The position numbers and the translations under genes are program-made. The notes beneath the pieces are model-generated. The model was not told the origin of the DNA, ran no database searches, and saw only the letters and a program-made list of their open reading frames with translations. Source: Thereva unica (taxonomy: Eukaryota > Arthropoda > Insecta > Diptera > Therevidae). From it: 64,000 nucleotides of DNA. The DNA lies in assembly GCA_949987705.1 (NCBI GenBank), contig CATLJY010000866.1:1-64000 (forward strand), read 5' to 3'. This document shows, piece by piece, positions 1 to 64,000 of this stretch. How positions within the stretch are numbered: the stretch's first letter is position 1; each line of letters begins with the position of its first letter.

Positions 1-1202
1 GAGGCAGGCCAGACCGTCCTCTTGTCGGAGTCCATTATAGATGTTGATTGGTCTGGACAGTGTTCCGGATACCTTTACTTGGCTTGACACATTGATCGTG
101 GTCAACCTACATAGTCTTGTCAGTTTGTTGGGGATGCCGAATTCTCTCATGGCTTTGTAGAGTTCTACCCTGGCTATGCTATCATAGGCGGCTTTAAAGT
201 CTATGAAGAGGTGTTGAATTGAGTTTTGAAACTCTAGACATTTTTCCATAGCCTGCCTCAAGGTGAAAATCTGATCAGTCGTTGATTTGCCTGGGCTGAA
301 GCCACACTGGTAATGGCCTATGATGTTTCTGGCGTATGGGGCCATCCTGTTTGGTAGGATAGCGGAGAATATCTTATACACGGTACTCAACAACGTTATA
401 CCGCGATAATTAGTGCACGCTGTGATATCTCCTTTTTTGTGTACCGGACAGAGGATGCCTTTTCTCCAGTCTTCTGCATCACTTCCTGCTCCCTTACTTG
501 CACAATTAATTCATGAATCGCTTGGTGTAATGTAGGCCCTCCATATTTAACCAGCTCCGCCGCGATGCCGTCTGCACCCGAGGCCTTGTTGTTTTTGAGC
601 CGGCTGATGGCTCTGCTAACTTCTTCTATGCTTGGTGGCGGCAGCATAGCATTGTCATCAGATATTGGTGGAGCCTCCGAATCCTCAGTTAGCTCGCCAT
701 TTAGCAATTCATGAAAGTGCTCTTCCCATCGCTCCAAGATGCCTTTAGGATCGGTGATCAGATTCCCTTCTTTGTCCTTGCAGTATGTGCAACGTGGTGT
801 GAATTGCGTCATACTGCGGACTCTTTGGTAGAACTCCCGCGCCTGGTGCGGCCGTCGTTCTCTGTACTGTTCTAGCTCACAGACGAGATTTTTTTCCCAG
901 GCTTCCTTTTTCCGTCTGTGAATTCTCTTTTCTTCTTTTCTGAGCTCTTTATAGTTCTCTTCGCGTGCCCGTGTTCTCTGAGACTGCTGCATGGCTCGGT
1001 ATGCAGCATTCTTACGTTCAGTTGCCAGCTTGCATTCATTATCGATCCAGTCGTTCCGATCTTTACGACTTCTGCCTAAGATGGAATCAGCAGTACTAAT
1101 GACAGTATTTTTAAGGCGGGTCCAGTTCTCTTCGACGCCTGGCATCTCATCCCCAGGACTTAGGGCGAGTTCTAATGCATGACCGTAGCTGTTTCTGGCC
1201 AT
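1..1202 (-). pseudogene. Linker and N-terminal reverse transcriptase of the RTE-like element
   Basis: This segment continues the endonuclease frame after the TAG at 1236. A charged, Arg/Lys-rich linker (about 1200-720) leads to an RT entry motif, LKNNKASGADGIAAELVKYG, near 600-540. Around position 478 the frame slips by one base. From there to base 1 the homologous frame is a different one and shows the KKGD, NYRGI, FSPGKSTTDQ and FIDFKAAYDS motifs of RT fingers and palm. The catalytic FADD box would lie left of base 1. The frameshift plus the upstream stop make this a pseudogene. Confidence 0.8.
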
Positions 1203-1235
1203 TTCATTGCGTAGTGAAGCTGTGTTGATTCGAGC

Positions 1236-2096
1236 CTAATCAGGGGATACAAAGCTTTTCAGCGTTGTAATGCGCTCTCGGAGCACCATACCAACAAGAT
1301 AGTGATCCGAGTCGAAGTTGGCACCTCGGTACGTTCGTACCGTCATCAGACCCGAAAGGTGGCGGCGGTCTATCAACACATGATCTATTTGGTTGCGAGT
1401 GGCTCCATCAGAAGATACCCAGGTGGCTTTATGGATATCTTTACGCGCAAATCTAGTACTTGCAACGACCAAGTTCTTACTTGCTGCCATCTCTACAACT
1501 CGCTGTCCATTGTCATTAGTGTTTTCATGCAAGCTGTGGTTGCCGACATATTGCCTGTATATGGGCTCCCGGCCTACTTTGGCGTTCAGATCTCCCAGTA
1601 TGATTTTTACATCATACCTGGGGCAGGCATTAAGTTCCCGTTCAACTAATTCGAAGAATTCTTCTTTATCATCATCCGGGGACTCTTCTGTAGGTGCGTG
1701 AACGTTTATGAGGCTGATGTTCTTAAATTTACCTCGCACACGAAGGGAGCATAGCCTTTCGTTTATTGCTTTAAAGCCGATAATGGTAGGCTTCATTCTT
1801 TTGCTAACCATAAAACCTACTCCTAGAACATGGTGTTTTGTATGACAGCTGTAATATACGTCATACTCAGGTTTTTGCAAAACACCATTCCCTGTCCACC
1901 TCATCTCCTGAATGGCGGTAATGTCAGCTTTATACTTTGACAGGGTATCGGCTAGATGTTTTGAAGCTCGAGTTCTGTACAGAGTTCGAACGTTCCATGA
2001 AAAAATTCGTAAATCGTTTTGCCTTTTTCGTTGCCGTGGTCGTCGTCGTTTATTCCAGTATCCGAGGCATGTTGCTCGTTCCGTAATAATTGTTTT
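1236..2096 (-). pseudogene. Endonuclease (EEP) domain of the RTE-like element
   Basis: The frame is open from about 2096 down to a TAG at 1236-1238. Motifs in order are the N-terminal SWNVRTLYR, the metal-binding AIQEMRW, NVHAPTEE, GDLNAKVG, TNDNGQR and the terminal SDHYLVG. This is the exonuclease-endonuclease-phosphatase fold used by non-LTR elements to nick target DNA before target-primed reverse transcription. The methionine at 1904 lies inside the domain: conserved residues continue upstream in the same frame to about 2030, so the true start is further right, and no ATG is visible there. The TAG at 1236 is in frame with the following linker, so it is a nonsense mutation and not a natural boundary. 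Confidence 0.85.
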
Positions 2097-2099
2097 TTA

Positions 2100-2545
2100 C
2101 GGGTGAGGTTATTAGCCTCACGCCAACCTTACTTGGAAGGGACTAGCCCGATCATATTAGCCTATCCTCTCTCATAGAATAGTTACCAGTGGCCACCGCT
2201 AGGAGGTTATGATCGCACTTCCATCAGTCCGAAATAGTTACGGCACGTGCATGTTATGCTACATGTTATTCCCCCTATTCCGCTGATGACTGACCAATGG
2301 AATGCTTTGCCCTGTGGTATTCGGAGTGCGACATCTAGCCGAACTTTCAGCAAGCTTTTAAAAGACCACTATAGTTAATTCTTTCTTTCTTTCCTGTCAC
2401 TCTTTCTCTTTCTTCTTCTTTCTTTCTTGTCTTCTCCTCTCATTTTTTTTTCTCAGTTATCAATTAATCAAATATTTGTTATTTCCTTTGCTTTTATGCA
2501 CAGTTAAGATGTTTGATCTTTGTGCTAAACCAATAAATATATATT
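2100..2545. other. Gene-free stretch: probable RTE 5' leader and low-complexity T/C-rich DNA
   Basis: No ORF of note. It begins with a short inverted pair (GTGAGGTTATTAGCCTCAC, about 2103-2121) and probably carries the 5' leader of the RTE-like element. It continues into a TTTCTTTC-rich run near 2375-2455 and AT-rich DNA. Confidence 0.4.
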
Positions 2546-3727
2546 ATGATTATTATTATTAAAAAGCTATCCGATATACAAAGCTTAGTACTCTCTTTCA
2601 ATGGAAACCCTGCCGATCTCCCCAAATTCCTCTTCGACATCTTTACAGACGCAAAATTGTTTCTAAACGTTATAAAAACCCGTCTGGAAGGACCTGCGTT
2701 CGAGCTAATTGAATACCAAACATATAATACATGGGACCAATTAAAAGGGGATTTAAAAGCAAACTTCAAGGAAGCAAAATCACGTTCCTTGATTCAAAAT
2801 GAATTACGCAAAGTTGTACAAGGCCCTAGAGAAACTGTAGCGACGTCTTTCTCAAATGTTAACTTCACTAAACTTCATCACTTACTCCACTGTACCAGAT
2901 GCAGGTGCACGAACGTATTTAATACAAGAAAACAATGATTTCACGGTTCGAACTTTTGAAGACTTTTGTTGAGTAATAATCTAAAAATATTAGTAAAAGC
3001 CAAAGGCGAAACTACACTTCGCGACTCTATCACATATGCAGTCGATCAGAGTCTGCGTATGCCCTCGTACTCCTACCCAAACAAAAACAATGCAAACGCT
3101 TCGAAATCACTGCCTATCTGTTCCTTCTGTAAAAAAAGGGACACACACAAGGCAACTGCTACACTACATTAAATAGGTTGCACTTTACTCCTCGACCCCA
3201 AAACCAGATGATATGATCCTACTGCCAAAAACCAAACCACTCTTACGCCAGCTGTCGGTCAAGGTTATCGTAGAATGGGCAGCCAAGGTTTAATGGTAAC
3301 GATAGACAACCTCCGCCTAGACAAAACTTTCATTTGTCACGAAACCCGAGTGTCCGACAAAATAACGCTGCTAACGGATGGAGACAAGCAGAAGAACAGG
3401 GACAAAGGGTACAATACGTACAAAGACGGCCCAGGGTACACTACTCCAATGATACCATGGTAGAAATCCCTGCCAGGATAACATCGAGTCGGAAAACGGG
3501 GAAACTCGGGAGGAATTGGTCGGCCATCCTTCTCGCATCCAAGTAGCAGCCGACATACACGGAAATTAGGAAGCAGTTGCACCAATTCCCGCATTATAAT
3601 CAAAATTTCACTGTGTATTACCAAACAAGGACCTTCAATCTGCGTTCCTTTCTCCCCTTCTAGAAAATCTTATACCACGTTCCTTATAGATTCAGGATCT
3701 GAATTTAGCTTAATTAAAAATTCGCTC
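2546..3727 (+). pseudogene. Gypsy-type gag and protease start (remnant)
   Basis: A degenerate retroviral-like coding stretch on the plus strand. The first part (2546-2880) reads as a gag capsid-like domain with the pattern LPKFLFDIFTDAK...TRLEGPAFELI...TWDQLKGDLKANF, comparable to gag of insect Gypsy elements. About 3110-3170 there is a broken zinc knuckle (CSFCKK...). A Gln/Asn/Arg-rich linker follows at about 3250-3560. At 3640-3727 the active-site start of an aspartic protease is readable (FLIDSGSEFSLIKNS). Several frame changes and stops separate the pieces. The frame is lost just after the protease motif, where Tc1-type terminal sequence starts, so a transposon insertion probably truncated it. 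No RT follows. Confidence 0.65.
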
Positions 3728-4276
3728 AGCTATATGTGCATAAGTAGCTTATGCACTTTTCTTAACGCTTTCCAAAGTTACTTGGTTTTTAAATATGTCA
3801 AAATATTTGCGCATTTATTCGGAATACAATTTTAGTTTAAAGGCGTTTTTGGGGTCGTTGAAAGTACCGTTACATTGAATTGCTTTTCCGAATTGGGGTC
3901 AGTCGAAGGAAAGAATTATATGTGCAGAGTCGTTTGGAACGCAGTTTGATACGTACACGAGTCAACGTGTCTCTGCAACACACTGTCAGTTTGTTGCGCG
4001 GAGGTGATACAGGAGTCAACACGCTACACGCAACACTCTGTGTAATAACATTGCGATTTCATATGTATGGGTGTGCATTCCAAATTATTTTCACCCAGAA
4101 TCGCTTGACAGTTACGCATACATAAACATTTTTCAAGCAACTGGAGGAAAAATAGAAATCGTTTTTTTCGTTCGTTCACCCTGACCCGTCCCTTTGCCTA
4201 CGAACTGCGCAGAAAAAGCTCGTGTTTCAGAACATGTTGACCCGTGTATCATCCCCCTAAGAGTGTGAAGCTATTG

Positions 4277-4303
4277 TTTTTTTTTTTTTTTTTTTTTTTT
4301 TTT
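4277..4303. repeat. Poly(T) tract
   Basis: An uninterrupted run of 27 T between the left end of the Tc1-like element and its transposase ORF. Confidence 0.95.
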
Positions 4304-4399
4304 CAAAACTAAATTTAATAAAGCAATAAAAACTATTGAATGGTAAGAAAAACGTTTTTCTTTAAAAAATTTGACTTTAATAACATGTTTTAGAAAAAA

Positions 4400-5398
4400 A
4401 TGCCCCGAGGGACAACATTGTCTGAAATTGAGCAAACTCGTATTCTTGCCTATAAAGAATCGGGTGTTGCAATTTCCGAAATAGCAGCTAAATTAACCAA
4501 ACATGGAAATACGATTTCAAATTTTTTGAAAAATCCCGGATTTTATGCTACTATCAAGAGGACAGGATCTAAACCAAAAATTGACGCGAGAGGTAAAAGG
4601 GAAATTCGACGTCTCGCTGCAAGAAAAAATATGAGTGCCGCTCAAATTAAACGGGAACTATCATTAAAAATTTCAAAGAGGAGAGTACAGCAAATTTTGC
4701 ATGAAGATAGTAACCTTACATACCAAAGTCGGTTGGCCAAGCCTAAACTTTTGCCTCGTCATAAAACAGGGCGAATTAATTTTGCAGAAAAATACAAATT
4801 TTTCGATGAAGAGTGGCAATTTGTCATCTTCAGTGATGAAAAAAAATTTAATATGGACGGCCCTGATGGTGGCCAAAAAAAAAGTATTTTCGAGATTTAA
4901 GGGAGCCACGTCAAAACCGCTACTCTCGCAATTTTCAAGGAGGATCGCTAATGGTATGGGCTGGGTTCGGGTATAAGGGAAAGACCTCTATTTGCTTTAT
5001 TTCCCATAGAATGGACGCAAAACTGTATGTGGACTTACTCGACAGTGTGCTTATAAATTTTGGGGATGATATCTATGGTGAAACCTGGATTTTTCAGCAA
5101 GACAATGCAGCTATACATTCTGCAAAGTACACGAAAGCGTTTTTTCAGTCAAGGAAAATTCAGTTATTGCAGTGCCCGGCTATTAGTCCAGATTTAAATC
5201 CAATGGAAAATCTGTGGAGCAGACTATCTCAGCAAGTCTACAGAAATGGGCGACAGTTTAATAGTTTAAAAGATTTAAAAAAGCTATCCAAGAAGAATGG
5301 GATAAAATCGACCTATCCGTATTGCAGACATTAATAAATTCAATGCCACGTCGCTTGAATGACGTTATTATAAACAATGGAGGTCACACAAATTATTA
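4400..5398 (+). pseudogene. Tc3-like DD34E transposase, two frameshifts
   Basis: The product would be a cut-and-paste transposase of about 330 residues. The N-terminus (MPRGTTLSEIEQ...) has a paired-type helix-turn-helix, then a second DNA-binding helical region. Catalytic residues are D in FSDEKKFN (near 4830), D in QQDNAAIH (near 5100) and E in SPDLNPMENLW (near 5210); the spacing between the last two is 34 residues, giving DD34E. The frame shifts once within the A10 run at about 4875-4884 and again in the A-run at about 5275. The C-terminal frame then ends at a TAA at 5396-5398. Both breaks are at homopolymers, so a sequencing error cannot be excluded, but decay is more likely. Confidence 0.85.
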
Positions 5399-5659
5399 AA
5401 ATATGGAACTTACTTTTCTTTTGTAATATTTATACAGAATTAATATTATTTTAAATTATGCACATATAGTTATTTCCTTCGGAACTGGGAAAACTTTTTT
5501 TTAATACAAACAAAAAAAAAATGGAATAAAATAATTAAAGTAATTTTTAGTTTCCTTCTTATATCAGCACTCTAGTTAATAAATAAATTAGAGAAATTTT
5601 CTTTTAATCTGGCAAGTGACGAAAAAATTGAATATGCACATATAGCTATTTCGCTGGGC

Positions 5660-7140
5660 CGTTTGCCTTGATGTTCCGCTTCATACAAAATTTTGTCACT
5701 AGCAAATTTATTTGGGGGATCTGTTACAAATCCCATTGCGAAGCTTTAGAATACACATTCCACAAAAGCTGCCCGCGCATTTCCACAGTTCTCTGTTGAT
5801 TTGCAAGGAAGAAGCGAAGGGCAGGGTGGCTTCGGAGCTTCATTCCACATGGACGAAATTTATCTCTTCGCCTTGTCCACCCCTCACTCACTTTGTCCTT
5901 TCAGCCAGGCAACAGACGACATAATTTTGTCCTTTTTCGAGCGAATTTGAAACGCGCCTCGCATTCCTGGCGTCGCCGAGTTAACAATTTTTCTGGAAAA
6001 AACGCCTTAGTTGTAGTTTTTTGCCAAAAATCTTAAATAAAAATTTAAAAACCAGAATTTTAATGATTGGATATTGTAAAGAGAGTCTTAGAGCATACGT
6101 AACAAAATCAGGACCAACATGGGAGATTTTCTTTTGGCGCAGTAACAAATTTAACTTTTTAATTTACTTAATTGCAAAATGAATTATGTAAAAACTATTA
6201 GACTGACAGTGATCGGGTTTTGGATATACGTTAAACATGCCTTTAACCATGCTACAATAATACAAGGTAAGCTCATAAGAGAAGAAAGCTTTTGCTGTGA
6301 CGTCACTCAGATCTTTTTTTAAACAGATTTGTATGGTATTAAATAGGTTTTTAATTAAAAAACGCTTATTTTAAGAGAAATATTTTTGCAATTTTTTATT
6401 TCTATTCTTTCGTTGTTGATCTTTAATATTATTATTTAATATTTTTATTCTGCAATATAATCTACAAATAAAAAAACAAAGATATTACATTATCTGGTAA
6501 ATCCACATGTTGTGCCTTTCTCAACGGACTTTTTATATAATTTCTTTTTATTCTAATTGAGGTTTTATTATAATTTTGAAAAATGTTTTCTTATTCAGCA
6601 ACTTTGTAACGCGTTTTTATTTAATATTTTTTTAAAATTGAAGGCAATAGTCTAGAATTGAGATATATCTTAATTTTTAGGAAACGTAAAATACCGGAAA
6701 TTTGTTATTGCAGCATTTGGTCTGTTATTATGTATTCTTATATTAGCAACCTCTTATTCCGGGTTTCCACCAAACAGTCAAAAACTGTTTTTGCCCACAA
6801 AAATATCAATGTTTTGCAAAAATCTAACAATTTCCCACAATCGAATTTGAAGCCATTTTTCGCCAATTTAGGGGTACTTTCAACCCTTTAGGAGTACCCC
6901 TTACCATTAAGTTCGCCATAATTTAGTATAAATCAACCACCTTCGCAAATAAATATTAAAAAAATGCATTTCATCGCATTAGTTTTCATTATTACTGAAA
7001 TAATCGCGAAAACCCCCTAAAAAGGGGTGTTTTTTGCATTTTTAGGGGTGACGCCCTAATGTTAGGACCGCGGGACCTCGACTTTCGTGATCAGCGACCC
7101 CAAAAACCTTTAGGGTTCGATTTTCTTAACGGTGTTATTT
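5660..7140. other. AT-rich stretch with no recognisable gene
   Basis: Only short chance ORFs. 6840-7110 is rich in short G- and C-runs (AGGGGT / ACCCCT) that can pair with each other. I see no family signature. Confidence 0.5.
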
Positions 7141-7961
7141 TGGAACACCCCACCCCCCGCGTTTTGAATGGACTATAACAGGCGTCATATCGCCTGGCAC
7201 TGTGCGAGTCTACGCAGACAGTGGACAATACTTTTCTTTTTCCTTCATTTTTTTTGAGTAGCATGAGCGGGTGGATACCTTGATATCGGAACTGTTCTCG
7301 TCTGGGTTAACAGGCGTGATACCGCCTGACCTTGCGACAGGTTCGATATCAAGGTTCAATTGTAGTGTGTTTCCGGAGGGGTCTAGCTGGAAGTGGCGAT
7401 GTTCGCTTGGCCAGATCGATTGGTTTCGCCTAGTGGCAATTTGTGAATGTCCCCAATTAAGATCCGCCCGCCCCATCAAGTAGTCGCTACGACATATCGC
7501 CTTCCTGAATACCGGCAGAGTTGTTGGACCAGTCGTGGCGAGGTGTCAGAGCGGTTCCGAGAATCTTTTGGGAGGTTTCTATTTCTTCTCCCCCTTCCTC
7601 GTTGGTCACTGGGATCCTGCCATGGAAAGTGTCTCCCAAAGTCAATTGATGGGGAATCGTCGGTGAGCATGGCGACAGGCACTGTCTGTCTTCATCTGCG
7701 GCGTCGATCCCATAGGTGTAAGCACTAGGTGTTTCTGACGACGCGGGTGTCTTGTCTCGCGGTCTAAAGATAGGCGGCCGGTCGTCGGCGTCGTCAGCCA
7801 CTGATGCCTTAGGGGGGAAAGTCCGTCACCTGTGGGCCAACTCCCCACCATTACAAATCAAAATAAAGTTTTTTTTTTTTTCAACTTTTGCGTTTATTTA
7901 AAATCTTGCTTTTATGGAACATTTTGCGTTAACTTGCATATTTCATTGCAATAATTTATAA
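7141..7961. other. Leader-like segment with repeated CAGGCG/CGCCTG hairpins
   Basis: A GC-richer island. It holds two copies of a palindrome, CAGGCG-N6-CGCCTG, at 7179-7196 and 7311-7328. About 200 bp after the second is the phrase GACCAGTCGTGGCGAGG, which recurs in similar form at about 54300. An AATAAA occurs near 7862, before a T-run. Overlapping short ORFs exist on both strands (for example 7487-7801 minus), but none has a motif I can name. It looks like untranslated sequence of the same retroelement group seen at 10500-10760 and 54160-54680. Confidence 0.4.
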
Positions 7962-8296
7962 TCCTTACTAATATCAAAATGCGAAAGTAACTCTGTCTGT
8001 CTGTCTGTTGCGCTTTCACGCCTAAACCACTGGACCGATTTTGATGAAATTTGCTACAGACATAGTTTAGACCTTATGGAGAAAAAAGGGTTGAAGGGGG
8101 TGAAATGGGGTTCAATAAGTTGTAAGGGGATTTTTTTCTTTACTTTTTTTCTATTGTATAAAAAGTAACTGACTTACAACGCACAACCTTAACCGCTAGA
8201 GCTAAAGGGCTGAAATTTTGACAGTGCATCCCTAGCGTTTTTCGAAATTCATCCCCTAAGGGGGTGAAATGGGGTTTACCCAAACCGCTGGAGCTA
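7962..8296 (+). mobile_element. Helitron, 5' end segment
   Basis: Starts TCCTTACTAATAT after an A, as expected for 5'-TC of a Helitron inserted between A and T. It continues with AAATGCGAAAGTAACTCTGTCTGTCTGTC and the common insect Helitron text about CTTTCACGCCTAAACCACTG, then enters the ~119-bp satellite-like repeat. The segment is interrupted at 8296 by the LTR element that begins at 8297. The remainder lies at 15058-15350 and probably 41091-43104. Confidence 0.7.
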
Positions 8297-10211
8297 TGTA
8301 ACGGTCGGAATTATTAGTTATTTGGGTGGGGAAATTTAGTTGGGAAATCACCTTGTAGGCAATGGGAAATTTATTGTAAATCACTTTTGAGGAAAAGGAA
8401 AAATTTAAAAAGAGGTAGGCGAGAACAAAAAAATAATTGAGTTAGTCAGGAAAAAAAGAAAAATTTGGGAGTTCAGTTAGTGTGAGTCAGCTCGTAGAGT
8501 TTGTTTGGAATGATTTGCTAATATTTTTGCAATCAGTCAGGAGATTCAGTTTTTTTTCAATCGGTTTTTTTGCAATTGGCTTTTTTGCATGACGGAGTAA
8601 ATAGTGGCGGCTACCGTGTTCGCTCCCAACCTGATGGTAATCAAGAAGCTACCAAGAAGTCTTCCAAAAAACCAACCAGAAGGGGTCAAGAAACCAGCGA
8701 CAAGGAATCCTGCTTCTCATTTCCTGGCGATTTGCAGCGTGCAGACGAAAAAGGCTTTCATCGTATGTGTAGCAAGGCGGTCATTGCTCATCTAGCAGCA
8801 AATTTCGAAGGAGAATATTTGGGTGGTGCTATTCTGGTGTACCTTGGATTCTACGTCTGTTGGTCAACCTGAGATCATCGGCGTTTCTCAAGAGAGTACA
8901 AGAATTTCGTCACATTAACACGGAAGTGATTGGCTGCCGTGTTGATTCACATTTTTGGTCAATTGGCTTGGTGTAGGAAAAGAAGAAGAGGCACATGCAT
9001 TGCGGCTTCATTTCACTAGTGGTCACCGAGGTGTTTTACGGCAGTGTACTATTAATGAATTGCCTGGTGGCAGATTTGGTCATGAAGCGTTGCGCCTGGT
9101 GAACACTTTTCAAGTACGGATATAGATGGTGAAGTCGGCCTAATTTGATTGGACTAAGGGCGATAAAGGTATCGTGCCAACTTAAGAAGGAACAAAGAAG
9201 TATTGATTTTTCGGTATGGCATTTACTTTGTATATTACTTTTGCAATATATTCGGAAAGGTGGTAGTAAATTTGGGTTTCAAAAGAAAAAAATAGATATC
9301 TAAAATAGCTATACACACATATATAGATTTACACAATACAAATAAATAAAATAACACAAATTTTTACCTTCATTTATTAACTTTAACTTTATTACTCAAA
9401 TAATAATTTTAACGGTATTAAGCAAATACTTTATAAATTGTTGTTCTTTCACTGTTCCCGTACAATTGTTATGTAATAATTTAAACGAAATTTCCTTTTT
9501 ATTTGTTCTAATTTTATTATAAAATATTGGCTTAAATTTTTTTTTATTTGCAAAATAATTTTCTGGTTGTTTTCCAATAACTTATTCGTAATTATAATTG
9601 GACACGATATTTGTTGATACCCCTTGTGAGTAAAACGAAGCGAAATTGGTACCAATACGAGACGTTTTGCAAATCAGTTAGCATACGGAAGTATCCCTAC
9701 CGGGGAAATTGTGAATGTTTTTATGTTGTAACTGTAAATGTATTGAGCTAGGATGACATTGTTCTAATCGTGTCCCATTGAATATTGATATTACCTATTG
9801 GTGTTTCTAGTATTTTGTTAATGTTTCTGAAATAAAAGAAAACAATTTTTAAGTTATTAAGAATGAACTCAAGTTGTTAGATTTTTTCTTGGGAATGGTT
9901 GGGACGGATGACTTCCTTTTCAGGGTGTGACGCGTCGCAGACGATGATCGGAAAAGGATGATGGCGGAATTCAAGTTACATAGTCACAGGTGAGTGGTGA
10001 ACCAGCCTCGGTAAGCCCCGGCCACACACCCCACGACCCCTCCGGCGAGCTAGACAACTCCGTGTGGCCGGCGTAGGAGTTCCGGATTTTCTTTTTATTT
10101 CTTATGTATGGTGTTGGCTCCTTGGCCATGCTCTTCCGGGCTTTTGGCTAAGGGGGTAACACCTCGCATAAGTGGCGCCCACTATTTAGATCGCGCCATT
10201 ATGCTGTTACA
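8297..10211 (+). repeat. Left LTR, 1915 bp
   Basis: Begins TGTAACGGTCGG and ends GCTGTTACA, the usual TG...CA form. It contains a peroxiredoxin pseudogene at about 8774-9206, AATAAA-type signals near 9346 and 9829, and near its end a TGGCGCCCAC that resembles the adjacent primer-binding site. At 1.9 kb it is unusually long for an insect Gypsy LTR, which fits acquisition of foreign sequence. Confidence 0.85.
8774..9206 (+). pseudogene. Captured peroxiredoxin (2-Cys type) fragment, left LTR copy
   Basis: Three frames together read as a typical 2-Cys peroxiredoxin, an enzyme that reduces peroxides. An N-terminal KAVIAHLAANFEG leads to a strand-like VVLFWCTLDS, then the active-site region. There the usual FVCPTEII reads SVGQPEII, so the peroxidatic Cys is lost. 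Next comes RVQEFRHINTEVIGCRVDSHF (8893 onward; shown here only as a short landmark such as NTEVIGC), then GVLRQCTINELPGGR...EALRLVNTFQ at 9029-9115, and a C-terminal WTKGDKGIVPT near 9150-9185. Stops and frameshifts occur throughout and part of the middle is missing. No intron interrupts the readable stretches, consistent with capture from a spliced mRNA. Confidence 0.85.
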
Positions 10212-10215
10212 TAAA

Positions 10216-10227
10216 TGGCGCCCAACG
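10216..10227 (+). promoter_or_regulatory. Primer-binding site, tRNA-Lys type
   Basis: TGGCGCCCAACG starts 4 bases after the left LTR and is complementary to the 3' end of mature tRNA-Lys including CCA. It fixes the element's orientation as plus. Confidence 0.8.
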
Positions 10228-10534
10228 AAGCTTTTAAAGCCCGTTGACTGTCCTACACGGACCCTGAGATTAAATTTTTTTTTGGTTTAGTACCACTTGT
10301 GCCTTCACGGACAACGTTTAATTTTTTTTGTTTATGGTTCACCACTTTTACCCAGCGCTCGCTGTGGGCTAAGGTAGTACCGCGAAGCCTTAGTCCTTGT
10401 CTGTCTTGTCGATTTTTTTTTCAGCATCTGTGTCTAAATTCTATGTGAATTTTTTATTTGTCTTCGCTTTTAGGCCTACCCGTTCTATTCAGCGGTAACT
10501 TCTTCTTTTTGGAGTAGCTTCGAACCATGCTGAC

Positions 10535-10756
10535 CTGCACGGCTTGCTAACAAGCGAGTGGTCGCTTGGCTATGCGTGCAGGTGTAGTAGTGGTTCATCC
10601 CTGTCCTGCTTCTAGGGTCGGCGACTCTGGTATCAGGCGTGATACCGCCTGCCACTGCGTCGGTCCGTGAACAGGATCCTCTTTTATTTTTCCTGGTGGA
10701 AGGTGAAGTTGGTACAAGGGCTTAACCGTCTCTGGTAACAGGCGTGTTACCGCCTG
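10535..10756 (+). other. Structured leader: nested hairpin and two CAGGCG palindromes
   Basis: CTGCAC...GTGCAG (10535-10581) encloses CAAGCGA-gtgg-TCGCTTG, giving a long nested stem. Two copies of CAGGCG-N6-CGCCTG follow at 10634-10651 and 10739-10756, each followed by CCACTGCG. Position just after the primer site suggests an RNA packaging or dimerisation signal; that role is inference. Confidence 0.5.
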
Positions 10757-11786
10757 CCACTGCGCCCCTTGCCCTCCTGATGGTCCATCCAGCTTTTTTA
10801 AATTCTATTTTTTTGTTTATGTCCTGAGTTTTTTTCGTCTGTTCCTCCCAACTGATTGATTTTCCGAAAGGTAGCTCAGTTGTGGTTGAACAGCGGATCC
10901 CCCAAATTTTTTTTATTTTTGAAGAAGTTTCCTTTCCTTTCGTGGCGATGCGATTTTGGATTTTTTTTCTGTCCTTCTTTTGAGTGCGGACCTGAAGCTG
11001 TGACGGCGATGTGGATGGCACTTGGGGATGACTGTGAGTCATAGTCTTCGCCAACTGACATCGACATGCCGGAGCCCGGAAAGTGAATGTAGTCCCGCGC
11101 CCAACCATTCCGAAATTAAAGTTGAATTAAAGCATATAATTACGCATCTACACTAACATATATATACATTAACACACTTTTATTGTTTTATAGCTACACA
11201 CTACTTGCTTTTATAAGACGCTTACACGCGCGATCATTTTTTAATACGTTAATTTAGAGAAAAATTAAATATAACAGATCTACACATATATGTGTTTTTA
11301 AGACGGTTATTTGGTAAAGTTTAATAAGGAAATATAATTTTACAAATTTAAATGCAACGAATTTGTAGTATTAACGATTTTATCATCAGGATTTTAGTGG
11401 TCTAAACATAACCAAGTTCTTTTACAATATTTATCAGTCAAAATCAGCTGTGCGGAACTCTGCTTAAATTGTCAGTGGTCGTCGAGAAAATTTTTTCTTT
11501 ATTGGTTTGTAAGGTTATTTTTAAAGCCGGAAAATTTATTTCCATCTCAACTCGGAACTTGCGAAGCAAAAATTGGACACAAATAAAGTGGCCAGTATCC
11601 AGATATGGATGACGTATTTAACACTAAGCCCACTAGAGCTGGCAGCTGCAGCCGCCAAACTTTTCTTCATCTTGATGTCAGTTTCCTCTGGATTCCTGAT
11701 TTTCTCGTATTTCCCGCAATTTAAATATAATTAACGGATCCGTAATACGAAATTATTGAAAGTGTTTGCGTGACTGATATTCGGTA
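10757..11786. other. Interior of the LTR element without recognisable coding sequence
   Basis: Contains short ORFs on both strands (for example 10722-11108 minus) with low-complexity composition and no family motif, then AT-rich DNA from about 11110. From about 11580 the sequence may be 5' flank or leader of the captured ALG12 copy. Confidence 0.4.
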
Positions 11787-12670
11787 ATGGGGCTCATACT
11801 GTTCTTGGTAGCTCTGGCTCATCTATTCTATGCACCCTTCCCAAATGTGGAGGAGAGCTTTAATATACAAGCAATGCATGATATACTCTATCTACGGCAC
11901 AATTTCACTCAGTATGATCATCATGAATTTCCTGGTGTAGTGCCACGAACTTTTATTGGGCCTTTTATTTGTATCAATATTATCGTCACCCGCTGTTATC
12001 TTCTTCCAGAATTTGGGAATTCAAAATTTTGGAGTCAATATGTAGTTAGACTAGTGCTAGCCGGAATTGTAGCCGCAGCATGGAAAATTTAAGAAAAGTA
12101 ATAGAAAAAATTCGGCCTTACTATATCGATATGGTATGTTAGTAACGATATCACAATTCCACTTTATGTTCTACATGAGTCGTCCTTTATCAAATGTCAT
12201 GGCGCTTCCAGTCGTACTTGATGCAGTTAGTTTTTGGCAACAAGAGAAGCATAATCTCTTTGTATTGTTTTCTGGAACTGCAATAATAATATTCAGATCG
12301 GAATTAGTGATTCTTCTAGAAATATTGGTACCTACCGATCTTTATACCAGAAAAATCTCAGTGGATAAGCTATTAAAGGTAGGAGTACCAGCAGGTATCA
12401 ACATTTTAACAACTACGGTAATTGAATGACAAGTTTTATGGTATAATAAGATTTTGAATAAGAACTCAAAATGGGGTGTTTCACCGTTACTATGGTGTTT
12501 TTACTCCGCAATCCCACGAGCAATGGGGCATCAAAATTTTTTTTATCCCTCTAGGTTTTGTTTTTTAACCGAGATGCTGACCAATTGGAGTAGCTGCAAT
12601 CACTTCGTATTCCTATACTCATTTTACCGCATAAAGACATACGTCGTTGATTTCCTCAAGGTTCCATCTT
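11787..12670 (+). pseudogene. ALG12: Intronless ALG12 fragment captured inside the LTR element
   Basis: ALG12 is the ER membrane dolichyl-P-mannose:Man7GlcNAc2-PP-dolichol alpha-1,6-mannosyltransferase of N-glycan assembly. The ATG at 11787 opens a frame with the family's N-terminal hallmark VEESFNIQAMHD, then QYDHHEFPGVVPRTFIGP, SKFWSQYVVR, QFHFMFYMSRPLSNVMALP, FRSELVILLE, VGVPAGI and [18 protein letters not shown]. These match ALG12 in order over roughly the first 290 of about 480-500 residues. A stop at 12092 and frame changes near 12120, 12430 and 12540-12610 break it, and homology ends near 12670. The run is colinear with no introns, so it looks like a processed-mRNA capture. It lies between the two LTRs in the same orientation. 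Confidence 0.88.
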
Positions 12671-12689
12671 CATTTTTTTATTTTCGGTC

Positions 12690-13142
12690 AGTCTGGAGAA
12701 GGTCTCTCGGCGAACTGGGTGTCTGTCGGTTCACCGGGATGATTCGAAGGCAATATGGCATTGCTGGAGGTTGTGCCGATGGATCGAAAGCACCCGGGGT
12801 TTGTGTGAGAATGTTTGGAGACGTATAGATGTCAGTAGGGGGACAATGTGGTATTGTCTTCCGCCTGATATTTGTACCTTCAGATATTCCTCCGGGAGAT
12901 TTTTCAGACTGGCCATCGCAACTTACGGTTGCAAGCATGAACCTAAATTATAGTTAGCTTTTCACTCGGTTCTTATATTACCAACTAGTTCACGTATGCC
13001 CGGCTAGCTCACTAGAACATGAGACTCCTATTCTCAGGTCGTGAGTCGAGACCCACATTGGCGCCAAAGATATTAGACCTACGGCGACCGTTTTTTTCGG
13101 CTCCTCACTGCCTCGCGAGTCGGCCTCGTGGACCCGAGGGTA
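12690..13142 (+). other. 3' end of the LTR-element interior, shared with the second Gypsy
   Basis: A phrase of the type ACAATGTGGCATTGCCGGAGG occurs near 12752 and again, more diverged, near 12840; it also occurs near 53653 in the 3' part of the Gypsy at 43-56 kb. A tRNA-Lys-like relic follows in both elements. This suggests the LTR element descends from that Gypsy group by loss of gag-pol. Confidence 0.45.
12998..13066 (+). pseudogene. tRNA-Lys-like relic ending in CCA
   Basis: GCCCGGCTAGCTCA..., then AACATGAGACTC and ...ACCCACATTGGCGCCA, follows the tRNA-Lys(CTT) sequence from the acceptor stem through the D arm, anticodon stem and T arm. Several bases are lost or changed, including in the D loop, anticodon and T stem. 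The terminal GCGCCA includes CCA, which is not encoded in eukaryotic tRNA genes, so the source may be a mature tRNA copied by reverse transcriptase. The element's primer site is also tRNA-Lys type. Confidence 0.65.
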
Positions 13143-15057
13143 TGTAACGGTCGGAATTATTAGTTATTTGGGTGGGGAAATTTAGTTGGGAAATCACCTT
13201 GTAGGCAATGGGAAATTTATTGTAAATCACTTTTGAGGAAAAGGAAAAATTTAAAAAGAGGTAGGCGAGAACAAAAAAATAATTGAGTTAGTCAGGAAAA
13301 AAAGAAAAATTTGGGAGTTCAGTTAGTGTGAGTCAGCTCGTAGAGTTTGTTTGGAATGATTTGCTAATATTTTTGCAATCAGTCAGGAGATTCAGTTTTT
13401 TTTCAATCGGTTTTTTTGCAATTGGCTTTTTTGCATGACGGAGTAAATAGTGGCGGCTACCGTGTTCGCTCCCAACCTGATGGTAATCAAGAAGCTACCA
13501 AGAAGTCTTCCAAAAAACCAACCAGAAGGGGTCAAGAAACCAGCGACAAGGAATCCTGCTTCTCATTTCCTGGCGATTTGCAGCGTGCAGACGAAAAAGG
13601 CTTTCATCGTATGTGTAGCAAGGCGGTCATTGCTCATCTAGCAGCAAATTTCGAAGGAGAATATTTGGGTGGTGCTATTCTGGTGTACCTTGGATTCTAC
13701 GTCTGTTGGTCAACCTGAGATCATCGGCGTTTCTCAAGAGAGTACAAGAATTTCGTCACATTAACACGGAAGTGATTGGCTGCCGTGTTGATTCACATTT
13801 TTGGTCAATTGGCTTGGTGTAGGAAAAGAAGAAGAGGCACATGCATTGCGGCTTCATTTCACTAGTGGTCACCGAGGTGTTTTACGGCAGTGTACTATTA
13901 ATGAATTGCCTGGTGGCAGATTTGGTCATGAAGCGTTGCGCCTGGTGAACACTTTTCAAGTACGGATATAGATGGTGAAGTCGGCCTAATTTGATTGGAC
14001 TAAGGGCGATAAAGGTATCGTGCCAACTTAAGAAGGAACAAAGAAGTATTGATTTTTCGGTATGGCATTTACTTTGTATATTACTTTTGCAATATATTCG
14101 GAAAGGTGGTAGTAAATTTGGGTTTCAAAAGAAAAAAATAGATATCTAAAATAGCTATACACACATATATAGATTTACACAATACAAATAAATAAAATAA
14201 CACAAATTTTTACCTTCATTTATTAACTTTAACTTTATTACTCAAATAATAATTTTAACGGTATTAAGCAAATACTTTATAAATTGTTGTTCTTTCACTG
14301 TTCCCGTACAATTGTTATGTAATAATTTAAACGAAATTTCCTTTTTATTTGTTCTAATTTTATTATAAAATATTGGCTTAAATTTTTTTTTATTTGCAAA
14401 ATAATTTTCTGGTTGTTTTCCAATAACTTATTCGTAATTATAATTGGACACGATATTTGTTGATACCCCTTGTGAGTAAAACGAAGCGAAATTGGTACCA
14501 ATACGAGACGTTTTGCAAATCAGTTAGCATACGGAAGTATCCCTACCGGGGAAATTGTGAATGTTTTTATGTTGTAACTGTAAATGTATTGAGCTAGGAT
14601 GACATTGTTCTAATCGTGTCCCATTGAATATTGATATTACCTATTGGTGTTTCTAGTATTTTGTTAATGTTTCTGAAATAAAAGAAAACAATTTTTAAGT
14701 TATTAAGAATGAACTCAAGTTGTTAGATTTTTTCTTGGGAATGGTTGGGACGGATGACTTCCTTTTCAGGGTGTGACGCGTCGCAGACGATGATCGGAAA
14801 AGGATGATGGCGGAATTCAAGTTATATAGTCACAGGTGAGTGGTGAACCAGCCTCGGTAAGCCCCGGCCACACACCCCACGACCCCTCCGGCGAGCTAGA
14901 CAACTCCGTGTGGCCGGCGTAGGAGTTCCGGATTTTCTTTTTATTTCTTATGTATGGTGTTGGCTCCTTGGCCATGCTCTTCCGGGCTTTTGGCTAAGGG
15001 GGTAACACCTCGCATAAGTGGCGCCCACTATTTAGATCGCGCCATTATGCTGTTACA
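13143..15057 (+). repeat. Right LTR, 1915 bp
   Basis: Same length as the left LTR and, on line-by-line reading, almost identical. It starts TGTAACGGTCGG after a weak purine stretch (CCGAGGGTA) and ends CTGTTACA before the GCTA duplication. Confidence 0.85.
13620..14052 (+). pseudogene. Captured peroxiredoxin fragment, right LTR copy
   Basis: Exact positional counterpart of the left-LTR copy (offset 4846), with the same frameshifts and the same loss of the peroxidatic Cys. The capture and its decay therefore predate this insertion, since both LTRs were copied from one template. Confidence 0.85.
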
Positions 15058-15350
15058 GCTATAAGGTTGAAGTTTTGTCAGTGCATCCCTATAATGGAGT
15101 GGACATCTACTATAAAACGATTTGGGTTTACCCAAACCGCTGGAGCTATAAGGTTGAAGTTTTGTCAGTGCATCCCTATAATGGAGTGGACATCTACTAT
15201 AAAACGATTTTTCGAAATTCATCCCCTAAGGGGGTGAAATGGGGTTTACCCAAACCGCTGGAGCTATAGGGCTGAAATTTTGACAGTGCTCACTATAATG
15301 AGGTGGACATTCACCAACAAGCGATTTTTCTAAATTCATCCCATAAGGGG
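15058..15350 (+). mobile_element. Helitron, middle segment (satellite units)
   Basis: Resumes exactly in register after the LTR element (GCTATAAGG...). It contains two tandem copies of GTTGAAGTTTTGTCAGTGC-type units and further ~119-bp repeat units with the phrases AAACCGCTGGAGCTATA and TTCGAAATTCATCCC. Interrupted at 15351 by the provirus LTR. Confidence 0.7.
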
Positions 15351-16479
15351 TGTTATATATTTTTGTTATATAATTTAATTGTTATATACATATTTAATAT
15401 TCACAAACACACTAATATAACTTTTTTCTTTATTGTTTTATTAGTATTTTATTATTTCTTAAAATTGTTATATTACAACAACACACTAATATAACTACCC
15501 TTTTTTTATTGTTTTATTAATACTTTATTATTACTTAAAATTCTCTTTAATAAATTGGAGTTGTTTTCCTACCTTTTTGGTTATTTCTCGTTATCATTGG
15601 TTTATAGCACGACCTTACTTATATTTTTCTTTTTTAATTGTTTTATATATTTGTACATATGTTCTCTTCATTCTATTTATATTTATTTTTGTTTTTATTT
15701 ATAACACAATTCTCGAACAACACCAAATTCTTGTTCTTAAATAACACCTAAATTCTTATTCTTAAAAGAATCACAAACCAAGATTCTTATTCTTAAAAAA
15801 TACACAACGCAAGATTCTTAGTCTTAAAAGATACACAACACAAGATTCTTAAGCCGGAATTACATTATTGTGTCGTGTTGTGTTGTGTCGCTGTGTATCG
15901 TGATACTACGCGTTTACATCTATATGGTGTGTTGTGGCCCATTTAGTATGCAAAATTTTCAAATGAAGCTAGGTGATATGTTTTCATCCGATCGCGAGAG
16001 CGATATTGCAGACCTAACATTTTTGTTAGTGCCACAATAATGCGAAAAAAAAGAAAAATCGGCGATTTTGGGTCCACCCCATAAATAAGATTAGAGAGAT
16101 TGAGGGTGAGTTCCACACTCTCTATAAAGAGCTGGAAGCTGATGCTGAAAGATTTCAGTAATATTTTAGAGCCAGCATTTGCGAGAAATTCATTCCATGA
16201 TTACAAAGAACATAGAATAACATACCAAATTTTGCAAATAAATTATGAGGCCAGCCTTCCCACACCCATTTACATCTTTGTGGTGTGTTGTGTAGCTATC
16301 CAGCGTTCTGACGCAGATCGGAGAAGCCCAGTCGGGAACACAACACACCACAACACACCATAGTAATGTAAACAGCTCCAATGAAATACATATATTTGAT
16401 TGCATCAGATAGCGACACAACACAACACGACACAATAATGAAATTCCGGCTTTAGTCTTAAAAGATACACAACACAACA
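15351..16479 (-). repeat. 3' LTR of the provirus (interrupted)
   Basis: On the minus strand it begins TGTTGTGTTGTGTATC and ends ATATATAACA. It matches 37907-37950 and 40650-41077 over its length. It is split by the 600-bp PIF/Harbinger element at 15852-16451. Short tandem units of the form GATTCTTA(G/T)TCTTAAAAGA occur near its start. Confidence 0.7.
15852..16451 (+). mobile_element. Non-autonomous PIF/Harbinger element, 600 bp
   Basis: Terminal inverted repeats AGCCGGAATT(A/T)CATTATTGTG are flanked by TTA direct repeats (15849-15851, 16452-16454), the 3-bp duplication typical of PIF/Harbinger. Inside, near 16092-16165, a fragment reads GEFHTLYKELEADAERF-stop-YFR, matching the N-terminal part of Harbinger nucleases (EFHTLY...FYFRM pattern). 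The remainder of the transposase is deleted. Internal GTGTTGTG-type inverted motifs lie near both ends. Confidence 0.8.
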
Positions 16480-17338
16480 TAAAATTATATTTTAAGCCGG
16501 CCCGTATTATTCCTCCATTTATATTCTTCTTACGGGTTTATCCTTTTTAAAAAAAATTGAAGACAATTATCGCACCCGCCGGTGAAGAACAAAACTAGAC
16601 TCTTTTTAACGCAGGGAAAACAACCGCCGGCCGCCGTGAAACGTTTTATTGAGACTCCTCGATCGATCACTCGATCAATCCTCATTTTCCCTAAACTTTT
16701 CTTTCGAAAATCTTCCGTTTGCATTTTTCTTCCGGGCCTTCAACCTTGGTGCAAAAGTCACCTGCTGGTGCTTGACCCAAGGTTGGGGTCGCCGGCCGGA
16801 AAAATGCATTCGTCAGATTTTTCTTTAATTGGCCTGAAACTGGCGCAATTTGCTTACGAGCTTTTTTTCTTCCGTTTATTTATTTCGCAAGGCAAATTGC
16901 GCTTTGTTGCCAATTTCCTTTGGCGTTTCAGGTTACACTTAGAACTTGTGCACGGGTCGTTTACCGGCCCCGTGCCTTTTTTTTTTTGTACATAACATTC
17001 CTTCCCCCTGAAGCAAGAGAATCGCCGCGAGGTAATTTGAGTGGGCGATTCTCTTAGCATGGTAGTATAGTGATGTGAAGGGGGTTGCTTTGGGCTTTTT
17101 TTGAAAACTTCTGTTTATTGTTGTGTTCAACCTGGTGTTTTATGTCACCTATGGTTGATAATTTTTGATTACGTGTGTGTATTTTCTGGGGCGGTTTTTC
17201 GTTATCCTGGGTTTTTGTTGCAATTGTATCTTATAAAGAAAAAATTTTTTTTTGTTTGGTTTTTTGTGTTTTTGAGTGGCTTTCGAAGTTTTTAAGTTTT
17301 ATAATTGTTATTCATTCTTGGTTGGACTATTTACCGAC
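16480..17338 (+). other. Region upstream of the CCHC ORF, several inverted repeats
   Basis: No convincing protein. Imperfect inverted repeats pair GGCCTGAAACTGGCGCAATTTGC (about 16831) with the segment at about 16890-16931. GCACGGG...CCCCGTGC followed by T12 occurs near 16950-16990, and GAGAATCGCC...GGGCGATTCTC near 17017-17056. If transcribed on the plus strand this would be the leader of the spliced ORF that follows. Confidence 0.45.
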
Positions 17339-17851
17339 ATGGAGTAAGTATATACCTTTTTCTCTCCTTGTCTCCTTTCTTTTTGTTATATTTGTTTTTT
17401 CTTTGTTATAGTTGTTAATAATTCAATTTTATTTATTATATTTATATATTTTTTTTTTGTTTTTTTTTTTTATAGTTTTGATCGTCTTCGTGCCCTGATG
17501 GCAGAGATTACCCAGCGTGTTCGGGATTTGGCAGTGGACGATGCGTCCGTCCGGATGCTACTGCTGGCTCCGAATCCCGACGTCACTGGGTCTGTTCGGG
17601 CGGCTTCGACGTCGACTCGGATGGGGATTGTGCGTAGCAGCCGGTCTTGTCTTCGTTGTGGGTCTAGGGCCCATTTTGTGCGGAGCTGCCCCTTCCCGCG
17701 GGGTCTCCGTCGGCGCCACCGCAACAGGATGTGGAGTCAAGGAGCTGCTGTGGCTCAGAGTACAACTAAATCGAGTTCTTCTGAGAAGGGCGAGCAGGGA
17801 GAAGGGGGTGGTCGCGCGAGCGTGTCCTCCTTCGTCACTGCTCTGGAGTGA
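17339..17851 (+). CDS. Two-exon CCHC zinc-knuckle ORF, antisense to the provirus (126 aa)
   Basis: Predicted CDS join(17339..17343, 17476..17851). The first exon supplies ATGGA in good context (GACATGG). A 132-bp T-rich intron starts GTAAGTATA and ends T19-TATAG, both near consensus, and the join keeps the frame. The product begins MDFDRLRALMAEI, has a Cys-X2-Cys-X4-His-X4-Cys knuckle at residues 60, 63, 68 and 73 (CLRCGSRAHFVRSC), an Arg-rich stretch right after it, and a Ser/Gly/Glu-rich tail. AATAAA follows 28 bases after the stop. The knuckle is of the nucleic-acid-binding type found in retroviral nucleocapsid and some cellular proteins. It lies between the env tail and the 3' LTR of the provirus, on the opposite strand. 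I do not recognise a family; it could be an antisense accessory gene, a captured cellular exon pair or part of another insertion. Confidence 0.55.
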
Positions 17852-17878
17852 ACCGTTTTTGTTTTTTATTTTTCCTTC

Positions 17879-17884
17879 AATAAA
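17879..17884 (+). terminator. Polyadenylation signal for the CCHC ORF
   Basis: AATAAA, followed within 20 bases by a GT/T-rich stretch (TTTTGTGTTTTTATT), as expected of an animal poly(A) site. Confidence 0.6.
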
Positions 17885-17951
17885 TGTGCTTAATTTCTAA
17901 TTTTGTGTTTTTATTTATTTTTGTTTATTAATTTTTTTTTGTTTTCTTCTT

Positions 17952-18030
17952 TTACTTATGTTTAAGTATACAACAGTACACCATAAAGCAACCGCTAGCG
18001 CCGAGCACTTCGAGCAGCAGGGACAACGGG
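17952..18030 (-). pseudogene. C-terminal membrane tail of the provirus Env, split off by BEL
   Basis: On the minus strand, directly next to the BEL repeat, a hydrophobic stretch (LSLLLEVLGASGCFMVYCC) is followed by a short basic tail and a TAA at 17952-17954. Length, hydrophobicity and position suit the transmembrane anchor and cytoplasmic tail of an insect retroviral envelope. The rest of env ends at 26023 on the other side of the BEL insertion. Described only; the gene is interrupted by 7.9 kb and by stops. Confidence 0.5.
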
Positions 18031-18031
18031 G

Positions 18032-18331
18032 CGATCATGCCAGATCGCCCCCTCTTTCAAATTCCACCTCGAGCAGGAAGAAGAGGCTTCTGGCTCGCGA
18101 TCAATTTTGATCATAGTTAGTGCGAGTTCAAAGTAGCACGGAGACAGATCACGGGTTAAATTTAAAGTTTGTTTGTTTGTACGATCGCAAGTATAGCGAT
18201 CATCCATATATTGATCATTATAACGTTTTTCTTTTCACCAAAATATAATTATTCATTGGAGAATCCGTGATGTTTTTGTTCACGTGCCTGGAATAAAACC
18301 CCATTCCTCATCAGATCCGTTGCAAACAACT
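18032..18331 (+). repeat. BEL/Pao left terminal repeat
   Basis: Starts CGATCATGCCAGATCGCC and ends GTTGCAAACAACT. The first ~45 bases correspond to coding sequence and the purine tract GCAGGAAGAAGAGG in the right copy. AATAAA-like ATAAAA occurs near 18291. Confidence 0.75.
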
Positions 18332-18347
18332 GGTCCTTCGAGCCGGA
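18331..18347 (+). promoter_or_regulatory. BEL/Pao primer-binding site
   Basis: TGGTCCTTCGAGCCGGA directly follows the left repeat. Similar GGTCCTTCGA(A/G)CCGG sites are common in insect BEL elements. Confidence 0.65.
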
Positions 18348-20383
18348 TTTTGCCCTTGGAGTTCGGTTTAGTAACACCTGGAACTATTTGCATCACAAGA
18401 CGCCCTCTCAGGAACCGGACAGTAAAAGGGCCTCAATCTTGCAACGGTGAAAGACGCAACAAGATTCCTGACAATGACTACGGCTGGACTTCACAAGATG
18501 CCGGCAACGCGGGAATAATATTCAAGCTGGTTACTCATCCACGACGTCTCATACTTATTATCAAACACACCCCCTTTCCCCATAAAAAACAAGGAGAGTG
18601 AAGATTTTCATTTGATTTAATAAAAAAGTGCCGCATTGCTAAAACCCTTAAATATTCAATCAAAATGTGCTGAGCCACCTATTTCAAGGAAGATTAGCCC
18701 ACTCATGTTCGCGCTATAGTGTTGTTTAGTGTAATCAAAGGTGTACGATTTTGAGGATCGGTCGCTGGAGTTCATCCAAAGTGGTAAATCATTCGATTAA
18801 CTCGTGCCGATGCAAACGGCCCAGTTTCCATAACACGGGAGGTAGACAAGTGTCTTTCAATACATAACTCGCATATGTTTCCACCTAATCAATGAAAAGA
18901 ATTAAGTAACGGTTCGCTGTTGGGATGATGTCGGTTGTGTATTATCTTGCATTTTTTTATTTTATTAGTTGCTGACAATTCGCTAAACCCGTTATTAGTT
19001 TCATAAAGTACGTATGTATATTCGAAACCAAGTGTTTTAGGCGGTATCCCCTTTTATCTCCCAGTGTCGGACTGGACCATAACGGATATATTGAATCCTT
19101 TGTTTTATTATTCGAGATGAATTACTTTGTAACATAGGTTCTTAATTGTATTAATATTGGAGAAGATCGGTTATTCTTTCATGTGAATTTCAATGGGAAG
19201 AATTTAATACATACAAAGGATACATTGTTGGATTTGTTTGGCGTGGAATCCGTCTATATTCCGCTATGAACTTGTAGAAGTTTTGGGATTCAATTTTTTT
19301 TTTGCTATTGATTTCATTTGAATTTAGTTAAGATATAGTTACATTTAATATAAGGAAATAGATTCTTTGTTGATTGCATTGGGATTTAAGTCTCTCTTGA
19401 ATTTGAATATACAGTCGATAAATTGGATTTTCGTCGATTTTCTTCATGGTGTTAATATTTGAGAATAGCAGTTTTGCTTTCATGTTAATTTAAATTGGAA
19501 GAATTCACAACAAAGGATACTTTTTGGATTTGGTTGGCATTGCATCTATTTATTTTCTGATGCGAACTTCTAGCAGTTTTGGAATTCAATTTTTGTGATT
19601 GATTTTATTTGAATTTAGTTAAGATATAATTACATTTAATATAATTAAATAGATTGTTTGTTGATTTCATTTGGATTTAAGTCTCTCTTGAATTTGAATC
19701 TACAGTCGATAAATTCAACCTTTTAATGTTGAATTCGAAATGGAAGTTACTCGTATATAGATTTTACTATCGCATATTTTCTCAATTGCATGATAAATAA
19801 TATGTTGTATAGAGAGAGCTTTAAGGTATATTTCATTTTTATTTTATATGGATATGGATTTTCGATGGATTTATAAATGAATTAATCGGTGTTTGAAGTG
19901 ACACATAAATTTATTTTCTATTTTATTTCTGTTTAAATTTCGTCTGCTGGATAAGGATTGATAATGAATACTTTTATTGTTTTTTTTTTCTTTTCTTTCC
20001 TTGGCGTTAATTCGATTTTCTTATGTTGAAGTTTGATTTATTTTCTATTCTATTTGTGTTTAGTTTTCGTCTGCTTTGCTGCTTTTATTGTTCTTGCTTC
20101 TTTCCTTAGCTTTAATTTGGTTTTCTTATGTCGGTTCACAATCCCTAACGCCGGAGAATTTCGATTTTTCTCAATCGAATTTAAAGCTTAGTTACATTAT
20201 AAGTCGAATCCCCCCTTCCCAATTATTGAAATCGTTCGCATACTAACCAATTCTCTCTTTATTGGTAAAAGCAAAATTATCTCTGTTTCTCGATCCTGTA
20301 ATCCTACTCTTCAGCAGCGCCTCTGATAGGACCCTTGCGTCTATTTCAACCCCTACTAGCCCTCCGTGTCAGTTGATTTCCAG
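18348..20383 (+). other. BEL/Pao leader with two ~290-bp tandem repeats
   Basis: About 2 kb of AT-rich untranslated sequence before gag. Two diverged tandem copies lie at about 19151-19441 and 19449-19730. Each carries GGAAGAATT...ACAAAGGATAC, GAATTTAGTTAAGATATA(G/A)TTACATTTAATATAA and TTTAAGTCTCTCTTGAATTTGAAT. A third partial similarity (TTCGTCTGCT...) occurs near 19940 and 20066. The ORF at 18284-18601 has no recognisable domain. Confidence 0.6.
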
Positions 20384-23300
20384 ATGCCATCGACACCCCC
20401 TGAAGCTGGGAGCCAGGATCCTTCCCCAATCCAGGCACTCATATCAAAGTAGTTGGCCACCGCTGAACAACTGCGAAAGTTATGGGTCAACTTCACTAAG
20501 TCCCCCAAAGCTCGACTAACTCCTGGATACATCCAGGGAAGGATAGCCGCCTTAGATATTCTATGGGATCGTTTTCAAATTCAAGACCAAGAAATAGAAT
20601 CCATCGTTACAGATCGAGAGCGACGCACTTTGGAATATTTAACCCAAGACGAATATACTTACCACGAAAACCAAGTAGCCGAATGGACAGGCACATTGCT
20701 CGATATGTTGGGCGAAGGTAGCCGTAGCAAAAGCGACGAAGCCCTTGAAAGTCGTACTTCGACTCCACTAGCCTCTGACCCTCCTGCTCCCATTTCACAA
20801 CTGGATCTTAAGTTGCCCCGGATTTCCCTACCCCAGTTTTCGGGGGAGTCCAAGAATGGCTTTCATTAACATGATCTGTTTGAATCGTTAGTTCACAAGC
20901 ACCCCTCTATCCCGGCAGTACAAAAGCTGCATTACCTCAAAAGCAGTCTAAAGGGCGAAGCCTATAACTTGATTAGACAGTTAACCCTCACCCAAGCAAA
21001 TTATGATAGCGCGTGGCACATGTTATGCGATCGGTATAATAATCCCCGTTTACTGATAACGCGTTACATCCAATCGCTTCCGACCCAACCTTCTCTTCTC
21101 TCCGAAAGCCCTTCACCTATTCGTCAGCTTATGGACACCACTAATGAATACTTGGCGTCCCTCAATGGTTTAAAAGTGAACGTAGAAACTTGGGATCCTA
21201 TCATCGTCACTTTAATGGTCTCTCGATTGCCCCAAGATACCAGAAAGCTCTGGGAACAGGACCAGGGGTCCTCTACCTCATTTCCCCCTCTCAAGAAATT
21301 GCTCGAGTTTTTGGATTCCCGAGTGCGAGCCTTGGAAGCCACTCGTGATCAACGGCCTCCACGGCAGTATCCACCAGCCCGAACCATCCCTCCGGGGAGG
21401 GCATTGGAAAAAACTCCCCAGACTCACTCATTTCACACATTTTCCTCACCTGGATGCCCCTGTTGTAACGCCAAACACCTAATAAAGGTATGCCCCAAAT
21501 TCAAAGCCATGCTTCCACCCGCACGGAGTAATCTCGTGAAACAAAGAGGACTCTGTTTTAATTGTCTGGCCACAAGGCATCAAGTGCAGAAATGCCCTAG
21601 CCACCAAGGATGTTTCAAGTGTGGCGCCAGACATAATACTTTGCTACACCCCGAAGGCGTTCGGGACCCTTCGACTCGACCGCTCCCTAGCAACGAGAGT
21701 CCATCTCGTAGCGATCCCCCACAAGAGCCGGTATCCCCGGTTCGGACGTATTTCACATCTAAATCCCGTAAGTCCCTGTTAGCCACAGCGCGGATTAACG
21801 TTATCGCTGCCTCGGGCGAGTTAATGGTCGCTCGTGCTCTAATTGACCCCGGTAGCGAAGCGTCCTTCATCACTACCAAGTTGGTACAGCAATTACGTCT
21901 GCCAAGACAAGCAGTCTCCACTCAAATTGACGGTGTAGGTATGACCGCTCTCACTTCCTCGAAATATAGGGTCCAGGTTAACATTCAGTCTACCGTGAAT
22001 CACGATTTTGTCATGGAGATAGATGCTCTCGTCCTGAGTACGCTCACCGATCAACTCCCTCCAGAGAGACTTATCACTGGGCGATGGCATCACCTACATG
22101 GCATCCAACTTGCAGATCCCCGCTTTTATGAACCTGGGTCCATCGATCTTATTTTAGGGGTGGAGGTATATTCCGAAATTATTCATCCATCAATAAAGAA
22201 AGGAGGTGTAGATGCACCAGTGGCACAGGAGACCGCTTTAGGGTGGGTTCTGTTCGGGAAACGTCCTCGCCACACTCCTAGGGCATCAACTATTGTTAGC
22301 TTGCATAACAGAGTGGAAATTGACGAATGCCTCCGCAAATTCTGGGAAATTGAGGAAGTCTTCGAACCCCCTGCTCTAACAGCCGATGAGAAACATTGCG
22401 AGAGCCTATATCGGGAGAGCCATCGCCGAGAACCCAGCGGTCGCTACATAGTGAAGTTGCCATTTGTCTCACTCCCCCGCCAAGAAAGTATACTGGGCCC
22501 ATCTCGCGAAATCGCAATCCGGCGTTTTCATTCTTTGGAAAGAAAGCTCAATCGTTCTCCTCAGTTAGCCGAGGAATATATTAAATGCGTCGAAGAATAT
22601 TTCACGCTAGGGCATGCGGAAAAGGTTACCTATCCACAAATAGAAGACTCCCCTATAAATCATTGTTATTTGCCTCATCACGCGATAGTGAAGGCCGACA
22701 GCGCCACTACAAGGTGTCGTGTGGTGTTTGATGCATCCTGCAAAACTCAGAACGGCTTTTCTCTAAACGACCGACTCCTAATTGGTCCCCGACTTCAGCA
22801 AGACATCTGTAAATTGATCATAAACTGGCGCCTTAAACGGTTTGTGTTTTGTGCAGACATCGAAAAAATGTACCGCCAAATTTTAGTCAGTGCGGAAAGC
22901 GCCGAATTTCAGAGAATCGTCTGGCGCCGGCAGCCTGAACTTCCCTTAGAAGATTTCCGATTGAAAACCGTCACTTTCGGGACAGCTAGTGCGCCCTACT
23001 TGGCCATTCGTACATTACATCAGCTGGCGTTGGACGAAGGAGCCAACACTCCAAAAGCGGCGGATGCTTTAATAAATGACACTTACGTGGACGACGTTTA
23101 TTCAGGTGCCGACGATCTGTCCGAGGCCGAGTCCCTGCAAGCTGATCTCATCACCCTACTCCGAAAGGGTAAATTCCATCTCCATAAGTGGTCCACCAAT
23201 CATCCCAAACTTCTTGAAAAGGTCAAACCAACCGATCTTGGCCCCAATTCCCAGTGCGTAAGTGTGCTTCCGGACGACATCATTAAAACATTAGGACTTT

Positions 23301-25729
23301 TTTGGAACCCATCCACTGATCATTTTAGCTTTCGACTACGCACAGATACCCCTAAATCCCCCTTCTCGAAACGGACCGTGGTCTCATACATTGCCCGTTT
23401 ATATGATCCCTTAGGTTGGTTGTCCCCTGTACTTATTCGAGCAAAGATTTTCATCCAAACGCTCTGGCAGCGTGATCTTACCTGGGATGAAGTGTTACCC
23501 CAGGACTTAGAAATGCAATGGCAGCGCTTCATAGATTCACTCCCTGCGATTGAACGACTCAAAATCCCACGACATGTCGTCCCTTTCCACCCAAAGACAG
23601 TGCAACTGCACGGCTTCTGCGACGCTTCTGAACGCGCTTATGCCGCCGTCCTCTATCTGCGAGTGGAAAATTCACATGATACGCAAGTGTTTCTCTTAGC
23701 CTGCAAGACTAAAGTAGCTCCCGTGAAACCCGTCACCTTGCCTCGGCTCGAGTTATGTGGGGCCGTTCTGCTGTCAAAGCTTGTAAGAAATGCAAAACCT
23801 TCCTTACCAGTTCAAAACGATCAAGTTTTTTTGTGGACCAACTCAACGATCGTGTTATCGTGGTTGGGGCGACACACTCTGAAGTCTTTCGTAAGTAACA
23901 GAATATCGACCATACTGACTAATATAGGGGCCAGAAAATGGCGCCACGTGCCATCATCACAAAATCCTGCCGATGGAAGTAGCCGTGGAAGGTTTGGAGA
24001 AGAATTGATTCAGGACTCGTTGTGGCTTGAGGGACCTCTATGGCTTAAACACTCTCAGGAGCATTGACCGCCACCCATCATCAACCATGGCGAAGACCCT
24101 CAAATCCTCGAATTGCGGCCTGCGAAAGTATTCCTTGCACACCCAACGGAGTCTTATCTCGAAACCATCCTGTCTCGATTTTCGCAGTTATCTCGCCTAT
24201 TACGCGTTACTAGCTACTGCTTCAGATTCGTTCGATATGGTCGCACGACCAATAATTTACCTCATGCTCTCACTCTACTGCCCTCCGAACTCGACCAAAG
24301 TCTTAAATTTTGGTGTCGATACATACAGGCAAAACATTTTCCGACAGAAGTCGATTGCTTACTACGACGAAACCCCTTACCCAAACACTCGAAAACTCTG
24401 TCCCTCAATCCCTTTCTGGACGCAGAACACCTAATCCGCGTAGGAGGCCGATTAGCATATTCCAGCTTACCCTATGAGGAGCGTCACCCGATCGTACTAC
24501 CCCACGAAGGACATTTTACAGAGTTACTCGTGAGAGACGCACACCACCGCACTCTGCATGGAGGTCCACAACTGATGCTATCCTTCTTACGACGAAAATA
24601 TTGGATTCTCCGAGCCCGTCTTTGCGTGAGGAAGTGCTTCCATAATTGCGTGACATGCTTTCGCTGGATGAAACAAGCCCAGTCGCAACTGATGGCCCAA
24701 CTACCCCCAGAACGCGTCCTGGTCAGTCGCCCTTTCACATATGTCGGCGTGGATTATACGGGTCATTTGGACATTAGAACCAACCGCAGTAGAGGGAGCA
24801 GAACATACAAAGGATATCTCGTCGTCTTTGTATGCCTGTGTACAAAGGCCATACTTCTGGAAGTAGTTGGAGACCTGACAACCTCTTCTTTTCTAGCCGC
24901 ATTCCGCAGGTTCTTATCCCGTCGAGGAACCTGCAGGAAGGTCTTTTCTGACAATGCAACCAACTTCGTCGGAGCAAAAAGGCAATTAGATAAATAGCTC
25001 AGAGTGGCCATCCGGCAAAGTGAAAGGGAAGCCGCCCAAACCTTAATTTCCCAGGGCATCGCTTGGCATTTTATTCCACCATCGTCCCCCCACTTCGGTG
25101 GCCTTTGGGAAGCCGGCGTGAAATCTTTAAAGTATCACTTTAAACGAATTGCAGGTAATCGGTCCTTTGTGTATGAAGAGCTTCTCACCCTAACTACCCA
25201 AATCGAAGGATGCTTGAATTCACGTCCTCTATGTCCTTTGTCCGATGAAATCACGGTTTATGAAGCGTTGACTCCGGCCCATTTCCTCATTGGTGCCCCC
25301 ATCTTATCCCCTCCTGAGCCAAATTTAGAGGACTGTAAATTACATCTTTTAGATCGATGGCAACATATACAACGAAGTCGACAAGAATTTTGGACCCGCT
25401 GGAGTTCAGAATATTTGTCCCGTCTACAGCAGCGGCCGAAATGTTGCCGTGTCCAACCCAACTTAAATGTAGGTGACCTCGTCTTGCTAAAGGATAAATC
25501 TCTTTCTCCCTTGAAATGGAAACTTGACCGTATAATGAAAACACATCCCGGGCCAGACGATCTAGTCCGAGTGTTGACAATCAAAACTGCCACGTCTGAG
25601 CTCCAGCGACCGATCACCAAGGTCTGTCCATTACCTCGGACGATCATGCCAGATCGCCCCCTCTTTCAAATTCCACCTCGAGCAGGAAGAAGAGGCTTCT
25701 GGCTGGCGATCAATTTTGATCATAGTTAG
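20384..25729 (+). pseudogene. BEL/Pao gag-pol polyprotein, one frame with four stops
   Basis: A single frame of 1782 codons runs from ATG 20384 to the TAG at 25727-25729. It is broken by TAG 20450, TAA 20867, TGA 24065 and TAG 24995, with no net frame change. Domains in order are gag; zinc knuckles (CFNCLATRHQVQKC near 21552 and CFKCGARHNTLLH near 21613); aspartic protease with LIDPGSE near 21840; RT with FCADIEKMYRQI and YVDD at 23084-23095; RNase H with HGFCDASERAYA; and integrase with an H2C2 region (24540-24660), VDYTG, FSDNATNF and GGLWEAG as the three acidic sites. Around 20850-20869 a one-base loss and one-base gain offset each other and create the TAA. Enzymatic motifs are otherwise intact, so loss of function is recent. 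Confidence 0.9.
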
Positions 25730-25940
25730 TGCGAGTTCAAAGTAGCACGGAGACAGATCACGGGTTAAATTTAAAGTTTGTTTGTTTGTACGATCGCAAG
25801 TACAGCGATCATCCATATATTGATCATTATAAGGTTTTTCTTTTCACCAAAATATAATTATTCATTGAAGAATCCGTGATGTTTTTGTTCACGTGCCTGG
25901 AATAAAACCCCATTCCTCATCAGATCCGTTGCAAACAACT
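25641..25940 (+). repeat. BEL/Pao right terminal repeat
   Basis: Direct repeat of 18032-18331 with about four substitutions (roughly 1.3 per cent). Pol terminates inside it at 25729. Confidence 0.75.
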
Positions 25941-26022
25941 TATTTGGTGTTTCGTTCTATTTTGGTGGGTTGTTCTTCATTCGGGGATTATTAGATATCT
26001 CCGGATGAATTTTTCTTTATTT

Positions 26023-27582
26023 TCAGTTCTTAATTTGTTGGGCGTTTATTGATTCGAGTGATCTGGCGCCTTCTTGCAATATTTTATTCGCTTCGTCCCC
26101 CGTTATCAATTTTATGTCATCTATGTTAGTGTTTATTTGTCTATTTGGTATTTCTAGGCTGAAATTTGTGGTCCCGACGCTTGAGAAGTATGGCCGCTGA
26201 TCCAGGTTATGTGTTTCCTTCGCCTGGTTTGTGTATATTAGTGTTTTATTTTTTATTCGAACCTGGCATGGTCCGTTTATTGTCAAGACCCCTTGTTTGG
26301 CTACCTTTAGTGTGTGAGTCATTTTGTTGCACGTAATACGGAATGTCACTGGCGCGCTTAAAGCGTATAACCATGTATTGGGTCTTGCCAGGCTTATGAG
26401 GGTATTAGTCGGTGGGTCCTGAATCCTTACTGGGCATTGTACTTTCTCTTCTGCAGGGTCGTATAGTAGCTTAATTACGCATTCCTGGGTATCGGGATAA
26501 TATATAAATGGGGTCCTTAGTAATCCCACATACGACTGGTCTTTAGGGTCCCCTGTAGTGTTTTGAAAGCCTTTGACATCTGCTGCAGTGAATAGTGCGA
26601 ATTGTTGTGATTTGATTTCGGACGCTATATGTGAATAGTTGATTACTGGGATTACCGAATGTCCGGTGTTGGATAGCGTGGGGAAGTACCTTATTTGATA
26701 ATAATATGACATTCTTGGCATGTTGAAAATTGGCAACGTTATTTTTACCACCAACTTGTCTCTGATCATATGGGTATATAGCTTCGTTGTTTGTTGGAGT
26801 ATCGGTAGGCACTTTTCGCACTCGGGATGAGTCTGAAGAAACGTTTTCTCTAGTGTTTCCGGGGATAGGGGGTGGAGTCTATTGTTTTGACTGGTTAGTA
26901 TTATTTCTAACAGTGTCCTTTGCCTGGATTCTATCTCTACTAATTGGAACAGGAGGTTGGTTACCAGTCCCTGACGTAATTGATCCTTTTCCTTGCCTTT
27001 TATTGCGTTATTTGGGGCTCGTATCTGTTCCGTGATCCTATATTGTCGGTCTAGGAGGGTTGTTAGGGGTGCCTGGATCTTCCGGAGTGTGTTATTGACC
27101 ACTGTTATTTGTAGTTTTTCTAGCCTTTTGGTTCGACTCCAGTTCTCCTACCCGGCTGTATATCTCCGTTCATTGTTTTCGTCCATGGTACCGATCAAGT
27201 AGTGTAGGGCGTGACCAATGCCATCGAATATAGACCTGCTGGTTCGACTCTTGGGGAGCATTTCTTGGATGATGTGGGTTCGCTTTTTTATATGTTGCAG
27301 TATCGAGTGGATGTGTGACTGTTGAGCGCCGCATAGTGGTAGTATCGTTTCGTTACACAGTTGTTTGGCGGTTTGTCCCGCCTGTTCTACCAAAGTTGTT
27401 TGGGTTTCTAGTTCTTGAAGGTCGACCTCTGTGATAATGTTCCACACATCGTGATATAGCCATAGCTCTCCTAAATATTCGTAGATTACCCCAGTCGCGT
27501 TGATTGGCGAGAACGTGTATGGGGGTACGTTTTGGTCGGCTAGCGTTGCTTGTAGAAGCAATAGTGTTATCAGCGTCCTCAT
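26023..27582 (-). pseudogene. env: Envelope (F-like fusion protein) of the errantivirus-like provirus, broken
   Basis: Insect errantivirus envelopes resemble baculovirus F proteins and mediate membrane fusion. The N-terminal part (27582-27151) starts with a probable signal peptide (MRTLITLLLLQATLA). It contains a basic furin-like cleavage site just before a Gly-rich, fusion-peptide-like hydrophobic stretch. An in-frame TAG at 27148-27150 interrupts it, and the same frame then continues as a long ectodomain to a TGA at 26023-26025. The membrane anchor is not here; a likely tail lies beyond the BEL insertion at 17952-18030. One stop within, one near the end and a large insertion show the gene is inactive. 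No altered version is given. Confidence 0.75.
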
Positions 27583-27781
27583 TTTGCGCTGTAACGAGAA
27601 TGTAGTTAGGGGATTAGTTCGGTTGTGCTAGGAGTTGTGTGGTAGTAGGGTTTGGTCCTGCTTAGTCTGTCTAGTTAGTGTGTATTGTTGTATGCAGGAC
27701 CAGTTTTACTCCGACTAAGGTTGTGTTTCATGAAACGGGTTTAGACGGTTGTTGTGAACCGTTACTTGCTTCTTATTTATC

Positions 27782-29173
27782 TTAATTGAGGAGTACTGGG
27801 CTTGGGACAGCGGTCACTGTGTAGGGTCCTATCCATATTTGGGACAATTTGTTCTTGCGTGCCTCGTTGTGTAGAAGGACCTTGTCTCCTATATGTAGTG
27901 TTAGGGGCCGCGCCTTCCCATCATAGTATCTTTTGGAGCGGTTTTTACTGGCGAGTAGATTCTTACGTGCCAGTGCATATGATTTTTGTAGTTTATACCG
28001 GAGACTCTCGTGATTGTATATGGGTTCCGACTCTCGTTTTAGATTGGATGGGACGTCGGCTGTGAAGCCGTAAAGGCAGTCCATCGGGGTTAACTTAGTC
28101 CCTTTGGGGGCCTCGGTAGCGTAGGGGTAAGGCGCCTGACTACTATCCCAGAGGTCCCGGGTTCGAATCCCGGCCAGCCTCACGGTCTTTTCCACGTTTC
28201 CACTCACATAACTTTCCTTCGTTCTTCTCCCCTCTTTACATTCCTGATTCCTCCTGTCATAGCCTTCGCTAGTCCTTCCCCGCTCCACCAAGCGCATGTC
28301 ATAGGTTGGTTGAAGAGATTCAACTTGTTTCAGGAGGCATAACACTCCAGCGAGTTATTTCTCAAATGCCCCGATGCCAGAGTCGCGAAATGGTTGGAAG
28401 TAGGTGGAATAAAAAAAAATTATATATCGCGGCTAGGTTGTGGCAGCTCCTTCCCACTTCTCTCTCTCTCTTTACTTCTCATCTTCCGGCTAGAGCTGCT
28501 GTCCGACATTCTATAGGAAAAGAAAAAAATAGATTGTCGGACAGTACAAAGGGGCTTTCCCTAAGTCTCTAGTCTTTCATAAAAAAAAAAAAAAAAAAAA
28601 CACTGTTGTTGTACACGAATGCTGCTGTCCGAAGGAAATTGTCCCAGTTTTGTGGGGGCTCTCGTCAACGAGGGTGCGCAGGTATTCTATTAGTGGTCTG
28701 TGTGTGCGTTCTAATGCTCCATTGGACTGAGGGTGGTACGCAGAAGTTTGGAGTTTCTTAACTTTTAACAGCCTACACACGCTTTTGAAAAGGTCACTCA
28801 GGAAGTTTGATCCCTGGTCGGTGACTACTTGTTTTGGTATGCGATAGCGCGTGACGATTTCGGCGAAGAAAATTTGGGGTACCGTTTGAGCTTCCCCATT
28901 GGGAATGGCATACCAATCGACGAATTTGGTTAGGTTATCCTGGAAGGTTAGGATGTACTTGTTTCCCGAATGTGTTTCTTCCAGGGGTCCTACTATGTCT
29001 AAATAGACTTTATCGAAGGGTTTTTCAGCAATGTCCGTGATAACCATGGGCATTCGGAATTGTATAGAGGCCTTCATGGTTTGGCATTTCTTGCACCTTC
29101 TTATGTAGCGAGAGATATCGCGGAACATACGTCTCCACCAATATTTTTGGCGAATAAGATTGTAGGTTTTCAC
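27782..29173 (-). pseudogene. Integrase of the provirus, split by a SINE
   Basis: On the minus strand from 29173: part of the H2C2 zinc-binding domain (RRCKKCQTMK), then the catalytic core with acidic residues in VYLDIVGP, TDQGSNFLSD and NGALERTHR, the D,D-35-E pattern. Near 28665 a one-base change in a C-run shifts the frame. A tRNA-derived SINE occupies about 28106-28600. The C-terminal part (about 28105-27782) has the family's KGTKLTPMDCLYGF and the IGDKVLLHNE...WIGPYTV chromodomain-like end. Integrase inserts the cDNA into host DNA; this one is non-functional. Confidence 0.8.
28106..28600 (+). mobile_element. tRNA-derived SINE
   Basis: The head is tRNA-like, with an A box (TAGCGTAGGGGTAAGG, about 28118) and a perfect B box (GGTTCGAATCC, about 28160). 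A ~400-bp unrelated body follows, with a CTCTCTCT tract near 28460 and a 20-bp A tail at 28580-28599. It is inserted in the integrase in antisense. I do not see a convincing target duplication. The Pol III boxes look intact, so it may still be transcribed. Confidence 0.8.
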
Positions 29174-29467
29174 GACTCCCTGGTGTCCACCGAAAGGGGA
29201 ATCGTGGTAATCTTTTAAAATTGTGTTTATCTCCTCCTGACTGGTAATGACCTCAACTTTCTTCTTCCCTTTGAGGTTGTTGTCTTTGGGAGGGTCTTCT
29301 GGGGTTTCATCTTCGATCTCAGGCGGTTTGGGCCCTTCCTCTGAGTGGGGGGCTTCTAGAGACGTAGTTCTTTTGTCCTTTTCGTCGTCTTTCTGCTTTT
29401 ACGCCCTTGTGATAATGTTGCATTGCTTGGGCGCCTCTCCTTCTTTTGTTTGGAGGTGTTTTCCGGG

Positions 29468-29875
29468 TTAGTGAACTTGAGCTTCTACCGTGAAGGTTTT
29501 TGGCTCCTCTGCGAATTGTGGTATACGGCTGAGTGCATCAGCATTTGTATTATATTTTCCCGGTTTGTACTCGATAGTGTAGTCGTATTCCGACAGCTTG
29601 TGATGGAATCTCACTAGTCCAGTAGTTGGGTCTTTGACGTTGAATACGCCTTTGAGAGGTTTATGGTCCGTGTAGACCGTAAACTTCCGACCCAATAGAT
29701 AACACCTGTAATTTTTCCCAGCCCAGACTATTTCCAGTAACTCTTTCTGAATGGTGGAGTAGTTGCGTTCTGCATTGTTTAGAGTGCGGCTTGCGTAGGC
29801 AATAGGCTGGTCTTTTCCTACTTCTCCCTGAGAGAGCACTGCTCCGAGTGCCTCACTACTTGCATCCGTTGTCAA
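29468..29875 (-). pseudogene. RNase H domain of the provirus; RT core deleted
   Basis: Begins TTDASSEALGAVLSQ, with the first catalytic Asp, then YSTIQKELLEIV with the Glu, TDHKPLKG with the second Asp, and a C-terminal NTNADALSRIP. This is the Gypsy-type RNase H that follows RT. Only about 110 bp separate it from the C-terminal part of the preceding protease/gag-pol frame, leaving almost all of RT missing, including the catalytic YxDD region. The copy could not have replicated autonomously. Confidence 0.8.
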
Positions 29876-29954
29876 GTTAAACGGCTTGTCGAAATCTGGA
29901 TAGATTAGCAGTGGAGGGAATATTAAGTTATGTTTTATTTGTTGGAGTGCGTCT

Positions 29955-31151
29955 TCACACTTTGGTGTCCAAGAAAATTTTACGCCTCTTGTGACCCCGT
30001 TTTAATTTGACCCCTAGTTTTTTCTGCCATTTGTGGCTTGTTTTGAGCGGTGGGGTGCCAGTTTTAGTTACTAGTCGTTTATTCCCGCACTCGCCGTTGT
30101 CTTTTTTGACAAAGAGCCTTGGGCTAGAACTTGCAGGGTTGGGATTGAGTGGTATTGTAGAGTAGCCATTTGTGGGGACGAGCGTTAGAGTTAGACTCGT
30201 TAGAGCTACTGGATAGTTGTTAGCATTGAGGAGGCCAACAAATACTCTTTGGTTTCCAGAAGGTAAGAGGGCATTCGCGAGGAATACTCCCTCACAGGGC
30301 TCTTGAGCTTTACAGAGCATTTCTTCCTCTAAACTTAATGGTATTGGTACCACCATCTGAGACCGGCCTGGGATACAAATAGATTCCGTTAAGATTACCT
30401 TTTGTCTCAGGTCTTCATTGGTCTCGAAACCGTTAAGGTTGTTATCTAACCTTGACCCATCTTGAGATTGGCAGCTTGTATTCCTCGCGGAGGGTACCTG
30501 GGAGACACCACCGGGGGTCGTCTCGGCTTCTACGAGCTGAGACTCCCTGGTTTGGGTTTGCTCCTGCTGCTCTCTGGGTTTCGGTTTGGTGGTTTTGGTT
30601 TGTAATAGGATGGTAATTTCTTCCGGATTAATTTCCGTGCGAGGAAATCGTAATGTCTCGTTAGGACCCTCAACGTTGCAGTGCTGGGAGAGGAAGTCGT
30701 TTCCTAGAAGGCCATCTTTGGGAATCTCTGGCATGTTCTGCACTATTTGGAAAGTGCAAGGAATTGGAGTTTTCAAATTGAAGTTTCCTTGGCAACTTCC
30801 GAGAGTCTTCCCTTCACCGAATGGTGATTGTAGCGAGCACTTTTGAGAAGGGTTTATAGTGACATTTTGTCGAAGCTTATTCTTTTTTAGTATTGTAACC
30901 TCAGAGCCTGTATCCACCACTAGTTGTGTTTTGCCGTTGAGGCTTATGTCGAGCGGAAGAGTTACTAGTGGGTTTGTACTAGTTGAGGCCTGAGGTCCCC
31001 CATTTGGTTTTTTGTTAGTGTTTAGTGTCGGGCCGGGGGTATTTGGTGCGACTCTGGGAAGTTTCCCGATTGCGAGTTCTCCCATCGCTGCCTTTATCGG
31101 CAGTGTTCTACCTGATGGCCTCGCCTTCCTCAGAAATCGCATGTTTGGCAT
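29955..31151 (-). pseudogene. Protease region of provirus pol
   Basis: A 398-residue frame on the minus strand. Near residues 70-90 it has VVDTGSEVTIL, the active-site signature of a retroviral aspartic protease, followed by a GLLGNDFLSQ-type second conserved block near 145-155. The C-terminal half is the pre-RT linker and ends near 29955, where deletion of RT begins. Upstream, gag is separated from it by a Helentron-like insertion (31177-31924). Confidence 0.75.
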
Positions 31152-31176
31152 ATGTTGAATACTCGGCGATTGTTGT

Positions 31177-31924
31177 TAACTTCCCAGTATAGGAAGTTAT
31201 TGTAATCGGTCCGAAAATCGAAATCGAAAATTTCAACGTATTTTCATCTTTCAAGGCCCCTGGAGCATTTTAAGCAAAAAATTGGGAGGAAGTATGTGTG
31301 TGTGTGTGTGTATGTGCGTACGGATGTGGTCATTTTTTCCTGCACGATATCGCGCGAACCAAAACTGATATCGACTTCGTTGAGGTGTTGTTCGAAGCGT
31401 ATTAACCGAAATATGATCTGAAAAGAATTTCATGAAATTCGGTAAAGCCGTTTTTTTTGTTTGAGCGACGTAAGTGATTTTTGTACCTGCACGATATCGC
31501 CCGAACTACAAAAGGTAATGACTTACTTGAGGTGCCGTTCGAAGCGTATTAGCGACAATATTATCTGAAAATATTTTTATAATATTCGGTCCAGCGGGTT
31601 TTTGGTTTAATTGACTTAAGTGATTTTCGAACCTGCACGATCCCGCGCGAACTAAAAACTATATCGACTTCATTGAGGTCCCGAAAAACATTAATACATC
31701 AATTTTATATACATTTTCGTCATCCTAATCTTGTAAGTGCGCACATTAAGTTTGACATTTTAGCGAAAATATTGATAAACAATTGTGACAAATTCTCGGG
31801 ATTATGCATATATTCTATATTGCCTATTGTTCATTTATTATTAAAATATCATAATATTCAACATCCATCATACTGGGAAGTTGATCGTGTGGACCGAAAG
31901 GGTCGAACCCACATCCCAACTAGT
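31177..31924 (+). mobile_element. Helentron-like element, copy A (748 bp)
   Basis: 5' end TAACTTCCCAGTATAGGAAGTT; an inverted copy (ATACTGGGAAGTT) lies about 46 bp inside the 3' end. It is followed by a hairpin (GTGGACCGAAAGGGTCGAACCCAC) and the end CAACTAGT. This asymmetric terminal arrangement, insertion at T|T without duplication, a (TG)n tract near 31296 and internal ~146-bp tandem units (three here, each starting CCTGCACGAT) match Helentron/Helitron2-type non-autonomous elements. It sits between gag and protease of the provirus. Confidence 0.65.
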
Positions 31925-33630
31925 TGCTTACTTGGTTTTGATTATGTGGCGGTTGTGAACGGGGCAGTGACTGTTGTTGATTAGTTTGCGGATAACCATT
32001 ATTATATTGTGAAGGTCTACCGCCATTATTGTTGTTGGGGCGCTGTTCAGGGAAACGACCGTTATTAGGGAAGTTCGGTCGTGAGCGCTCTGGTGGGCGG
32101 CGACAATCCCGTGCATCGTGATTTGTCGTTCTGCAAATGGTGCAATAGGGAGTATTCTTCCTTTTAATACAATCTGCGTATGTGTGCCCCCCTGTTTCGA
32201 CAATAGCTACAGGTGACATTTGCCAACGGATTGCCTTGAGATTTTTGAGGCGTTGGCGTTAATTGTGTCACCTGAGGTATTGTGGTAGTTGTGGTAGGGA
32301 CTGGTATATTTGTTACACTCGGTTGTTGTGTATTGGGCAGGGGGAGATTGTAGTTAGTGTTGCTTGGGGTGGAATGTTAAGTTCTTGTGATATGGCACTG
32401 GGCGGAATGATGACGGCGGCGGTGTTATGTTGGACGGAGTAGAGTGAATGTGTCGTTTGTAGAGGAGTGGAGCCGTTTAGGCCTGACTGTGATGGATATG
32501 TATAAGGACCATTATTGTAAGCCAGCGTATAGGGATTATTGTACGGGTTGGGGGTGGTTATATTTGGCCCACCTTGACTGTACATTGGCAGGGCTGATTG
32601 GCTTTGGTACTGGGCATGGATGTTCAGTGTTGTTTGCTGAAGTCTCTCCATGTCCAGGGCCTTTTGGATTAAATTATCCAGGCCGTCATCGCCTGCTGCC
32701 AGCAAGTACTGGCATAAGTGTTGGTTATTGATCCCTCCTCTTAATGAGCTTTTCGCAAAATCTTCCAACTGTACTTTGACTTGGGATGCTGCTTCGCCGT
32801 ATTTAGTTGTGGCGGCTTCTATGCATAAAGACAGTTGTTGTTTTATGCGCGTGGTATACGCTGTGAGGGGTTCCATAGGGTGCTGTCGGAGTGTTATTAG
32901 TTTATTAACTAACTCCTGATAAGTTTCCCTAGGTAAATAGGTACGGTTGAGGAGCTTTTCGGCTTCCTCGAAATTGGCTGGCTGACTTGAGGCTATTAGT
33001 TTGTATGCGTCGCCTCTTAGTCTGGTGGGGAGAATTTGAATAAAGGCTTCCTTTTCAGTTCCTGTGAGACATTGTAGAACTCTACGGCAACAGCCTATAA
33101 ACATTTGCAGCTCGGTCGTCAGGGTCGGACTTTGCCCTCCAGAGAATAGTGGGACCAGCTGTGCTGTTATTTTGGCGACTTTCATGTATTCGTCTGCCCT
33201 TGCTGTGTCTAGTAGGAGCTCCTTTTTCTCCCTTACTGTATGGTCTTTTTGATATCCGTATAGGGTAAGTTCCTTCTCGGAGTCTGTGAGGGACACACTT
33301 ACCCAATTCAGAAGATCCTCTGTAAGGCTATCGGTAGGCGACTGGGTGTCGTCGGCTTCACAATTTTTTTCACTTAATTCTAAATATTCTGAATTTTCTA
33401 TATTATGGCTTTCGCCTTGAAGAGGGCGCTCGAGAGACTGAAACTTGATTAAATCCTCTCTAAATTTGAGAGTGCTCTGTTTTAGGTTTTCTATTTGTGT
33501 CAGGCGGCTTTCGCGAGTTCTTTTTGTTTCCCGTTCTACTGCCTGACACGCGGTGATATTAAAGTCACCTGTCTCGAGCGCTCTCTTCAAAATTTTATCT
33601 AAGCTTAACTTAAAACCTACTTGTTGAGTT
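31925..33630 (-). pseudogene. gag: Gag of the provirus (capsid and zinc knuckle)
   Basis: The main frame (33590-32313 and open in frame upstream to about 33645) contains a capsid-like helical region (VPLFSGGQSPTLTTELQMFI...) and a Gln/Pro/Tyr-rich tail. A frame change follows. A second piece (32219-31925) has a Cys-X2-Cys-X4-His-X4-Cys knuckle (CTICRTTNHDARDC) and a Gln/Asn-rich end that is cut by the Helentron-like copy A. The upstream end is cut by the Jockey/CR1-like insertion at 33650. Gag would form the virus-like particle. Confidence 0.75.
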
Positions 33631-33791
33631 GCTGTATTCCCTATTCCCCGTGCTAAACTCAGGAATAACCCTTTGTACTACCAGTCCGTCATGTCGTTTG
33701 TCACGTCATGGTGCAATGTCTAGCAGCAAGCTTAGTACGGGGGGGGGGAATAGGTTAAGGGTTATGAGGAGTGGGGGGAATAGGTTAAGGG

Positions 33792-35827
33792 TTATGGGGG
33801 TGTGAAGGGGTGTTGAAGAAGGTGGCGATGAACCCCGCGTTTGAACTCTTGGATGTTGTAGGAGCTCGGAAATACTGACTGAGAGAGATTATTCCACAGT
33901 CGAGTTGTTCTATTTACAAACGAATTCATATCTTGTTGAGTGCGTGAAAGGGGGAGTTGTAGGTAAAGGGAATGAGACGAGTGGGCTAATCTGGTGTTGC
34001 GGTTATAAGATTGCCGTGGAGGCAGGAGAGCGTTTATTTCGGAGGAACAATCGCTATAATAGTAGCGATCAAATTTTGTTAGTGCTGCTACATTCCTACG
34101 GTGGCTCAAGGGGTCGATGGTGGAGCAGGCGGTGTCGTCATCAATTAATTTAAGGGCCTTTTTTTGGACCTTATCTAACCATGCCAAGGTGGTTATCGAC
34201 GCGCCGCCCCAGACGAGGGAGTTATATTCGAGAAGAGGCCGAATGTAGGATTTATAAATTACAGCGCGGGCCGATGGCTGGAGGAGGAACTTGCACCTCT
34301 TAAGAAATCCCAAGCACTGGGATGCTTGTTTGGCGATTTGGAATATGTGGTCATTCCATCGCAAGTCTTTGGCTAATGTCACGCCTAAGATGTGTAGGGA
34401 TGGGTCGGCCTTTAGTTCCACGCCATCCACTGACAAGGATGGTGAAGTGTTGATCTTCTTCTTGGATATAAGACAGTACTTGGTTTTCGAGGGGTTGAAT
34501 TCGACACGATTCTGTGTTCCCCACTCTAGAATAAGTTCAATGTCGTTATTACTAGAGTTGAACACGATCATCAAGACAGGATCTGGCATGAGTCTGTCTG
34601 TATCGTAGCTGTAAGAGTAACGCAGGGTACCGTCGTCAGCGAAGCTGAGAAGTGGGTTGGAGGGGATTGAAAGTAGATCATTTATAAAGATAAGAAATAG
34701 GTCTGGTGATAAAATTGACCATTGGGGGACCCCCGCAGAGATAGGGTGGGGTTCAGATTTGATGCCATCCAATACTACCTTAATTGAACGGCCGGAAAGG
34801 AAATTCTCAATCCATTTCTGTAAAAGTAAGTCGATTCCAATAGCTTTGAGTTTAGCTAACAAGGCTAAGTGCCAAACTCTATCAAAAGCCTTGGAGATAT
34901 CCAAAGTAACCAGACTGGATTCACCTGATGCATGCAAACTTCGGCTGAGGTGTTCTTTAAGACAAACTAAAAGATCGCCAGTGGATCTTCTGTGTCGGAA
35001 GCCATACTGTCTGTCGTTTATGAGTAGGTTGGATTCTAGATATCCCATAAGTTTTTTGTTGATTATCGTCTCCATTGTTTTGGAGAGAATAGAAGTAATT
35101 GCTATTGGGCGGTAGTTAGAGGGGTCGCTGGAGTCACCTTTTTTCGGTATTGGCTGTACATGGGCAAGTTTCCAAGAGTCTGGATAGACTCCGGAAGAGT
35201 ATGATAGGACAAAAAGTTTGCGCAGAGGTTTAGCCAAAGGTAGGCGCATTGTTTTAAGACGATAGGGGGTATATTATCGGGTCCAGTGGATTTATTGATA
35301 TCGAGCTCCTTGAGGCACCTGTACACCTCGCGAGTCCTGAAGAAAACCCTGTCCATTAAATGAGCGCTGTGCTCGAGAACCGGGGGTAGCAGATCAATTT
35401 GGGGTAAAGAAGAATTGGAAGCAAACAGAGACGCTAATAAATCGGCCTTGGATTTTCTGTCTGTTATCACCTTCTTATCGTGGATGAATGAATTAGTTGT
35501 GGATGAAGTGAAATTCTTCTTAATGGAGCTTACCAAGAACCAGAAGTTCTTGCTACCGGAGGTTGCATTAAAGAGTTTACTTCTCAACTTGTTGTCAAAT
35601 GAATTTTTGACATTCCGGATGGTGACTTTACAGGAATTTCTTAGTTTTATATACTCTACACGGAGCGATTCACTAGGGGAGCTCTTGTAAGCTCGAAAGG
35701 CGGCTTCTTTATTAACTTCCCAGTATAGGAAGTTATTGTAATCGGTCCGAAAATCGAAATCGAAAATTTCAACGTATTTTCATCTTTCAAGGTCCTAGGA
35801 GCATTTTAAGCAAAAAATTGGGAGGAA

Positions 35828-35868
<41 letters not shown>

Positions 35869-37471
35869 TACGGATGTGGTCATTTTTTCCTGCACGATAT
35901 CGCGCGAACCAAAACTTATATCGGCTTCGTTGAGGTGTTGTTCGAAGCGTATTAACCGAAATATGATCTGAAAAGATTTTCATGAAAATCGGTCTAGCCG
36001 TTTTTTTGTTTGAGCGACGTAAGTGATTTTTGTACCTGCACGATATCGCCCGAACCACGAAAGATATTGACTTACTTGAGGTGCCGTTCGAAGCGTATTA
36101 GCGACAATATTATCTGAAAAGATTTTTATAATATTCGGTCCAGCGGTTTTTTGGTTTAAATGATTTAAGTGATTTTTGTACCTGCACGATATCGCGCGAA
36201 CTATAAAAGATATCGGCTTAGTTGACGTGCCGTTCGAAGAGTATTAACCAAAATATGATCTGAAAAGATTTTCATAAAATTCGGTGGAGCCGTTATTTTG
36301 TTTAAGCGGCGTAAGTGATTTTTGTACCTGCACGATATGGCCCGAACCACAAAAGATGTTGACTTACTTGAGGTGCCGTTCGAAGCGTATTAGCGACAAT
36401 ATAATCTGAAAATATTTTTATAATATTCGGTCCAGCGGGTTTTTGGTTTAACTGACTTAAGTGATTTTTGTACCTGCACGATACCGCGCGAACTAAAAAC
36501 TATATCGACTTCATTGAGGTGCCGAAAAACATTCATACATCAATTTTATATACATTTTCGTCATCCTAATCTTGTAAGTGCGCACATTAAGTTTGACATT
36601 TTAGCGAAAATATTGATAAACAATTGTGACAAATTCTCACTATTATGCATATATTCTATATTGCCTATTGTTCATTTATTATTAAAATATCCAATCATAA
36701 TATTCAACATCCATCATACTGGGAAGTTGATCGTGTGGACCGAAAGGGTCGAACCCACATCGCAACTAGTTTCTGATTGCATTCATACACTGCTGATTAA
36801 ACCATCTGTTGGACCTAGCCTTCACAGATTTGGTAGAATGAGGAATGAACAAATGTATTCCTGTCTGTATAATCCTAGAGATACGGATAGCGGCAGAGTT
36901 GACGTTTTTGTTTCGGAAACACTGGTTCCAGTCAGTAGATTGGAAAAAATTAATAAGCCCCAGCCAATTGGCCTTCCCATAATGCCATACAGTTCTTTTA
37001 ACTGGTTTGGGAGGGGTGGGAACTTTGAAAGGGAAACTAGCGCTAACTAAGGAGTGGTCCGGATTGCCGAGAGGTGAATCAACTTCAACAGAGTAACGAG
37101 CTGGATGAGAAGTTAAAAAAAGATCAAGGAGATAGGTTCCTTGATCAGAAACATCAGGGACTCTTGTGGGACGATCCACAATTTGATGCAAATTATTGGC
37201 GTCTGCAAAGAGCTCGACGTGCTTGACAGAAACACTGGTGCCATTTGAGTAAGTCAGCCATTTTGCGATGTGAACATTGAAATCACCCGCAACGATGATT
37301 TCACACTCAGGATTGGACTACAAAAATCCCGAGATTTGTTCGGAAATGGTATCAAAAGATGAAGTGGAGGCTTCGTTACTTATGTTAGGACTTCTGTATA
37401 GGAAGCAGAAGAATATGACGTGGCTTTGGAATATGATTTTAACCCAAAGATAGTTGAAATCTGAAGTCGTG
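33792..37471 (-). pseudogene. Endonuclease-RT ORF of Jockey/CR1-like copy 1
   Basis: The endonuclease part is at 37471-36771. After the Helentron-like insertion come the linker and RT: VNKSTGPDNIPP-type entry (near 35280), IPKKGDSSDPSNYRPIA, LDISKAFDRVWH, SAGVPQ, and FADDGTL as the catalytic box near 34640. The C-terminus extends to 33792 with YIRPLLEY and a long tail. Differences from copy 2 include a W replacing the expected G after GVPQ, several frame changes (for example near 35110 and in the 34600 region) and a stop at 37318. It is inactive. Confidence 0.8.
35713..36770 (+). mobile_element. Helentron-like element, copy B (1058 bp)
   Basis: Same ends as copy A. It contains five tandem units starting CCTGCACGAT at about 35890, 36035, 36181, 36328 and 36473 (period 145-147 bp) and a (TG)n tract at about 35831-35862. 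The paralogous Jockey-like copy at about 58464 provides the empty site (CTTCTTTGTTTCTGATTGC). Comparing the two shows precise insertion between T residues without target duplication. Confidence 0.75.
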
Positions 37472-37650
37472 TTTTCTGCTGCAGTTGTGGGTGTTGATGT
37501 GTTGTCTGCGTATTTAGGTTGATGGTTGATGTCGTTGGACCCTGGAATTGTTGAAGGGCCTGCTGTTAGGTGATTATCCCTCGGTGGGGGAGTTTCTAAG
37601 TGATGGTTGTCCCCTGGTTGGCCCTCTGACATAGGGCGTATCCTGGGCAC
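37472..37650 (-). pseudogene. gag: N-terminal gag fragment of the provirus
   Basis: Starts near 37650 on the minus strand with a Pro/Asn/Thr-rich, low-complexity protein (MPRIRPMSEGQPGDNH...) and runs to the Jockey/CR1-like junction. The remainder of gag resumes at about 33645. Between this ORF and the primer site (37651-37883) is a leader in which another frame is also open. Confidence 0.5.
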
Positions 37651-37883
37651 GGATGAACCCCGCTATAAGTCGCTCGCTGATAAAAACTTATGGGGGTAAA
37701 TGCGTGCTCGGAGCAGAGGCATCTATAGATGATTACCCCCGAGCGTTGATTCGTGGAGGATCTGGGATATTTTACGCGCCGTAGCTGCAGACGCTAACAC
37801 TGCCCCCAAGTCAGGCTCGGCCTTGGGTTGGAGGTCAAAGGAGCCTAGACCGACAGTATTAACAACTTTTGATAGCGCACCCA

Positions 37884-37902
37884 GATCCTACCGGCTGCGC
37901 CA
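37884..37902 (-). promoter_or_regulatory. Primer-binding site of the provirus
   Basis: The plus strand reads GATCCTACCGGCTGCGCCA, so the minus strand starts TGGCGCAGCCGGTAGGATC. It lies 4 bases inside the 5' LTR. The close form TGGCGCAGTCGGTAGGATC is used by several insect Gypsy elements (mdg1/412-type, tRNA-Arg as I recall). It defines the minus orientation. Confidence 0.75.
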
Positions 37903-37948
37903 ATTTTGTTATATATTTTTGTTATATAATTTAATTGTTATATATAGG

Positions 37949-37956
<8 letters not shown>

Positions 37957-38025
<69 letters not shown>
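37957..38025. repeat. (TA)n microsatellite
   Basis: About 34 TA dinucleotides at the left edge of the DNA transposon; a shorter TATATATATA run is at its right edge. Confidence 0.95.
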
Positions 38026-38029
<4 letters not shown>

Positions 38030-40642
38030 GGGTCAAATTGTTCGCAAAGAATGTATCATGGTCCATTTCAGCGAAATTCTTAAAATTCGTGTTATTTTAA
38101 GTATTTTTCGCGCGAAGAAACTATATATTTTGGATGAAGTGTACCCCCCTACTTTTCAATTATAGATTTTTAATAAATAATAATTGTTTTTAAAAACACT
38201 TTCAAACAAACCGCTATAACTTCTGAAATAGTTGTAATAGGATAATGGTTTTGGGCTCGTTGGATCAGGAATTTTCCCAGCTATATATTTTGCTTTAATT
38301 CTACCCCCACTTTTTTTCAAAAATATACTTTGTACCAAATGATTATTTTTTTAATAACACTTTCAAAGAAATCGCTATTTCTAAGATAATTGTAGTAGGA
38401 TATTGATCTTGACCTTATTGGATCGGGAATTTTTACAGCTTTTCACCAATGTGAATATCAGCTGTTTACTTGATTATAGTAGAAAGAATTTGATGTTTAT
38501 TTGCAAAAAATTAGAGAAAACTGGCACTTATCCAAATAACACCCATTTTCTATGACTTTTTCCTGGAAAACCATTTTTTTCAGCTAAAAAAAAACTTCCT
38601 AAAAAACTAACAACTTTTATTTTTTGCGCCTATTATTATATATGTATTCGTGTTCGATTTGGTTGAAAAGTACATTCAAAGTTTGAGCAAACAGTAACAA
38701 TTTAACAATTTCACAGTTTACCTAACATTTTTACCACCTTCTCCAAAACATAAAATTACAATGAAATGTTAAATAAAACTTGTATAAAAACTTTTAATAT
38801 TAAAATTTTTAAAAGGATTTATTGGAATTTTTTTTGCTGTGAAATCTGGACATTTTTCTCTCGACTTCGCAGACGCGGCAAGATCTCCTGGTTTGTTTTG
38901 TTCTGTAACATGTTTGGATGCTCTAGTCAGCTCTTGTACATTGCGTTCAGTGCTATGAATGTGGCACGGTATTTGAATATTGATTATCAGCTCATCGCTC
39001 TCATAATAGTCTTCGAAGTGCTCAAGAGGTATGTCTCTTGTGTATGGTGGTTCGTACAGAATATTGTTGTCATCCAAATCTACCATATTAATACAATCAG
39101 TGCAATTAAAATGAATTTTAAGTGTTTTATACTCCCTTAATGTTTTTCCATCTAGATTTTTCCTGATGTGTATTATTTTTTTAAATGCCATTTGATGCAC
39201 TGGTTTTCTCAAGTCGCAAATCATTGACAACAAGATACTTTCTGAGCTTGCGAAAAAGCATTTGTCTGCCATAACACCACCACCAGCTGTCTGCCATAAC
39301 ATAACGAATAACTGAAGCATAAATATACCCGGAAATGCTATTTATACTTATGTCGTTATATCACTCCGGGTAATGAAATAACCAATTTGAAGACACAATG
39401 ATCTTGTTTAAATCCATACAATTTAAAAAAGAGTTTTCAGGATTTCTCAAGATCTATTCTATTTTTCTCAGTATCATGAAAGGACAAAGGCAGGCAATAA
39501 AGTAATTAAGGAAAGCCACCTAAATAAAAAAAGGATTTGAATATTTTTTAAGCCGCCTAATTGAAGGATACGACATTCCTTGTTTAAGCTTCAAAGGAAA
39601 GAGTGAGAAATCATACAAACATAAAAAGTGCTCTTGAAGGTGGATGTTGTGACATGATCTAATTTGTTCAAAAGAAATATCTAAAGTGTTACCGTTAAAT
39701 ACTTAATAATGCCCAGGCAATTTTTGAATTCCTAAAAATTTTTATAAATATTGTGGTAATATGTAAAAAGGTTAATTTTTTACTGTTTTCTCAATCTTTG
39801 GATCAACTTTTTTAACAAATCGGACAAGAATATACAACCAACCAACCCAAATAAAAGTTGTTAGTTTTTTATGAAGTTTTTTAGGCTGCAAAGAAATATT
39901 TTTTGAAAAAAAAAAAAAAATAATAATAATAATAACAGAAAATTGGTGTTATTTTGAAAAGTGCCAATTTTTTCATTTTTGCAACTAATCATAAAATTCT
40001 ATCTACTGTAATACAGGTATACATTTCTAGTGGATATGCAGTAGGGTGGGTCAAATTGTTCGCAAAGAATGTATCATGGTCCATTTCCATTACCCCCCAC
40101 AAACTTTTCAATAATACGTTTTTACTAAATAATATTTTTTTTTAAAACACTTTCAAACAAACCGCTATAACTTCTGAAACAATTGTGCTACTGTAATACA
40201 AGTACATATACATCTGATATTCACAATATCGTAAAGCTGCAAAAATTCCCGATCCAATAAGGTCAAGATCAATATCCTACTACAATTCCTTTAGAAGTTA
40301 TAGTGATTTGTTTGAAAGTGTTATTAAAAAAATAATCATTTAGTACCTACAAAATATATTTCTGAAAAAAAGTGGGGGTAGAATTAAACCAAAATATATA
40401 GCTAGGAAAATTCCTGATCCAACGAGCCCAAAACCATTATCCTATTACAACTATTTCAGAAGTTATAGCGGTTTGTTTGAAAGTGTTTTTAAAAACAATT
40501 ATTATTTATTAAAAATCTATAATTGAAAAGTAGGGGGGGTACACTTCATCCAAAATATATAGTTTCTTCGCGAAAAATACTTGAAATAACACGAATTTTA
40601 AGATTTTCGCTGAAATGGACCCAAAAAATATTTGACCCACCC
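38026..40642 (-). mobile_element. DNA transposon with ~430-bp terminal inverted repeats
   Basis: Starts GGGTGGGTCAAATTG and ends CAAATATTTGACCCACCC-type, flanked by TA. The left arm (38026 to about 38457) and right arm (about 40220-40642) are near-complementary over their length, with phrases such as GTGTACCCCCCTA, CCGCTATAACTTCTGAAAT and TTATTGGATCGGGAATTTTTACAGC. A third, partial copy of the left terminus lies at 40043-40185 in direct orientation. The interior encodes a degenerate protein (38769-39320, minus). Superfamily unassigned. Confidence 0.75.
38769..39320 (-). pseudogene. Putative transposase C-terminal fragment
   Basis: A 183-residue frame. The stretch IQIPCHIHSTERNVQELTRA...AKSREKCPDF fits a pattern, PCH(T/S)Q..ER..K..T.....V, that I recall from many unnamed arthropod proteins linked to DNA transposons. 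No acidic triad is visible here, so the catalytic part is missing or unrecognisable. Confidence 0.45.
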
Positions 40643-41090
40643 TAAATATATATATATATATTTAATATTCACAAACACACTAATATAACTTTTTTCTTAA
40701 TTGCTTTATTTGTATTTTATTATTCCTTAAAATTGTTATATTACAACAACACACTAATATAACTACCTTTTTTTTATTGTTTTATTAATACTTCATTATT
40801 ACTTAAAATTCTCTTTAATAAATTGGAGTTGTTTTCCTACCTTTTTGGTTATTTCTCGTTATCATTGGTTTATAGCACGACCGTACTTATATTTTTCTTT
40901 TTTAATTGTTTTATACATTTGTAAATATGTTCTCTTAATTCTATTTTTATTTATTTTTGTTTTTATTTATAACGCAATTCTCGAACAACAAAAAATTCTT
41001 GTTCTTAAATAACACCTGAATTCTTATTCTTAAAAGAATCACAACACAAGATTCTAAGCCTTAAAAGATACACAACACAAAGATACACAC

Positions 41091-43104
41091 GATTTTTAGT
41101 CTGAGTGAAATAGGGTTTTTCCAAACCGCTAAAGCTATAGGGCTGAAATTTTGACAGTGCATCCCTATAATGGAGTAGACATCTACTATAAAGCGATTTT
41201 TCGAAATTCATCCCCTAAGGGGGTGAAATGGGGTTTACCCAAACCGCTGGAGCTATAGTGCTAAAATTTTGACAGTGTTCCCTAAAATGACATGGACATC
41301 CACTAACAAGCGATTTTTCGAAATTCATCCCCTAATAGCCTTATGACACTGGCTTTATCGTAGGCTGAAAATGCTGCCTTGGCTAGGCTGAAAATGACGA
41401 AATCTGTTATACTGTGGGACAGAGATAGCATGTGAGAGTAAGAGCAATTACCTCATTATTATAACAGATAGTTGTGAGGGGAGAAGAATTCCGTTGGAAA
41501 TATTTGAAATATTAAAATTTATTATGATTAAAATTAAATTAATTGAAATTTATTGTATTTAATATTAAACATGGTCAACATTAGTTAAATTAAAATTCTT
41601 TGTTCTCTTCCTTTCAATTTGCAACTTCCTCATTAGAAAATCTTGTTTGACCTAAGTCCTTGTTTCACACCGTTGAGTTTCCCGACTATTAAATCCTTCT
41701 ATACATGGAGATTTTTTAGGGCTCTGTTTATTTCTTCAAGCGAGATTTTTTCTTAATTACTGTCAATACAAAAACGAGCGATTTTACTCCGGAGACCCAA
41801 TTATGAAAATTTACCCTTCAATAAGATATTATTTATTCTCACTTCAATTATATTTGCTGCCACTTCAATTATAATTATTTCAATTTATTACTTCAATTTA
41901 TTTTGATTCTCACTCACTGTTATAAAAAGTCTAGAGATGTAGCAAACTGTTATAAAAAGCATAGAAAAAAGAACATGAATTTCATTCTTTTCCTATGCTT
42001 TTTATAACAGTTTTCTAGACTTTTTATAACACTTAAAATTCAGCCAAGAAAAGTTTGAGTATATTCCTCTCACTCTTACATATGGGTAAATCTCATTTGA
42101 ATTTTTTCTTTCAGTTTTCAGCCTAGCCAAGGCAGTATTTTCAGCCTACGATGAAGCCAGTGTCATAAGGCTATAAGGGGGTGAAATGGGGTCAACCCAA
42201 AACCGCTGGAGCTATAGGGTTGAAATTTTGACAGTGCATCCCTATAATGGATTGGACTTCCACTAAAAAGCGATTTTTCGAAATTCATCCCCTAAGGGGG
42301 TGAAATTTAGTCAACCCAAAACCCCTATAACTACAGGGCTGAAATTTTGACAGTGCATTCCTATAATGACGTGAACATCCACTACAAAGCGATTTTTCGA
42401 ATTTCATTAGCTAAGGGGTTGAAATGGGGTTTATCCAAACCGCTAAAGTTAAAGATTTTTTGAAATTTATCCTCTAAGGGGGTTAAATGGGGTTAACCCA
42501 AACCGCTGGAGCTAAACGGCTGAAATTTTGACAGCGCATCTCTATAATGACGTGGACATTCACTAAGAAGCGATTTGTCGAAATTAATCCCCTAAAGAGG
42601 TGAAATGGGGTTACCAAACTACTGGAGCCATGGAGCTGAAATTTGGACAGTGCATCCCTATTACGTGGACATCCACTAAGAGGCGATTACCCGAAATTTA
42701 TCCCATAAGGCGATGAAATGGGGTTAACCCAATCCTCTGAAGCTGAAGGGCTGAAATTTTGACAGTGCATCCCTATAATCACGTAGAAATGAATGACTCG
42801 AAATTCACTTTATTTAATATTCACTTGTGATTGCTTCATAATTTCTTGCACCCACGTAAATAGGCGAACAAACGTAACGAACGTTCATCAAACCCTAAAA
42901 TGTCACTTTTCTTGATGACATATATAAGCCAATCTCTGCTTCAAAACTTGCAGATTTGTTGAGCAGAGGTGATATACGCAGCAATTTGTTTACCATATTT
43001 ATTAAAAAAATGCACTATAATAAACCCTTTTTTGGGATATTAACAGCTGATTTTTTTGTTTGTTTTTTTTATAGGCGTTGCAAGCCACGCGGGTTTTATG
43101 CTAG
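41091..43104 (+). mobile_element. Helitron, 3' segment with satellite units and CTAG end
   Basis: About ten ~119-bp units (AAACCGCT...GCTATAGGGCTGAAATTTTGACAGTG) run to about 42790. A unique tail follows, ending GGCGTTGCAAGCCACGCGGG, then TTTTATGCTAG before a T: a short hairpin close to CTAG, the expected Helitron 3' terminus. The same ending appears, reversed, at 46177. Interrupted by a 838-bp MITE. No coding sequence in 42800-43104. Confidence 0.7.
41336..42173. mobile_element. 838-bp MITE with ~58-bp terminal repeats and TAA duplication
   Basis: Ends TAGCCTTATGACACTGGC... and its complement ...GCCAGTGTCATAAGGCTA, flanked by TAA (41333-41335, 42174-42176). Joining the flanks restores the satellite phrase CCCCTAAGGGGG. 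The interior holds a nested palindrome (about 41921-42032) made of TGTTATAAAAAGTCTAGA and TGTTATAAAAAGCATAGAAA with their complements. No ORF. The 3-bp TWA duplication suggests a PIF/Harbinger link, but this is not proven. Confidence 0.75.
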
Positions 43105-45904
43105 TATATCATATAACATATAAAAAAAAATAAAAAAATTGTTTGTTCCCTTTTGCCCGAGATAATTAAGGGCGAAAATGTTGAATTGACGTAGTTATCT
43201 CTTTATCGAATCACATACCCCCGAATATTATTTTACCCCTCCAGGTTACAATTACTTTTTTTAAATAATACCCACACACACCACTTTTAATCATAATGTC
43301 AAAACCCCGGAATGAAAAGGGGCAGTTCATAGCCTAACAAGGAGCAAATAACGGCGAGACTAAGGAACCTTCTGATGAAGGCGAACCGGAACGTGAGGCC
43401 ATTCTGACCGAGCTTGCAGAACAAGTCGCAGCCCTGCGTCATGAGTTATCCAGAATGAAGGACAGGCGCACCGTGTGCCCTCAACGTGGTTGGGTCAAGG
43501 ACCATAACTATGACCCTGTATGTAGTTCCTGGTTTGGCCCAGAATCTTTATCTTGGCGTTGGAAGGCCTTTAGATTGGCCCCTCACATAATAGGGGAACT
43601 CCAGCATATACCACAACCAGATCCCGATTGCCATCATCTTGAAGAGTCCCAACAAGAGCTACTGAACCAGGTCCGAGCGCGATTCCCGTCTTTCGACACC
43701 TGTGGACTTGGTCGAACGCACCTGAAACAACACGTGATCGACACTGGCGAGGCGGTGCCTATTAAGCAGAGGCACTACCATGTCTCTCCCGCCATTCAGG
43801 CCCTCACGTATGAGGAGGTCGATCGCTTGTTGAGTTTAGGTGTGGTCGAAGAGTCCAAGAGTCTATGGAACTCGCCCGTGGTCTTGGTTCGCAAGCCTGG
43901 AAAGGTCCGCCTCTGTCTGGACTCCCGCAAAGTGAATGCGGTCACCGTAAACGACGCCTACCCACTGCCCCACAAAGACGGCCTTATAGGACGGTTGCAA
44001 GACACTCGTTTTATCTCGGCGATTGATCTCAAGGATGCCTTTTGGCAAATCCCCCTTGAGAAAAAGTCAAGAGAGAAGACGGCCTTCACCGTTCCCGGAA
44101 GACCGCTCTATCAGTTCAGAGTGATGCCGTTCGGATCTGTAACGCTCCGCAGCGCATGTGTCGCCTCAAGGTAATACCGGGCGCTCTTAGAGAAAATGTA
44201 TTCGTCTACTTGGACGGCCTTTTAGTTGTGTCCCCCGATTTCGAGAGTCATTTGAGACTCCTGGAAAGGGTCGCTGACTGCCTCCGTAATGCAGGCTTGA
44301 CAGTAAACCTGTCAAAGAGCCGTTTCTGCGTCAGAGAGGTGAAGTATTTGGGGTTCATCATTGGTGATGGGTCCCTCAAAACGGACCCCGACAAGGTGGC
44401 AGCCATCACGGACTTCCCAGCTCCGAAATCGACCAAACAGGTGCGATTTTTGGGTATGACGGGATGGTATCGGCGCTTTATAGGCAACTATGCAAGTATC
44501 TTCTCTCCCATCACCGACTGTCGTCTAAAAGGCGCCAAATTTGTTTGGTCAGACGAAGCTCAGCAAGACTTCATGGAACTGAAGAAGTCGATGATGTCTG
44601 CTCCCTTGCTGGTTACCCCAGACTTCACCCGCCCTTTTTACATCCAGTGGACGCAAGCAAGCAAGACAGGAGTAGGAAGCGTCCTCTTTCAGAAACAAGG
44701 CGATGAGGAACATCCCATCGCATATTTCTCTAAGAAGCTAAATAACGCCCAGCGAAATTATTCCATCACTGAACTAGAGTGCTGCGCTGCGGTGCTGAGC
44801 GTTAAGAAGCTCCGTGCGTATGTGGAAGGGCAGCCATTTACGATAATTACGGACCATGCCGGCTTGAGGTAGCTCATGAGCCAGACTGACCTGAACGGCC
44901 GGCTAGCGCGATGGAGCCTGAAGCTGCAGGGATTCCAATTTTCGATCGAGCACCGCAAGGGTAGTCAGAACGTGGTGCATTGTCACGAGTAGGCTGCGTC
45001 GATGAAGTACACTTCTGGCGTGACGTGGACCTAACGTCTCCAGCCTTTAAGTCAGAGGACTATCAACATCTCTCTGATAAAATCAGCAAAGATGCTGAAC
45101 GGTTACCGGACATCCAGGTTTCGGACGGATATGTGTTCCACCGCTAGGCCCCCCATACTGGCGACCCTGAGACGGAGGACCTGATATGGAACTTGTGGAT
45201 CCCCACAGAACTAACCACTTCCCTGGTCGAGTCGGTTCATGCACCCCCTCAAGCTTCGCATGGCGGTATCAGTAAGACACTCGCAAGATTGCGCGAAAAG
45301 TATTATTGGCCGGACATGGCAAGTCAAGTTAGATCCTATATATCAGCCTGTGACACATGTAAAACCACTAAGGCTCCCAACACTATCCTAAGGCCCCTAT
45401 GGGTGAAGCCATGGAGGTACAACGTCCTTTCCAGGTCTTATACGTAGATTATATGGGACCATACCCCAGATCCAAAAAAGGCTATACCGCCATCTTCGTG
45501 GTCTTAGACGCGTTTTCCAAATATACGTTCCTCCACCCCGAACCTGACGAAACCTCTAGTGCAACCACTAGCTTTCTCGAACACCGTATATTTCATGCTT
45601 ATGGTGTTCCGGAGAAAATTTTTTCCGACAACGGAAGACACTTTACCCCCAAGGAGTTCGAGAAGTTATTGACAGACTACGACATACAACACCTACGCAC
45701 GGCAGTCTATGCTCCGCACCCCAATGCGTCTGAGCGAGTGAATCGTTCAGTGCTGGCGGCCATCCGCGCTTATATTGGCACCCATCACCGTGACTGGGAC
45801 AAACACCTGTCGGCTATAGAGTGCACCTTCCGTAGCGCTCGCCATGAGTCCATCGGCACCTCTCCCTATCAGGCTCTTTTCGGATACCCCATGGTCCTTC
45901 ACGG
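43105..45904 (+). pseudogene. Second Gypsy element: gag start, RT, RNase H and integrase part
   Basis: An ATG at 43297 opens a short gag-like N-terminus with an early TAA. Around 43465-43490 this fuses to RT, so most of gag and protease is deleted. RT motifs include LCLDSRKVNAVT, DLKDAFWQIPL and MPFG. A frameshift near 44138 follows, then VFVYLDGLLVV at 44207-44218, where the second catalytic Asp of YxDD is replaced by Gly. RNase H is interrupted by TAG 44870-44872. The integrase shows the H-H-C-C region (45235-45365) and the acidic residues in YVDYMGP, FSDNGRHF and ASERVNRS, and stops at the hAT insertion. 43105-43296 holds only AT-rich leader. Confidence 0.85.
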
Positions 45905-46289
45905 CAGTGGCGGTTCGTAAGGTTCAGGATAAGGGAAGCAATGCCCAAAGCGAACGATAAAAGTAAAAGTATCCAAGGCTTTATTAACTACAAACAGTGA
46001 AAAATAACATAGTAGAGTCAGATAAACAAACATATGGAATTGTTTCCAAACTAAAAAAAAATTTGTTGTCTGTAAAGAGGGTTTACGGACGATAGTTTAA
46101 CGTGACAACGTCATGAGAAAACATTGATGAAATGATTGCATACTTTTATGAATAAACTTGAATCATTTATATTAAACTAGCAAAAACCCGCGTGCGTTGC
46201 AACGCCTTTCAATAAAATAAGATTATGAGGACACAGTCTGCGATAGGAAAAAGCTATAGTGAAAAAAGAACAAATCTGGGAAAATTGAT

Positions 46290-47450
46290 TTCGGGAGATG
46301 ACCGCCATGGACCAAATGATATATTGAGTATACTATATTGCCTATGGTGTTCTACTTATCATACTCTTTCATTTGATACCCATGTCGAAGGGGTTGTGAA
46401 GAAAATATTAATCCGCACTCTTGAGATGGCCGCTATGGACCAAACGATATATTGAGTATACTATATTGCATATGGTGTTCTACTTATCATACTCTCTCAT
46501 TTGATACCCATCTAGAAGGAGTTGTGAAGAAAATGGTAAACCGCCCTTTTGAGATGGCCGCCATGGACCAAATTATAAATTGAGTATACTATATTGCTTA
46601 TGGTGTTCTACTTTTCATAGCCTTTCATTTGATACCCATGTCTCGGGTGTTGTGAAGAAAATCGCAATCCGCCCTCTTGAGATGGCCGCCATGAATCTAA
46701 AGACATGGTCTATGGCATTCTTCTTATAATGCCCTTTCATTTGATACCAATGTCGAGGGGGGAGTGAAGAAAATGATCATCCTCCCTCTTGAGATTACCG
46801 CCATGGACCAAACGATATATTGAGTATACTATATTGCTTATGGTGTTCTACTTATCATACCCTTTCATTTGAAATCCATATCGAGAGGTGTGAAAATATC
46901 GGTAATCCAACCTCTGGAGATGGCCGCTATGGACCAAACGATATATATTGAGTATACTATATTGCTTATGTGTTCTACTTATCATACTCTCTCATTTGAT
47001 ACCCATCTCGAAGGGGTTGTGAAGAAAATGGTAATCCGCCCGCTTGAGATGATCGCCATGGACCAAACGATATATTGAGTATACTTTATTGCCTATGGTG
47101 TTCTACTTATCATACTCTTTCATTCGATATCCATGTCGAAAGTGTTGTGAAGAAAATGGTAATCCGCATTCTTGAGGTGGCCGCTATGGACCAAGCGACA
47201 TATTGAGTATACTATATTGCTTATATTGTTCTACTTATCATACTCTTTCATTGGATACCCATTTCGAATGGGTTGTGAAGAAAATGGTCATCTGCTCTCT
47301 TGTGATGACTGCCATGGACCAAACGATATATTGAGTATACTATATTGCTTTTGGTGTTCTACTTACCATAACCTTTCATTTGATATCCATGTCGAGGGGT
47401 TGTAAAGAAAATGGTAATCCGCCCTCTTGAGATGGCTGCTATGGACCAAC
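46290..47450 (-). repeat. Tandem array, ~126-bp unit, about ten copies
   Basis: Each unit carries GATGGCCGC(C/T)ATGGACCAAACG, ATATTGAGTATACTATATTGC and TTTCATTTGATACCCAT. The CCATGG and CTATGG variants largely alternate after 46800 (46928 T, 47056 C, 47187 T, 47311 C, 47439 T), suggesting a ~250-bp dimer as the recent amplification unit. Confidence 0.85.
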
Positions 47451-47589
47451 TGCCTGCTTTTGAAATTTTTTTGCTATAAACCTCACGGAGCACGAGACCT
47501 TTCCAACGAATGCAAAACCGTGGAAATCGGATCGTGCGTTCTCTAATTATAGCGTCTGGAAGGAAAACCCGACTTATTTTTATATTATA

Positions 47590-47805
47590 GATAATAACAG
47601 TAAACGTCCCACCTTGCGACTTGTGAATGGTAATAGCACAAGCAGGAACGCAAGGAAACTGTTTTCGTTTGCATTTCACGGTTTTCGTCAGTGTAATGTT
47701 CACTATTTTCTTATACACCGGCACCCAGTTAGGAAACAGAGTGTTTGGCTTGCTTTGCTTATTGTTGACAATTTGACAATAATTTAATCTAATTAATATT
47801 GACAA
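47590..47805 (-). pseudogene. Helitron helicase C-terminal fragment (PIF1-like)
   Basis: The minus-strand frame contains [20 protein letters not shown], corresponding to the last conserved helicase motif ([13 protein letters not shown]) of PIF1-like helicases, the domain fused to Rep in Helitron transposases. Only this end is present; Rep and the ATP-binding motifs are lost. After the motif the frame runs into non-coding 3' sequence. Confidence 0.7.
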
Positions 47806-48773
47806 TTTTAATCAAATTTTTAAGATTACTACGATCAATTTTTTAAAATTACTTCGGGAGATAACGGGACATAACGGGACATAACGGGACAATGAGTCAT
47901 CATTTTTCGTGCATGCAGCCGGCGTTCATCGTTTTAATAGACGTTGTCACGTCAAAAACATGTTAGTTACATCGAATACTATACGAAATGGACATTTTTT
48001 ACCTCTAACAACCACCGCTATGTAAGTTATCGGCCATTTTGTGAAAATTTCATCATTTTGGTCATTCTTTCTAAATATAGATGCATATACATATCTCGGA
48101 ATGTGTAGGTCCGCAAAATGCAAAAAAAATAGAGGCTGTTCGTTATCATTTTGGCTATCTGCGGTTACAATATTAAATTTTTATCTGTACACCTAACGTC
48201 AAAAAAAAACTTAAAAAACTGCTAAATTTTAGCTTCTTCGGATTTTTTCAGTCAACTTAATAACTGGTTACAATTTCAGGTCAAAATATCTTATTCAAGT
48301 CCCAAAAATTGACTTCAAATTTGAAAATGAATTGCCCTTTAATTTTTGTGCATCGCATGAGGTTTTTCCTTTTTTTAATATGCAGTTTCTTTTATGGTGG
48401 TGGACAAGAAAATTTTTTAAACTTAAAAAAAGTGAAAAAATCGAATTCAAAGTGAATTTTTGCATTTTGACGAAATAGTTTCACTTCTAGCGGGCGTTTT
48501 GCGCCTTTTTTCAAATTCTGTTGAAAATTAAAGCGTCCATAGAAAAGCTGTTAAACTATAATAAGCCAAAATCTAAAAAAGATATGTAGTAATAATAAAA
48601 CCCTATTGTAACCTCCGCCTACTATCATTACATTCTTCTTGCAAAAAAAAACATTCAGGCAACCCGTACTCAAAAATGCATTTCACAAAAATATTCTCTA
48701 TCCTTTAAATCATCATTAAAGAGAATCATAAAAATATAATGGAAGCTACAAAGTTATCAGCTTATATTCAATA
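47806..48773. other. Unassigned AT-rich DNA in the hAT interior
   Basis: No ORF of interest. (ATAACGGGAC)3 occurs at about 47862-47892. The rest is AT-rich single-copy-looking sequence. Confidence 0.6.
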
Positions 48774-50604
48774 ACTAGTTGGGATGTGGGTTCGACCCTT
48801 TCGGTCCACACGATCAACTTCCCAGTATGACGGATGTTGAATATTGTGATTGGATATTTTAATAATAAATGAACAATAGGCAATATAGAATATGCATAAT
48901 ACCGAGAATTTGTCACAATTGTTTATCAATATTTTCGCTAAAATGTCAAACTAAATGTGCGCACTTACAAGATTAGGATGACGAAAATGTATATAAAATT
49001 GATGTAATAATGTTTTTCGGCACCTCAATGAAGTCAATATTTTCTTCTTCTTCTTCTTCTTCTTCTTTGATCCGTTAGCTGGCGGTCCGAGCGGGACGTC
49101 TCCGCAACGGATACGCTGCTGTCGGTGCCGCTGGGTCCCGAACTCTATTCACGATTCGCTTCCATTCTTCTCGGTTTTTGGCGGTGTCTCGAGCCTCGGT
49201 AACTGATAATCGTTGATTCTTTAAGTCACCCTCGATATTCTTCAACCAGGTTTTCTTCGGTGCCGATCGCTGTATTCTCCAGTCTGCAGGACGGTCTCGC
49301 CAGAGAAGTTTACGTGGCAAGCGGTTATCATCCATTCGGCAAACATGTCCAAACCACCGTAGTCGACGTTTTTGCATTTCTTCTTCGATCAGTGTTTGCT
49401 GATCGCATCTTTGTCTGACAACCTCGTTTCGAAGGCGATCACGGAGTGAGACACGGAGGATCTGCCTCACACATCGCATTTGGAAGACCTCGAGCTTCTT
49501 AACGTCCGGTTTGAGCAGTGTCCACGTTTCAGATCCATAAAGAAGAATCGGAAGAATCAACGTTCGGTATAGACGTAGTTTTGTTTTGATGGAGATATTT
49601 GCTCGTTTCCATATGCACCACTTGAGCGAGGCGAATGTTGCTGTTGCCTGGCCGATACGGCTGTGAACGTCGGCCGTCGATGCTACTTTCGTTTCCTCAA
49701 CCAATGATCCCAAATATTTGAACCTTGGAACCTGTTCGATTTGGGCTCCATCGAGGTGAACACTGGCTCTTGATCCATCCGTTGTGAGCACTTTGGTCTT
49801 TTCCGCATTGATTTTTAACCCGTATGATTGGGCGATGCGGGAAATATCGTATAAGATGTCCGTTGCTTCGGCATCCGTGTCGGCGAAAACAGCGCTATCG
49901 TCGGCGAACATTAAGTCTGTTACGAAGTTGTTGTCGTCGTATTGAACTCCGAGTCGTCCATCGAATGCTTCAATATAGTTTTTAGTTCGCGCGGTATCGT
50001 GCAGGTACAAAAATCACTTAAGTCATTTAAACAAAAAACCCGCTGTATATTATACAAATATTTTCAGATTATATTGTCGCTAATACGCTTCGAACGGCAC
50101 CTCAAGTAAGTCAATATCTTTTGTGGTTCGGGCCATATCGTGTAGGTACAAAAATCACTTACGCCGCTTAAACAAAAAAACGGCTCGACCGAATTTTATG
50201 AAAATCTTTTCAGATCATATTTTGGTTAATACTCTTCGAACGGCACATCTACTAAGTCGATATCTTTTATAGTTCGCGCGATATCGTGCAAGTACAAAAA
50301 TCACTTAAGTCATTTAAGCCAAAAAACCGCTGGACCGAATATTATAAAAAAATTTTCAAATAATATTGTCACTAATACGCTTCGAACGGCACCTCAAGTA
50401 AGTCAGTATCTTTCGTGGTTCGGGCGATATCGTGCAGGTACAAAAATCACTTACGTCGCTCAAACAAAAAAACGGCTGGACCGAATTTCATGAAATTCTT
50501 TTCAGATCATATTTCGGTTAATACGCTTCGAACAACACCTCAACGAAGTCGATATCAGTTTTGGTTCGGGCGATATCGTGCAGGAAAAAATGACCACATC
50601 CGTA

Positions 50605-50637
<33 letters not shown>

Positions 50638-50755
50638 TTACTTCCTCCCAATTTTTTGCTTAAAATGCTCCTGGGACCTTGAAAGATGAAAATACGTTGA
50701 AATTTTCGATTTCGATTTTCGGACCGATTACAATAACTTCCTTACTGGGAAGTTA
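48774..50755 (-). mobile_element. Helentron-like element, copy C (1982 bp with nested insert)
   Basis: Reverse orientation of copies A and B: 3' end ACTAGTTGGGATGTGGG at the left, 5' end ACTGGGAAGTTA at the right. It contains multiple ~146-bp units (GTGCAGGTACAAAAATCACTTA...) and an (AC)n tract near 50611-50638. A 5'-truncated non-LTR element is inserted at 49041-49969. Confidence 0.75.
49041..49969 (-). mobile_element. 5'-truncated non-LTR retrotransposon with (GAA)n tail
   Basis: The minus-strand 3' end is a (GAA)n tail (plus strand (TTC)n, 49042-49066). Flanking TCAATAT (49034-49040 and 49970-49976) is a 7-bp target duplication, and removing the insert restores a continuous Helentron repeat unit. 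The coding part (49969-49075) is an RT C-terminal half: FADDSAVFAD, KTKVLTTDG, FKYLGSLV, then LRRTL-type thumb motifs and RRLRWFGHVCRMDDNRLPR near the C-terminus. The frame within the element appears undamaged, but most of the element is missing. Confidence 0.85.
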
Positions 50756-51481
50756 AAAACCGCCTGCCACCCCACTTGAATATACAATAGCTAAAGAGAA
50801 ACTTCACTTATTCTCGATCTCTTTTTTTTTTTGACTCAATCTACAAACGAAAATTCATATTTTAAGAAGAGTCAAAAACAAAATTAAGAAGCAAAATTTT
50901 AAGAGCAAATTTAATATTGCTTGAAGCCAGAACAGATTACCCGAAAACGAAACCAAAATAACAAAGAGAATATGATGGATACACAAAATTTCTCTATCTT
51001 CCACTTCTAAATTCTCGGTGTTCGGTTCCGAAGAAGCTGCGTTTAGCTCAGCTTCTGAGGGTACTGTATTAACGCAGACCTTTGCGTGAGTGTGGGTCCA
51101 ATTAGATTGAATGTGTTGGAGTTTTCACGTTGATTTTCTGTGGCAAAGAAGCTGGATATATTACAGCTTCCCCATGTTGTGTAAGGTCTCGGCCACGATG
51201 AGAGCGGCGCCAGGAAAATTTGAATAAGCGGAGAGAGGCACTTTATTATTGTCACTCTGCCGCTCGCCGCTCATATCATGTTCGAGGTCTAATACAGCAA
51301 TGGGAAGCTGTAATATCTCCAGCTTTAGTGTTTCCATAGGAGGAAACATGTTAAGATTTTTGTGATTAATCTTGATATAAATTTAAATTTATTATTATTT
51401 ATATAAATTTATTTTTATAAAGATGCCTATTTGGTCAAGGGAAGCAGTGCTTCCTTTGCTTCCAAAGAGGAACCGCCACTG
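50756..51481. other. hAT interior, right part, with a ~180-bp palindromic segment
   Basis: 51148-51328 contains two ~45-bp arms, AAGCTGGATATATTACAGC... and its near-complement ...GCTGTAATATCTCCAGCTTT, around a GC-rich centre. It looks like a small foldback element. The rest is AT-rich and unassigned. Confidence 0.6.
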
Positions 51482-51563
51482 CTTCACGGATCAGCGTACC
51501 CACTGCTGAAAACCCTGGGAGCTCTGAAAGAAGGAGAGGTTGCCGTGCTGTCAGTTGTGGACC
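51482..51563 (+). pseudogene. Gypsy integrase piece between two hAT insertions
   Basis: An 82-bp continuation of the integrase frame from 45904 (AYPLLKTLGALKEGEV). It starts in the 8-bp duplication of the first hAT and ends in that of the second (TGTGGACC, 51556-51563). Confidence 0.8.
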
Positions 51564-53345
51564 CAGTGCCGTAGCTACTCTCTTTTGCGTGGTGGGGCAA
51601 TTTTACTAAATTAACGCGGAAAATGTCACTTGGAAACAAGTTTGTACCGAGTGCTGGCTGTACCCCTACACTAGGAAGTATAGTATATTTTTATTGATAT
51701 TTAGAAAATCTATCTCGTCACTCTGCTTAGAATAAAATGAAAGGTGCCGAGTTAAGTGCCGCACATAAGAGACAGAGAGCCCCGAATGAGAGAGACAAAA
51801 TTAATAAGTTACCCAAACTAATACAGAAGTTAAAAAAGAGGACATCCAGCTAATCGAAGAATCACCAAAAGACACACGAAAGTTTTGCATAAGAAAGTGC
51901 GGGCTTCCTTAGTTGGTCTAGTTCTGTCAAGCAGCAGTGGCCAATTTGAAAACTTCGACAAACCCTTCTGGGAAACAGAATTCAATGCCAATGAGACAGA
52001 CCCTGGTTTCTGGGACAGAAAAAATGTCAATTTAATACATGTTTGGATCAAAAATGGTCCATTGCGATACCAAAATCTTGACGGCAGTTTTTCAAAATAT
52101 GAAAGAATATATAAAGAGATCTAGATACGCATCCGCAAAGATAAGGGAGCTACGATATGGCATGGATATGACACGTGATTGACTACTCTATTCGCCATAA
52201 ACTGGGTTTGTATTTTGTTTCGTCCATTTGTTTCGTTTATTGTCCAGTCTTGATTTTTGCTACCGTCGGTTTCAATGATTAGAAGCATAACAATTTAATT
52301 GCAAAGCACGAAAATAGTATAGAATATCAGAAGTTCATGACACCCTATCTTAGCATCTCTCGGCCTGGCCTTCCGAGGAGATGATAAAGTAATTGGATCG
52401 TCAATAACTTGGAGCTCGATTCGTGCTCAGCGTCCTCGATAGCCCCCCGAGTATAAATTTAGGGTTCATTTCGTTACACATTTTCCGAGATTTTTAATTT
52501 AATAACTAATGTTACATTAATGATCATAAATATTACACATTTGTCAGACAAATAATCGATAAAACCATATGCACACCCTCAAACAGACAGACAGACTTTC
52601 CAAAAAAATGGGTCATTTGGTTTTACTGCAAGAAAATTAGTTTTGCTAAAATCCCAAGTAAAAACAAAAAATGGTCTTAAAATTAGTGAACACCGACCTT
52701 GATTAAAACATATTCCTCTTTTCTCAATCATACTCCAATTTTCCCCTAAAATATAATATAACTCAACACGCTTCACACATTTCACTGGCGAGCTCGTTTC
52801 TTTTGTGCATCGATTATCTTTGAATAGGATAAATCGAAAGGACCATTATGAAAATGATCAAGCTCCCATAAAGCATATTCAACAATACATGCAGATTCTT
52901 TTTAGATCGAATTCACCGTCGAATGTCCGCCCGTATGTACAGCTCAGTTCTTGGCCATTTAAATTGGTCAAGTTTCGGGGTTTGTGAGGCTGTATGTTCT
53001 CCCTTTAAAAAGGTTAAAACCCCTACGGCCATCATATGCCCCTTAAAAGCCAAACGGCAGGTGTTCGCCCGAGGCATCTAATTATCGGCACACATACAGA
53101 TATCTCCGTGGAAAGTAAATAAACCTACTTGTGATGAAGGAATACCCGTGCAGACCTAGATTACAGGGATGCCAATTTGGGGAGAAAATGCTGAATGGGT
53201 TTTTTAGAGGCTTTTATTTTCGATTGTCGTTAAATTTAGTTCCTTCTTTTCTAGTGTTTCGATTTCAAATATAAGAAAAACGTGTGGGGCAATGCAAAGG
53301 CGTGGGGGGGCTAAGCCCCCTAGCCCTCTGGTTGCTACGGCCCTG
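51564..53345 (+). mobile_element. Second hAT-type element, 1782 bp, 8-bp target duplication
   Basis: Ends CAGTGCCGTAGC / GCTACGGCCCTG are flanked by TGTGGACC (51556-51563, 53346-53353). It retains the N-terminal part of a hAT protein and has lost the rest. The ends belong to a different family from the first hAT. Confidence 0.85.
51736..52124 (+). pseudogene. hAT transposase N-terminal remnant (ZMYM1/TTF-type)
   Basis: ATG 51736 opens MKGAELSAAHKRQRAPNERDK, resembling the basic N-terminus (SGA.KRK..) of hAT proteins named zinc finger MYM-type 1-like. In another frame (51885-52124) DPGFWDRKNVNLIHVWIKNGP matches the conserved DPALW...IWIKNGP-like entry of the TTF zinc-finger region. A stop and frame change separate the two pieces. 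The catalytic RNase-H-like domain is absent, so it cannot transpose alone. Confidence 0.6.
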
Positions 53346-53600
53346 TGTGGACCGCGGACAAGCCCTACGTGAGCAAGTAGAGCATCAGCTCGCCGCAGCC
53401 CACGCTAGGCACCAGAAAAATTACAACCTACGTTGTAAGACCGCACGTTTCTTGCCAGGCCAGACCGTGTATTATAGGACCTTCCCAGTTAGTAAGAAGG
53501 CCGAACGCTTCTGCGCCAAACTAGCACCAGCCGATACGAGTTAGAGGACCTGACATAGCGTAGCCTTGGTATCTACCATGCTAAAGACATTAGGTCCTGA
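53346..53600 (+). pseudogene. Second Gypsy: integrase C-terminal end
   Basis: Resumes after the second hAT with REQVEHQLAAAHARHQKNYN and PGQTVYYRTFPVSKKAERFC, the post-catalytic region of Gypsy integrases (a linker helix and a small SH3-like domain). Frame is lost after LAPA near 53530. Confidence 0.8.
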
Positions 53601-54798
53601 TGAGCTACCGATTGGAAAGTAGCCCCCGACCATGAGTTCAGGACGAGGACAATGTGGCATTGCCGGAGGATCGAATCCATGGGCGAAGGCACTTTCCGAA
53701 AGGAGTGACTTAGTACTTCCGTAGGGATTTTTCGGGACAAAGTGGATTTGCCTCGAATCTCCCATCGGAAACGCGAAGACACTCAGAGGCTCGATTAGGT
53801 TCCAAACAGTCCCACTACGTCACGACCCAGCCTGCCTTGAAGCAAGTCCAACTCCGAGTAGCCCTAATAAGGCATCTCGCCGGCTTAACCGGTTTACATT
53901 AGGGTACCCGCCGGGGTCCGCTTAGGTAGCTTCCCTAGCGGATGGTACACCACCTTGTCACACTTGCTCGTCTGGGACCAAGTTTCAATGTTAGAATGCA
54001 TCCTGAGCTGCGAGACCAGCTCTCTCCGGGGCATAGTCACCTCGTCGTTTTTCTCTCTCCTCACCCTGAGCTCGAGTAGACCTAAGCGGGCGAAGGTATT
54101 TGATTCTCTTTCCATAATTTCACCATATGAATACCGACTTAAGTTACTCAACAACAACAACAACAGGCGTCACATCGCCTCGCACTGTGCGGGCCTGAAC
54201 TGACAACGGATCCACCTTTTTCTCTATTTTTTTGATTAGTTTCTTTTAGTCGACTGTCTGTCGATCGCCTTCTTGGATTTCAGCGACACCTGCTGATGCT
54301 GACCAGTCGTGGTGACGGAGGTTTCCTTCTTTCACCTTCTTCTTCTACTTGGTCATGATCTTCGTCATCTCGCTTCGCCTTGGGAGAGGAAGTCCCCAGA
54401 CCCGAAAGATACGGCATTGATGTCCAACTAACACCGCCAGGACTATGTCCGCTCGAGTATGGAGCCGACAATCCAGACACATCCCCGGCTCATGAGGCTC
54501 AGCGACCCTATAAGACGCTCGCCTAAGAGAGCATGAGAGATATGCAGAGTTGGGACTTTTCCCGACGGAACAAAACGTCTCCCGTGCCATACCCAGTATG
54601 GAGCGCATGGTGTAAAAGACTATGGTAAACCAAGTCGTGGCCGTTGACGAGCGTCGTTGTCCGAGACGATTGCCCATACTCGAGGAACTTCATAATGAGG
54701 CGGAAAATATAGAAGCGTTCAGGTAGCGTCGCACGAACTAACCTCTCCGAAGACGTGGCGGAATGACATAGACTCGTAGCCCGATACCACTAAGTAAA

Positions 54799-54868
54799 GC
54801 CCGGCTAGCTCATGGGATAGAACATGAGCCTCTGTCTCAGGGAGTGGGTGAGCCACACGTTGCCCAAA
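54799..54868 (+). pseudogene. tRNA-Lys-like relic
   Basis: GCCCGGCTAGCTCA...AACATGAG.CTC...CACGTTGCCC followed by an A-run. It parallels tRNA-Lys(CTT) with several changes and ends before CCA. It occupies the same relative place, between the 3' region and the LTR, as the relic at 12998. Confidence 0.55.
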
Positions 54869-54939
54869 CAAAAAAAAAACACCTTAGCAGGCCCCCATTT
54901 ATTGTTTTCGAGTCCCCTCTCCTCTGGCGACATCTAAAG

Positions 54940-55134
54940 TAAGGTTTACATTTGCAAGTACTTTCGCGAAAGTAAGTCGTTTTTGACATGAAAGTCTAAC
55001 TTTCGCTTCCACTTACGCCATGTAAACACTGCATGACAGTGAACTAGCACTTGCGCAAGTGGATAGAGCCCTATTCTATTTACTTTCGTGAAAGTGACTT
55101 TCGCGAAAGCACTTGCAAATGTAAACCTACCTTA
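54940..55134. mobile_element. Small foldback element (about 195 bp)
   Basis: TAAGGTTTACATTTGCAAGT and its complement at the right enclose several ACTTTCGCGAAAGT palindromes. No ORF. It lies just inside the LTR start at 55147. Confidence 0.7.
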
Positions 55135-55146
55135 AGTGGCGCGCGC

Positions 55147-56270
55147 TGTAACGGTCGCCTGTAAAAATTCCAATTCTAGAAAACCAAAATTAACGACCAG
55201 TTCCTAAAAATCCCGGTAAATTACAAATGGCAACCCCGTATCAACATGTCAGCAGAATTATACACCAATACCAGGCCAAAATGTCAGTAAAGAAAAAAAA
55301 ATAAAAGAAGCGCCAGGAATGCGGGATAGCGGTTCTTTTTTTTGTTCCTTCCTACGAGCGATCGCCTGATCGGGGGCCGAGAGGACAAAGAGAGGAGTCA
55401 GAAAAAAGTCATCGTGAAGCGGGTATCGAAAAAGCCCAAAAAGTGGAGTTGGATTCTAGCGGCTGGCGAGGAGACTGGCCGGCAGTGAGAGAGTGAAAAA
55501 GTTGAAAAGTTTTGTTAAATCTGGAAAATAAGAAAAAAGAGGAATATTTTCTTTGTTTTTTTTATAGTCTGTGAGAAAATAGAAATAGTTAGGGGAGTTA
55601 GGGGAGTTAAATGGAAGCACTTGACTGAGGTATTAATTTATAATTTGTATGTAATAATAGGGATATTCTTTGGAGATCTAAGTTTTCTGAATTGTCCGTT
55701 TACAACGAATTATCAACTGAAGAAAAAAAAACAGGAAGAAGATACCCACACCTCACACTAAATTTTTGGATAGTTTCGAAGATGGGAGGTGAAATGACGA
55801 TTCCGCCGATTAACAATGAGTGATAAGTGTAATGAGTGAGTGATAAGTACAATGAACGCCTTAAACAAAATTTCATCATTGGCATGTGAGTATCATCCTT
55901 TTTTTTGATATATAAGTTGTAAAGTAAATCCGATACGATTGACGCGGGTTATGATTGGTAGTCTTTCCCAATATCGATACATCCAGGGAGAAGTTTTTTC
56001 TGGGATAAGTGGCAATGGTATCAGGGAAGGTCCGAGTATATAGAAGGAGCGTAATAAGCATCCGCTAGTTATTTTTTTGTGTTGGTGGAACCGAATCGAA
56101 ATGTTTTTTTTTTTTTGTTTAAACTTGCAAGAATATATTTATGCCTATTCTAAAACTGAAAAAAAGGGGTTATTAATAACAAAAGATTATGGGTCTTTTT
56201 GCAATTTTTATTTTCATTTTTCTTTACATATTGTTTTTTTTTTTTTTTGTACAGACGAAGTATATATTAC
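55147..56270 (+). repeat. 3' LTR of the second Gypsy (end uncertain)
   Basis: Starts TGTAACGGTCGCC, sharing its first eleven bases with the LTR at 8297. The right limit is not certain; a TATATTACA near 56269 is a possible end. No matching 5' LTR is present upstream of 43297. 55200-56426 contains no recognisable gene. Confidence 0.45.
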
Positions 56271-56426
56271 ACATATACTAACTACAATTCAGTCAACGTC
56301 TGAATTGTCTTGTGATAGACCTTAAATTCCAGGGTAAAATCTCTAAAAATTGCATTTATTTATATTAGCAAAGAATAATGATGTTCAAACAAGCTACATC
56401 ACACATACTTTTTTTTTTATGTGGCA

Positions 56427-59400
56427 GTGCTAAGCTCAGGAATCACCCTTTGTACTACTAGTCCGTCATGTCATTTGTCACGTCATGGTGCAATGTCTAG
56501 CAGTAAGCTTAGTACGGGGGAGGGGGGTTGGAGGGGTTATAAAGGAACGGGGGGTATTGAAGAAGGTGGTGATGAACCCTGCGTTTGAACTCTTGGATGT
56601 TGTAGGAGCTCGGAAATACTGACTGCGAGAGATTATTCCAAAGCCGAGTTGTTCTATTAACAAACGAATTCATATCTTGTTGAGTGCGTGAAAGGGGGAG
56701 TTGCAGGTGGAGGGAATGAGACGAGTGGGCTAATCTGGTGGTGCGGGTATAAGAATGCCGTGGAGGCAGGAGAGCGTTTAGCTCGGAGGAACAGCCACTA
56801 TGATAGTAGCGATAAAATTTTGTCAGTGCTGCTACATTCCTACGGTGGCTGAGGGGGTCGATGTTGGAGCAAGCGGTGTCGTCATCAATTAATTTAAGGG
56901 CCTTTTTTTGGACCTTATCTAACCATGCCAAGGTGGTTATTGTAGCGCCGCCCCAAACGAGGGAGTTGTATTCGAGAAGAGGCCGAATGTAGGATTTATA
57001 AATAACAGCACGGGCCGATGGCTGGAGGAGGAACTTACACCTCTTAAGAAATCCCAAGCACTGAGATCCTTGTTTGGCGATTTGGAATATGTGGTCATTC
57101 CATCGCAAGTCCTTGGCTAATGTCACGCCTAAGATGTGTAAGGATGGTTCGGCCATTAGTTGAACTTCATTCACTTTCAAGGGTGGAGGGGTGTTGAACT
57201 TCTTTTTGGAGATAAGACAGTACTTGGTTTTGTCGGAGTTGAATTCAACACGATTCTTCTCTCCCCACTTTAGAATCAGTTCAATGTCGTTATTAATAGA
57301 GTTGGAAATACGTTCGCGATCATCAAGACAGGATCTGGCATGAGTCTGCCTTGTATCGAAGCTGTACGAGTACCATAGAGTACCGTCGTCAGCGAAGCTG
57401 AGAAGTGGGTTGGAGGGGATTGAAAGAAGGTCATTTATAAAGATAAGAAATAGGGCCGGTGATAAGATTGACCCCTGGGGGACCCCCGCAGAGATCGGGT
57501 GGGATGCGGATTTGACGCCATCCAATACTACTTTGATTGAACGGCCGGAAAGGAAGTTCTCGATCCACTTCTGTAGAAGTGAGTCGACTCCAATAGCTTT
57601 GAGTTTGGCTATCAGGGCTGAGTGCCAAACTCTATCGAAAGCCTTGGAGATATCTAGAGCAACCAGACTAGACTCGCCAGATCCATGCAGACTACGGCTG
57701 AGGTGTTCTGTAAGACAGACTAAAAGATCGCCGGTGGATCTTTTCTGGCGGAAGCCATATTGTCTGTCGTTTATGAGTAGGTTGGATTCTAGATATCCCA
57801 TAAGCTTTTTGTTGATTATCGTCTCCATGGTTTTGGAGAGAATATAAGTAATTGCTATTGGGCGGTAGTTTAAGGGGTCGCTGGCTTCACCTTTTTTCGG
57901 AATTGGCTGAACATGGGCAAGTTTCCAAGAGTCTGGGTAAACTCCGGAGGAGTATGATAGGGCAAAAAGTTTGCGCAGAGGTTTAGCCAAAAGTGAGGCG
58001 CATTGTTTTAAGACGATAGAGGGTATATTATCGGGTCCAGTGGATTTGTTGACATCGAGCTCCTTGAGGCACCTGTACACCTCGCGAGTCCTGAAGAAAA
58101 CCCTGTCCATTAAATGAGCATTGTGCTCGAGAACTGGGGGTAGCGCATCAGTTTCGGATAGGGAAGAATTTGAAGCAAACAGAGATGCTAATAAATCGGC
58201 CTTGGCTTTTCTGTCTGTTATCACCTTCTTATCGTGAATGAATGAAGGAGTTGTAGATGCAGTGAAATTCTTCTTTATGGAACTTATCAAGGACCAGAAG
58301 TTTTTGCTACCAGAGGTTGCATTAAGGAGTTTACTTCTCAACTTACTGTCAAATGAATTTTTGACGTTCCTGATGGTGACTTTACAGGAATTTCTTAGTT
58401 TTATATACTCTTCACGGAGCGATTCACTCGGGGAGCTCTTGTAAGCTCGAAAGGCGGCTTCTTTGTTTCTGATTGCATGCATACACTCCTGATTAAACCA
58501 TCTGTTGGGCCTAGCCTTCACAGATTTAGTAGAATGAGGAATGTACAAATGCATTCCTGCCTGTATGATTTTAGTGATACGGATAGTGGCAGAGTTGACG
58601 TTTTTGGTTCGGAAACACTGATTCCAGTCAGTAGCTCGGAAGAAATTAATTAGCCCCAGCCAATTGGCCTTCCCATAATGCCATACAGTTCTCCTAACTG
58701 GTTTGGGAGGGATGGGAAATTCGAATGGGAAGCTAGCGCTAATTAAGCAGTGGTCCGAATTGCCGAGAGGTGAATCAACTTCGACGGAGTATCGCTCTGG
58801 GTGGGAAGTGAGAAAAAGATCAAGGAGATGGTTTCCTTGATCGGCAACATCAGGGACTCTCGTGGGATGATCCACAATTTGATGTAAATTATTGGTGTCT
58901 GCAAAGAGCTCGACGTCCTTGCCAGAAACACTGGTGCCATTTGAGTAAGTCAGCCAGTTTGCGTTATGAACATTGAAATCACTCGCAACGATAATTTCAC
59001 ACTCCAGGATTGGACGACAAAAATCCCGAGATTTGTTCGGAAATAGTATCAAATGATGAAATGGAGGCTTCGTTACTTATGTTAGGACTTCTGTATAGGA
59101 AGCAGAAGAATATGACGTGGCTTTTGAAAATGATTTTAATCCAAATATAATTAAAATCTGAAGTCGTGCTTGAAAATATTTTACAATAAGCCACGTCCTC
59201 CTCAACATAGATGGCAGTACCCCTATGGGGAGAGAGATTGTGCACTAAAGTGTATCCCGACACCTGGTAATGACCTAAGTTATTATCGGGTGATATTTGG
59301 GTTTCACTCAGTGCGAAGATTGGGGGTTTATAATTAGATAAGTGGCACTCAACAAAAGAGAAATTCGCATGAAGTCCACGAATATTACAAAAGTCAATAA

Positions 59401-59720
59401 CAAAGCATGACCTGTAACGGGACTTCGGTTGCGCGGGCTCATTCGCCACATTCTCTGGGATATTTCCCGAAATTACATCTGCCGCAACCATCAGAGTCGA
59501 TAAAATTTGTTCGCGTCAAAGTGTTATGCCTTTTGAGACGGGACAAATTTCATCGACCGACAGATTTCGGGCGCGACACTTGCAGGTCCGGGATTCGGGT
59601 TTCGGTAGGGCGAGCAAGGGTACTTACTTCTGCTGTTCGTCGGTCGCGTGTCTTGTCTATTGAAGGGTGAAGGCTTTTAAATGCGGCGCGAGAATTTCGA
59701 TTGTTCACTTTTTTTTTTTT
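56427..59720 (-). mobile_element. Jockey/CR1-like non-LTR retrotransposon, copy 2, nearly intact
   Basis: Same family as 33650-37471, with the same 3' end at GTGCTAAGCTCAGG. It retains the full endonuclease and RT. The 5' limit is approximate; the GC-richer sequence to about 59720 may be 5' leader. An ORF1 protein is not apparent. Confidence 0.8.
56509..59491 (-). pseudogene. Endonuclease-RT protein of Jockey/CR1-like copy 2, single frameshift
   Basis: Encodes the bifunctional protein for target-primed reverse transcription. The endonuclease starts near 59400 with DFCNIRGLHANF and LSETQI, followed by FLYRSPN. After a one-base insertion of C near 59003 (compared with copy 1) the frame continues for 847 codons: SDFNVHNANWL, SDHCLISASFP, then RT with NKSTGPDNIPSIVLK, NYRPIAITYILSK, LDISKAFDRVWH, SAGVPQGSILSP and FADDGTLWYS, and a C-terminal tail to 56509. 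Copy 1 has different lesions. All catalytic motifs I can check are kept. Confidence 0.85.
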
Positions 59721-59750
59721 TATTTCACTGCTTTGATGGAGGAATTTATA

Positions 59751-60685
59751 TGGGTGATTGTCATGAAATGGGGGTAATGGCTGGCTGGCCGTTGTTCTCT
59801 AGCTACAACGCCTCTAACAAATTTTTTCTGGGGTGAAAATCTCCATCCAGTAATAAAACATTCTCTCCTTCATCGCCTCCCGCGGCAAGCACTCTTGAAC
59901 AAAATGACGGCCCTTCGACCACCGAAAATGTCGCCTCCGTAACCTGTCCATTTTCCGCTTTTACGTCACGGGACTACGTTTACGGAAAAACAGTGCATTA
60001 TTGCCGCGCGCCTAGGGTCTCAAACGATAGCAGCAGTATTCCGAAACTGATCACCGGTATGTATTACGCGGGCGGATACCTGCTTAGTTAGATGTCAGTG
60101 TTTACATTCTGACTGTTGTTTGTTGCAAATTTCAATAAAAACTATAAAAATAGCGCACACGCAACGACAAATTGGTTGTCAAGTGGCACTAAGTAGTGAA
60201 ACCGAATCGTCACAAGTTTCTTTATGAATGTTTATCCTCGCCGGACGTTTAGACTGTGAACAATTTATAAACAAGAGAGCAACCCTCAAGAAAATTATCG
60301 AAGAAAAAAAAACTGTCGCCTCCGTAATGTGTGTTTTCGTTGTGATATGTGTTGCAAATCTCTTTTAACTCGGTTCGGTATATTTGTTTGCATTTGTAGA
60401 GCAAGCAAATTTTCGGAAAAATTGTTTGCTCTCATTGATCATGAAAGCGACGGATTTTTCGATGAAATGTCGCTACCGTAATTGTCGCCTCCGAAGCCAT
60501 ATAATTTCGGCTTTTCGATATAAACTTCTCACTGTCTATACCTCGTGTGTATTTATGTGGAAATATACAGAAAGTACTTCAAAATAATGTTGAAAACACA
60601 TGAGAAAATTTTTTTTCAGCACTTTTTTTTTGTTCACAAATTTTTGTTCAAATCTCAAAAACTCCCATTTCATGACAATCACCCA
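59751..60685. mobile_element. Non-autonomous DNA element with TIRs and TATA duplication
   Basis: TGGGTGATTGTCATGAAATG at the left and its complement at the right are flanked by TATA (59747-59750 and 60686-60689). Inside, the phrase TGTCGCCTCCG recurs at about 59929, 60314 and 60477, twice followed by TAA. ORFs at 60384-60874 show no domain. The element lies at the 5' side of the Jockey-like copy 2. Confidence 0.65.
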
Positions 60686-60689
60686 TATA

Positions 60690-60921
60690 TGTGTGGTTCT
60701 GTTCTCACTTTTCACTGTTTTTTAAAGTTTTTTGGGTCTGATTTTTTTTTATTTGGTGCAATTCACGCCGCGAAAATAGGGACCGGACCAGCAGACGTCC
60801 GCACTCCTTGCTGTCCCAGACCAAACTCATCGTTGTGCGTAGGATATCTCGCTTTTAGTAGTTGTATTAGGTAAAAACAAAAACCATTATAGGAATTATA
60901 TAAAAGAAGAATTGTATTTAA
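60690..60921. other. Short unassigned spacer
   Basis: No feature recognised apart from T-runs and a GC-richer patch near 60775-60835. Confidence 0.5.
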
Positions 60922-60952
60922 TCCTTACTAATATTATAAATGCGAAAGTAAC

Positions 60953-60985
<33 letters not shown>

Positions 60986-63900
60986 TACGCTTTCACGCCT
61001 AAACCACTAAACCGATCTTGATGAAATTTGCTACAGACATAGTTTAGACCTTGGAGACGGACATAGGCTACTTTTTATGGAGAAAAAAAGGGTTTAAGGG
61101 GGAGAAATGGGGTTCAATAAGTTGTAAGGGGATTTTTTATCTTTACTTTTTTTTCTATTGTATAAAAAGTAACTGACTGACAGACAACCCACAACCTAAA
61201 CCGCTGGAGCTAAAGGGCTGAAATTTTGACAGTACATGCCTATAATTGCGTGGACATCCACTAAAAAGCGATTTTTCGAAATTCATCCCCTAAGGGGGTG
61301 AAATGGGGGTTATCCAAACCGCTGGAGCTATAGGGCTGAAATTTGGACAGTGCATCCCTATAATGGAGTGGACATCCACTATAAAGCGATTTTTCGAAAT
61401 TCATCCCCTAAGGGGGTGAAATGGGGTTTATCCAAACCGTTGGAGCTATAGGGCTGAAATTTTGACAGTGCATCCCTATAATGGCGTGGACATCCGCTAA
61501 GAAGCGATTTTTCGAAATTCATCCCTTAAGGGGGTGAAATGGGGTTTATCCAAACCGCTGGAGCTCTAGGGTTGAAATTTTAACAGTTCATCCCTAATGA
61601 CGTGGACATCCACTAAAGAGCGATTTTTCGAAATTCATCCCCTAAGCGTGTGAAATAGGGTTTTTACAAACGGCTAAAGCTATAGGGCTGAAATTTGGAC
61701 AGTGCAACCCTATAGTGGAGTGGACATCCACTATAAAGCGATTTTTCGAAATTCATCCATTAAGGGGTGAAATAGGGTTAATCCAAACAACTGGAGCTAT
61801 AGGGTTGAAATTTTAACAGTGCATCCCTATAATGACGTGGAGATCCACTATAAAGCGATTTTTCGAAATTCATCCCTTAAGGGGGTGAAATAGGGTTTAT
61901 CCAAACCGCTGGAGCTATAGGGTTGAAATTTTAACAGTGCATCCCTATAATGACGTGGACATCCACTATAAAGCGATTTTTCGAAATTCATCCCTTAAGG
62001 GGGTGTAATTGGGTGTATCCAAACCGCTGGAGCTATAGGGTTGAAATTTTAACAGTGGATCCCTAATGACGTGGACATCCACTAAAGAGCGATTTTTCGA
62101 AATTCATCCCCTAAGGGTGTGAAATGGGGTTTTTACAAACCGCTAAAGCTATAGGGCTGAAATTTTGACAGTGCATCCCTATAATGACGTATACATCCAG
62201 TAATCCACTAAAGAGCGATTTTTCGAAATTCATCCCCTAAGGGTGTGAAATAGGGTTTTTACAAACCGCTAAAGCTATAGGGCTGAAATTTTGACAGTCC
62301 AACCCTATAATGGAGTGGACATCCACTATAAAGCGATTTTTCGAAATTCATCCCTTAAGGGGGTGAAATAGGGTTTATCCAAACCGCTGGAGCTATAGGG
62401 TTGAAATTTTAACAGTGCATCCCTATAATGACGTGGACATCCACTAAAGAGCGATTTTTCGAAATTCAGCCCCTAAGGGTGTGAAATGGGGTTTTTTACA
62501 AACCGCTAAAGCTATAGGGCTGAAATTTTGACAGTGCATCCTTATAATGACGTTTACATCCACTAAAGAGCGATTTTTCGAAATTCATCCCCTAAGGGTG
62601 TGAAATGGGGTTTTTACAAACGGCTAAAGCTATAGGGCTGAAATTTTGACAGTGCATCTCTATAATGGCGTGGACATCCACTATAAAGCGATTTTTCGAA
62701 ATTCATCCCTTAAGGGGGTGAAATGGGGTTTATCCAAACCGCTGGAGCTATAGGGTTGAAATTTTAACAGTGCATCCCTATAATGACGTGGACATCCACT
62801 AAAGAGCGATTTTTCGAAATTCAGCCCCTAAGGGTGTGAAATGGGGTTTTTACAAACCGCTAAAGCTATAGGGCTGAAATTTTGACAGTGCATCCCTATG
62901 ATGACGTTTACATTCACTATAGAGCGATTTTTCGAAATTCATCCCCTAAGGGTGTGAAATGGGGTTTTTACAAACGGCTAAAGCTATAGGGCTGAAATTT
63001 GGACAGTGCATCCCTATAATGGAGTGGACATCCACTATAAAGCGATTTTTCGAAATTCATCCCTTAAGGGGGTGAAATGGGGTTTATCCAAACCGCTGGA
63101 GCTATAGGGTTGAAATTTTAACAGTGGATCCCTATAATGACTTGGACATCCACTAAAGAGCGATTTTTCGAAATTCATCCCCTAAGGGTGTGAAATGGGT
63201 TTTTTACAAACCGCTAAAGCTATAGGGCTGAAATTTTGATAGTGCATCCCTATAATGACGTTTACATCCACTAAAGAGCGATTTTTCGAAATTCTTCCCT
63301 AAGGGTGTGAAATGGGGTTTTTACAAACCGCTAAAGCTATAGGGCTAGAATTTTAACAGTGCATCCCTATAATGACGTTTACATCCACTAAAGAGCGATT
63401 TTTGAAATTCATCCCCTTAGGGTGTGAAGTAGGGTTTTTACAAACCGCTAAAGCTATAGGGCCGAAATTTGGACAGTGCATCCCTATAATGGAGTGGACA
63501 TCCACTATAAGGCGATTTTTCGAAATTCATCCCTTAAGCGGGTGAAATAGGGTTTATCCAAACCGCTGGAGCTATAGGGTTGAAATTTTAACAGTGCATC
63601 CCTATAATGACGTGGACATCCACTAAAGAGCGATTTTTCGAAATTCAGCCCCTAAGGGTGTGAAATGGGGTTTTTACAAACCGCTAAAGCTATAGGGCTG
63701 AAATTTTGACAGTGCATCCCTATAATGACGTTTACATCCACTAAAGAGCGATTTTTCGAAATTCATCCCCTAAGGGTGTGAAATGGGGTTTTTACAAACG
63801 GCTAAAGCTATAGGGCTGAAATTTTGACAGTGCATCTCTATAATGGCGTGGACATCCACTATAAAGCGATTTTTCGAAATTCATCCCTTAAGGGGGTGAA

Positions 63901-64000
63901 ATGGGGTTTATCCAAACCGCTGGAGCTATAGGGTTGAAATTTTAACAGTGCATCCCTATAATGACGTGGACATCCACTAAAGAGCGATTTTTCGAAATTC
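60922..64000 (+). mobile_element. Helitron with long internal satellite, cut by window edge
   Basis: 5' end TCCTTACTAATATTATAAATG after an A, then GCGAAAGTAACTCTG and a (CTGT)n run, CTTTCACGCCTAAACCACT and GATGAAATTTGCTACAGACATAG. The same entry sequence is at 7962. After about 61190 it is entirely tandem repeat to the window end; the 3' terminus is not seen. Confidence 0.7.
61190..64000 (+). repeat. Satellite-like array, ~119-bp unit, about 24 copies, trimeric order
   Basis: Units carry (A)ACCGCT(GG/AA)AGCTATAGGG, GAAATTTTGACAGTGCATCC, GACATCCACTA and GCGATTTTTCGAAATTC. From 62381 on, three variants repeat mostly in order (AACCGCTGGAGC, AACCGCTAAAGC, AACGGCTAAAGC), giving a ~355-bp higher-order unit. 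A private variant, TTCAGCCCC in place of TTCATCCCC, recurs in the corresponding unit at about 62465, 62819 and 63640. Confidence 0.85.

Follow-up and report, generated by a model that had tools for sequence, protein, structure and literature searches.

How did a single LTR retrotransposon come to hold pieces of two host genes, one of them inside the LTRs themselves? The question is posed by positions 8297–15057 of the window, by which we mean the whole 64,000-nucleotide stretch of Thereva unica contig CATLJY010000866.1 that was analysed. These positions form a non-autonomous LTR retrotransposon of 6.76 kb (Table 1), and the original prediction held that it had captured both genes itself. From sequence comparisons, we consider it probable (roughly 0.84) that the element is a recent, non-autonomous Ty3/gypsy-type insertion from a multi-copy family that is mobilised by a partner and was built by template switching.

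Table 1. Features of the element and its borders, in window coordinates
Feature	Position	Strand	Basis
Target-site duplication GCTA, left	8293–8296	.	Direct reading
5ʹ LTR, 1915 bp, TGTAACGG...TGTTACA	8297–10211	+	LTR comparison and genome matches
Decayed peroxiredoxin copy in 5ʹ LTR (LTR 294–997)	8590–9293	+	Comparisons with L051, L058–L062 and PDB
Leader common to gag-pol partner (88.4–88.6%), nearer ALG12 lineage L044 (93.7%)	10201–11203	+	Alignment
Primer binding site TGGCGCCCAACG	10216–10227	+	4 nt past LTR
Site of ~770 bp with PAIP1-like frame in relatives (L037, L050, others), missing in window	11203–11228	+	
Segment in place of gag-pol, containing ALG12 piece	11203–12632	+	Unmatched in partner interiors compared
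ALG12 (GT22 mannosyltransferase) piece, spliced, frame-broken	11787–12644	+	
3ʹ interior; left junction is 5-bp microhomology AAAGA	12633–13142	+	Identity to partner copies
3ʹ LTR, 1915 bp, 1 difference from 5ʹ LTR	13143–15057	+	LTR alignment
Decayed peroxiredoxin copy in 3ʹ LTR	13436–14139	+	Placed via identity of the two LTRs
Target-site duplication GCTA, right	15058–15061	.	Direct reading

The anatomy is that of an LTR retrotransposon, with two LTRs, TG...CA ends, a target duplication and a primer site, which we take to be of the tRNA-Lys type. The predicted GCTA borders and near-identical LTRs were both found, and the single difference between the LTRs (C/T at LTR position 1683) supports a recent insertion, as had been proposed. 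As also predicted, there is no gag or pol frame among window frames of at least 40 codons; together with termini common to an enzyme-coding partner, this makes the element non-autonomous. The genome has 1089 occurrences of LTR end plus primer site, versus 0 for a reversed control, and scans of the window for tRNAs and Rfam families each gave 0 matches. The flanks had been said to restore a satellite unit when rejoined. With one GCTA removed, a 20+20-nt join has a single match in the window, at 15129 in the adjacent satellite unit, but joins of 30+30 nt and longer have no exact match there, so the claim is right except for small differences between units. Three of four other copies inspected have 4-bp target duplications (GTAC in L035, AACC in L036 and CTAC in L037), and the fourth, L038, has none at its single candidate pair of ends. 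LTR pairs are near-identical elsewhere too, with 2 differences in L036 and, in L037, a single mismatch and a 4-base gap. Very long LTRs, a tRNA-Lys primer and a 4-bp duplication, as in the window element, are features of the Ulysses/Osvaldo group of Ty3/gypsy. A passage in PMC5408442 names the Ulysses/Osvaldo clades and their species.

Which element could supply the missing enzymes, as the original prediction suggested a partner may do? Gag-pol elements suited to this role are present in the same genome (L031–L034), with the gag frame open in all four and the pol frame open in three. The domain order in L033 is Retrotrans_gag (24.4 bits, cut-off 24.1), RVT_1 (1.6e-32), RNase H, Integrase_H2C2 and rve (1.2e-18), and the protease is represented by two protease-like matches, both below cut-off; the domain scan of L034 covered one pol piece only. 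This arrangement, gag followed by pol as protease, reverse transcriptase, RNase H and integrase, is that of Ty3/gypsy elements. The partner LTRs are 99–100% identical to the window LTR, as given by search identities rather than pairwise LTR alignment. A search with a 1904-base LTR query gave 38 full-length matches at 99–100% among the 41 genome matches listed, the window's two included, and the peroxiredoxin-bearing LTR family has 200 tag matches in the genome, with the partner among its members. Tandem arrays of copies are also present in the genome.

The peroxiredoxin fragment predicted in the LTRs is genuine. The frame at 8955–9125 matches peroxiredoxin chains in PDB (best E 1.5e-7, followed by peroxiredoxin-4 chains from 2.7e-7), and the frame at 8570–8872, which has no match on its own, corresponds by homology to the N-terminal portion of L051, an intact, intronless peroxiredoxin gene of 261 codons that lies outside LTRs in the same genome. 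The window copy includes the N-terminal coding part and ~80 nt past the stop, with 73–77% identity to L051 and 77–90% identity, in blocks, to L058–L062. Transduction of a host gene would be marked by an intron-bearing source; for peroxiredoxin, the nearest candidate source, L051, has no introns either.

For ALG12, such a source exists in the same genome. The native gene lies on C3, at about 135.947–135.953 Mb, and bears GT-AG introns, which excludes the case of two solo LTRs flanking a native ALG12 locus, raised as a possible refutation. The interior piece predicted to be intronless ALG12 is 88.8% identical to a native exon at 12478–12644, and its frames at 11787–12092 and 12136–12429 match PF03901 weakly (E 6.7e-5 and 0.0074, both under the curated cut-off). 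The first native intron is exactly missing from L042, L044 and L047, and the second from L041. Because these introns are exactly absent, we infer that the piece in the elements is derived from spliced mRNA. An ALG12 tag has 92 matches in the genome: the native gene, the window and 90 further places. Other strong GT22 loci (L039, L040 and L043) were rejected as the source on their translated sequence, which by eye resembles ALG9, PIGZ and PIGB. NCBIfam searches of two native ALG12 exon stretches gave 0 matches.

The two ends of the window interior have different nearest relatives. The leader is 93.7% identical to ALG12-lineage copy L044, versus 88.4% to partner L034, and the leader of L037 has 98.4% identity with L034 and 88.3% with the window copy. 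The last 510 bp of the interior are 99.6% identical to L034, 98.2% to L031, 89.4% to L033 and 88.9% to L037; as the value for L033 indicates, partner copies differ among themselves at the 3ʹ end. The ALG12 stretch meets the partner stretch at AAAGA, a junction common to the window and L037. Judged by these identities, the window copy is a recombinant of the ALG12 lineage and the partner, and recombination most likely united the peroxiredoxin LTR with the ALG12 piece. A leader and a 3ʹ end with different nearest relatives, joined at AAAGA, point to template switching in shared particles.

An alternative explanation is that the mosaic formed not in particles but among copies already integrated in the genome, which would have exchanged sequence by gene conversion or unequal recombination. 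The many near-identical dispersed copies and the tandem arrays would provide the substrates, and gene conversion among integrated copies could account for part of the pattern. However, both window LTRs are of one type and are flanked by a clean 4-bp duplication, and the AAAGA junction also occurs in the unlinked L037, which has a duplication of its own, so the recombinant form has itself transposed. We therefore regard a post-integration origin of the mosaic as unlikely.

We propose instead that the gag-pol partner, with which the element shares its LTR, leader, primer site and 3ʹ end, would provide the proteins that package the element RNA, reverse-transcribe it and integrate the product. A peroxiredoxin copy would first have entered the LTR of a lineage that includes the partner, and spliced ALG12 mRNA would then have been copied into a non-autonomous lineage. 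If RNAs of the ALG12-bearing lineage and the partner were packaged together, a switch between them at AAAGA would yield elements with both host pieces. Sister elements additionally contain a PAIP1-like frame at the position of gag, which the window type lacks.

The original idea that one element captured both host genes, through two transductions of which one was into the LTR, is in keeping with the presence of both pieces within one bounded element. It is largely contradicted by the structure of the family. Among the tags listed (100 of 200), there are 30 same-strand pairs of LTR tags less than 12 kb apart; counts of complete elements are tag-based. Nine of these pairs are 7.9–8.35 kb apart, the size of the partner, and have peroxiredoxin LTRs; none of the nine has an ALG12 tag, whereas 14 of the 16 pairs at 4.65–5.82 kb have one; three shorter pairs lack ALG12, and one of two longer pairs has both ALG12 and the PAIP1-like frame. 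Conversely, the LTR starts of four ALG12 copies (L044, L045, L048 and L049; roughly the first 600 bp seen) lack peroxiredoxin. Each piece thus belongs to a multi-copy lineage and occurs without the other. Since peroxiredoxin is in the LTRs of the whole family and ALG12 in a multi-copy lineage, the two captures were not events of the window element, and the differing nearest relatives of its leader and 3ʹ end also argue against two transductions, which we consider very improbable. The prediction was to be rejected if other copies lacked either fragment at the corresponding place. L036, with the same LTRs as the window element and no ALG12, is such a copy; it reveals a mosaic element but does not make the fragments spurious.

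That both pieces are ordinary LINE-made processed pseudogenes, with LTR elements inserted into or beside them by chance, is hardly credible: both are intron-free, and the intronless L051 lies outside LTRs, but separate insertions could not yield 91 ALG12 tags besides the native gene, 11 copies (the window's included) with matches collinear across the full 2931-bp interior, and peroxiredoxin at the same place inside both LTRs.

In many relatives, the place of gag is taken by a frame of 209 codons related to PAIP1, the PABP-interacting protein. Of 32 close copies, 31 have this frame open, and it occurs in more than 100 places in the genome; 16 of 25 matches tested are 1.0–1.6 kb behind an LTR end and primer site. 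We dropped its interpretation as a Gag variant upon finding MIF4G and PAIP1 matches. By the nearest MIF4G domain, the frame belongs with PAIP1: a longer version, L064, scores 43.8 bits for MIF4G (cut-off 30.8) and matches PAIP1 (3rk6) with E 1.5e-8, versus 0.026 for eIF4GII. The E value for PAIP1 is 3.3e-7 for L066, 0.0035 for L065 (MIF4G 29.1 bits, just under cut-off) and only 0.69 for L050 alone. Searches of a large protein database with PAIP1-like frames gave 206 and 567 candidates, none with E <= 1e-3. In the C1 stretch tested, the primer site is upstream of one of three members of the 303-codon class of L064 and of none of the one member of the L066 class.

How does this family compare with known systems? 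In maize, the LTR element Bs1 contains fragments transduced from three host genes, according to passages in PMC13317346 and PMC7264820. The window family likewise has pieces of several host genes. Unlike those of Bs1, its pieces are in different lineages and were apparently combined by recombination, one is inside an LTR common to the gag-pol partner, and a third host-like gene is at more than 100 places, in an animal genome. In LTR-mediated retroposition in animals, as outlined in PMC5408686, microsimilarities are the sites at which template switching brings cellular mRNA into an LTR element; Tan and co-workers, cited there, found its signatures in invertebrates, vertebrates and polymorphic Drosophila retrocopies. 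The same route is suggested here, with the difference that the genes captured in this genome now belong to amplified families. A passage in PMC13317346 describes a template switch that put sequence of another element into the LTR of BARE-2 of barley; a new LTR type would have arisen similarly here, with the sequence coming from a host gene rather than another retrotransposon. The genome preserves steps of host-mRNA pickup and of recombination with a helper, which permits direct comparison among the helper, source genes, intermediates and a junction.

What is the functional significance of the PAIP1-like frame? Plant LTR retrotransposons have additional frames (aORFs) that also occur in many copies; PMC7264820 places them more frequently after pol, ahead of the 3ʹ LTR, and notes for antisense ones that genes of similar sequence are lacking outside the elements. 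By contrast, the PAIP1-like frame takes the gag position and resembles a host gene. Diverged versions have dN/dS of 0.2–0.4, with dS near saturation, and recent copies (L050, L022, L023, L024 and L027) have no excess of silent changes (pN 0.005–0.014, pS 0–0.015; 2–7 differences per pair), so that signs of selection are confined to comparisons among diverged versions. The PAM2 motif (PF07145) matches L050 (E 0.0031, 17.5 bits) and L065 (0.014, 15.5 bits), both under the cut-off of 20, and has no match in L064. Tentatively, and at somewhat less than even odds, we suggest that a large, old LTR group captured a PAIP1-like gene in place of gag and kept it working, with a protein that would use PAM2 to bind poly(A)-binding protein and would favour the element by acting on translation or packaging of its RNA, while the group lives off the gag-pol partner. 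The window element would then be a side branch with ALG12 and no PAIP1-like gene. If the frame works, a retrotransposon would have kept a translation-factor gene of its host where its coat-protein gene would normally lie, and why elements retain captured genes would become testable in an animal. A candidate for the native PAIP1 gene, with a frame of 444 codons, lies at C2:155517066.

The two-LTR element predicted at the start of this work is real. Its LTRs (TGTAACGG...TGTTACA, 1915 bp each) differ at one position, in line with the near-identity predicted; GCTA is duplicated on both sides, the primer site TGGCGCCCAACG starts 4 nt past the LTR, and no gag or pol frame was found in the element. 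Rejoining the flanks was claimed to restore a unit of the adjacent, putatively Helitron-derived satellite (unit 117–118 bp); a 20 + 20 nt join is exact, but longer joins differ from the neighboring unit. The LTR end and primer site (TTACA, 0–6 nt, TGGCGCCCAACG) occur together 1089 times in the 910 Mb genome (reversed control, 0). Repeats, genome size and the type of pol point to an insect.

A partner with enzymes, which the original prediction could only suppose, exists: four fetched interiors flanked by like LTRs (L031–L034) carry gag and pol frames. The 370-codon gag frame is present in all four, and the overlapping 1136-codon pol frame is open in three and broken in L033, where Pfam matches run gag, protease-like (below cut-off), reverse transcriptase, RNase H, integrase. 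We take the Ulysses/Osvaldo group to be a candidate affiliation of this family. The leader common to the window interior and L034 spans 1015 bp at 88.6% identity; at the other end, the final 510 bp of the window interior are 99.6% identical to L034, 98.2% to L031 and 89.4% to L033.

Both host gene fragments were correctly recognized. LTR positions 294–997 are a decayed peroxiredoxin, one frame of which matches PDB peroxiredoxin chains (best 1.5e-7). Among the loci fetched, the closest intact relative is L051, an intronless gene of 261 codons with both cysteine motifs (by eye) and, in its surroundings, none of the LTR motifs searched for. It is 73–77% identical to the LTR copy, from the N-terminal coding part to ~80 nt beyond the stop. 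Five other copies, L058–L062, are 77–90% identical in blocks; an LTR start lies upstream of L059, L061 and L062, and L058 adjoins an LTR end. Among ALG12-bearing copies, the LTR of L042 retains only the first part (294–471), and peroxiredoxin is absent from approximately the first 600 bp of each LTR compared in L044, L045, L048 and L049. A 32-nt peroxiredoxin tag occurs 200 times in the genome (3 mismatches allowed; control 0).

A genome search with the C-terminal part of ALG12 from L041, a longer element copy, gave three matches: L041 itself and two at L063, which is the native gene. The native intron GTTAGT...CCAG (L063 ~2320–2378) is exactly missing in L042, L044 and L047 (the surroundings of L047 are unclear), and GTAAGT...ATAG (~2637–2682) is exactly missing in L041. 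Since these introns are exactly absent from element copies, the template was a spliced mRNA. The ALG12 start tag lies 3.4 kb upstream of the C-terminal exons in the native locus but only ~550 bp upstream in the window, suggesting removal of at least one further intron. The tag occurs 92 times in the genome, including the native gene and the window (control 0), and the window version is split into several frames.

It is in relatives of the window element that a third host-like sequence appears. In L037, L050 and others, ~770 bp between the leader and the ALG12 segment hold an open frame of 208–209 codons, with at least 161 genome matches. Thirty-one of the 32 closest (94–100% identity) lack a stop, and stops fall within the matched stretch in 18 of the next 25 (~82–89%); an ALG12 tag lies within 2.5 kb downstream of 24/32 and 1/25, respectively. 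The query began 26 codons ahead of the first ATG, and 148 of 150 matches listed in a search with human PAIP1 (MIF4G part only) have no stop; hence, many stops in the more distant frames probably precede the start codon. The L050 frame alone matches PAM2 weakly (E 0.003, below cut-off) and PAIP1 weakly (E 0.69), behind two glutaredoxin chains (0.49, 0.68). Longer relatives settle the assignment to PAIP1: the 271-codon L064 gives a MIF4G match at 3.2e-11, and human PAIP1 ranks first (1.5e-8), followed by eIF4GII (0.026); L066 and L065 match PAIP1 at 3.3e-7 and 0.0035. Such MIF4G frames are present at L050, L037, L064–L066 and ~150 other places, mostly open in the MIF4G part, and many occupy the gag position of LTR elements. 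For 16 of 25 matches in C1:1.0–82.3 Mb (two, near 47.92 Mb, are perhaps a host gene), an LTR-end/primer site lies 1.0–1.6 kb upstream on the same strand; the opposite strand has no such site in the 3 kb upstream of any of the 25. Random placement gave a mean of 0.05 and a maximum of 2 (2000 trials).

Diverged PAIP1-like versions have dN/dS of 0.23–0.44 at dS of 0.8–2.0 (conserved block), and when substitutions were placed at random at equal divergence, an open frame survived in 0 or 1 of the 500 trials run for each pair. No selection signal was seen among close copies, as expected if selection acts on source copies only. The versions may have been captured several times from a host gene that is itself under constraint. 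However, L050 and L066 share the frame start (MVDTCGRTYYGLP / MGDTCGRTYYGLP), which speaks for a single origin within elements.

What brought these pieces together? The window leader is 93.7% identical to L044, of the ALG12 lineage, and 88.4% to the partner. In its sister L037, which shares the LTR and the ALG12 junction, the leader instead matches the partner (98.4%), and identity to the window copy at the 3ʹ end is down to 88.9%. AAAGA is common to both parents at the ALG12/partner junction. These differing nearest relatives, together with AAAGA, are the pattern expected from template switching between co-packaged RNAs. Conversion after integration could possibly also make such a mosaic, but unlinked copies that have an identical junction and clean target duplications are hard to account for in this way. 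We propose, as the best supported mechanism, that the partner's particles package RNA of non-autonomous relatives, and that reverse transcription with template switching would copy, recombine and insert it; the window copy is best explained as a recent product of this mobilization.

Another copy, L036, has the LTRs and no ALG12. Pairing same-strand neighbors <12 kb apart among 100 of the 200 LTR tags gave 30 pairs. Among the matches listed, ALG12 tags were found in 0/9 pairs 7.9–8.35 kb apart and 14/16 pairs 4.65–5.82 kb apart, 9 of the latter with a PAIP1-like frame (57 frame rows used); three shorter pairs have neither, and one of two longer pairs (8.8 kb) has both.

The mechanism is already covered for maize Bs1 and aORFs (PMC13317346, PMC7264820), BARE-2 (PMC13317346) and LTR-mediated retroposition in animals (PMC5408686). 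In the open-licence PMC literature, we found no report of PAIP1 with MIF4G in a retrotransposon, only a ribosome-related match for MIF4G in LTR retrotransposons, and no mention of peroxiredoxin among the matching papers listed. The broken peroxiredoxin and ALG12 pieces of the window copy probably have no function. If the relatives' PAIP1-like protein is made, poly(A)-binding protein would be its expected binding target; a benefit to translation or packaging is speculation.

Coordinates of the elements, host gene loci and neighboring repeats
Feature	Position	Observation
Window element	8297-15057	Bounded LTR element
ALG12-containing segment	11203-12632	Stands where the remaining partner interior would be
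Native ALG12 (L063)	C3:135.951 Mb	
Intact peroxiredoxin (L051)	C1:186758324	
Second peroxiredoxin frame (L052)	C1:243927132	Intronless, 185 codons; none of the LTR motifs searched for nearby; perhaps another retrocopy
Peroxiredoxin LTR pair	G000:C3:44312573-44320861	Oppositely oriented, starts ~6.4 kb apart; unusual arrangement
L049 LTR part	C3:91278478-91279230	Different stretch that looks coding and does not resemble peroxiredoxin; may be one more capture by an LTR
PAIP1-like frames in tandem	C4:58.687-58.703 Mb	Spacing 5059 bp
118-bp satellite	15124-15350, 42174-42777, 61198-64000	Unit type is the insertion target of the window element
BEL/Pao (by eye)	18029-25937	300-nt direct repeats (98%) flank long gag-pol-like frames at 20453-25729
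Gypsy-type frames	26023-33590	Extra env-like frame at 26023-27582 (by eye)
Ty3/gypsy pol pieces	43455-45920	Another element; resembles the partner's RNase H region (by eye)
Inverted repeat	35824-36426, 50047-50649	603 nt, 96%, 13.6 kb apart; made of a 146-bp tandem repeat
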